From contig CABZSR010000015.1 of NCBI GenBank assembly GCA_902528415.1, positions 1 through 37,397 on the forward strand: DNA of 37,397 nucleotides, written 5' to 3'. The stretch is from an uncultured SAR116 cluster alpha proteobacterium. Lineage in GTDB: Bacteria > Pseudomonadota > Alphaproteobacteria > Puniceispirillales > Marisalimonadaceae. Numbering within the stretch: the first letter of the stretch is position 1; each line of letters begins with the position of its first letter. Position numbers and translations under genes: made by a program. The notes below the pieces were generated by a model. It had not been told where the DNA came from. It did not search any database and saw only the letters and a program-made list of their open reading frames with translations. Shown in pieces: positions 1-37,397 of the stretch.

Positions 1-32
1 TTTATTTTTACTTCTTTAGTTTAAGGTGTTAA

Positions 33-1259
33 ATGAAAATTACTGGAATAGAAACAATACAAAATACTGAATATTCTAATCTTGTATGGATTAAACTTTA
101 TACTGATGAGGGTTTGACAGGCTTGGGAGAAACATTTAGGAACCCTCAAGCTATAATATCTTATTTGCACGAAACATGTGCGCCCTATCTAATTGGTAGG
201 GACCCCCTTAGAATAAATGAACATTCAGATAACCTAATTAACTGGACAGCTAATAGATATATAGGATACCCAACAAGATCAGTTGAATATAGAGGAAATT
301 CTGCGGTTGATATAGCACTTTGGGATTTAAAGTCTAAAGCTAGTAATTTGAGTTTAGTAGATATGTTAGGAGGTCTAAGTCGAGATTATATACCAATATA
401 TAATACATGTGCTGATGATGGGTATAACTGGAATGCAAATTTGCGGTCTCGGTCAGTAGGATCAACTAATGTAAAAAAAGAAAGAAATAATTACGACGAT
501 TTAGAAATGCAAGCTCAAAACCCAGGGGAATTAGCACAGAGTCTGTTGGATGAGGGTGTTTCAGCAATGAAAATTTGGCCTTTTGATGAATTTGCATTTC
601 CAACGAAAGGTCAAATGATATCCACGGAAAATTTAAAGGAAGGTATAAATAGAATTGAAAAAATACGTAAAGCTGTTGGAAATAAGATTGATATAATGCT
701 TGAATATCATTCATTATGGCAATTAGCGCCAGCTTTAAAAATAGCCCGTCAAGTAGATGAATTTGATGTTTTTTGGCACGAAGACCCTATAAACATGGCT
801 CACTTAAAAGATCTTGCTGAGTTTAGAAAAAATATGATAGCTCCTGTTGCAGGTAGTGAAGCCTTAGGGACAGCTTTATGGTATCGTGACGCTCTAGCTT
901 TAGAAGCTATAGATTATATGCACTATGATTTAGGTTGGATTGGAGGAATTTCAGAAGCTATAAAAATATCTGGTATAGCTCATGCCAATAACAGAATGAT
1001 GTGTCCCCATGATTGTACTGGGCCGATTGTTTGGATTGCTAATCTTCATATAAGCCTTGCATTTTCAAGCTCAATGATTTTAGAAAGTGTAAGGTCCTAT
1101 TATAATGGCTTTTATAAAAAGTTAGTAAATAACCTTCCAAAGATTGAAAAGGGGTTTGCATTCCCTATGGATGGAATTGGCTTAGGTACAGAATTGCAGG
1201 ACTCCCTTCTAAAATCACCAAATACGATTATTAGAAAAACTTCAAAAAAAGATTTATGA
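33..1259 (+). CDS. Enolase-superfamily sugar-acid dehydratase (mandelate racemase/muconate lactonizing family)
   Basis: Probable cytoplasmic Mg2+-dependent dehydratase that converts a sugar acid to a 2-keto-3-deoxy acid. The 408-aa length suits the family. The C-terminal barrel shows three acidic metal-ligand candidates: E224 (motif MLEYHSLW), E250 (WHEDP) and E276 (GSEALGT). A D299/H326 pair (YDLGWIGG, CPHDCTGP) is spaced 27 residues apart, as in the mandelate racemase Asp-His dyad. K180 (MKIW) is at the usual position of the other catalytic base. The first metal ligand is Glu where Asp is commoner. A hydrophilic insert lies at about residues 135-160. The ATG is preceded by AAGGTG. The next gene overlaps by 4 bases, so the two are translationally coupled. 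The nearby TRAP transporter and IdnD/IdnO homologs suggest gluconate or a related hexonate as substrate, but the exact substrate cannot be read from sequence. Confidence 0.85.
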   Translation: MKITGIETIQNTEYSNLVWIKLYTDEGLTGLGETFRNPQAIISYLHETCAPYLIGRDPLRINEHSDNLINWTANRYIGYPTRSVEYRGNSAVDIALWDLKSKASNLSLVDMLGGLSRDYIPIYNTCADDGYNWNANLRSRSVGSTNVKKERNNYDDLEMQAQNPGELAQSLLDEGVSAMKIWPFDEFAFPTKGQMISTENLKEGINRIEKIRKAVGNKIDIMLEYHSLWQLAPALKIARQVDEFDVFWHEDPINMAHLKDLAEFRKNMIAPVAGSEALGTALWYRDALALEAIDYMHYDLGWIGGISEAIKISGIAHANNRMMCPHDCTGPIVWIANLHISLAFSSSMILESVRSYYNGFYKKLVNNLPKIEKGFAFPMDGIGLGTELQDSLLKSPNTIIRKTSKKDL

Positions 1260-2140
1260 AAATTTTAAAAGCAATTACACTACAAAATAAGAAAATCAAA
1301 TTAGATCTTTTACCTGAAATTGGGGGAAGAATTAGTAGTTTAATTTTTGACGATTTTCATGTTTTACGTCCAATACCTCTACATGATCTAAAGTCTATTC
1401 ATTTGTTTAAAGGTGGGAGTTTTCCATTAGCTCCATTTTCTAATAGAATTAAAAATGCAAAATTTAGATTTAATGGATTAGAATATAACTTGAATCAAAA
1501 TGCTTTTCCTCATGCAATTCATGGTCATGGATACTTAAGTGAATGGAGTATAGTAGAACAATCAAGTTCTTCTGTTATTTTAATTTATCGACATGAAGCA
1601 GATAAATTCGGTTGGCCTTGGTCATATGAAATAACTCAATCAATTTATTTGACTGAGTTCTCATGCAAAATTGAACTAAAACTCCTGAATAATTCAAAAA
1701 ACATCATGCCTTTTGGATTTGGAATACACCCATTTTTTAATTTTAATGATGAGATTAAATTAAGATTCAATGCTTCAAGAGAATGGGTAGGACAACCGGA
1801 AGATTTTCCAATTAAAACTAAGCCTATAGAAAATAACTTTAATTTTAGAAATGGAAAAGCATTGTGGAATAATGAAAAAACAGTGTGTTATGAAAATTTT
1901 AGTGGAAAGGTTCAAATTATTTGGCCTAATAAAAAGAAAAAAATCACCATGAAAGTGGACAAAATTTTTAACCATTTAATCGTCCATGTTCCAAAAAAAG
2001 AGGAATATTTTTGTATTGAGCCAGTAAGCCATCCAACTGACGGCTTTAACTTAATGCGAGGAATAAAAGAAAACTTAGATTGTAATTTTCTAATACCAAA
2101 TAAATACATAAGCGGTTTGATAGAGTTAAATTTAGAATAG
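1256..2140 (+). CDS. Aldose 1-epimerase family protein
   Basis: Cytoplasmic sugar mutarotase-like protein (GalM/YeaD fold), 294 aa. It has the family's beta-rich pattern: an N-terminal GGRISSL, then SFPLAPFSNRI with the substrate-binding Arg, HAIHGHGYLSEW with the candidate catalytic His near residue 85, FGIHPFF with a second His near 160, and a C-terminal CIEPVSHPTDGFN holding the candidate catalytic Glu. Its ATG overlaps the stop of the upstream dehydratase (ATGA). Its stop is only 3 bases from the convergent SMP-30 gene. In this setting it probably equilibrates the anomers of the sugar whose acid or lactone feeds the pathway. Substrate specificity is unknown. Confidence 0.85.
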   Translation: MKILKAITLQNKKIKLDLLPEIGGRISSLIFDDFHVLRPIPLHDLKSIHLFKGGSFPLAPFSNRIKNAKFRFNGLEYNLNQNAFPHAIHGHGYLSEWSIVEQSSSSVILIYRHEADKFGWPWSYEITQSIYLTEFSCKIELKLLNNSKNIMPFGFGIHPFFNFNDEIKLRFNASREWVGQPEDFPIKTKPIENNFNFRNGKALWNNEKTVCYENFSGKVQIIWPNKKKKITMKVDKIFNHLIVHVPKKEEYFCIEPVSHPTDGFNLMRGIKENLDCNFLIPNKYISGLIELNLE

Positions 2141-2142
2141 TT

Positions 2143-3039
2143 TTATCTAAAAAAGGGAAATTGCATTCCTCTAACTCCAGGAACTTTCAAAGCGAATATT
2201 CCTCCTGCTAAAGGTTGTTTTTTTTCTGTTCCTTTAGTTATATCTTTTCCAATAGATGTGACATATATAATATCTAGATTTTTTCCACCAAAGGCAATTT
2301 TAGTGGGTTTCTCTACTGGCATTTTTATAATCATATCAATATTACCCTTTGGTGTAAGTCTTACTATTTTCCAACCAGAAACTCCAGCCATCCAATAACA
2401 ACCGTCTGTGTCAACACAACCGCCATCTGGCCTTCCTGCAATATCCTTAGTATCAAAGAAAATACGTTTGTTAGACCAAATACCTTCATCCAAATTATAA
2501 TCATATGCCCATATAGTTCTGATCCAAGGAGCGCTATCAGATATGTATGCTGTTTTACCTTCAGGTGAAAAAGCCAAACCATTAATAGTATGAAAACCTT
2601 CCATAGTTTTTTTTGCTTTACCAGACTGATCAAGGCAATAAAGACTACCTTTAGGCTCAGTATTTATATTTGAACCATTAATAGCCATTGTTCCGGCGTA
2701 GAACCTACCTTTTAAGTCAACGGTTCCATCATTAAATCTATTATTTAAAATATTATTCTCTGGATTATTTATGAATTTTATACTTTTATCATTTTGGTTT
2801 AGTTCAAAAAAACCACTAGCAAGAGCTAATATAATATTAAGGTTCTTTTTAATTGCAAAACATCCAATTGGTTTACCAACATTGATAGTTTTATTTTTAC
2901 CATTTATGGGATTGAACTTGTTAAGTTGGCACTTATTTATATCAACCCAGTAGAGATTTCGGTCTACAGTCGACCAAATAGGACTTTCTCCTAAATTTGC
3001 TTTAATATCTAAAACGCAATCTACGTGAATATTGTTCAA
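2143..3039 (-). CDS. SMP-30/gluconolactonase/LRE family lactonase
   Basis: Six-bladed beta-propeller hydrolase that opens sugar lactones to the free aldonic acid with one divalent metal. Family landmarks are GESPIW (E18), RFNDG (N103), NGLAFSPEG (N153) and GRPDGGCVD (D205). E18, N153 and D205 closely match the metal ligands of human SMP-30. At 298 aa it is full length and has no signal peptide, so it is probably cytoplasmic. The start is TTG, chosen because GGAG lies 8 bases upstream and no ATG gives the conserved N-terminus. It follows dctM on the same strand with a gap of about 40 bases, so it may belong to the TRAP operon. It would supply the free sugar acid from an imported or internally formed lactone. 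Confidence 0.9.
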   Translation of the reverse strand: MNNIHVDCVLDIKANLGESPIWSTVDRNLYWVDINKCQLNKFNPINGKNKTINVGKPIGCFAIKKNLNIILALASGFFELNQNDKSIKFINNPENNILNNRFNDGTVDLKGRFYAGTMAINGSNINTEPKGSLYCLDQSGKAKKTMEGFHTINGLAFSPEGKTAYISDSAPWIRTIWAYDYNLDEGIWSNKRIFFDTKDIAGRPDGGCVDTDGCYWMAGVSGWKIVRLTPKGNIDMIIKMPVEKPTKIAFGGKNLDIIYVTSIGKDITKGTEKKQPLAGGIFALKVPGVRGMQFPFFR

Positions 3040-3078
3040 TTTATTTTCTCCAAAATTACAAAAATTTAAATAAAATAA

Positions 3079-4359
3079 CTATTTTATTAAATTTGGTAAA
3101 GTTAAGGATATAGCAGGTATAAAAGTAGTAAGCATAAGTGCAATCAAGATTGCAAAATAAAATGGCCAAATTGTTTTTACAACTCTTTCAATTGGTACTT
3201 TACCAATTGCACAGCCGACAAAAAGACAGGCACCTACTGGAGGTGTACATAAACCAAGTCCTAAGTTCATCATCAATACCATACCAAATTGAAGGGGATC
3301 CATCCCTAAAGATACAGCTAATGGTAAAAAAATTGGTGTGCAAATTAGGATCAATGCAGCCATATCCATAATCATTCCCAAGACTAATAACATTATGTTT
3401 ATCATCAATAAAATAACAATAGGATTACTTGATATACCATTCATAAAGGTTATCATTTGGGATGGAACTTGATAAAAAGTTAACATGTAACCAAAAGCAG
3501 ATGCACTAGCAACTAATATCATTACCATAGATGTAGTCTTTACAGAATTAATCACAGCAATTTTAAAATTCTCCCAAGTTAAAGCCCTATAAACAAAAAC
3601 TGTAACTAGGAAAGCATAAAGTGTACCAAATGCACCTGATTCTGTTACTGTAAAAATACCTGATAATACTCCTCCGACTATTATAACTGCAGTAAACAGT
3701 CCTGGTAGCGCAGTCACAAAATGTAAAAACAGAGCATAATATCCTGGAAAAACTTCTGATTTGTAACCTCTTTGCACAGCTACCAAGTAAGCAACTAAAG
3801 CCAAACAAACACACATTACAACGCCTGGTATTATCCCAGATAAAAAGAGTTGAGTGATTGACACCCCACCTCCAGTCGCAACAGCAAATAAAATCATATT
3901 ATGGCTAGGCGGTATCATGATGCCTGCAATAGAAGAGGTAACAGTTACGTTTACCGCGTAGTCTTCATCATATCCTTTTTCTTTCATCACTGGAATTAAT
4001 ATTGAACCAAGAGCTGAAACGTCGGCAACTGCTGATCCAGAAATACCTCCAAAAAGCATGGATGCAAAAACATTCACAACACCAAGACCTCCTCTTACAG
4101 CACCAACTGCAGAGGAGGCTAATCTAACTAACCTTACTGCTATACCTCCATGGAACATTAATTCTCCTGCAAAAATAAAAAAAGGAATGGCAAGCAAAGA
4201 AAAAACATTTATTCCAGATATAATTCTTTGAAAAGCAATAATTAGTGGTAACCCTTCGAAGTAGAAAGCTGACACTGCTCCAATGCCGAGAGCAAAGGCT
4301 ACAGGAACTCCAATAACCACTCCAAAAGCAAAAATTCCCATCATTATTAATAAGCCCAT
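3079..4359 (-). CDS. dctM: TRAP transporter large permease (DctM family)
   Basis: Large membrane subunit of a TRAP transporter, the Na+-driven channel that takes substrate from the binding protein. The 426 aa form about 12 hydrophobic segments, standard for DctM. Typical motifs are GVPVAFALGIGA near the N-terminus, LLAIPFFIFAGELM, FGGISGSAVADVSALGSILIPVM, IPPSHNMILFA and GLGLCTPPVGACLFVG. The ATG has AGGTAG upstream. It follows dctQ by about 10 bases and precedes the SMP-30 gene, so dctP-dctQ-dctM probably form one operon running leftward. The neighbouring enzymes suggest a sugar acid as substrate. Confidence 0.97.
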   Translation of the reverse strand: MGLLIMMGIFAFGVVIGVPVAFALGIGAVSAFYFEGLPLIIAFQRIISGINVFSLLAIPFFIFAGELMFHGGIAVRLVRLASSAVGAVRGGLGVVNVFASMLFGGISGSAVADVSALGSILIPVMKEKGYDEDYAVNVTVTSSIAGIMIPPSHNMILFAVATGGGVSITQLFLSGIIPGVVMCVCLALVAYLVAVQRGYKSEVFPGYYALFLHFVTALPGLFTAVIIVGGVLSGIFTVTESGAFGTLYAFLVTVFVYRALTWENFKIAVINSVKTTSMVMILVASASAFGYMLTFYQVPSQMITFMNGISSNPIVILLMINIMLLVLGMIMDMAALILICTPIFLPLAVSLGMDPLQFGMVLMMNLGLGLCTPPVGACLFVGCAIGKVPIERVVKTIWPFYFAILIALMLTTFIPAISLTLPNLIK

Positions 4360-4369
4360 ATTTTCTACC

Positions 4370-4901
4370 TCATTTAGGCTTTATATTCTTAGTAATGGTA
4401 CCCTTATAATTTAACAAATGACCAATCGAAAAAAGTAGAATTAATCCTCCACAAATCATAATTGGGACTGCTCTTAGTCCCTCTGGAATATGAATTAAAG
4501 GAATTTGCGTGCTCCATTTGAAAACAACTAATTTATAACTATATACCATCATAACATAACCAAATATCATGAGCATAAAATGAGTTGTTAAGTCAAAAAT
4601 AATTTTTAGTACAATAGGCATTCTATCTCTAAAGTAAGATACACCTAGATGTGTTCTTTTGTGAATTCCTATAGCCGCACCTAAAAAACCAATTAGGACT
4701 ACAAGCAAAAGAGAAACTTGTTCTACCCATGTTGGTGTAGAGTTTAAAACATATCTGCCATAAACTAACCAGCTGAAAATTACTGTCATCACAATCAGAG
4801 CAAATCCAGTTACAATATTACAAACGTAAGCAATTTTTTCTAGTAGGGTATTATAAATTTCTAATAATTTAAGAGATTTTTTGTTGATATTTAATCTCCA
4901 T
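4370..4901 (-). CDS. dctQ: TRAP transporter small permease (DctQ family), apparent frameshift near the start
   Basis: Small membrane subunit of the TRAP transporter, with four hydrophobic segments ending near the stop at 4370. An intact frame begins only at a GTG (4792) inside the first membrane segment, which would remove half of it. The missing N-terminus continues upstream in the same frame (LEKIAYVCNIVTGFALIV...) to about 4876. The only ATG, at 4899-4901, is in another frame (MEIKYQQK) and stops after ten codons. Removing one base from the T6 run at 4877-4882 (A6 in the gene) joins the two into MEIKYQQKSLKLLEIYNTLL and restores a normal DctQ of about 176 aa. The cause is a sequencing or assembly error, slippage or a real mutation; I cannot tell which. 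The family call is firm and the start is not. Confidence 0.85.
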
Positions 4902-4921
4902 GTAAATATTTGTCAAATTTG

Positions 4922-4950
4922 TTATTGGCCATATTAAATATGGCCAATAA
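4922..4950 (-). promoter_or_regulatory. Perfect 13-bp inverted repeat between dctP and dctQ
   Basis: Left arm 4922-4934 (TTATTGGCCATAT) and right arm 4938-4950 are exact reverse complements around a 3-base loop, with a GGCC core. The repeat lies directly after dctP and before dctQ in the leftward transcript. No U-run follows on that strand, so it looks less like a terminator than an RNA hairpin that protects dctP mRNA from 3' decay or sets more binding protein than permease. The structure is seen; the role is inferred. Confidence 0.6.
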
Positions 4951-4960
4951 AATTAAAGTT

Positions 4961-5947
4961 TTATTTAGTATTTTTAATTAAGTTAACTAATGGAACTAAA
5001 TCAGGATTCGCTGACAAGTATTTTGTGTGAACAGGCTTCATAGCGTCCATGAAAGCTTGCTTATTTGGAATTTCATTAAATTTAACCCCAGCTTTCATTA
5101 CTTTATCACGGCTAGAAATAGCTCTTTTTTCCCACAAAGCTCTTTGTAATTCTGATGATTCTCTTGCAGCTTCCCTTACAGCCTTTTTATTTTTAGCAGA
5201 TAAGTTATTATATACTTTATCATTTATACATACACATTCAGGTATAATTAAATGTTGAGAAAGTGAATAATATTTTGCTACTTCAAAATGACCTGTAGAT
5301 TCATAAGAAGGCCAATTATTTTCAGCTCCATCAACCACACCGGTTTTTAGTGATTGGAAAACTTCAGAAAAAGCCATTGGTGATGGATTCCCTCCCAAAG
5401 CAGAAATCATTCCTGAGTATAGGTCGTTATTCATAACTCTTACCTTTAAACCTTTAACGTCTGATGGTTTCATAATTGGTTTTTTAGAATTGTAGAATGA
5501 ACGGGCTCCTGAGTCATACCAAGCGAGCGCAACTATTCCTATTTTTTCCATCCCAGCACTAATTTTGTCTCCTGCAGCACCATCTAAAGCTCTATGCATA
5601 TGGCCCATGTCCTTAAATATAAAAGGCAATGAAACTACGTTTGCCTCTGCAGCCATAGGCCCTATTGGACCAAGATTGAAGTTACCAATAGCTAGTCCTC
5701 CTACTCTAACTTGTTCAATAGCGTCAGGTTGGTTTCCCAATACGCCTGAATGAAACATTTTTAGAGTAATCTCTCCGCCAGTTTTTTCCTTCAACAATTC
5801 GGCAAACTTATCCATAGCTACAGTATTTGGATACCCTGGTTTATGAATATTCCATCCACGCCATTCTTCTGCTATAGCAGTTATTGACAAGGTTGAGGCA
5901 ACAGCCAACGCCGATACACCTGAAATTATTTTTTTTAAATTTTTCAT
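4961..5947 (-). CDS. dctP: TRAP transporter periplasmic solute-binding protein (DctP family)
   Basis: Periplasmic receptor that captures the substrate, probably a sugar acid, for the DctQM permease. The 328 aa begin with a signal peptide (MKNLKK, hydrophobic stretch, cleavage near ITAIA|EE). Family features follow: ...GEITLKMFHSGVLGNQ, ...VVSLPFIF near 110, MKPSDVKGLKVRVMNNDLY with the substrate-carboxylate Arg, and VDGAENNWPSY near 210. The start at 5947 is chosen because AAGGGGAG lies just upstream and it gives a clean signal peptide; a longer reading from 6007 would put hydrophilic residues before it. It is first in the leftward dctPQM order, with a probable promoter in 5948-6055. Confidence 0.95.
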   Translation of the reverse strand: MKNLKKIISGVSALAVASTLSITAIAEEWRGWNIHKPGYPNTVAMDKFAELLKEKTGGEITLKMFHSGVLGNQPDAIEQVRVGGLAIGNFNLGPIGPMAAEANVVSLPFIFKDMGHMHRALDGAAGDKISAGMEKIGIVALAWYDSGARSFYNSKKPIMKPSDVKGLKVRVMNNDLYSGMISALGGNPSPMAFSEVFQSLKTGVVDGAENNWPSYESTGHFEVAKYYSLSQHLIIPECVCINDKVYNNLSAKNKKAVREAARESSELQRALWEKRAISSRDKVMKAGVKFNEIPNKQAFMDAMKPVHTKYLSANPDLVPLVNLIKNTK

Positions 5948-6026
5948 TTCAACTCCCCTTATGAAAATTAATCTCTTATGGTGCGTTTGAAATGGTGGGG
6001 AAGTCAACCCTTATAAATATTATTCA

Positions 6027-6041
6027 TTCAAATTAATTGAA
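6027..6041. promoter_or_regulatory. Candidate operator palindrome upstream of dctP
   Basis: TTCAAATTAATTGAA is a near-perfect palindrome (TTCAA, 5 bases, TTGAA). It lies about 80 bases upstream of the dctP start and just after the end of idnD. Such spaced palindromes often bind GntR- or IclR-type regulators of sugar-acid genes, but no regulator gene lies in this locus. In AT-rich DNA a match of this size can arise by chance. Confidence 0.25.
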
Positions 6042-6055
6042 CTGACCATATAAAA

Positions 6056-7087
6056 TTAGAATATTAATTGAACTTTCATACTATTTTCTTTTTCATCCAT
6101 TGCAATTTTGAAACCTTGTTCAGCGTTTTGAAAGGGAATACTGTGAGTAATAAGAGGTTTAACATCAATTAGTTTTTTTTTCATCATCTTGACAGCTAAT
6201 TCAAACTCCGAATGAAATCTAAAAGATCCTTTAATATTCAATTCTTTAGTTGTCACGGAAACTAATGGCATAAGAATATCCCCTCCCAATCCTAGTTGTA
6301 TAAGAGTACCTTTAGGTTTTAAACACTTAATAGCATCATTTATACCTGAGGCAGAGCCAGAACATTCAATTGCAAGATCAAAATGACCTTTCCCAACTTG
6401 AAATTTTTCAATTTGAGGATAGTTTTTTGAAGTATTTATAACTTTGTCTGCCCCTACTAAATTTGAAAATTCCAGAGCCCTATCTGAAATATCTGTAACT
6501 AATATTTCTTCTGCTCCTGCACGTCGGGCTGATAAAACACCAAGTGTTCCAATAGGACCAGATCCAATTATTAACACTTTTTTTCCAAAAATATCTCCTG
6601 CTTGTTTTATGGCGTGAAGACAAACTGCTAGTGGTTCTGCCATTGCCGCTTCTTCTGGTAATAGACCGTCTGCTGCTACGCATTGATAATCCTCCGCAAT
6701 TAGTCTTTCCCTAAAAGCGCCTTGAATATGAGGAAAGGGCATTGCAGAGCCATAAAATTTCATGTTTATGCAATGGTTCTGGTTGCCTTCTAAACAGAAC
6801 ATACATTTATAACATGGCCTAGATGGCGATACTGAAACTAGTTGTCCAATAGATAAGTTAGTTACTTTTGGTCCTAATTTAGTAACATGGCCAGATACTT
6901 CATGTCCTAATACCATAGGTTCCTTTAGCTTGATGTGGCCAAACCCACCATATTTATAATAGTGGAGATCAGTTCCACAAATACCGCCGGTTGCAATAGA
7001 AATTTCAACTTGATTAGAAGACATTTTTTCCAAGGTATAATCTTCTATTCTTAAGTCCATAGCTCCGTGAATCTTTATTGATTTCAT
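6056..7087 (-). CDS. idnD: Zinc-dependent medium-chain dehydrogenase, L-idonate 5-dehydrogenase-like
   Basis: Cytoplasmic NAD(P)-dependent polyol or sugar-acid dehydrogenase, 343 aa. The catalytic zinc ligands are C37 (GICGTD), H62 and E63 (LGHEVSG) and E151 (AEPLAV). The structural zinc site is C92, C95, C98 and C106. The Rossmann motif GSGPIG is at 175-180. The segments CGTDLHYYKYGGFG, EPMVLGHE and SRPCYKCMFC resemble L-idonate 5-dehydrogenases more than sorbitol or threonine dehydrogenases. It is divergent from the IdnO-like gene, and the two would convert idonate to 5-ketogluconate and then gluconate. Other polyol or hexonate substrates remain possible. Confidence 0.8.
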   Translation of the reverse strand: MKSIKIHGAMDLRIEDYTLEKMSSNQVEISIATGGICGTDLHYYKYGGFGHIKLKEPMVLGHEVSGHVTKLGPKVTNLSIGQLVSVSPSRPCYKCMFCLEGNQNHCINMKFYGSAMPFPHIQGAFRERLIAEDYQCVAADGLLPEEAAMAEPLAVCLHAIKQAGDIFGKKVLIIGSGPIGTLGVLSARRAGAEEILVTDISDRALEFSNLVGADKVINTSKNYPQIEKFQVGKGHFDLAIECSGSASGINDAIKCLKPKGTLIQLGLGGDILMPLVSVTTKELNIKGSFRFHSEFELAVKMMKKKLIDVKPLITHSIPFQNAEQGFKIAMDEKENSMKVQLIF

Positions 7088-7129
7088 ATCTATTTACCGC
7101 ATTCGAAATTAAGATTTAAGGTTAAATTT

Positions 7130-7159
7130 TTGAAAGATGATTAGCAATATTTTTATTAT
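7130..7159 (+). promoter_or_regulatory. Candidate sigma-70 promoter for the IdnO-like gene
   Basis: TTGAAA (7130-7135) and TATTAT (7154-7159) are separated by 18 bases. They lie 40-70 bases upstream of the ATG at 7199, inside the 111-base divergent region shared with idnD. The match is good, but the region is almost all A/T, so chance matches are likely. Confidence 0.35.
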
Positions 7160-7198
7160 TTATATATATTTTACTTTTATTCAATTTGGAGATAACGA

Positions 7199-7969
7199 AT
7201 GAGTTCTGGAACAGAATTATTTAATCTAAAAGGTAAAAGAGCTCTTATAACAGGTTCATCTCAAGGAATAGGTTTCGCTTTAGCCAAAGGACTTGATGAA
7301 GCTGGCGCAGAAATTATTTTAAATGGAAGGAATAAAGAAAAATTAGATGAAGCAGCAAAAGCTCTTAACCCACAAAATAATTTACATCAATTATCTTTCG
7401 ACGTTACTGACAAAAATGAGATTGATAATGTTATTAATAAATTTGAAAACGAAATAGGTTCAATTGAAATATTAGTAAACAATGCTGGAATGCAACATCG
7501 TACACCGCTTGAAGATTTTCCACCTGAAATGTTTGAACAATTATTAAAAACAAATATTTCATCCGTTTTTAATGTAAGCCAAGTAGTAGCAAGGCATATG
7601 ATTAAAAGGGGTTCAGGAAAAATTATAAATATTGCGAGTGTTCAAACTTTATTAGCAAGACCTAGTATTGCTCCTTACACAGCAACTAAGGGTGCTGTTG
7701 GAAATCTTACTAAAGGAATGGCAACAGATTGGGCAAAGTATGGACTTCAATGTAATGCTATTGCTCCAGGTTATTTTGACACACCTTTGAATGCCGTACT
7801 AGTGTCTGATAAAGATTTTACCTCTTGGTTAGAAAATAGAACACCTGCAGGTAGGTGGGGTAAAGTTGAAGAGTTGGTTGGTGCAAGTATTTTTTTAAGT
7901 TCTGATGCATCTAACTTTGTTAATGGGCACACTCTTTATGTTGATGGGGGCATTACGGCCTCTTTATAG
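7199..7969 (+). CDS. idnO: SDR-family oxidoreductase, gluconate 5-dehydrogenase (5-ketogluconate reductase)-like
   Basis: Cytoplasmic short-chain dehydrogenase, 256 aa. Motifs are the cofactor loop TGSSQGIG (18-25), NNAG (94-97), catalytic S147, and Y160/K164 (YTATK). The segment NLKGKRALITGSSQGIGFAL and the aromatic or hydrophobic residues around the active site resemble IdnO/Gno proteins, which reversibly reduce 5-keto-D-gluconate to D-gluconate. The ATG at 7199 is preceded by TTGGAG at a good distance. It is divergent from the IdnD-like gene. General SDR membership is certain; the gluconate assignment rests on resemblance and context. Confidence 0.85.
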   Translation: MSSGTELFNLKGKRALITGSSQGIGFALAKGLDEAGAEIILNGRNKEKLDEAAKALNPQNNLHQLSFDVTDKNEIDNVINKFENEIGSIEILVNNAGMQHRTPLEDFPPEMFEQLLKTNISSVFNVSQVVARHMIKRGSGKIINIASVQTLLARPSIAPYTATKGAVGNLTKGMATDWAKYGLQCNAIAPGYFDTPLNAVLVSDKDFTSWLENRTPAGRWGKVEELVGASIFLSSDASNFVNGHTLYVDGGITASL

Positions 7970-8076
7970 ATCAAATTAAAAAATTATTCTGATAAATTAA
8001 AAATTAAATAATAAATTTTCTTTTTATTTTAGAAATCAATGCTTCATTAAAGAAAAATTTTTCTAAAAATTTTGTT

Positions 8077-8550
8077 GTGATTGATGATGTTGATAAGAAA
8101 ATTTTAACTATAATACAGAAGAATGCTGGTTTACCTCTGTCAGAAATTTCTAAAAAGGTGGAAATTTCTTCTACGCTTTGTTGGATCAGGATAAAAAAAA
8201 TGGAAGAGGGTGGGGTAATTTCAGCTAGAGCTATAGTTCTTAAAAGAAAATCAATAAATTTAGCGGTAGTAGTTTTTTTATCTATTAGAGTTAGTCACCA
8301 ATCAAAAGACTGGATTTCAAGTTTTCAGAAAGTTATTGATAAGCATGAAGAAATTATCGAAACACATAGGTTAACTGGTTCAGACTTAGATTATTTATTA
8401 AAAATTGTTGCCTCTAGCATTGAGGATTATGATAATTTTCAGCAGAAGTTGATAGGAGAACTTGAATTTACAAAAATGTCTTCGGGTATATCACTTCAAG
8501 AAATGAAAAATTCTTATAATTTACCCTTAAAGCAGCTTGAAAACTTTTAA
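8077..8550 (+). CDS. Lrp/AsnC family transcriptional regulator
   Basis: DNA-binding regulator of 157 aa. The N-terminal winged helix-turn-helix (IDDVDKKILTIIQKNAGLPLSEISKKV, then the recognition region around STLCWIRIKKMEEGGVI) is followed by a RAM ligand-binding domain (about 65-150) with the family's RLTGSDLDYLLKI segment. The start is a GTG at 8077, giving the usual VIDDVDKKIL opening; an ATG at 8039 is out of frame and stops at once. Its stop overlaps that of convergent tupA in one TTAA. Amino-acid-responsive control of a neighbour, for example the amino-acid-derivative locus at 10878-19380, is possible but unproven. Confidence 0.9.
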   Translation: MIDDVDKKILTIIQKNAGLPLSEISKKVEISSTLCWIRIKKMEEGGVISARAIVLKRKSINLAVVVFLSIRVSHQSKDWISSFQKVIDKHEEIIETHRLTGSDLDYLLKIVASSIEDYDNFQQKLIGELEFTKMSSGISLQEMKNSYNLPLKQLENF

Positions 8551-9353
8551 CTTGCGTTAGGAAAAAAAAGTTGTTTTCCTTTCAATTTAAAGTTTTCAAT
8601 AACCTTTTGTCCTCTTTTTGATACGAGCCAACTAATAAATTTATTAGCGTTTTTAAATTTTACATTTGGACAATTTGATGGGTTAACCATCGTAACCCCA
8701 TATTGATTAAATAACGTTTTATTTTTTTCAGCTATAATACGTAAGTTATTTTTATTGTTAAAATTAATCCATGATGCTCTGTCACTTAATGTATACGCAC
8801 CCATACCACTTGCTAAATTAAGAGTTGTTCCCATCCCAGAACCTGTTTCTCTGTACCATTTTCCAGAGAATTTAATTGGCTTTAATTTAGCTTTGTTCCA
8901 TATACTTGTTTCTTTAAAATGGGTTCCAGAGTCATCGCCTCTTGATATAAAAATTGAGGATGTGGTAAAAATTTTTGTAAAAGATGTAATGGGGTCATCA
9001 GTTAAACTTATTTTAGCAGGATTTTCTTTTGGTCCAACTATTATGAAATCATTATACATTAAATTGTATCTCTTAAGGCCAAATCCATTTTTAACAAATT
9101 TTAACTCTCTTTTTTTTGCATGTACAATTAGTACGTCTCCGTCACAATTAGCTGCATTTTTCAGTGCAGCGCCAGTGCCAACTGATACAACATGAGCAAC
9201 TACATTTATCTCTGATTTAATAATTGGAAGTATATACTCATAGAAGCCTGAATTATAGGTTGAAGTTGTTGATTGAACTATTAATGAGTTTTCCCCTGAG
9301 CAGATCCTTGGAAATAATAAAAAAGAGAGAATAAATAGATTAATTCTAAACAT
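8547..9353 (-). CDS. tupA: Tungstate ABC transporter substrate-binding protein
   Basis: Periplasmic oxyanion receptor of the TupA/PBP family, 268 aa. A signal peptide (MFRINLFILSFLLFPRICSG) is followed by the diagnostic TTSTYNSG at 29-36, which binds the tetrahedral oxyanion. FISRGDDSGTHFKE and GSGMGTTLNLASGMGAYTLSDR are also typical. It is divergent from tupB across an 89-base gap. Tungstate serves tungsten or molybdenum pterin enzymes such as formate or aldehyde oxidoreductases, none of which is in the window. Molybdate or a mixed specificity cannot be excluded, but TTSTxxSG favours tungstate. Confidence 0.9.
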   Translation of the reverse strand: MFRINLFILSFLLFPRICSGENSLIVQSTTSTYNSGFYEYILPIIKSEINVVAHVVSVGTGAALKNAANCDGDVLIVHAKKRELKFVKNGFGLKRYNLMYNDFIIVGPKENPAKISLTDDPITSFTKIFTTSSIFISRGDDSGTHFKETSIWNKAKLKPIKFSGKWYRETGSGMGTTLNLASGMGAYTLSDRASWINFNNKNNLRIIAEKNKTLFNQYGVTMVNPSNCPNVKFKNANKFISWLVSKRGQKVIENFKLKGKQLFFPNAS

Positions 9354-9380
9354 ATTTTGCCTAACTAAAATAACGTAAAA

Positions 9381-9416
9381 ATTGCAATTATTGTAATTTT
9401 CACATAATATTGCAAT
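9381..9416. promoter_or_regulatory. Three ATTGYAAT palindromic repeats between tupA and tupB
   Basis: ATTGCAAT occurs at 9381-9388 and 9409-9416, with ATTGTAAT at 9390-9397 between them. Start-to-start spacings are 9 and 19 bases, close to one and two helical turns. All lie in the 89-base divergent gap, so a regulator bound here could control both tup directions. No regulator binding these sites is known to me. Confidence 0.4.
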
Positions 9417-9442
9417 TTAAAACATAATAAATCAATAATAAT

Positions 9443-10150
9443 ATGAATATTTTACTAGAAGCATTTGCGAAATCATTTGAGTTAGTTTTTACTCTTAATG
9501 AGGATTTATTTGAAATATTACTACTTTCTTTAAAAGTGAGCGGTATTTCATTACTATTTTCTTGTTTAATTGGTTTGCCATTAGGAACTTTTTTAGCCAT
9601 TAAAAGTTTTTGGGGTAAAGACGCATTTTTAGTTCTATTTAATACTATGATGGGGTTACCACCAGTTGTAGTTGGATTAATTGTTTATTTATTAGTTTCA
9701 AGGTCTGGGCCATTTGGCTGGCTAGGTATTTTATATACTCCAACTGCAATGATAATCGCTCAGATGATATTAATAACTCCAATTATAGTTTCGTTAACCT
9801 CTCAAATAATAGAAGAAATTAGTCAAGAATATAAATCTCTTTTTGCTTCTCTGGTAGTACCATCTCATAAAGCGATCATAGCGTATCTTTTTGATGCTAG
9901 ATATTCGATACTTACAGTAGTTTTAGCCGGATTTGGTAGAGCTATATCAGAAGTTGGAGCTGTTATAATTGTAGGTGGAAATATTGATCACTTAACAAGG
10001 GTTATGACGACAACAATAGCATTAGAAACTTCTAAAGGTAATTTGTCTCTAGCATTAGCTTTGGGAATAATTCTTTTATCAATTGCATTAACTACAAACT
10101 TTATTTTAATTCGTCTAAAGTTTAGGGCAAAAAGAAGAATGTATGTATAA
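9443..10150 (+). CDS. tupB: Tungstate ABC transporter permease
   Basis: Inner-membrane permease of the tungstate importer, 235 aa, with about five or six hydrophobic segments. The ATPase-coupling EAA loop is near residues 130-170 and includes AGFGRAISEVGAVIIVGGN, the form typical of TupB/WtpB/ModB permeases. It ends eight bases inside tupC, so translation is likely coupled. No strong ribosome binding site is visible before the ATG. It lies opposite tupA across the repeat-bearing gap. Confidence 0.93.
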   Translation: MNILLEAFAKSFELVFTLNEDLFEILLLSLKVSGISLLFSCLIGLPLGTFLAIKSFWGKDAFLVLFNTMMGLPPVVVGLIVYLLVSRSGPFGWLGILYTPTAMIIAQMILITPIIVSLTSQIIEEISQEYKSLFASLVVPSHKAIIAYLFDARYSILTVVLAGFGRAISEVGAVIIVGGNIDHLTRVMTTTIALETSKGNLSLALALGIILLSIALTTNFILIRLKFRAKRRMYV

Positions 10151-10877
10151 ATCTAACAAAAAAAACTTAATGAAATTAACTCCCATTGAAGTAATTGATC
10201 TATCAGTTTTATTAGGAAAAGATCTAATTCTAGACAAGGTTAGTTGTAGCATTAAAAATAATTCTATTACTGCAGTAATTGGACCAAACGGTGCTGGCAA
10301 AAGTATATTTTTACAGACCATAAATGGATTAACAAATATAGATGATGGGAAAATAACGTTTAACAAACTACACAACAATGATGAAATTAGAAATAAGCAA
10401 GCAATGGTTTTTCAAACTCCCACTTTGTTAAGAAGAAATGTAAAATCCAATATGGATTTTGTTTCTAATGTTAAAAATAAAAATGGCAAATTAGTCATTA
10501 AAAAAATTCTAAAAAGAGTTGGATTAGAGGGATATGATGACAAACCTGCACGTTTACTTTCTGGAGGAGAAAAACAAAGACTATCTTTAGCAAGAGCTTT
10601 ATTAATTGAGCCGTCTGTTCTTCTACTTGATGAGCCCACTGCAAATTTAGACCCATTTTCATTGAAATTAATAGAAGAAATTATGCTAGAGGAGAGTAAA
10701 AAAGGGGTTACAATTATACTTACTACACATGATATGGCTCAAGCTAAGAGACTAGCATCTGATATAATTTTTTTTAATAGGGGTAAAATACTAGAGCAAA
10801 CAGATGCAAATGCATTTTTTAAAAACCCTTTAACTAAAGAGGCAAAAAAATATATCAATGGAGAAATTCTTTTATAA
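10143..10877 (+). CDS. tupC: Tungstate ABC transporter ATP-binding protein
   Basis: ATPase subunit of the tungstate importer, 244 aa. The Walker A GPNGAGKS is at 47-54, Q-loop near 91 (VFQTP), signature LSGGEKQR near 139, Walker B LLLDEPT at 160-166 and the switch H196 (TTHD). The start at 10143 overlaps the end of tupB by 8 bases. A second in-frame ATG nine codons later (MKLTP) is also possible. Its stop abuts the convergent M20 gene, and no terminator sequence separates them. Confidence 0.93.
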   Translation: MYKSNKKNLMKLTPIEVIDLSVLLGKDLILDKVSCSIKNNSITAVIGPNGAGKSIFLQTINGLTNIDDGKITFNKLHNNDEIRNKQAMVFQTPTLLRRNVKSNMDFVSNVKNKNGKLVIKKILKRVGLEGYDDKPARLLSGGEKQRLSLARALLIEPSVLLLDEPTANLDPFSLKLIEEIMLEESKKGVTIILTTHDMAQAKRLASDIIFFNRGKILEQTDANAFFKNPLTKEAKKYINGEILL

Positions 10878-12047
10878 TTATTCCACAAGAATTGTTTCAG
10901 CCAAGTTTGCCCAGTATTCAGCACCAATTGGTAATAATGCATCATTGAAATCATAATACGCACTGTGAAGCTTTTCTGCATCCTCGCCTGCTCCTAGCCA
11001 GATATACGCTCCTGGTTTCTCTTGAAGCATATATGAAAAATCTTCAGAACCCATAGTTGGAGTTTCTTTAACATTGATTGAAGTTTCACCAAAAGTATTT
11101 TTAAAAATCTCTGATGCTAATTTTGCACTTTTTTTGTCGTTTATTGTTGATGGATATCCTGGCCTAATTTCAATGTTAACTTTGCAGTTAGAAATTGCGC
11201 ATGCGTTTAATGCAACTTTCTTAATCTTTTTTAGCATGTCATCTCTTATGATTGTATTGGTTGACCTTAGGGTTCCTCCAATTTTTACTGTATCGGGTAT
11301 TACATTAAAAGCTGAACCACCTTCAATTTTAGTAAGTGATAAAACAGCATTTTTAAATGGATCTAATTGTCTTGAAATTAAACTTTGAAGAGCTGTAATG
11401 GTTAAACCGGCTGCTACGATTGGATCATTAGAATATTGAGGCTGGGCTGCATGCCCTCCTTTTCCTTCAATTGTAAAAATAATTATATCTCCCCCAGCCA
11501 TTGCAAAACCTTCATGAATGACGGCTTGGCCTAGAGGTATTCCTGGCCAATTATGTATTCCCCAGACAGTGTCGATTTTAAATTTTTTAAAAAGACCATC
11601 ATTAATCATTGCCTTTGCACCTGCGTTGCCACCTTCTTCTGCTGGCTGAAAAATACAATATACTGTTCCATGAAAATTTCGTGTTTCTGCTAGGTATTTT
11701 GCTGCACCCAATAACATTGTTGAATGACCGTCATGACCGCACGCATGCATAGATCCTTCATTTTTGGATGCATAGGGTAAATTAGTCTTTTCTGTCATAG
11801 GAAGAGCGTCCATATCAGCTCTTATTCCTATTGTTTTTTTTGAATTACTATTTTTACCTTTAATAATTCCAACAATACCAGTCTTACCAATACCCTGATG
11901 CACCTCTATGCCAAATTCATTTAGCTTCTTTGAAATAAAGTAAGAAGTATCTTTTTCTTGGTACGCTACTTCAGGTTTCTCGTGGATACTATGTCGCCAT
12001 TCAATCATTGCGGGAGTTATTTGTTCAATTTTTTGCTTGATATTCAT
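10878..12047 (-). CDS. M20-family amidohydrolase (hippurate hydrolase/N-acyl-amino-acid deacylase-like)
   Basis: Cytoplasmic metallopeptidase that removes an acyl group from an amino acid or similar amide, 389 aa. Family motifs are RADMDALPM (77-84), HACGHDGH with ligands C103 and H105, QPAEEGG with E137/E138, IHNWPG, the dimerization domain around 180-290, and GSEDFSYM near the C-terminus. The Cys ligand and GSEDFS are typical of the hippurate/IAA-amino-acid hydrolase group, not of ArgE or DapE. It is divergent from an N-formylglutamate amidohydrolase gene by about 50 bases. The context points to catabolism of N-acylated amino acids; the exact acyl group is unknown. Confidence 0.9.
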   Translation of the reverse strand: MNIKQKIEQITPAMIEWRHSIHEKPEVAYQEKDTSYFISKKLNEFGIEVHQGIGKTGIVGIIKGKNSNSKKTIGIRADMDALPMTEKTNLPYASKNEGSMHACGHDGHSTMLLGAAKYLAETRNFHGTVYCIFQPAEEGGNAGAKAMINDGLFKKFKIDTVWGIHNWPGIPLGQAVIHEGFAMAGGDIIIFTIEGKGGHAAQPQYSNDPIVAAGLTITALQSLISRQLDPFKNAVLSLTKIEGGSAFNVIPDTVKIGGTLRSTNTIIRDDMLKKIKKVALNACAISNCKVNIEIRPGYPSTINDKKSAKLASEIFKNTFGETSINVKETPTMGSEDFSYMLQEKPGAYIWLGAGEDAEKLHSAYYDFNDALLPIGAEYWANLAETILVE

Positions 12048-12096
12048 TTTTTATACACTCAATAATTAGGTATTATTTTAAAATTTGGAGCTTCAA

Positions 12097-12963
12097 ATGT
12101 CTGATAAGATCCTAAACGTTGAAGGAGATGAAGGTCAATCTATTCCTTTAATAATTGATTCTCCTCATAGTGGCACTGAATATCCATTAGATTTCAATCA
12201 TCAAGCACAACTTTCAAAACTAAGACAAGCTGAAGATACTCATGTTAATGAGCTATATGAATATGTTTCATCTATTGGTGGGGTTTTTATAGAAGCTAAA
12301 TTTCCAAGGTCATATATTGATCCTAATAGATCAGAAACCGATTTCATATTTGAAGATTTAAATGAAAAAAATAACAGTATTAGCAAAATAAAATTTAATC
12401 CCACTATTAAAAGTGAACTTGGCATTGGTTTAGTTTGGATAAAAATTCCTCCAAATGGAGAGCCAATGTATAAAGATAAAATTACACTAAAACAATTGAT
12501 GGATAGAGTTAATATATATCATAGACCATATCATAAAATACTTAAACACACACTAAACGAAACTTATAAAAATTATGGTAAGTTTTACCATGTAAATGCT
12601 CACTCCATGCAAAATCAAGCTACAGCAATGTCAGATCAATCACAGGGCACAATAAGACCAGACTTTGTAATAGGAGATAGAGAAGGAACATCTTGTCATA
12701 GAAAGTTTACAGACCTTATTGTAGATTTTTTGAGGGGTTTAAACTACTCTGTAGATATCAATTATCCATATAAAGGTATGGAACTTGTAAAAGCATATAG
12801 TGATCCTTTGCAAAATAAGAATTCAGTTCAAATTGAGGTAAATAGAAAATTATATATGAATGAAGAAACAAGAAAAAAAACAGACAACTTCAAAATTTTA
12901 AAAAAAGATTTAGAAAAACTAATTAATAAAATAAGAAAAGAAATTGATGAGGGTTACTTATGA
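12097..12963 (+). CDS. N-formylglutamate amidohydrolase family protein
   Basis: Predicted zinc amidohydrolase (FGase/HutG fold) that cleaves an N-formyl or related N-acyl amino acid, 288 aa. Conserved pieces are DSPHSGTEYP, EDTHVNELYEYV, KFPRSYIDPNRSETD, YHVNAHSMQNQA with a metal-binding His, and VQIEVNRKLYM. The ATG at 12097 is preferred to an upstream TTG at 12085 because TTGGAG stands 7 bases before it. Its stop overlaps the start of the double-ATPase gene (ATGA). No other histidine-utilisation gene is nearby, so the real substrate may be a product of the adjacent importer and not histidine-derived N-formylglutamate. Confidence 0.9.
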   Translation: MSDKILNVEGDEGQSIPLIIDSPHSGTEYPLDFNHQAQLSKLRQAEDTHVNELYEYVSSIGGVFIEAKFPRSYIDPNRSETDFIFEDLNEKNNSISKIKFNPTIKSELGIGLVWIKIPPNGEPMYKDKITLKQLMDRVNIYHRPYHKILKHTLNETYKNYGKFYHVNAHSMQNQATAMSDQSQGTIRPDFVIGDREGTSCHRKFTDLIVDFLRGLNYSVDINYPYKGMELVKAYSDPLQNKNSVQIEVNRKLYMNEETRKKTDNFKILKKDLEKLINKIRKEIDEGYL

Positions 12964-14855
12964 ATGTGTCAGGTATACAAAGTAAAAAAAACAACTCCTT
13001 ACCTGTAATAGAAGTAAAAGATCTTAAAGTTCATTTTAATTTAAAAGATCACGTGGTTAAAGCTGTTGATGGAGTATCATTCGATATCAAAAAAGGAGAA
13101 ACAATTGCTATTGTTGGCGAATCTGGTTCAGGCAAATCTGTCACTGCATTATCACTAATGAGACTTGTTGATTTTTCAGGTGGAAACATAATTTCAGGAG
13201 AAATTAATCTAGAAACTAAAAATAAAATAAATCTAGATTTAGCTCAACAGAGCCAAGAAATAATGAAAGATATTAGAGGTAACGATATTTCTATGATTTT
13301 TCAAGAACCCATGACATCGTTAAATCCAGTATTCACAATACGAATGCAAATGACAGAAATAATCTTAAAGCATCAGGGAAAAACTAAGGCGGAAGCTCTC
13401 GAAATAGCATTGGAAATGTTGAAGTTAGTTAGAATACCTGAGCCTGAAAAAAGATTAAACCAATATCCGCACGAGCTCTCAGGGGGTATGAGACAAAGAG
13501 TCATGATAGCTATGGCATTAAGTTGTAAACCTTCTTTACTAATTGCTGATGAACCCACAACTGCGCTTGATGTTACAATACAGGCTCAAATACTAGATTT
13601 AATTAAATTGTTACAACGTGATATAGGAATGTCGGTAATTTTTATTACTCATGATATGGGAGTGGTTGCAGAAATTGCTGATAGGGTTGTTGTAATGTTT
13701 GCTGGAAAAAAAGTTGAAGAAGGATCTGCATTGGAAATTTTCAATAATCCACAACACCCTTATACAAAATCATTGCTTGCAGCCGTTCCAAAATTAGGAA
13801 GTATGAAAGGTAAGTTACTACCCGCAAAATTTATGAATGTAGATATAAATTCATCAGACAATCAGCAATTAAAAACAATAACTCAAAATAAAATAATTGA
13901 AATAAAAGATACTGTAAATAGAGTTTCCAATCCTTTACTTCAGGTTAGAGGATTAACAACAAGGTTTTCTATAAAACAGGATTTTGGAACAAAAAAAGGT
14001 AATATTCATGCTGTTGAAAATATTGATCTTAGTTTGCAACCTGGAGAAACTTTTGGGCTGGTTGGTGAAAGTGGATGTGGAAAATCTACAACTGGAAGAA
14101 GTATTATAGGTTTAACATCACCAACAAGAGGGAGTGTTGTTTTTGAGGGGGTAGAATTAACCAACTTAAATAATAAAGAGATGATTCAATACAGAAAACA
14201 AATGCAAATGATATTTCAAGATCCTTTTGCATCTTTAAATCCTCGTATGACAGTTGGACAGATAATAGCTGAACCTATTTTAGTACATGGATTAGATGAA
14301 AAATTAGGATCAACTGAAAAAGTTATGCAATTGTTAAATCGTGTAGGATTGAACGAACAATATGCCTTGAGATTCCCACACGAACTTTCGGGGGGGCAGA
14401 GGCAGAGAATTGGGATTGCAAGAGCACTTGCTTTAGAACCAAAATTAATTATTGCTGATGAAGCTGTTTCCGCCCTAGATGTCTCCATTCAGGCACAAGT
14501 AGTTAACTTAATGATGGAACTTCAAGAAGAGTTTGGCCTGTCTTACCTCTTTATAAGTCATGATATGGCAGTAGTTGAAAGAGTTAGTCATAGAATAGGT
14601 GTAATGTATCTAGGTGAGATAGTTGAAATTGGTCTAAGAAGTGAAATTTTTGAAAATCCGCAACATCCATATACAAAAAAGTTAATGGCTGCAGTGCCAA
14701 TAGCAGATCCTAGTAAAAGAAAAACAAAGTTAAATTTGATGAGCGACGAAATTCCTAGTCTTTTAAAACCACATGGTTATGAGCCTAAAAAAATAGAAAT
14801 GGTAAAATTGAGTGAAGAGCATTTTGTTAAACCGTTTGAAGGAATGATTAATTAA
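12960..14855 (+). CDS. Peptide/nickel-type ABC transporter, fused double ATP-binding subunit
   Basis: Single polypeptide carrying both ATPase domains of a Dpp/Opp-type importer, 631 aa. Domain 1 has Walker A GESGSGKS (53-60), LSGGMRQR and Walker B LIADEPT. Domain 2 has GESGCGKS (369-376), LSGGQRQR and LIADEAVSALD. Each domain ends with the oligopeptide C-terminal motif (PQHPYTK...AAVP). This is the GsiA/YejF layout. It is coupled to the amidohydrolase upstream by a 4-base overlap. The two permeases and the binding protein are on the other strand at 15878-19380 and probably complete the transporter. The substrate is likely a peptide or N-acyl amino acid. Confidence 0.95.
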   Translation: MNVSGIQSKKNNSLPVIEVKDLKVHFNLKDHVVKAVDGVSFDIKKGETIAIVGESGSGKSVTALSLMRLVDFSGGNIISGEINLETKNKINLDLAQQSQEIMKDIRGNDISMIFQEPMTSLNPVFTIRMQMTEIILKHQGKTKAEALEIALEMLKLVRIPEPEKRLNQYPHELSGGMRQRVMIAMALSCKPSLLIADEPTTALDVTIQAQILDLIKLLQRDIGMSVIFITHDMGVVAEIADRVVVMFAGKKVEEGSALEIFNNPQHPYTKSLLAAVPKLGSMKGKLLPAKFMNVDINSSDNQQLKTITQNKIIEIKDTVNRVSNPLLQVRGLTTRFSIKQDFGTKKGNIHAVENIDLSLQPGETFGLVGESGCGKSTTGRSIIGLTSPTRGSVVFEGVELTNLNNKEMIQYRKQMQMIFQDPFASLNPRMTVGQIIAEPILVHGLDEKLGSTEKVMQLLNRVGLNEQYALRFPHELSGGQRQRIGIARALALEPKLIIADEAVSALDVSIQAQVVNLMMELQEEFGLSYLFISHDMAVVERVSHRIGVMYLGEIVEIGLRSEIFENPQHPYTKKLMAAVPIADPSKRKTKLNLMSDEIPSLLKPHGYEPKKIEMVKLSEEHFVKPFEGMIN

Positions 14856-14879
14856 CAATGTAATTTAGAAATAAGAATT

Positions 14880-15863
14880 ATGAATGACCCAAGACTAGAT
14901 TATGCTAATGAGTTCCCGGTAGAATTAACTGCTCCTGACATATCAAGTTATAAAAAAACTAATACAGGAGTTGATTATATATTATCACTTGATAGCGGTA
15001 TGAGTGGTCCTCATGTTTTTATATCTTCAATAGTACATGGGAATGAACCTTGTGGAGCTATTGCTTTAGATTGGTTTTTAAAAAATAATTTTAGACCTAA
15101 ATCAGGTAAATTAACTCTAGGTTTTATGAATGTTGAGGCTTATTTTGCTTTTGATCCCAAAAATCCAAATAGAACTAGATGGGTTGATGAAGATTTTAAC
15201 AGATTATGGGCAGATGGTGTCTTGGAAGATACTACCAGAAAAAAGACTAGTGAATTTTTTAGAGCTAATGAAGTCAAGAGCATAGTATCACAAGCTGATT
15301 ATTTATTAGATATTCACTCAATGCAAAAACCATGTGTTCCACTTATGATGGCAGGTACATTAGAAAAAGGTATTAACTTTGCTAAATCTGTTGGAATGAG
15401 CATGCCTATTATTTCTGACATAGGCCATATAGAGGGTATGAGAATGAGAGATTACTTGGACTTCTCAAGTAAAGAGAGTAATAAAAATGCGCTCCTAGTT
15501 GAATGTGGTCAACATTGGGAAAAACTGTCTGAAAGAATAGCAATTGAAACTCTGATAAGATTTCTTAGAAGCACAAGCACTATGGATAAAAAATTTGGTG
15601 AAGAGTTTCTAAATGAAAAAAAGCCTAAAAAATTTCAAAAAGAGGTTTATCGGGTAGGAGAAATTATCACTATAAAGACAGATAAATTTAAATTTTCTAG
15701 TGACTGGCAAGGCTTTGAAGTCCTAAAAAAAGGGACTGTTATTGGTAAAGATGACAAGGAATTTGTTTATGCTCCATATGACGAAACAATTTTAATAATG
15801 CCTACTAAAAGGTTATTCAAAGGTAAAACGGCTGTTAGGCTAGCATACAGAATTGAAGATTAA
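14880..15863 (+). CDS. AstE/AspA family metallo-deacylase
   Basis: Zinc carboxypeptidase-fold hydrolase (succinylglutamate desuccinylase/aspartoacylase family), 327 aa. Zinc ligands are H53 and E56 (VHGNEPCGA) and H146 (DIHSM). R108 (DFNR) is the substrate-binding Arg and E208 (VECGQH) the candidate general base. A C-terminal beta domain runs from about 245. It lies 24 bases after the double-ATPase gene, so it is probably in the same operon. It would hydrolyse an N-acyl amino acid brought in by the importer. True AstE or aspartoacylase activity is not shown, because other arginine-succinyltransferase genes are absent here. Confidence 0.85.
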   Translation: MNDPRLDYANEFPVELTAPDISSYKKTNTGVDYILSLDSGMSGPHVFISSIVHGNEPCGAIALDWFLKNNFRPKSGKLTLGFMNVEAYFAFDPKNPNRTRWVDEDFNRLWADGVLEDTTRKKTSEFFRANEVKSIVSQADYLLDIHSMQKPCVPLMMAGTLEKGINFAKSVGMSMPIISDIGHIEGMRMRDYLDFSSKESNKNALLVECGQHWEKLSERIAIETLIRFLRSTSTMDKKFGEEFLNEKKPKKFQKEVYRVGEIITIKTDKFKFSSDWQGFEVLKKGTVIGKDDKEFVYAPYDETILIMPTKRLFKGKTAVRLAYRIED

Positions 15864-15877
15864 ACAATTATTTATTT

Positions 15878-16756
15878 TTAATGAAGTCGAGGATTAAACA
15901 TATCTCTTAAATGGTCTCCAACTAAATTTATGGAAGCAACGGTAATAAGTAACGCCACACCAGGAAAGATGCTAATCCAATAATCACCGCTATACATATA
16001 TTCAAACCCATTGCCAATAAGAAGACCTAAAGAAGGCTCTGTGATAGGTAATCCGAGCCCAAGAAAACTTAGCGTTGCTTCCAATGAAATAGCATGAGCT
16101 GTTTGAAGAGTACCAACAACAATTAGTGGTGCCATACAATTTGGTAGAATATGTTTAAACATGATCCTGGTATTACTAAAAGCCAAACATCTCGCTGCAT
16201 CAACATATTCTTTATTTAACTCTACTAAAGCACTCGAACGAGCAGTTCTTGCATAATAGGCCCATTGGACCAAAATTAATGCAATAATTGTTTTTTCAAC
16301 TCCTTTTCCAAAAGCAGCTAGAATTATCAGAGCAACTAAAATTGAGGGAAAACTTAGTTGAATATCGACTATCCTCATAACTACAGATTCGTATTTTCCT
16401 CCAAAAAAAGCTGCTGAAATTCCAAAAAAAGATCCAATAATAAGGGCAAAAATGCCTGAAAGCACACCAACGCCTAGACTAACACGTAAACCATAAAATA
16501 TAGCAGAAACCATATCTCTTCCAGCTCCGTCGGTGCCAAGTAAAAAATAATTCCCAGAAAAGTCTTCTGAAAAAGGGGCTAGCCTGCTATTCATTATACT
16601 TACAGTATTTAGATCATATGGGTCAGTTGGTGATACCAAAGGTGCAAAAACAGCAACAAATAAAACTAACATAAAAACTATTAAAGATACCACAGCAACT
16701 TTATTGGATGAAAAATCTTTCCAAAACTCTTTGATTTTTTTTATTTTGGGGTTCAT
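15878..16756 (-). CDS. Peptide ABC transporter permease (DppC/OppC type)
   Basis: Inner-membrane permease of the binding-protein-dependent importer, 292 aa. An N-terminal segment (KVAVVSLIVFMLVLFVAVFAP) precedes the periplasmic LAPFSEDFSGNYFLLGTDGAGRDM region typical of DppC, and then about five further membrane helices. The EAA coupling loop is in ALVELNKEYVDAARCLA near 175-190. It overlaps dppB-like gene 16753-17730 by 4 bases. Its stop lies 15 bases from the convergent AstE/AspA-like gene. Confidence 0.95.
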   Translation of the reverse strand: MNPKIKKIKEFWKDFSSNKVAVVSLIVFMLVLFVAVFAPLVSPTDPYDLNTVSIMNSRLAPFSEDFSGNYFLLGTDGAGRDMVSAIFYGLRVSLGVGVLSGIFALIIGSFFGISAAFFGGKYESVVMRIVDIQLSFPSILVALIILAAFGKGVEKTIIALILVQWAYYARTARSSALVELNKEYVDAARCLAFSNTRIMFKHILPNCMAPLIVVGTLQTAHAISLEATLSFLGLGLPITEPSLGLLIGNGFEYMYSGDYWISIFPGVALLITVASINLVGDHLRDMFNPRLH

Positions 16757-17730
16757 TCACTGTCACCTTTAATTCTCACTCTAGGGTCTAAAAATGTATA
16801 AAGAATATCGACAATAAGGTTTAGAAAAACAAAAAATGTTACAATGATCATCAGATAAGCGACAATAACTGGTCTATCTAGATTATAAATTGAGTCAATG
16901 ATTAGTTTACCCATTCCAGGCCACGCAAATACTGTTTCAGTAACAGTTGAAAACGCGATTAGTGATCCAAATTCAAGTCCAACAACTGTAACAATGGGAA
17001 TTAGAATATTCTTTAGTATATGTACTAAAACTATTCTTTTTTCAGACAAACCTTTTGATCGAGCAAAAGTAATATAATCTTGAAGAATTATTTCTCTTGT
17101 TCCTGCTCTAGTTAAGCGAATCACCGATGAAATTTTAAATAATGCTAAATTCAAAGCAGGTAGAAAAACGTGTGACAACCCATTTAAGGTAAATAAAGAG
17201 CTGTTAATCCCTAAAAAAGTACCAATTTCACCTCTTCCAGTTGATGGTAACCATCCAAGATGGACTGCAAAAATCATAATAAAGATAATGCCTACCCAAA
17301 ATGTTGGCATTGAAAAACCTAAAATTGAACCACCCATTATTATTTTGCTAGTTTTACTCTCTGGCTTATAGCCTGCATAGATACCAAGAGGTATTGCTAT
17401 GACAAGTGAAACAAAAAGAGAAAATAATGCTAATTCTAGTGTCGCCGGCATTCTTTGAATAATCAGTTTCAATGCTGGTTCACCAAAAATAAATGAATCT
17501 CCAAGATCACCTTTAAAAGCATTTACTAAGAAATACCAATACTGTTCTGTAACAGGTCTATCTAATCCTAACTCTCTTATAACTCTTTCTACTTCGGCTT
17601 GGTCAGCTTCGGGGTTAATCAGCATTTCAACTGGATCCCCAACTAGATTAACCCCCCCAAACACCAAGAGTGACATTATAAATAATACGAGTACACTCTG
17701 AGCTAATCTTGTAAATATAAAAGGGGTCAT
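16753..17730 (-). CDS. Peptide ABC transporter permease (DppB/OppB type)
   Basis: Partner inner-membrane permease, 325 aa. It has the standard DppB start (RLAQSVLVLFIMSLLVFGGVNLVGDP), ELGLDRPVTEQYWYFL, and about six membrane helices. The coupling loop is around FARSKGLSEKRI, and it ends in LYTFLDPRVRI. It is translated just before the DppC-type gene (4-base overlap). It follows the binding-protein gene across a 60-base gap that contains a terminator-like hairpin. Confidence 0.95.
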   Translation of the reverse strand: MTPFIFTRLAQSVLVLFIMSLLVFGGVNLVGDPVEMLINPEADQAEVERVIRELGLDRPVTEQYWYFLVNAFKGDLGDSFIFGEPALKLIIQRMPATLELALFSLFVSLVIAIPLGIYAGYKPESKTSKIIMGGSILGFSMPTFWVGIIFIMIFAVHLGWLPSTGRGEIGTFLGINSSLFTLNGLSHVFLPALNLALFKISSVIRLTRAGTREIILQDYITFARSKGLSEKRIVLVHILKNILIPIVTVVGLEFGSLIAFSTVTETVFAWPGMGKLIIDSIYNLDRPVIVAYLMIIVTFFVFLNLIVDILYTFLDPRVRIKGDSE

Positions 17731-17744
17731 GTTTTCATCATTAA

Positions 17745-17778
17745 ATTAAAAAAAACCAGAGCAGTTATGCACTGGTTT
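17745..17778 (-). terminator. Terminator-like hairpin with U8 between the binding-protein and permease genes
   Basis: On the leftward transcript a 7-bp stem (AAACCAG/CTGGTTT, + strand arms 17753-17759 and 17772-17778) continues past a T-T mismatch into GCA/TGC with a 4-base loop. CTGG is followed directly by eight U. It lies between the dppA-type stop and the dppB-type start. It probably ends part of the transcription so that binding protein is made in excess over permease. Structure and U-run are seen; partial read-through is inferred. Confidence 0.65.
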
Positions 17779-17790
17779 AAATTGTTCTAA

Positions 17791-19380
17791 TTACTTACAG
17801 TTTACGTAAGTTGCAATAGTTCTCTCGTCTGTTCGAGGAGTGTAGCTACAGCCGGATTTAGATGCCCAAGTATTCATTTGATAATGTATTGGGATAACAC
17901 CATAATTTTTACCTACTGCTACTTCTGTTGCTTCTGCAAGAAGTTTTCCTCTTGCATCAGAGTCAACGGTTCCAAGAGCTTCTTGAACTAGTTTGTCTAC
18001 AATAGGATCAGAATGTCTTCCTCTATTGGCTCTTCCCATCCCTATAGACTTATCATAAGTATGCAAAAGTGCTCTCAAAGGAGATGAAGCTTCTCCGGAA
18101 CCAGCCCCCCAACCTAGAACCATAAAACTGAATTCTGGACTTTTATTAGGACCACCACGTGATGCTCTTTTGAAATAGACAGCTTTTGGCATTGTTTCAA
18201 CTTTTGCTTTAATACCAATTCTTGAGAACATTTGAGCTAAAGCTTCTGCAATTTTAGCATCATTAATGTATCTATCATTTGGTCCGTGAATTGTCATTTC
18301 AAAACCATTGCCATAACCAGCTTCCTTCAAAAGCATTTTTGCAGTATCAGGATCATAAGGATCAGGTTTCATTTTTGTTGAAACTCCATGAAAACCTGCA
18401 GGTAATAATTGGCCTGCTTTAACAGCTATACCTTCCATTACCTTTGCAACCATTGCGTCACGATTAATTGCTAATGATAAAGCTTTCCTAACTCTAACAT
18501 CCATTAAAGGGTTTTTAATTTTTCCGCCACCAATGGCAGTGATGTGAGGTGAGTCTTCTCTGAATTGGTCCATATGTAAATAAATAACACGGTTAGATGG
18601 ACCACTATTTAATTTGATTGTAGGATTTTTTTTCATTTTTCCAACATTCAAAGGAGGAACGTTGTCAATAAAATCAACATCCTTTGCTAATAGTGCTGCT
18701 ATTCTGGCTGGACCAGACTTAATAGGTTTAAAAAGTACATTTTCAAACTGTGCCATTCCAGTACCGGCTCCATGATAATCTTTATTAGCTTTTAGGACAA
18801 TCTTGTCACCAGGCACCCATTCAACAAATTTGTAAGGTCCAGTTCCTATAGCAGCTTTTCCACTGTTGTAGTCACCAGTAGTAGCACCTTCACCATTTTT
18901 CTTTGAAATAATTTTAACAGTCATTATGTCATTAGGCATTAGAGGATAGGGCTTTTTTGTTTTAATATGTATAGTATGACTATCTATTTTAATAAACTCT
19001 TTCCCTTTTAAATAAGTACCAAATCCTGATGGAGATTTTGGAACATTTTGTGCTCTTTCAGCAGTAAATATAACATCGTCAGCTGTAAAATCACTGCCAT
19101 CATGAAATTTTACACCTTTTCTTAGTTTAAATTCCCATGTTGTATCATTTATGGGCTTCCATGACGTAGCTAAGTCAGGATAGTGTTGTTGGTTTTCGTC
19201 TGATCCAACTAAAGTTCCGTAAATATGTGTTGCGAAAGCGTTATTAGGACCAAGATTATGGTAATGTGGATCAATTGAGCTAGGCTCAGATTTTAATCCA
19301 ACAGTAAGATCTTTTGCCAAAGCCACAGTAGACAAAAGACAACTTATCATCACTATAAAAAGTCTGTTGATTAATTTCAT
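17791..19380 (-). CDS. Peptide ABC transporter substrate-binding protein (SBP family 5)
   Basis: Periplasmic receptor of the Dpp/Opp class, 529 aa. A signal peptide with cleavage near VALA|KD precedes family-5 landmarks: LKSEPSSIDPHYHNLGPNN, PDLATSWKPINDTTWEFKLRKGVKFHDG, FTADDVIFTAER, GTGPYKFVEW and RKALSLAINRDAM. It has no lipobox. The ATG has a strong AGGAGGG upstream, consistent with high expression. A divergent gap of 150 bases separates it from the alpha/beta hydrolase gene. It leads an operon with two permeases and probably works with the double ATPase at 12960-14855. Confidence 0.95.
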   Translation of the reverse strand: MKLINRLFIVMISCLLSTVALAKDLTVGLKSEPSSIDPHYHNLGPNNAFATHIYGTLVGSDENQQHYPDLATSWKPINDTTWEFKLRKGVKFHDGSDFTADDVIFTAERAQNVPKSPSGFGTYLKGKEFIKIDSHTIHIKTKKPYPLMPNDIMTVKIISKKNGEGATTGDYNSGKAAIGTGPYKFVEWVPGDKIVLKANKDYHGAGTGMAQFENVLFKPIKSGPARIAALLAKDVDFIDNVPPLNVGKMKKNPTIKLNSGPSNRVIYLHMDQFREDSPHITAIGGGKIKNPLMDVRVRKALSLAINRDAMVAKVMEGIAVKAGQLLPAGFHGVSTKMKPDPYDPDTAKMLLKEAGYGNGFEMTIHGPNDRYINDAKIAEALAQMFSRIGIKAKVETMPKAVYFKRASRGGPNKSPEFSFMVLGWGAGSGEASSPLRALLHTYDKSIGMGRANRGRHSDPIVDKLVQEALGTVDSDARGKLLAEATEVAVGKNYGVIPIHYQMNTWASKSGCSYTPRTDERTIATYVNCK

Positions 19381-19530
19381 TTTTCCCTCCTGAAATTCTA
19401 TATTAAAAAAACTTTGTAGTAAAAATAGAATAGAGTCAAAATAAAAGATATAAGTATATATTAATAATCCCTTTTACTTTTTTAAAACTCATTCATTGAG
19501 TAATATATTTTAATTTTTGGAGTTAGCCAT

Positions 19531-20355
19531 TTGCATTTTACAGAAATAATAAATCAATTGCCGCAATTAAAAATATTTAAGGACAACACATACAATATAA
19601 AAATTTCTTACAGATACCAAAAATTTAATGAAGAAATTCCAATATTATTTCTACATGGATTTAATGGAAATAGTAAAAGTTGGGCATATCAATTTGATTA
19701 TTTTAAAGGTAGAAGATCAGTTATAGCTATTGACGCACCAGGTTTTGGCCAGTCTGATCCTTCAGATTTAGATATGTTGTCTATATCAAATATTGTTTAT
19801 AACTTATTAAAAAGTATAAATGTTTCAAAGTGTGATCTAGTAGGTCATTCAATGGGTGGAATGCTTGCTCAAATAGTTGCATCAAAACATAGCAAATTAA
19901 TTAATAAGGTAATTCTATCTTGTACTCATAAAGGTTATGCGATGCCCGTAGGAAGTTCTCTGAGAGATCCATATAAATTAAGGCTAGAAGAGCGAAAACA
20001 AATGTCTAATAAAGAATTTGGTAAATTAAGAATCCAAAAAATGTTACCTGAATTAAAAAATCTAGAGATCTTCAATTTTTTATCTTTAATAAGTGAAGAA
20101 ATTACGGAAGGTTCTATCAAATCTGGTGGAATGGCCATGCAGACTTTAGATACAACAGATTATCTATCAAATCTCAAACAAGATTGTCTTATATTAAAGG
20201 GTTCAAAAGATATTGTTGTATCCAAAGAACGTTCTTATCAGTTAGAAATTTTATTGAGGCACGCCAAAATTAGTGAAATACCCAATGTTGGACATGCGCC
20301 TTATTGTGAAGATAAAAAAACTTACAATGCCGAAGTAGAAAATTTTTTCCAATAA
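19531..20355 (+). CDS. Alpha/beta hydrolase
   Basis: Alpha/beta-hydrolase fold enzyme, 274 aa, probably cytoplasmic. The oxyanion region HGFNG is near 42-46. The nucleophile is S107 in GHSMGG. The acid is the Asp of GSKDIVV, and the catalytic His is in NVGHAPYCE close to the C-terminus. The start is TTG at 19531 because TTGGAG lies about 8 bases upstream and no suitable ATG exists. Its stop overlaps the next start (TAATG), so it is coupled to the MFS gene. Substrate unknown; esters or enol-lactones are common for this fold. Confidence 0.85.
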   Translation: MHFTEIINQLPQLKIFKDNTYNIKISYRYQKFNEEIPILFLHGFNGNSKSWAYQFDYFKGRRSVIAIDAPGFGQSDPSDLDMLSISNIVYNLLKSINVSKCDLVGHSMGGMLAQIVASKHSKLINKVILSCTHKGYAMPVGSSLRDPYKLRLEERKQMSNKEFGKLRIQKMLPELKNLEIFNFLSLISEEITEGSIKSGGMAMQTLDTTDYLSNLKQDCLILKGSKDIVVSKERSYQLEILLRHAKISEIPNVGHAPYCEDKKTYNAEVENFFQ

Positions 20356-21554
20356 TGACTGCCTTATCAAACAAGCCTTTTACTTTATATTTTCTCAGTA
20401 ATACAATCGCTCTTTTAGGCCTTTGGATACAAAAAATTGGAGTTGGTTGGCTTACATGGGAAACTACTGAATCAACTTTTTGGACAAGTTTTGTTACTTT
20501 AGCTTTGATGGCTCCAGCAGGAGTTATAGGTCCTCTATTTGCTGTTTTTGCCGAAAATTGGAATATGAGAACAGCAAGTATTATATTGAAAGTGCTAATG
20601 TTTATGACTGGAGGTATAATCTGGTTTTTGCAATATTTAGATATGCATTCGCTATTCACTTTAGCTTTTTTATCAATTTTGCAAGGTTTATTAAGTGCAT
20701 GTTATCATCCAGTAAGACTAGTTTTTGTGTCTATAGTTGTTCCTAGAAATTTGTTATCCAGTGCAGTAGGGCTTAATTCAGCTTCTTTTAATGGATCCAG
20801 AGTTGTAGGGCCAGCTTTCGCTGGTGTCACAATAGCTTTATTTAACCTCGAAACAACTTTTTTTATTGCTATGCTTACTTATATTCCACTCATTCCAGTT
20901 TTAATTTATATGCCGCTTAGAGATCGAGTTAATTCCTCAAACGTACACGATAATTTTCTCAAACGTCTGTTAGAGGGTGGAAAAGTAGCATTGAAAACTC
21001 CAATTATAGCCAGGGGTTTATTTGTAGTTTTTGTCAGTGCATTCTTTGTACGTGGAATGCTTGAGATACAACCCACTATTGCAGGAGAAATTTTAAATAA
21101 AGGTAGTGTTGGATTGTCTTTAATTACAGCAACTGCTGGATTTGGGGCTTTACTTGCTTCTATCTGGATAGGTTTGCGAACTAATACTGAAGTAAAAATT
21201 GAAACTAAATTGGTCCCAATGTTAACTCTAGGACTAGTAGTAAGTTTCATACTTGGTTTTATCTCAGAAATGTACTTAATGGCATTTGCTTTTACAATTG
21301 TTGGTTTTACTACGACAGTTGTAGGTATTGGTACACAAACAGTAATACAATTAGAGGTTAATGAAATTTATCGAGCTAGGGTTTTAACTTGGTGGTCCAG
21401 TGTTTCTTTTGGTTCTCTCACAATTGGAGGAATATTGTTAGGTCTTGCAGGGGAATTTATCCCTCTGAATGTTGGTATGATGATAATGCCAATTCTAGGA
21501 TATCTGATATTTAAATTAGTGGTTTATTCTCATTTTAAAAACGACTTTATGTAG
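20355..21554 (+). CDS. MFS transporter (EntS/MFS_3-like)
   Basis: Membrane transporter of 399 aa with about 12 helices. The N-terminus (FTLYFLSNTIALLGLWIQKIGVGWLTWE) and the following GLLSACYHPVRLVFVSIVVPRNLLSSAVGLNSASFN region match the MFS_3/EntS-like branch, usually exporters. It is coupled to the alpha/beta hydrolase by a one-base TAATG overlap, so the pair may modify and export or import one compound. It is convergent with, and overlaps by 8 bases, the EamA gene. Confidence 0.88.
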   Translation: MTALSNKPFTLYFLSNTIALLGLWIQKIGVGWLTWETTESTFWTSFVTLALMAPAGVIGPLFAVFAENWNMRTASIILKVLMFMTGGIIWFLQYLDMHSLFTLAFLSILQGLLSACYHPVRLVFVSIVVPRNLLSSAVGLNSASFNGSRVVGPAFAGVTIALFNLETTFFIAMLTYIPLIPVLIYMPLRDRVNSSNVHDNFLKRLLEGGKVALKTPIIARGLFVVFVSAFFVRGMLEIQPTIAGEILNKGSVGLSLITATAGFGALLASIWIGLRTNTEVKIETKLVPMLTLGLVVSFILGFISEMYLMAFAFTIVGFTTTVVGIGTQTVIQLEVNEIYRARVLTWWSSVSFGSLTIGGILLGLAGEFIPLNVGMMIMPILGYLIFKLVVYSHFKNDFM

Positions 21555-22407
21555 TTTTTTTTATTTCAGCTTCCCTTTTAAAAATATATAAACCTGAAAT
21601 AGTTATTATAATGCCGCCTAATATTGTAGAGAAAATTGGATATGTATTCCAAATCAAAAAATCAAAAATTATTGCCCAAATAATTCCTGTATAATTAAAT
21701 GGACTGACTATTGACGCAGGAGCCTTTTGAAGTGCGTAAGTCATTAATAGTTGCGTTAAAAAGGCAGAAACGCCTAAACCAATAAATAATAACATGACTT
21801 CTATAGATGGCTGTTTCCAAAAAAATGGTTGAAAAAATGAAGTTACGATTACGCTGACTAACATAAAAAAGAATACTGTTTTAACTGGATGTTCAGTAGT
21901 ACCAAGTAATCTTAAAAAAATAATTGTTGTAGACCACATAAGAGTTCCAATTAATGCATAAATAGAGGCTATGGCAATTTGCCCTGTTGGATTTATAGCT
22001 ATGATGACACCTAAAAAGCCAATAAAAATTGCCGTCCATCTACGCCAACCTATAGTCTCTTTTAGAAAAAAAATTGCAAAAATACATGCAAAAATAGGGA
22101 CTGCTTGAGAGATAACAGTCACATCTGCAACGGGAAGTCTTTGAAAGGCTAGGAAGAACATTATATTGCCAATCAGACCTGCAATTCCTCTAAAAAAATG
22201 TGTCTTTGGTTTTTTAGTTTTAAGAAAATTAAATCCACCTAATTTATAGATAATAGGTGACAATAGAATTAAAACTACGATAGCTCTTGCAAAAGCAATT
22301 TGAACTGGGTGGTATTCTATACCAATTAACTTTGCTTGGACACTCATAATAGTGACACATAAAACAGCTAAAATCATAGCTGTAATAGCTTTAAAATTGT
22401 CATTCAT
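21547..22407 (-). CDS. EamA/DMT-superfamily transporter
   Basis: Inner-membrane carrier of the drug/metabolite transporter superfamily, 286 aa, with ten hydrophobic segments in two EamA repeats (about 5-135 and 145-280). Typical pieces are MSVQAKLIGIEYHPVQIAFARA, FFLAFQRLPVADVTVISQAVPIF and LMTYALQKAPASIVSPFNYTGIIWA. The ATG at 22407 is preferred; a TTG at 22434, one base after the upstream MFS stop, would add nine residues. It is probably co-transcribed with that MFS gene. Substrate unknown; amino acid or metabolite efflux is usual. Confidence 0.88.
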   Translation of the reverse strand: MNDNFKAITAMILAVLCVTIMSVQAKLIGIEYHPVQIAFARAIVVLILLSPIIYKLGGFNFLKTKKPKTHFFRGIAGLIGNIMFFLAFQRLPVADVTVISQAVPIFACIFAIFFLKETIGWRRWTAIFIGFLGVIIAINPTGQIAIASIYALIGTLMWSTTIIFLRLLGTTEHPVKTVFFFMLVSVIVTSFFQPFFWKQPSIEVMLLFIGLGVSAFLTQLLMTYALQKAPASIVSPFNYTGIIWAIIFDFLIWNTYPIFSTILGGIIITISGLYIFKREAEIKKTT

Positions 22408-22435
22408 ATTTTTATAAATATCAACTATTCGCAAT

Positions 22436-23713
22436 TTATTTTTGGTTTCGCATATCTGTGAGCTTTTGCGATTCTCTTAAAAAGAAAAAACATAAAAAAG
22501 CTGACAAGAAAGGGTATAGTGCTGACATTCTAATAGTAAACAATAAGTCATATCCTAAGTCCATTGCCAAAGCAAATGGCATTGCTCCAATAGATGCACC
22601 TACGACCAGAACCATTTGACCTGTTCCTTGGATACTTCCAACATGAAGTCGACCAAAATATCTTGGCCATATATATCCAAATAATGCCAAATTAAAAGCG
22701 TTATTAATTCCAAAAATTACTGAATATATTACTGCAAAAGTGATGTTTGATGAAAAAGTAATTAAAATTAGTGATGCAGTTGTTACTAGAAGAGATGTTC
22801 CAATTACATTATGTGTTTTAAATCTGTCTAAAAGTTTTCCAGCCAATGGGATAAATATAATCATTGTAATCATGGTAGGTATAAACAAGGCAGCAGCTTC
22901 CCTACTTGGGAGACTAAAATACTGATTTAATATTGTAACTTGGAAAAAATGGAGGGCAGTAACTAGAGAAGATATAGAAAAAAAAGAAAATGATAAAATA
23001 TAAAAACTTTTTTCTTTAAGTGCTTCATTTAAATTTAAACCAAAAATTTTAGTGTTTTTATTGAATACCTTTTGTTTAATACCATCAGGTTTTTCATTAA
23101 CATCTTCTGGTTTGTCAATAGCTAAAAATATCAATGGTGGAAGCATTAAAATCCATGTAGACAAACCAATAATTATCCATGCATTTCTCCAACCATAATT
23201 AGTAATTAAAAAGTCAGAAATAAGTGGATGTAATCCCATTGAAAAAGCAAAACCTAATCCCATCAAGCCAAGTGCGATACCACGCTTTTTATCAAACCAC
23301 TGGGTAATAATATTTGCTGAACCTAACATTAAAGTTCCTTGACCAAAAAATCTTAAAAAACCAAATGCGACGGCTAACATTAAAAAGTTTGATGCCGCAC
23401 CAAATGCTAAACAGCCAATACCGAGAAATATTGTTGTATAAATTAGGATTATCCTAGGCCCGTACTTGTCAACTAATTTTCCTATTTGTGGAAGTAAAAA
23501 AGCGGCAAATAAGGTAGCAATCATGTAGGCAGTTGTAATAGATGTACTAGAAATTTGTAAATCTTTAGATATTACTGGAATAAAAGGGCTGAAAGTATGT
23601 GATTGACCGGCACCACTAGTGAAAATGCCGAGGCTACCAATCCCAACGATTGTCCAACCATAAAAAAATTTTTGATTAAATTTATTATAGATCAGTTTGT
23701 TTACATAAAACAT
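22436..23713 (-). CDS. MFS transporter (monocarboxylate/OFA-like)
   Basis: Membrane carrier of 425 aa with about 12 helices. FYGWTIVGIGSLGIFTSGAGQSHTFSPFIPVI opens the first helix, as in the OFA/monocarboxylate-type MFS group. The loop WFDKKRGIALGLMGLGFAFSMGLHPL is also typical. It lies downstream of a hydroxyacid-dehydrogenase-like gene on the same strand (47-base gap) and just upstream of the EamA gene. The pairing suggests uptake of an organic acid that the dehydrogenase then handles; this is inference. Confidence 0.87.
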   Translation of the reverse strand: MFYVNKLIYNKFNQKFFYGWTIVGIGSLGIFTSGAGQSHTFSPFIPVISKDLQISSTSITTAYMIATLFAAFLLPQIGKLVDKYGPRIILIYTTIFLGIGCLAFGAASNFLMLAVAFGFLRFFGQGTLMLGSANIITQWFDKKRGIALGLMGLGFAFSMGLHPLISDFLITNYGWRNAWIIIGLSTWILMLPPLIFLAIDKPEDVNEKPDGIKQKVFNKNTKIFGLNLNEALKEKSFYILSFSFFSISSLVTALHFFQVTILNQYFSLPSREAAALFIPTMITMIIFIPLAGKLLDRFKTHNVIGTSLLVTTASLILITFSSNITFAVIYSVIFGINNAFNLALFGYIWPRYFGRLHVGSIQGTGQMVLVVGASIGAMPFALAMDLGYDLLFTIRMSALYPFLSAFLCFFFLRESQKLTDMRNQK

Positions 23714-23760
23714 CTCAAGATAATATAATAAATTAATATGTTAATCATTATAATATTTGC

Positions 23761-24648
23761 TTATTTATGATTCAAAGCCTCTACATACATGTCAAGTGCA
23801 TCTTTAAGTGAACGGTTTTGATTAACAGTTTCTCGTGTTTCATTTGCAATTGGAGTTTTGTTTGCTAAAGACATAATATCTGCAGCTCCTTGATGGAATT
23901 TTGGTGTAACTCCAGCATGAGAAAATGTATTAGCAATTTCATGCATTTCACCTTCCCATCTTGCTGCATCTAGGGGAATTCTTGGGATCATTCTTTCCAT
24001 GGCGGATAAAATGTCAGGTTTACTATATTTTAATTCGTCAAAATACTCAGAAGATAAACCTAGCTTATGAGCGGTTGTTAAGACAGCAGCGTGGAGTGCA
24101 AAAGTGCCTTTTGTTGCACTAGCATAAATCATTTTCATAGCTGAGGCTTTTCCAACTATCTTTCCTAAATCCTTTATTACAAAACCCTTATTGTGAAGAA
24201 TTTTTACCGGCTCAGTATTAAGTCCTGAAACATATAATCTTGTTTGACCCTTTTCTATAACCGGGTTAAAGCCAATAATGCCAGCATCAATAAAGTTGCA
24301 ATATTTACTAGAAATTGTACTGTCTATTTTTTCTGCGGTTTTTGAAGAAATAGCATTACAATCAACGTAAGTAATATATTTTTTTTTCTCTAAAATTATT
24401 CTGTTAACAATAATTGACTGTTTAAGTGCCGCTTCGGGAGGTAAAATAGAAAGGATAACATCAGAAAAGTTCACTACATTTTCAATTGTTTCAACATCTT
24501 CTATCCCGGCATTATTAGATAAATTTTTTGTTCTATCACTTCTACCATTGAGGGATGTAATGACCCTGAAGTTATTTTCTAAAAATACTTTGCCACACCC
24601 ATGGCCCATGTCGCCAGGCATTAAAATACCAATTGTCTTGTTGGACAT
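23761..24648 (-). CDS. NAD(P)-dependent hydroxyacid dehydrogenase-like protein with DUF1932 C-terminus
   Basis: 6-phosphogluconate/beta-hydroxyacid dehydrogenase-like protein, 295 aa. The N-terminal Rossmann domain has GILMPGDMGHG (8-18, an M where most have G) and ILSILPPEAA near 70. FIDAGIIGFNP near 140 occupies the substrate-loop position. The helical C-terminal domain has KMIYASATKGTFALH and DAARWEGEM, the hallmark of DUF1932. The usual catalytic Lys position is K197-like within ASAMKMIYASATKG. The start is supported by GGTGA upstream. Substrate unknown. Confidence 0.85.
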   Translation of the reverse strand: MSNKTIGILMPGDMGHGCGKVFLENNFRVITSLNGRSDRTKNLSNNAGIEDVETIENVVNFSDVILSILPPEAALKQSIIVNRIILEKKKYITYVDCNAISSKTAEKIDSTISSKYCNFIDAGIIGFNPVIEKGQTRLYVSGLNTEPVKILHNKGFVIKDLGKIVGKASAMKMIYASATKGTFALHAAVLTTAHKLGLSSEYFDELKYSKPDILSAMERMIPRIPLDAARWEGEMHEIANTFSHAGVTPKFHQGAADIMSLANKTPIANETRETVNQNRSLKDALDMYVEALNHK

Positions 24649-24675
24649 TATTTCACCATAATAGAATTGAAAAAA

Positions 24676-25050
24676 CTACTTCTTCATAGGGCCACCATTT
24701 TTTTCCCATTCAGGTATTCCTCCTACATTCAGAACATTCTTATAGCCCATTTCTAAAAGAGTTTTTCCAGTCAATGCTGCTTGACCACCTACTCCGCACA
24801 CTAATATGATTTCGGAATCTTTTTTAAGAGTTTTATTATAAAGTGGTGTGGCTTCGTCTGCTACGAACTCAATTAATCCTCTAGGTATTTCTAATCCATT
24901 TAGGATCGTTCCAGTTTTTTTTATATCTGAACTATCTCTGACATCTATAAAGATAGAAGACCCAGACTTATGTTTTTCAATGGCCTCATTAACATCAATT
25001 TTTGGTACCACTTCGTTTGCTTCCTTTAGATAATCTTTAGCTGTTTTCAT
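24676..25050 (-). CDS. Rhodanese-like domain protein
   Basis: Small cytoplasmic sulfurtransferase-like protein, 124 aa, one rhodanese domain. FIDVRDSSDI (34-43) and the active loop C85 in CGVGGQAA, with C-terminal GIPEWEKNGGPMKK, define the fold. The loop ends in Q where many active rhodaneses have R. The start at 25050 is chosen because AGAGGAAATT precedes it and it begins directly before the domain; a longer frame to 25134 would overlap the upstream gene. It lies 27 bases upstream of the DUF1932 gene on the same strand. Confidence 0.87.
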   Translation of the reverse strand: MKTAKDYLKEANEVVPKIDVNEAIEKHKSGSSIFIDVRDSSDIKKTGTILNGLEIPRGLIEFVADEATPLYNKTLKKDSEIILVCGVGGQAALTGKTLLEMGYKNVLNVGGIPEWEKNGGPMKK

Positions 25051-25070
25051 AATTTCCTCTTTGTTAAAGT

Positions 25071-25529
25071 TTAATTTAATAGCCCTATGAATTGGGGTTG
25101 GGTTACAGAAGTAGTCATCCAACAATTTTTGCAATTTTGATCAAGCGTAGCTTTTTCTAAAACCCAAGTTAAGTTGTAACGTTTATTATCATATGCGTCT
25201 ATATCTACTGAATATTTGGCAATTTTTTTATTTTTTGAAATCAAATTAGTTTTAAATTTGAGAGAATTTAATAAAACTTTATATGAAGTGTCAGCAATCA
25301 TTCTTTTAAAATTTGAAAAAGGACCAGTATATTTTTTATTTTCTGGATGAGCAAAAAGCCAGCATTGATAAATGCCTGCGTTATTTACTTTCGAGTTTGT
25401 TTGCAAGGAGTTCATTTGTAATTCAATAACCTCAACAGAAGAAAAGATGTCATTGGGCAAAACGTTACTTAAAGCTTTATCATTTTTAAGAAAAAACAAA
25501 GATATTGTAATTAGAAGTATATATTTCAT
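25071..25529 (-). CDS. Small exported DUF4864-like protein
   Basis: Exported protein of 152 aa. The N-terminus is a probable signal peptide (MKYILLITISLFFLKNDKALSN). The remainder resembles DUF4864: IELQMNSLQTNS near 38, YQCWLFAHPENKKYTGPFSNFKRM near 55-78 (the FASPxNxxxTGPxxRF-like signature) and the C-terminal NLTWVLEK region. AGGTA precedes the ATG. Two Cys (CKNC) near 135 could form a disulfide. It is divergent from the exported TPR gene by about 70 bases. No function is known for this family; my match is from memory of its signature. Confidence 0.65.
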   Translation of the reverse strand: MKYILLITISLFFLKNDKALSNVLPNDIFSSVEVIELQMNSLQTNSKVNNAGIYQCWLFAHPENKKYTGPFSNFKRMIADTSYKVLLNSLKFKTNLISKNKKIAKYSVDIDAYDNKRYNLTWVLEKATLDQNCKNCWMTTSVTQPQFIGLLN

Positions 25530-25601
25530 GAGTTACCTAGTATAAATATTTTTATTCCATATATATATACATCATAATACTTTTTGTAAATGGAGTGAAA
25601 A

Positions 25602-26102
25602 TTGTTAAAAAAAATAAAACCATCTTTAATCATCAATAAAATAAATACTTTTGTAATTTTTTTCTTATTTAGTTTTTCAGCGCTTTCAGCAGGTGGAGGT
25701 GATGATGATAAAAAAGACACATCTGTTAAATCAGCCTACTATTATAAGGCAGTTAAATTAATAAAGAAAAAGTCTTTTAATCTTGCAATTGAAAACCTCT
25801 TGAAAGCTGAACAAAATAATAAAACTGATCCAGATATATACAATTACCTCGGTTTTTCGTTTAGGAAAACTGGAGACTTAGAAAAAGCGGGAATGTATTA
25901 TAATAAGGCATTAACTATATCCCCTAAGCATAAAGGTGCACTTGAATATCAAGGAGAAATGTTTTTAACATTAGGACAATTACAAAAAGCAGAGTCGAAT
26001 TTGAAAAAATTAGAAAAAATTTGTTTTCTTGGTTGTGAAGAAGAAAAAATGTTAAAAACATCTATTTCAAAATACAAAAAAGGAAAAAAGAGTAATTATT
26101 AG
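25602..26102 (+). CDS. Exported tetratricopeptide-repeat protein
   Basis: Exported or periplasmic protein of 166 aa. A signal peptide ends near ALSA|GGGDDDKK. TPR units follow at about 44-75, 78-111 and 112-140 (for example DIYNYLGFSFRKTGDLEKAGMYYNKALTISPKH). The C-terminus is rich in lysine. The start is TTG at 25602, supported by TGGAG 6-7 bases upstream; the GTG nearby is out of frame. It probably acts as a protein-interaction scaffold at the envelope. Partner unknown; the divergent DUF4864-like gene is the closest candidate. Confidence 0.85.
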   Translation: MLKKIKPSLIINKINTFVIFFLFSFSALSAGGGDDDKKDTSVKSAYYYKAVKLIKKKSFNLAIENLLKAEQNNKTDPDIYNYLGFSFRKTGDLEKAGMYYNKALTISPKHKGALEYQGEMFLTLGQLQKAESNLKKLEKICFLGCEEEKMLKTSISKYKKGKKSNY

Positions 26103-26120
26103 TTAATATCACAAATTAGA

Positions 26121-26948
26121 ATGGAATTAAAAATGAAGTCATTTGACGAATTATCCTTGAAAGAAATTGTTGATGAAGTTCAAGATGGATTTATATTAGG
26201 AATACCTGCTGATTATTCAGGTGTTCCTATGAAATTTACAAAGGAACTAATAAAAAAAGGTGTCAAAAATTTAAAATTGTACTGTCTTCCATTGACTACA
26301 ATTCAAGGTGACATGTTAATTGGAAGTGGGTGTGTATCTGAAATTGAAGCTGCAGCTGTAACGTTAGGCGAATTTGGAATGGCTCCTAGATTTTCCGAAG
26401 CTGTTGAAAATGGTAAAATTTTAATTAAAGACTCAACCTGTCCGGCATTACATGCCCAACTTCAAGCAACTGAAAAATCTGTTCCATTCATGCCTTTGAG
26501 GGGAGTAATTGGATCTGATATTCAAAAACATAGAAAAGATTGGCATGTTATCGAAAACCCCATGAGATCATCAGGAGTTAGAGAAGAGCCTGTATTATTA
26601 CTTCCTGCTGTTCAGTTAGATATTTTAGTTTTTCATGCCCCCTGCTCTGATAGAAACGGAAATATACAAATTGGACGAAGAAGAGAATTAGCTACTTTAG
26701 CACATGCTTCAAAAAAAGTGTTTGTAACTGTAGAAAAAGTTCTAGATATAGATTTTTTTGAGGATGAATTATCTGCAGCTACTTGTCTTCCTGCTCTATA
26801 TGTAAATGGTATTTCAATTGTTAAAAATGGTGCTTGGCCATGCGCGCTTCCTGGCGTATATAGCTCAGATAATGAAGAAATAAAAAAATATTCTTTAGCA
26901 GCTAAGACTAAAGAAGGTTTTGGAGAATATATGAGATATTGTCTGTAA
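26121..26948 (+). CDS. Family I CoA-transferase-like subunit A (IpdA/glutaconate-type)
   Basis: Alpha subunit of a family I CoA-transferase-like enzyme, 275 aa. GFILGIPADYSGVPMKFTKELIKKGVKNLKLY is the N-terminal part. IEAAAVTLGEFGMAPRF (E84) and the following FMPLRGVIGSDI region are also typical of the glutaconate/IpdA branch. The C-terminal half includes DILVFHAPCSDRNGNIQIGRRRELATLA. The ATG at 26121 may be replaced by a second ATG four codons later (MKSFDEL). It precedes subunit B by 22 bases. It could be a CoA-transferase or, as in IpdAB, a CoA-ester hydrolase. Confidence 0.8.
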   Translation: MELKMKSFDELSLKEIVDEVQDGFILGIPADYSGVPMKFTKELIKKGVKNLKLYCLPLTTIQGDMLIGSGCVSEIEAAAVTLGEFGMAPRFSEAVENGKILIKDSTCPALHAQLQATEKSVPFMPLRGVIGSDIQKHRKDWHVIENPMRSSGVREEPVLLLPAVQLDILVFHAPCSDRNGNIQIGRRRELATLAHASKKVFVTVEKVLDIDFFEDELSAATCLPALYVNGISIVKNGAWPCALPGVYSSDNEEIKKYSLAAKTKEGFGEYMRYCL

Positions 26949-26970
26949 AAATAGTTTCAAGGTAATAAAA

Positions 26971-27711
26971 GTGAACTTAGACATTCAAAGGGAAGAACTT
27001 TTAATAAGTCAGTTAGCTGATTTATTAAAAAATGACAAACACGTAGCCGTTGGTGCTGCTTCTCCTATACCAGGCGCTGCGGCTTTACTTGCTAAAGAAG
27101 AAGCAAAGTTTTTGAATAAAAGGTTAAGAGTAACTATTCTTCATTCAAATAAATATAACAATTTTACAGATGGGGCGAGAGAACTTTTTGATTGTGCCGC
27201 TCAGGGACGAATAGACACTTTTTTTTTAGGAGGTGTTCAAATTGATGGACAAGCAAACATTAATTTAGTAGGAACTGGGGAGTATCCAAAAATAAAAAAA
27301 AGATTTCCTGGATCATTTGGTTCAGCACTAATGTACTTTGTAGTTCCAAAAATAATTTTATTTAGGGAAGAACATTCTCCACGGACTTTAGTAAAAAAAG
27401 TTGATTTTATATCTGCCCCTGGGGTCTCTGAAAGAGGAGTCTACAGGCCAGGAGGACCCAAATATTTACTAACGAACAGAGCTTTATTTAAGTTTAATAA
27501 AAACTTAAAAAAGTTTTTTTTATGTAAAATTAATGAAAAAGAAACTGTTAAAAATTTAATTAAAGTGACAGGTTTTGATTTTGATGTAGATAATAAAATT
27601 TCTCAAATGCCTAATCCCGACACTAATAGAATAAATATTTTGAGAGATAAGATTGCACCCATGATTTCAGAATTTTATCCAGAGTTCGCAAACAGGATCT
27701 GGGGTATTTAA
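26971..27711 (+). CDS. Family I CoA-transferase-like subunit B, no catalytic SENG motif
   Basis: Beta subunit partner of the preceding gene, 246 aa. VAVGAASPIPGAAALLAKE near 25-44 and RIDTFFLGGVQIDGQANINLVGTG near 80-105 belong to the family. At the position where transferases carry the catalytic Glu (SENG or similar), this protein reads LHSNKYN (57-63), with no Glu. The IpdB branch also lacks that Glu and acts as a ring-opening hydrolase of CoA esters. The start is GTG with AAGGTAAT upstream. The two subunits should form a heteromer. The substrate is unknown. Confidence 0.78.
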   Translation: MNLDIQREELLISQLADLLKNDKHVAVGAASPIPGAAALLAKEEAKFLNKRLRVTILHSNKYNNFTDGARELFDCAAQGRIDTFFLGGVQIDGQANINLVGTGEYPKIKKRFPGSFGSALMYFVVPKIILFREEHSPRTLVKKVDFISAPGVSERGVYRPGGPKYLLTNRALFKFNKNLKKFFLCKINEKETVKNLIKVTGFDFDVDNKISQMPNPDTNRINILRDKIAPMISEFYPEFANRIWGI

Positions 27712-27717
27712 CTCATA

Positions 27718-28404
27718 ATGAAAAAGCTAATTTTTCTAATATTTATTTTAATTTTAGTTTTCTCAATTTCATACTTTTATCTTCAAGAAATTTTGAATTT
27801 AGATAGTTTAAAACAAAACAATAGGTGGTTGATAATATGGGCTAACGAAGAGTATTTATTATCTAGATTAGTTTTTTTCATTTCTTATATAATTTTTGCA
27901 GGCTTATCCTTTCCATTATTACCTAGTGTATTAACTATTGCTGCTGGGGCTTTATTTGGTGTTTTGGAAGGTGTAATAATAGTATCCTTTGCTTCAACAA
28001 TTGGAGCTTGTTTGTGTTTCTTAATATCTAGATATTTCTTGTCTGATTTCGTTAATGACAAATTTTTAAAAAAAAAATCTGTAATAATAAAAAAATTTAA
28101 TGAAGATGGTTCTTTGTATCTATTAAGTTTAAGGTTAATTCCAACTATTTCATTTATATTTATTAACTTAGTAATGGGTGTCTTGCCCATTAGCCTTAAA
28201 AAATTTTATTATATAAGCCAATTAGGTATGTTGCCAGCCACAATAGTTTATGTGAATGCAGGTTCAGAAATATCAAAGGTAAATAATATCAATGATATTA
28301 TGTCTTTCTCACTCTTACTGAGCTTTACTTTAATAGCTATATTTCCTTTTTTGACAAAATGGTTAATGAGTTATTTTAATACGAGAAAAAAAATAAAATA
28401 TTAA
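27718..28404 (+). CDS. VTT-domain (TVP38/TMEM64-like) membrane protein
   Basis: Membrane protein of 228 aa, with about six hydrophobic segments. The VTT core is seen in [21 protein letters not shown] (near 65), [17 protein letters not shown] (near 90), [18 protein letters not shown] (near 135), and AGSEI near 185. The usual RLxPxxPF motif has S in place of its second Pro (RLIPTISF). The family is linked to lipid scrambling and envelope maintenance in general; the role here is unknown. It starts 7 bases after the CoA-transferase B stop. Its stop overlaps that of convergent acs by 4 bases. Confidence 0.85.
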
Positions 28405-30341
28405 ATATTCTTTCTGTTTTCCACTAAGTTTTCTACAACTAATGGGTCAGCTAAAGTAGATATATCTCCAAGTTCGTCATGCTCGTTTGCCGCAATTTTT
28501 CTCAAAATACGCCTCATTATTTTACCAGATCTTGTTTTAGGAAGCCCTGGTGCAAATTGAATCAAGTCAGGTGTAGCAATAGATCCTATCTCCTTTCTAA
28601 CCCACTTTTTAAGTTCTAATAACAATTCCTCAGAGCTTTCAACATTAATGTTTACTGTAACATACGCGTAGATACCTTGACCTTTAATATCGTGCGGGTA
28701 GCCAACAACTGCAGCTTCAGCAACATCAGAATGAGCAACAAGTGCTGATTCAACTTCTGCTGTTCCCATTCTATGGCCAGACACATTAATCACGTCATCA
28801 ACTCTTCCAGTAATCCAAAAATATCCATCTTTATCTCTTCTACAACCATCTCCAGAAAAGTATCTTCCAGGAAAAGTCGAAAAATATGTGTCAATAAAAC
28901 GTTGATGGTCACCATATACTGTTCTCATTTGTCCTGGCCAAGACATATTTATACATAAATTGCCTTCAGTAGCTCCTTCTAGCTCATTATTTTCAGCATC
29001 GACAAGAACTGGCAAAATACCAAAAAAAGGTTTGGTAGCAGAGCCAGGTTTTGTTGGAGTTGCGCCAGGTAAAGGTGTTATCAATATTCCACCAGTTTCA
29101 GTTTGCCACCAAGTATCAACTATCGGGCACTTATTATTTCCAACAACATTATTGTACCAATTCCATGCCTCTGGATTAATCGGTTCACCAACACTACCCA
29201 ATATCCTTAAGCTGTTTCGTTTTGTTTTCTCAACTGGATCATCTCCTTCAGCCATCAATGCTCTTATTGCTGTTGGTGCAGTATAAAAAATATTTACTTG
29301 GTGTTTATCAACAATTTCCCAAAATCGACTTACAGTTGGGTAATTAGGAACACCTTCAAACATAAGAGTTGTGGCACCATTAGAAAGTGGTCCGTAGACT
29401 ATATAAGAATGACCTGTAACCCAGCCAACATCAGCAGTACACCAATAAATTTCGTTTTCCTGATAATCAAAAACATAATGATGTGTCATAGAAGCATAAA
29501 CCATATAACCACCAGTAGAATGAAGAACTCCTTTTGGTTTACCAGTAGATCCAGAGGTATATAAAATGAACATTGGGTCTTCAGCATTTATTTCAGTTGG
29601 AGGACAATCAGGAGAGGCCTTTGCCATTTCTTCGTGATACCAAATATCTTGTCCTTCAATCCAATTAATTTCTGATCCTGTTCTTTTAACAACAATTGTA
29701 GTTTTACACATTTTTGCCTTTGATATAGCCTCATCAGTATTGGACTTGAGAGGTATTACTTTGCCACCCCGTATACCTTCGTCAGCGGTTATAATAATTG
29801 AAGAATTACAATCTTCTATTCTTCCAGCAAGTGCATCTGGAGAAAATCCACCAAAAACTACAGAGTGAATTGCTCCAATTCTAGTACAAGCTAACATTGC
29901 AATTGTTGCTTCAGGAATCATAGGCATATAAATAGTTATACGATCTCCTTTTTTGGCACCAGCATCCTTTAAGACATTAGAAAATTTACAAACATCTGTG
30001 TAGAGGTCATTGTAACTTATATGTTTAGATTCGTTTGGATTATCACCCTCCCAAATAATTGCAGTATTTTTACCTTTTGTTTTCAGGTGTCTATCTAAGC
30101 AGTTAAAACTTGCATTTAGAGTCCCATCTTCATACCAACTAATATGAAGATTTTCTTTTTTAAATGATACATCCTTAACTTTTGTATACGGCTTTATCCA
30201 ATCAATCCGCTGACCATGTTCTTTCCAAAATTCTTCTGGAGAGTTAATAGACTCACTATACATTTTTTCATAAATTTTTTCATTGGCATGGGAGTTTTTA
30301 ACAATGTCTAATGCTGGTTTATATAAATCTTTATCTGTCAT
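28401..30341 (-). CDS. acs: Acetyl-CoA synthetase
   Basis: Adenylate-forming enzyme that makes acetyl-CoA from acetate, ATP and CoA, 646 aa, the normal Acs length. The order of motifs is [15 protein letters not shown] (ATP loop), [32 protein letters not shown] (with the acetate-pocket Trp), [29 protein letters not shown], and the C-terminal [14 protein letters not shown]. The last contains the Lys that is reversibly acetylated in the family. GGAGTAGAAG precedes the ATG. It follows recX by 15 bases on the same strand, so the two are probably co-transcribed. It suits growth on low-level acetate. Confidence 0.98.
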
Positions 30342-30356
30342 CTTCTACTCCACTTT

Positions 30357-30932
30357 TTATATATTATCTTCTAATATTAAATCCGCATTTTCAATATCTT
30401 TTATATTTATTACTTTTCGAATTACTTCTAACGTAAATCCTTTTCTTGAGAGAGCCCCTAACCATTTTTCTCTTAGAGTGTACTCGTTAGTTTCATTATT
30501 TATTTTTTCATTTTTATAATAAATACCTATATTTTTTTTCTTAATAAATTTTAAAGCAGCAACCATCTCTGCGTCTTCATGCCCTTCATCTACTATGTCA
30601 ATAGCAGATTGTATCACATCATTTGATAGACCTTTTTCTTTTAATTTGGCGTAAATTAATCTTTGTGAATTTCCTTGTCGTCTCATTGAACGAACTTTAA
30701 TTTCAGCAAAACGTTTATCATCAATAAATTTAGCTGAGATCATTTCATTTTTAATTAAATCAATAAATTTAATTGATTCTGTTTCACTTAAATCATGTTG
30801 AAAATTAGATAATTTTCTCTTCATAGTACTTTCAAATTGATGTATTGAAACTTCATAACGTGCTAAATATGACATAGCTGAATTTCTTAACCTTTTAATA
30901 ATTTTCTCTTCGTTACTCATTAAATGAATCAT
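30357..30932 (-). CDS. recX: RecX family regulatory protein
   Basis: RecA-modulating protein, 191 aa. The helical, charged pattern fits the three tandem three-helix repeats of RecX: AMSYLARYEVSIHQFESTMKRKL near 20-40, then ISAKFIDDKRFAEIKVRSMRRQGNSQRLIYAKLKEKGL in 71-107, and AALKFIKKKN with WLGALSRKGFTLEVIRKVI further on. The start could also be the ATG four codons later (30920); neither has a clear ribosome binding site. It would inhibit or tune RecA filaments. recA is not in the window. It is unusual as the gene directly upstream of acs. Confidence 0.85.
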   Translation of the reverse strand: MIHLMSNEEKIIKRLRNSAMSYLARYEVSIHQFESTMKRKLSNFQHDLSETESIKFIDLIKNEMISAKFIDDKRFAEIKVRSMRRQGNSQRLIYAKLKEKGLSNDVIQSAIDIVDEGHEDAEMVAALKFIKKKNIGIYYKNEKINNETNEYTLREKWLGALSRKGFTLEVIRKVINIKDIENADLILEDNI

Positions 30933-31012
30933 TTATGTTTATTAAAGCTGACTAGTTATGACTATATATATATTATAAAAATTATAAATATTTAAGTTGT
31001 AGGAGTAAAAGT

Positions 31013-31822
31013 TTGACAAAGACAAATTTTGACTTAGGAGTAAAACGTGAAATTGGAAAAGTTAACTGGACTGGTTTGTTTACTCTTTATTTGAAAGAGG
31101 TAAAGAGGTTCTCAAATGTTTTTTTACAAACTATTACTGCTCCAATGGTAACGACTTTGCTTTTCGTAATTGTTTTTTCTATTGCCATTGACAGAAGTGC
31201 GGGATTTAAAGGAATTTCTTTTATTACATTCTTAGTTCCTGGTTTAATAATGATGAGTGTCTTACAAAATTCATTTGCAAATGTTTCCTCTGCATTTATG
31301 ACTGCAAAAGTTCAAGGCTCAATAGTAGATCTGTTAATGTCCCCATTGGGACCAATAGAAATATTAATTGCACATGCTATGGCTGGTGTCACAAGAGGTT
31401 TATGTGTTTTTATTGCGTCTTTCATTTTGCTCTGGGGATTGGGCATTTTAAATTTTCCTAATCATTTTATCTGGATGACATTATTTTTATTACAAGGAGC
31501 ATTTTTTTTAGCAATAATAGGAATGTTAGCAGGTATCTGGGCACAAAAATTTGATCAGCTGGCTATTATTTCAAACTTTGTTATTCAACCATTAGCGTTT
31601 CTATCTGGGACTTTTTATTCTATTGAAAGACTTCCAGATTCTCTTAAAGTAATAGCTTATTGTAATCCAATTTTCTATGCGATTGATGGATTAAGATATA
31701 GTTTTTTAGGATTGAGTGACGCTTCTCCTATTACAGGAAGTATGATTTTACTTTTTTGTAATTTAGGACTAAGTTATTTTGCCTGGTATATACTAAAAAA
31801 AGGCTACCGACTTCGTGCATAA
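31013..31822 (+). CDS. ABC-2 type transporter permease
   Basis: Membrane permease of an ABC-2 exporter, 269 aa, with about six hydrophobic segments. The pattern SNVFLQTITAPMVTTLLFVIVFSIAIDR opens the domain; then FITFLVPGLIMMSVLQNSFANVSSAFMTAKVQGSIVDLLMSPLGPIEILIAH follows, and LAFLSGTFYSIERLPDSLKVIAYCNPIFYAIDGLRY is near the C-terminus. This is the YadH-like group. The start is TTG, with TAGGAG upstream and no usable ATG. No ATP-binding partner is adjacent; it must lie elsewhere. Confidence 0.9.
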   Translation: MTKTNFDLGVKREIGKVNWTGLFTLYLKEVKRFSNVFLQTITAPMVTTLLFVIVFSIAIDRSAGFKGISFITFLVPGLIMMSVLQNSFANVSSAFMTAKVQGSIVDLLMSPLGPIEILIAHAMAGVTRGLCVFIASFILLWGLGILNFPNHFIWMTLFLLQGAFFLAIIGMLAGIWAQKFDQLAIISNFVIQPLAFLSGTFYSIERLPDSLKVIAYCNPIFYAIDGLRYSFLGLSDASPITGSMILLFCNLGLSYFAWYILKKGYRLRA

Positions 31823-31840
31823 AATAATAATAATATTTTC

Positions 31841-33004
31841 ATGGAAATTTTCAAAATGAACAAAGTTCAAAAAATACCTGGTATTTTATCAAGTCAAGAA
31901 CTTCTAGAATTAATTAATAAAAATATTATTATTAGTGATCACGAGATTGAAAAAGACATAATTCAACCAGCTTCCATTGATTTAAGGCTGGGAATAAAAG
32001 CATGGCGCGTTCCTGCGTCCTTCCTTCCAGGTAAAGGTAACAAAGTTTCAAGTAGATTAAAAGATCTTGCCATGCACAAGTTTAGTCTTATAGATGGTGC
32101 AGTCTTAGAATGTGGATGCGTTTACATTGTAAAGCTTTTAGAAAGAGTTTCTTTAGCAGACGATCTAACAGGCACTGCAAACCCAAAAAGTTCAACTGGT
32201 AGATTAGATGTTTTTACAAGATTAATAGTTGATGGCGCACTAGAATTTGAAGATGTTCCGGCTGGCTATGAAGGGCCACTATATGTAGAAATATCTCCTC
32301 GAACATTTTCTGTTTTAGTCAGAACTGGGTCTAGATTAAATCAACTGAGAATCAGAAGAGGACAATCTTTCACATCAGACAAAGAAATGGAGATTTTACA
32401 AGAGCATGTAGGATTAGTCAGAAGTCAAGACAAAGTGGATCTATCTGATAAAATTAAAGATGGCGTTCCTTTATCAGTAGATTTAATTGGAGAAAATGGG
32501 TTGATTGGATATAAGGCTAGAAAACATTCTAACCTTATAGATATTGATAAACCAAATTTTTATAAACGAGAGCTTTTTTGGGAAAAAATAACTACTGAAG
32601 ATTTAGTCTATCAATCCAACAACAATGAAAGTGACAATAATTCTGGTAGCTTAATTCTTAGTCCAGACGCTTTTTATATATTAGCTAGTAAAGAGTATGT
32701 TTCTGTTCCATCAAATTACGCAGCTGAAATGAGAGCATACGATACAAGGGTTGGAGAATTTAGAGCTCATTATGCTGGATTTTTTGATCCAGGCTTTGGT
32801 TTAACTGATTTGGGAGCCTCTAAAACTAGAGCTGTATTAGAGGTCAGATCTCATGACGTTCCTTTTCTAATTGAACAAGGTCAAACAGTTTGTAGATTAG
32901 TATACGAACCAATGGCAAACATTCCTGCATTTTTATATGGAGAGGCAGGTAGTACTAATAATTACCAAGCTCAAGGATTAAAGTTAGCCAAACATTTTAT
33001 TTAG
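31841..33004 (+). CDS. dcd: 2'-Deoxycytidine 5'-triphosphate deaminase, two-domain form
   Basis: Deaminates dCTP to dUTP in the thymidylate pathway, 387 aa. The protein is about twice the length of E. coli Dcd and contains two dCTP-deaminase-like halves. Half 1 has IIQPASIDLRLG, NPKSSTGRLDVFTRL and GYEGPLYVEIS; half 2 has LILSPDAFYILASKEYV, RVGEFRAHYAGFFDPGFG and AVLEVRSHDVPFLI. Each half keeps a Glu at the position of the catalytic residue. The long form is common in Alphaproteobacteria. The ATG at 31841 or one five codons later may be used. It follows the ABC-2 gene by 18 bases. Confidence 0.9.
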   Translation: MEIFKMNKVQKIPGILSSQELLELINKNIIISDHEIEKDIIQPASIDLRLGIKAWRVPASFLPGKGNKVSSRLKDLAMHKFSLIDGAVLECGCVYIVKLLERVSLADDLTGTANPKSSTGRLDVFTRLIVDGALEFEDVPAGYEGPLYVEISPRTFSVLVRTGSRLNQLRIRRGQSFTSDKEMEILQEHVGLVRSQDKVDLSDKIKDGVPLSVDLIGENGLIGYKARKHSNLIDIDKPNFYKRELFWEKITTEDLVYQSNNNESDNNSGSLILSPDAFYILASKEYVSVPSNYAAEMRAYDTRVGEFRAHYAGFFDPGFGLTDLGASKTRAVLEVRSHDVPFLIEQGQTVCRLVYEPMANIPAFLYGEAGSTNNYQAQGLKLAKHFI

Positions 33005-33077
33005 ACTTTCTTATTTATTCCTTTTTATTTATTATCGTTTGTATATTCTATTCAAAATTTTTTAAAAGAGTTTAAAC

Positions 33078-34275
33078 ATGACTATTAGTCCATCAATAAT
33101 GACAACGTATGGTAGAATTGATATTGCATTTACTCATGGTGAAGGAAGCTTTTTAGTTGCCGAAGATGGAAAAAAATATTTAGACTATGCTAGTGGTATA
33201 GCTGTAAATGCCTTTGGGCATTGTCATCCTAAATTAGTTGAAGCTCTTCAAGATCAAGCCTCTAAGTTGTGGCACACTTCTAATCTTTATAGAATACTAG
33301 AGCAGGAAACAGTCGCAGAAAAACTCGTGGCTAATTCATGTGCAGATAGAGTTTTCTTTTGCAACTCTGGTGCAGAAGCAACTGAGGGTGCAGTAAAAGT
33401 CGCAAGAAGATATGCCTGGGCTAATGGTGAAAAAGAGAGAACAGAAATTATATGTGCAACAGGTGCTTTTCATGGTCGTACATTAGCTATGTTAGCTGCA
33501 AATGACAGACCATTATTTAGAGAAGGTTTTGGACCATCCGCTCAAGGTTTCACTCACGTAGAATGGGGTGATATAGAAAGTTTAAAACAAGTTATAGGAA
33601 AACATGTTGCAGCTATTTTGGTAGAACCTGTTCAGGGAGAAGGTGGTGCCAGAAAAGCTCCTGAAGGATATTTAAAATTACTGAATGATATAGCTAAGGA
33701 AAATGGATCTTTGTTGATCTCAGATGAAGTACAAATAGGTATGGGCAGATCAGGTACTTTATTTGCCTATCAAAAAGAGGACATAGAGCCTGACATAATT
33801 GCATTGGCTAAGGGCCTTGGAGGTGGATTTCCAGTTGGAGCAGTAATGGCTAAAGCAGAAGTAGGTGATGCGATGGTGCCTGGAACCCATGGTAGTACTT
33901 TTGGAGGTAATCCATTAGCAATGCGTTCCGCAAATGCTGTTTTAGAACTTCTATTAGAAAATGATTTTTTTGAGTAATTTAAGAAAAATGATTGTTTATT
34001 TTGACAAGAAAATGGACGAACTTATAAAAAATGATATGCAAAATAATCCTATAATTTTTGCAAAAAAAGGCTCTGGAATGTTAAGAGGATTTCAATTGAA
34101 TGAAGATGTAACTGCAGGAGATTTTAGCAATATTGCTAGAGAAAAAAGTTTGTTATTAGTAGGTGCTGCAGAAAATACAATTAGATTGCTTCCTCCATTA
34201 AACACATCGAAAGAAGAGGTGGATAATGCCTTTGATATACTTAATGATATAGTTTTAGAATTAAAGAAAACATAG
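33078..34275 (+). CDS. argD: Acetylornithine aminotransferase, apparent frameshift in a T7 run
   Basis: PLP-dependent aminotransferase of arginine biosynthesis (also used for lysine in many bacteria). The first frame (33078-33977) has the whole catalytic domain: NSGAEATEGAVK (97-108), FHGRT (131-135), SDEVQIGMGR with D216, and the PLP lysine K245 (LAKGLGGGFP). It ends at a stop after the T7 run at 33965-33971. The second frame, open from 33961 to 34275, carries the C-terminal domain (RKMIVYFDKKMDELI..., SLLLVGAAENTIRLLPPL). Removing one T joins them as LENDFLSNLRKM and gives a normal length near 398 aa. Truncation would remove an essential part, so error, slippage or a mutation must explain it. 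It is followed by argF after 6 bases. Confidence 0.93.
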
Positions 34276-34281
34276 AAAAAC

Positions 34282-35169
34282 ATGTCTAATTTCATTGATT
34301 TAAAGGATCTTTCAAGAGATCAACTTTTAGATTTAATTTCATTATCTCTTAAATGGAAAAAAGAAGCTCATCCAAAGTTTATGGTAAATAAACAGGTAGT
34401 TTTAATTTTCGAAAAACCCTCATTAAGAACCCGTGTGTCATTTGAAGTAGGAATAAATCAATTAGGTGGACAAAGTTACCTTCTTAATGAAAAAGAGATG
34501 CAATTAGGCGAAAGAGAAACAGTTGAAGACACGGCCAATGTTTTAGAAAGATACGCTGATATGGTTATTATAAGGTGCTTTGGACATGGCCAATTAATCA
34601 AATATGCTAGGGCCTCAAGTGTTCCCGTAATAAATGCGTTAACTGATTTTAGTCATCCTTGCCAAGTATTAGCAGACTTAGTTACTTTTATAGAGCATGC
34701 GCATAACTTTGATAATAAGAAAATTGCTTGGTTCGGAGACTGTAATAATGTTTTGCAAAGTTGGATTGAAGCTGCGGCTTTATTAAATTTTGAATTAAAT
34801 ATTGCATGTCCTCAGGGTATAAAGCCTAACGCTAAGACTATGTCATGGGCAATTGAAAGAAATAAAAATATTTATATTACTCATAATCCAATTCAAGCCG
34901 CTGATGGAGCAAATTGTATTATAACAGACACGTGGCGTTCGATGGGGGATACAAATCCAAATCCAGAAGATATTTTTGTTCCCTTTCAAGTTAATAATAA
35001 AATTATGAAAGTAGCAGATAAAAAAGCAATTTTTATGCATTGTTTACCTGCTTATCGTGACAAAGAAGTAAGTTCAGAAGTGCTTGAAGGAGACTGTTCT
35101 GTTGTATTTGACGAAGCAGAAAACAGACTTCATGCACAAAAAGCAATTATGCACTTTTGTATAAATTGA
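34282..35169 (+). CDS. argF: Ornithine carbamoyltransferase
   Basis: Converts ornithine and carbamoyl phosphate to citrulline in arginine biosynthesis, 295 aa, cytoplasmic trimer in the family. The carbamoyl-phosphate loop is SLRTR (47-51, in FEKPSLRTRVSFE), HPCQ is at 125-128, the ornithine loop is DTWRSMGD (216-223), and HCLPA is at 253-257. All are intact. The start lies 6 bases after the argD frame, so argD-argF-hslO are probably one operon. Confidence 0.98.
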   Translation: MSNFIDLKDLSRDQLLDLISLSLKWKKEAHPKFMVNKQVVLIFEKPSLRTRVSFEVGINQLGGQSYLLNEKEMQLGERETVEDTANVLERYADMVIIRCFGHGQLIKYARASSVPVINALTDFSHPCQVLADLVTFIEHAHNFDNKKIAWFGDCNNVLQSWIEAAALLNFELNIACPQGIKPNAKTMSWAIERNKNIYITHNPIQAADGANCIITDTWRSMGDTNPNPEDIFVPFQVNNKIMKVADKKAIFMHCLPAYRDKEVSSEVLEGDCSVVFDEAENRLHAQKAIMHFCIN

Positions 35170-35197
35170 AAATTTTAATGGAATTCAAATTTTTTAA

Positions 35198-36073
35198 ATG
35201 AAATTTACCAACCATATTATTCCCTTTCAGTTAGGTAAAAATCAAGTTAGGGGTTCTATAGTTAGACTTCAAACAACTGTATCTGAAATAATCAAACGAC
35301 ATAATTATCCTAGTAATATTGAAAGCTTACTTGCAGACACATTAACTATCACAGCTTGCTTGGGATCAACGATGAAACATAAAGGTATCTTTACAATCCA
35401 AGCTAAAGGTTCTAGTGAAGTCCATACTTTATTTTCTGATATAACAAATAATGGTTCTTTAAGAGGTTATGTTGGTTTAGAAGACGGTTTCTCGAAAAAA
35501 GATCTTAATTTAAATGCATTAATGGGCTCTGGTCACATTTCTTTTACACTAGATCAGGGAAAATATTCAAAACGATACCAGGGAATTGTGGCGCTTGAAG
35601 AAAAATCTATTTCTAAATCTGCAGAATTATATTTTAATAATTCAGAGCAATTAGAAACTAGATTTTCAAATTTTAATTATTACTCAATTCATAAAAAAAA
35701 CCGAGAAAAGTTAATGTCATCGGGTCTCATTATGCTTCAAAAAATGCCCATTAAAGATGATATCGAAACTGAGGAAAATGAACAGATTTGGGAAAATTCA
35801 CTTAATTTTTTATCAACTTTACAAAAAGAAGAATTTTTGTCAGTTAATCTTAGTTCTCAAGACATTCTATTTAGATTATTTAATGAAGTAGATATAACCA
35901 CATATGACGAAATTCTAATTAAAGATAAGTGTAGATGTTCACAAGCAAAGGTGGAGTTTGCAATAAAAAATTTAAGTAAAAAGGAATTAATAGATATTTC
36001 AGATGAAAATGGAAATATTAAAGTCATATGTGAATTCTGCAAAACTGAGAGAATTTTTTCCAGTTTTAATTAG
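35198..36073 (+). CDS. hslO: Redox-regulated chaperone Hsp33
   Basis: Cytoplasmic chaperone activated by oxidation of its zinc-binding cysteines, 291 aa. The zinc motif is C245, C247 (CRC), C278 and C281 (CEFC), in the C-terminal region as expected. The N-terminal domain contains ADTLTITACLGSTMKHKGIFTIQAKG and GYVGLE. It lies 28 bases after argF, completing an argD-argF-hslO order often seen in Alphaproteobacteria. It is convergent with trkH, only 7 bases away. It may protect translation products under oxidative stress. Confidence 0.95.
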   Translation: MKFTNHIIPFQLGKNQVRGSIVRLQTTVSEIIKRHNYPSNIESLLADTLTITACLGSTMKHKGIFTIQAKGSSEVHTLFSDITNNGSLRGYVGLEDGFSKKDLNLNALMGSGHISFTLDQGKYSKRYQGIVALEEKSISKSAELYFNNSEQLETRFSNFNYYSIHKKNREKLMSSGLIMLQKMPIKDDIETEENEQIWENSLNFLSTLQKEEFLSVNLSSQDILFRLFNEVDITTYDEILIKDKCRCSQAKVEFAIKNLSKKELIDISDENGNIKVICEFCKTERIFSSFN

Positions 36074-36080
36074 CTTCTAA

Positions 36081-37397
36081 TTAATTTTTCCAAAACAATG
36101 GAGAAAACATAACTAAAATAGCAAAAATTTCTAATCTACCTAAAATCATACCAGCACATAAAAATAATTTACCAAGTTCAGGTATTGACTGATAAGTTCC
36201 AGATGGTCCAATTATGTCTCCTAAGCCAGGACCGACGTTTCCAATTGCTGATGCGGCTCCTGAGATTGAAGTTATTAAATCTAATCCTAATCCCCCTAAA
36301 AGGCAGGCTATTACTGCAAAGGAGATTATATATAAAAAAAAGAAGCCCATTACAGACTCAGCAACATTTTCTGGTATTGGTTTTTGATTATAATATGAAA
36401 CAACTACAGCGTGAGGTCTAATAAGTTTAGAAATTTGAGTTTTTGCGTTTGCAACTAAAACTTGTATTCTAGCCATTCTTAAACCACAAGTAGTTGACCC
36501 AGCACATCCTCCTATAAACATAAGAATAAGAAGAATTGTTGTAGGAAAACCACCCCAATTATTAAAGTCAGATGTACCAAAACCTGTTCCAGTAATGATT
36601 GATATAACATTAAATGAAGCCAATCTTAGGGCTTCAAGAAATGGTATATCATTTAAGTTTAAATATATTGAAACAATCAAAACAACAAAAACTATTAAGG
36701 TTAAAAACAATTTTACTTGGTCGTCTTTAAATAAGTTTTTTAATCCTTTTTTTGTTATAGCTAAATAATGAACAAAAGGTAACGAGCCAACTATCATTCC
36801 GAAAATTACAATTACTTCAATAGAAGATGAATTAAATGCTGCTAAAGAATCAGATCTGGTTGAATATCCTCCTGTTGCAAGAGTGGTCATTGCATGAGCT
36901 ATTGAGTCAAATAGAGGCATTCCAGCAACCCATAACATTAATGCCCATACAACTGTTAACGTAATATATACAATACTGATACCAGCTGCAAAACTTGCAG
37001 CTTTAGGAACAACTTTGTCAGGAGTTTCGTAAGATTCAGTCTTGAAAAGTTGCATACCTCCTATAGATAGCATGGGTAAAACAGCTAGAGCCATTACAAT
37101 AATACCAACACCTCCTAGCCATTGAAGTAGTGCTCTCCATATCAAAATTCCATGGGAAGTCGCTTCTAAATTATTGATAACGGTAGCGCCTGTGGTTGTT
37201 ATTCCAGAAGTTGACTCAAAAATAGCGTCAGTAAAACTCATATCAATTTCAGATAATAAAAAAGGTAAAGATCCAAATAAAGCGATTGATATCCATGCAC
37301 TATTTGTTAATAAAAATGCTTGTCTTAATTCTAAATGTTCAGTTGTACTATCTCTATTAGAAAGATAAAGAATAGCACCTACAAACAGAGTTAAAAA
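36081..37397 (-). CDS. trkH: Trk-type potassium uptake protein, 5' end cut by window
   Basis: Potassium-conducting membrane subunit of the Trk system, at least 439 residues visible. The same frame stays open to base 37397, so the start lies outside. Four K+-filter repeats are seen: ESTSGITTTGATV, TTLATGGYSTRSDS, SIITGTGFGTSDF and SAIGNVGPGLGDI, each with the key Gly. GGCAGSTTCGLRMAR also fits. It needs a TrkA-type regulatory subunit, which is not in the window. An internal Met at 37241 is not the real start. Confidence 0.95.
   Translation of the reverse strand, partial: FLTLFVGAILYLSNRDSTTEHLELRQAFLLTNSAWISIALFGSLPFLLSEIDMSFTDAIFESTSGITTTGATVINNLEATSHGILIWRALLQWLGGVGIIVMALAVLPMLSIGGMQLFKTESYETPDKVVPKAASFAAGISIVYITLTVVWALMLWVAGMPLFDSIAHAMTTLATGGYSTRSDSLAAFNSSSIEVIVIFGMIVGSLPFVHYLAITKKGLKNLFKDDQVKLFLTLIVFVVLIVSIYLNLNDIPFLEALRLASFNVISIITGTGFGTSDFNNWGGFPTTILLILMFIGGCAGSTTCGLRMARIQVLVANAKTQISKLIRPHAVVVSYYNQKPIPENVAESVMGFFFLYIISFAVIACLLGGLGLDLITSISGAASAIGNVGPGLGDIIGPSGTYQSIPELGKLFLCAGMILGRLEIFAILVMFSPLFWKN

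Follow-up and report, generated by a model that had tools for sequence, protein, structure and literature searches.

The genes at positions 10,878 to 19,380 of the window, by which we mean the whole 37,397-nucleotide stretch of SAR116 cluster alphaproteobacterial DNA that was analysed, may encode a modular system in which an importer and several hydrolases scavenge amino acids that carry an N-acyl group, or comparable small amides; judged from the sequences, the probability of this reading is about 0.5. Surface seawater commonly contains SAR116 bacteria. If the reading is correct, capped amino acids would represent a nutrient class that may escape general transporters of peptides and amino acids, and functions could be proposed for several hydrolase subfamilies whose present annotation rests on distant resemblance only. 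With the gene pairs recurring as described below, the idea can be tested in relatives from lineages other than SAR116 that exist as named strains.

An earlier sequence-only reading of this DNA had placed a hydrolase trio (M20, FGase-like and AstE/AspA-like) around one importer whose subunits are divided between two convergent operons. Profile matches bear out the first point, with every gene lying where it had been placed, and the gene order bears out the second. The three amide-hydrolase families surround a complete Dpp/Gsi-type importer, and the main Pfam family of each gene product scores above its curated cut-off. The features are as follows.

10878..12047, minus strand: M20D amidohydrolase (TIGR01891 subfamily); profile match, relatives of known structure, invariant site residues.
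12097..12963, plus strand: FGase-family (PF05013) amidohydrolase; Pfam and 2q7s matches; the listed reading frame starts from TTG 12085.
12960..14855, plus strand: fused two-domain importer ATPase (DppD+DppF / GsiA-like); Pfam, best NCBIfam match GsiA.
14880..15863, plus strand: diverged AstE/AspA-fold hydrolase; fold and invariant site residues.
15878..16756, minus strand: importer permease C (PermC); Pfam/NCBIfam profiles.
16753..17730, minus strand: importer permease B (PermB); Pfam/NCBIfam profiles, alignment to DppB.
17735..17785, minus strand: hairpin followed by a U-run, between the binding-protein and permease genes; -11.8 kcal/mol, z -3.31.
17791..19380, minus strand: periplasmic binding protein, SBP family 5, GsiB-like; Pfam and alignments.
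19531..20355, plus strand: possible accessory alpha/beta hydrolase, its gene diverging from that of the binding protein; present in 33 of the 34 SAR116 loci read with both flanks.
20355..21554, plus strand: possible accessory MFS transporter, encoded directly downstream of the alpha/beta hydrolase; likewise in 33 of 34 such loci.

The FGase-ATPase-AstE and SBP-PermB-PermC operons converge with 14 bp between them, while the M20 gene lies outside both, as a single gene divergent from FGase. The FGase start is more likely ATG 12097 than TTG 12085, a GGAG being found just upstream of the ATG. Neither promoter-like sites (40, against a mean of 38.9 in shuffled sequences) nor terminator-like sites (3 against 4.8) are in excess.

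The transport proteins belong to the Dpp/Opp class, with matches above cut-off to PF00496, to PF00528 with OppC_N and BPD_transp_1_N, and to PF00005 with PF08352. The fused ATPase scores 834.7 bits against GsiA (cut-off 1077) and the binding protein 167.3 bits against GsiB (cut-off 594). In DppA, D436 holds the amino group of the dipeptide and R42 of a DppB loop pairs with D436 (PMC12136057). The window binding protein has Gly in the D436 column, on which ground a DppA-type dipeptide receptor was rejected; just 3 of the 84 distinct sequences have Asp there, the other 81 lacking it. As a paralogue control, 29 proteins were aligned, from 30 loci of 48 matches; among 23 other family-5 binding proteins, Asp occupies this column in 6 (pairwise, reference included, with 6 more gapped there) or in 3 (MAFFT). 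Because most of the compared paralogues also lack it, the missing Asp lends weak support to N-blocked ligands. An Arg that is invariant in all 84 binding proteins matches the carboxylate-binding R383 of DppA in pairwise HMMER alignment, but not in MAFFT. PermB has Pro-Glu in the place of E41-R42 of DppB. The structural matches of the binding protein in Foldseek and VIA-align are receptors for very different ligands, and therefore indicate no particular ligand.

The M20 protein falls within the M20D subfamily (TIGR01891, 351.1 bits, cut-off 153.75). Residues C103, H105, E137, E138, H165 and H361, which we take to be the metal and active-site residues, are invariant in seven SAR116 sequences, and the nearest solved structures are ILR1-like 2 (1xmb), YxeP (1ysj), an M20 peptidase (4ewt) and N-alpha-acyl-glutamine aminoacylase (6slf). 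The protein scores below the equivalog cut-offs of DoeB2 (NF038260, 363.6 bits against 550) and CpsA (NF040868, 358.7 against 500). The FGase protein matches PF05013 at 175.9 bits (gathering cut-off 28.9) and 2q7s with an E value of 4.9e-61. A role as HutG in histidine degradation was rejected for this gene because the score lies under the HutG cut-off (TIGR02017, 90.9 bits against 278.75); the scan of ten window proteins brought up no enzyme of the hut pathway. The third hydrolase belongs to the AstE/AspA superfamily by its fold, the His/Glu/His of the Zn site and the catalytic Glu, and residues H53, E56, H146 and E208, together with N107-R108, are invariant in 32 sequences. It reaches only 35.9 bits against PF24827, and lies under the NCBIfam cut-offs of AstE (TIGR03242, 21.8 bits against 305.65) and of aspartoacylase. 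CphZ, a cyanophycin dipeptide hydrolase (PMC12661447), is among its structural matches, with 14% identity and a Z score below that of AstE. Inspection by eye revealed no evident signal peptide in the hydrolases. The proposal that each of them removes an N-acyl group is plausible by family, although none reaches the cut-off of a named specific enzyme, and the M20D and M14-like families also include peptidases.

Within SAR116, the loci with enough flanking sequence carry the M20 gene in 36 of 36 cases, FGase in 35 of 36, and the permeases and binding protein in 39 of 39. The division of subunits over two operons was observed in 23 of the 34 loci read with both flanks, and in one more that carries an added M20 gene; a local ATPase is absent from 8 of the 34. 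In one of the 23 split loci (L053), the match to the ATPase is broken in two. In other SAR116 lineages (loci L089, L090 and L091), the two ATPase genes lie beside the permeases, as they do in the majority of those Rhodospirillales-type loci that have an ATPase match. Since the ATPase genes sit with the permeases in these lineages, the split arrangement appears to be derived. One genome of the same genus (G031, estimated 100% complete) has neither the AstE-like gene nor any oligo_HPY match.

A lack of co-occurrence in relatives had been set in advance as one of the points that would overturn the sequence-only reading, and the genes do occur together: SAR116 has kept the set, which is found again in distant alphaproteobacteria, with the M20 type swapped and often in partial form. 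Across 289 genomes sampled from the class, the genes for AstE-like and FGase-like proteins, for the permease and for ArgE-type M20 enzymes adjoin one another far above expectation, the expectation assuming uniform placement and independent genomes. The recurring pairs are AstE-FGase, AstE-ArgE and FGase-ArgE, and the importer with each. The grouping is no local accident. The M20 slot varies by lineage, being filled by M20D, ArgE-like M20A or, in some lineages, carbamoylase-like M20s; in the loci read outside SAR116, no M20D of the window type was found near AstE. Many relatives stand apart: 68 of the 82 AstE-like genes in the sampled genomes have no permease of this importer within 15 kb, and 18 of the best 35 FGases adjoin none of AstE, PermB and ArgE. 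When these 18 and their surroundings were scanned with the proteins of the set, one (L203) proved to be the same importer operon broken by a contig end and another (L218) to lie beside a different Dpp-type operon; four (L201, L204, L207 and L213), read by eye, have neighbours that are presumably housekeeping genes.

The periplasmic binding protein, two permeases and fused ATPase form one importer. In the proposed mechanism, it would take in amino acids bearing an N-acyl group (acetyl, formyl, carbamoyl, succinyl or similar), or acyl-dipeptides, in which the carboxylate is free. The hydrolases, differing in the acyl group or side chain that they prefer, would then free the amino acid and a short acid, to serve as nitrogen and carbon sources, and a swap of M20 types would adjust which substrates can be used. 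The sequence-only reading had likewise proposed import of N-blocked amino acids or peptides, with release of the amino acid and the acyl group; it is partly supported, in that the gene set is conserved and recurs, whereas no window hydrolase reaches a substrate-specific cut-off. A broader and more tentative proposal is that of a widespread alphaproteobacterial guild, conserved in surface-ocean SAR116, that would combine one importer devoted to N-blocked amino acids with interchangeable N-deacylases (AstE-fold, FGase, M20D, ArgE-type, carbamoylase-type) and so provide a general route by which capped amino acids in dissolved organic matter are used.

The importer might instead take up non-standard dipeptides with beta-aspartyl, gamma-glutamyl or similar linkages (beta-Asp-Arg from cyanophycin, for instance, or glutathione-like peptides), with the hydrolases splitting them. 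This is unlikely, given that CphZ is no closer to the AstE-like protein than DoeB or aminoacylase 3 and that the GsiB and GsiA cut-offs are missed; moreover, we know of no FGase or ArgE-type enzyme that acts as an isopeptidase. Also unlikely is the uptake of ordinary peptides by a standard di/oligopeptide importer whose neighbours are cytoplasmic peptidases (an M20 dipeptidase or carboxypeptidase, an M14-like carboxypeptidase): the recurring partners come from families named for N-acyl or N-carbamoyl cleavage (FGase, ArgE, AstE, carbamoylase), no general aminopeptidase was seen among the proteins scanned, and the binding protein lacks the amino-group Asp of DppA, as do most compared paralogues.

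The named relatives DoeB/DoeB2, ErtE, AstE and HutG act on related compounds, which would fit the stepwise degradation of one specific conjugate (for example an N-acyl-glutamyl or N-acyl-diamino compound, as in ectoine or ergothioneine breakdown), each hydrolase performing one step. The hydrolases are, however, gained and lost independently between lineages, which suits parallel rather than sequential action, and the ten window proteins that were scanned include no other recognisable enzyme of ectoine, ergothioneine or hut metabolism; we consider this explanation very unlikely. Finally, partial sets are common, as would be expected of chance or selfish clustering of genes that serve unrelated pathways, but the linkage far above expectation in the class-wide sample, and the joint absence of the AstE-like gene and any oligo_HPY match from the same-genus genome (completeness estimated at 100%), leave that explanation with scarcely any weight.

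Among known systems, E. coli DppABCDF resembles the window importer in class, PermB aligning over residues 2-321 of 325, but the window binding protein lacks D436 and the window permease loop lacks R42 of the Dpp proteins (PMC12136057). The glutathione importer GsiABCD is of the same Dpp/Opp class; the window proteins differ in scoring under its GsiA and GsiB cut-offs and in being accompanied by hydrolases of N-deacylase families. The window M20 protein shares sequence family and invariant site residues with the M20D aminoacylases YxeP, ILR1 and AgaA, yet passes no specific equivalog cut-off. The FGase shares PF05013 and kinship to 2q7s with HutG-type N-formylglutamate amidohydrolases; in contrast to these, it lies under the equivalog cut-off, and further FGase relatives are found elsewhere in the host genome. 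The AstE-like protein has the fold and Zn-site pattern of the AstE, aspartoacylase and DoeB family, from which it is set apart by its low PF24827 score and by falling under the AstE and aspartoacylase cut-offs. The statement that no named pathway has such a combination agrees with the open-access papers searched, whose titles and abstract openings offer no precedent. The pairing of an importer with cytoplasmic hydrolases is a known general arrangement, of which the present gene set is a variant.

The locus lies in the window, which is one complete contig from a 1.72 Mb draft genome, and the seven genes named in the sequence-only reading are all present there:

10878-12047, minus strand: M20D amidohydrolase, divergent from the FGase gene
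12085/12097-12963, plus strand: FGase, overlapping the fused two-domain ATPase
12960-14855, plus strand: fused two-domain ATPase, between the FGase and AstE-like genes
14880-15863, plus strand: AstE-like gene, after the fused ATPase
15878-19380, minus strand: PermC, PermB and the binding protein (SBP), facing the FGase-ATPase-AstE genes

A hairpin with a U-run is found between the binding-protein and permease genes, and may allow higher expression of the binding protein than of the permeases. Another importer set (binding protein, permease, ATPase; 8547-10877) ends right against the M20 gene; we named it by eye, and its binding protein is presumably of the tungstate/molybdate type. This importer was left out of the set: many loci from the genus of the window have it beside M20, whereas those read in the other SAR116 genera do not. 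The same genome carries further FGase relatives (C24:10185-10892 and C2:132161-132895) with counterparts across the order, and the locus FGase is thus an additional paralogue.

The set is conserved within SAR116. The AstE-like protein is 96-98% identical to counterparts in ten genomes, most labelled SAR116 cluster, and its gene is present in 48 of the 58 genomes of the family. Nine of the ten genomes without it are only 53-85% complete; the genome G031, of the same genus and estimated as 100% complete, has neither an AstE-like gene nor an oligo_HPY match. In the comparison of 45 SAR116 loci, M20 is present in 36/36 and FGase in 35/36 loci whose upstream flank reaches 3 kb or more, and PermB, PermC and SBP in 39/39 loci whose downstream flank reaches 8 kb or more. 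In 23 of the 34 loci that include both flanks, the genes are ordered as in the window, and 8 lack a local ATPase. One genus (L078-L087, L100) keeps the SBP and permeases, but its loci show no match to an importer ATPase (8 both-flank loci); its importer must either rely on an ATPase encoded elsewhere or be non-functional. The other three of the 34 are L090, where the ATPases are separate and a carbamoylase-like M20 lies upstream, L077, in which a carbamoylase-type M20 is added, and L089, which is without FGase and carries a carbamoylase-type M20 together with another M20D and another Dpp-type operon.

Outside SAR116 the set recurs with exchanged parts. Of the best 80 of 150 relatives, 35 are neither labelled SAR116 nor placed with it, and some of these loci end at contig ends, so that the counts are lower bounds. 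An importer and an FGase lie within 10 kb of the AstE-like gene in at least 26 and 13 loci, respectively, and an ArgE-type M20 within 3 kb in at least 12; at least 5 loci have all three and at least 29 have one or more. In the usual order, AstE (in some loci with ArgE or a LysR regulator) is divergent from SBP-PermB-PermC-ATPase-ATPase-FGase. An AbrB-family membrane protein (PF05145, as identified in L130) lies within 1.5 kb in at least 12 of the 35; the pairing is frequent (L131, L132, L134, L162, L165-L170 and others), and the SAR116 loci listed have no PF05145 match. In L033, two long reading frames (5454-8630) adjoin an AstE-like gene; judged by eye, we take them to resemble MlrC/M81-type hydrolases.

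A class-wide sample of 289 genomes, including the window's, was searched for each part; it shares loci with the best-80 relatives (for example, the L099 locus is in genome G417), so that the two counts are not independent. Matches were found in 82 genomes for AstE-like (E up to 0.001), at least 197 for FGase, 36 for PermB (E up to 1e-110) and at least 145 for ArgE-type (E up to 1e-90). For linkage, 82 AstE hits from 71 genomes were used (E at most 1e-40); the expectations assume uniform placement and independent genomes, and the values are effect sizes rather than probabilities. By coordinates, 14/82 AstE hits have PermB within 15 kb (0.33 expected) and, among the FGase matches listed, 12/82 are linked to FGase (0.59 expected), as are 11/36 for PermB (0.32 expected). 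Among the ArgE matches listed, and with one 4 Mb genome length for ArgE pairs and best FGases, ArgE lies within 5 kb of 17/82 AstE hits (0.22 expected) and within 15 kb in 8/41 for PermB (0.35 expected). Seven of the 35 best FGases are linked to ArgE (0.21 expected; four of the seven in one genus) and 17 have AstE, PermB or ArgE at a distance of up to 15 kb, again among the matches listed; one further best FGase (L203) belongs to this same operon, which a contig end interrupts there.

The exchanged enzymes carry the main argument. The ArgE-type M20 of L099 scores 399.4 bits with the acetylornithine deacetylase equivalog, above the cut-off of 297.7. The carbamoylase-type M20 of L038 reaches 311.8 with the hydantoinase/carbamoylase subfamily, where the cut-off is 204, and is nearest to the N-carbamyl-L-glutamate amidohydrolase ErtE, under its cut-off (441.3, cut-off 520). 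The hydrolase families of the set take their names from N-acyl or N-carbamoyl amino-acid hydrolysis, as seen in the family scans of the proteins and in the aminoacylase table of PMC11511702. Since the enzyme types vary and the reaction type is constant, N-blocked amino acids are the favoured substrates. Gene content, fold and active-site pattern, conservation and linkage are established; in the proposed working, the binding protein and ABC importer would take up a ligand of this class, and the capping amide would then be cut in the cytoplasm by whichever hydrolase fits, yielding free amino acid and acid. The hydrolases, in which no signal sequence was seen by eye, are probably cytoplasmic and may act in parallel.

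The pocket bears on whether ordinary peptides are the substrates instead. In E. coli DppA, D436 holds the free amino group of the dipeptide and pairs with R42 of DppB (PMC12136057). The window's binding protein has Gly in this column, and in 84 distinct relatives scoring at least 450 bits, which include at least one paralogue (L180), the column holds Gly in 78, Ala in 2, Ser in 1 and Asp in 3; Arg occupies the R42 place in 0/73 permeases. For glutathione-binding relatives, PMC3295651 regards dipeptides as unlikely ligands once this Asp, Asp408 in those proteins, is replaced. Both positions would fit a ligand that lacks a free amino group. The paralogue control weakens this, however: of 23 additional family-5 binding proteins, taken from the window's genome and five others, only 6 have the Asp by pairwise alignment (including the reference, with 6 other proteins gapped there) or 3 by MAFFT. 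An Arg conserved in 84/84 matches R383, the carboxylate residue of DppA, by one alignment method and not by the other. The three proteins with Asp are second, tandem copies in L104, L118 and L120 (L139 has the same sequence as L120), where a LysR-like gene separates a binding protein with the DppA-type Asp from one without; one might serve free and the other blocked ligands.

The scavenging of N-acyl amino acids or N-blocked peptides, as read from the sequence, stands in part. The recurrence with exchanged parts speaks for it, and the 68/82 AstE hits not near this permease count against it; isopeptides or ordinary peptides as substrates of importer and hydrolases, or one conjugate degraded in multiple steps, remain as rivals. 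No named system matching this set was found in the literature searched, and this recurrence gives the interpretation of N-blocked substrates a firmer footing than it had from the sequence alone.
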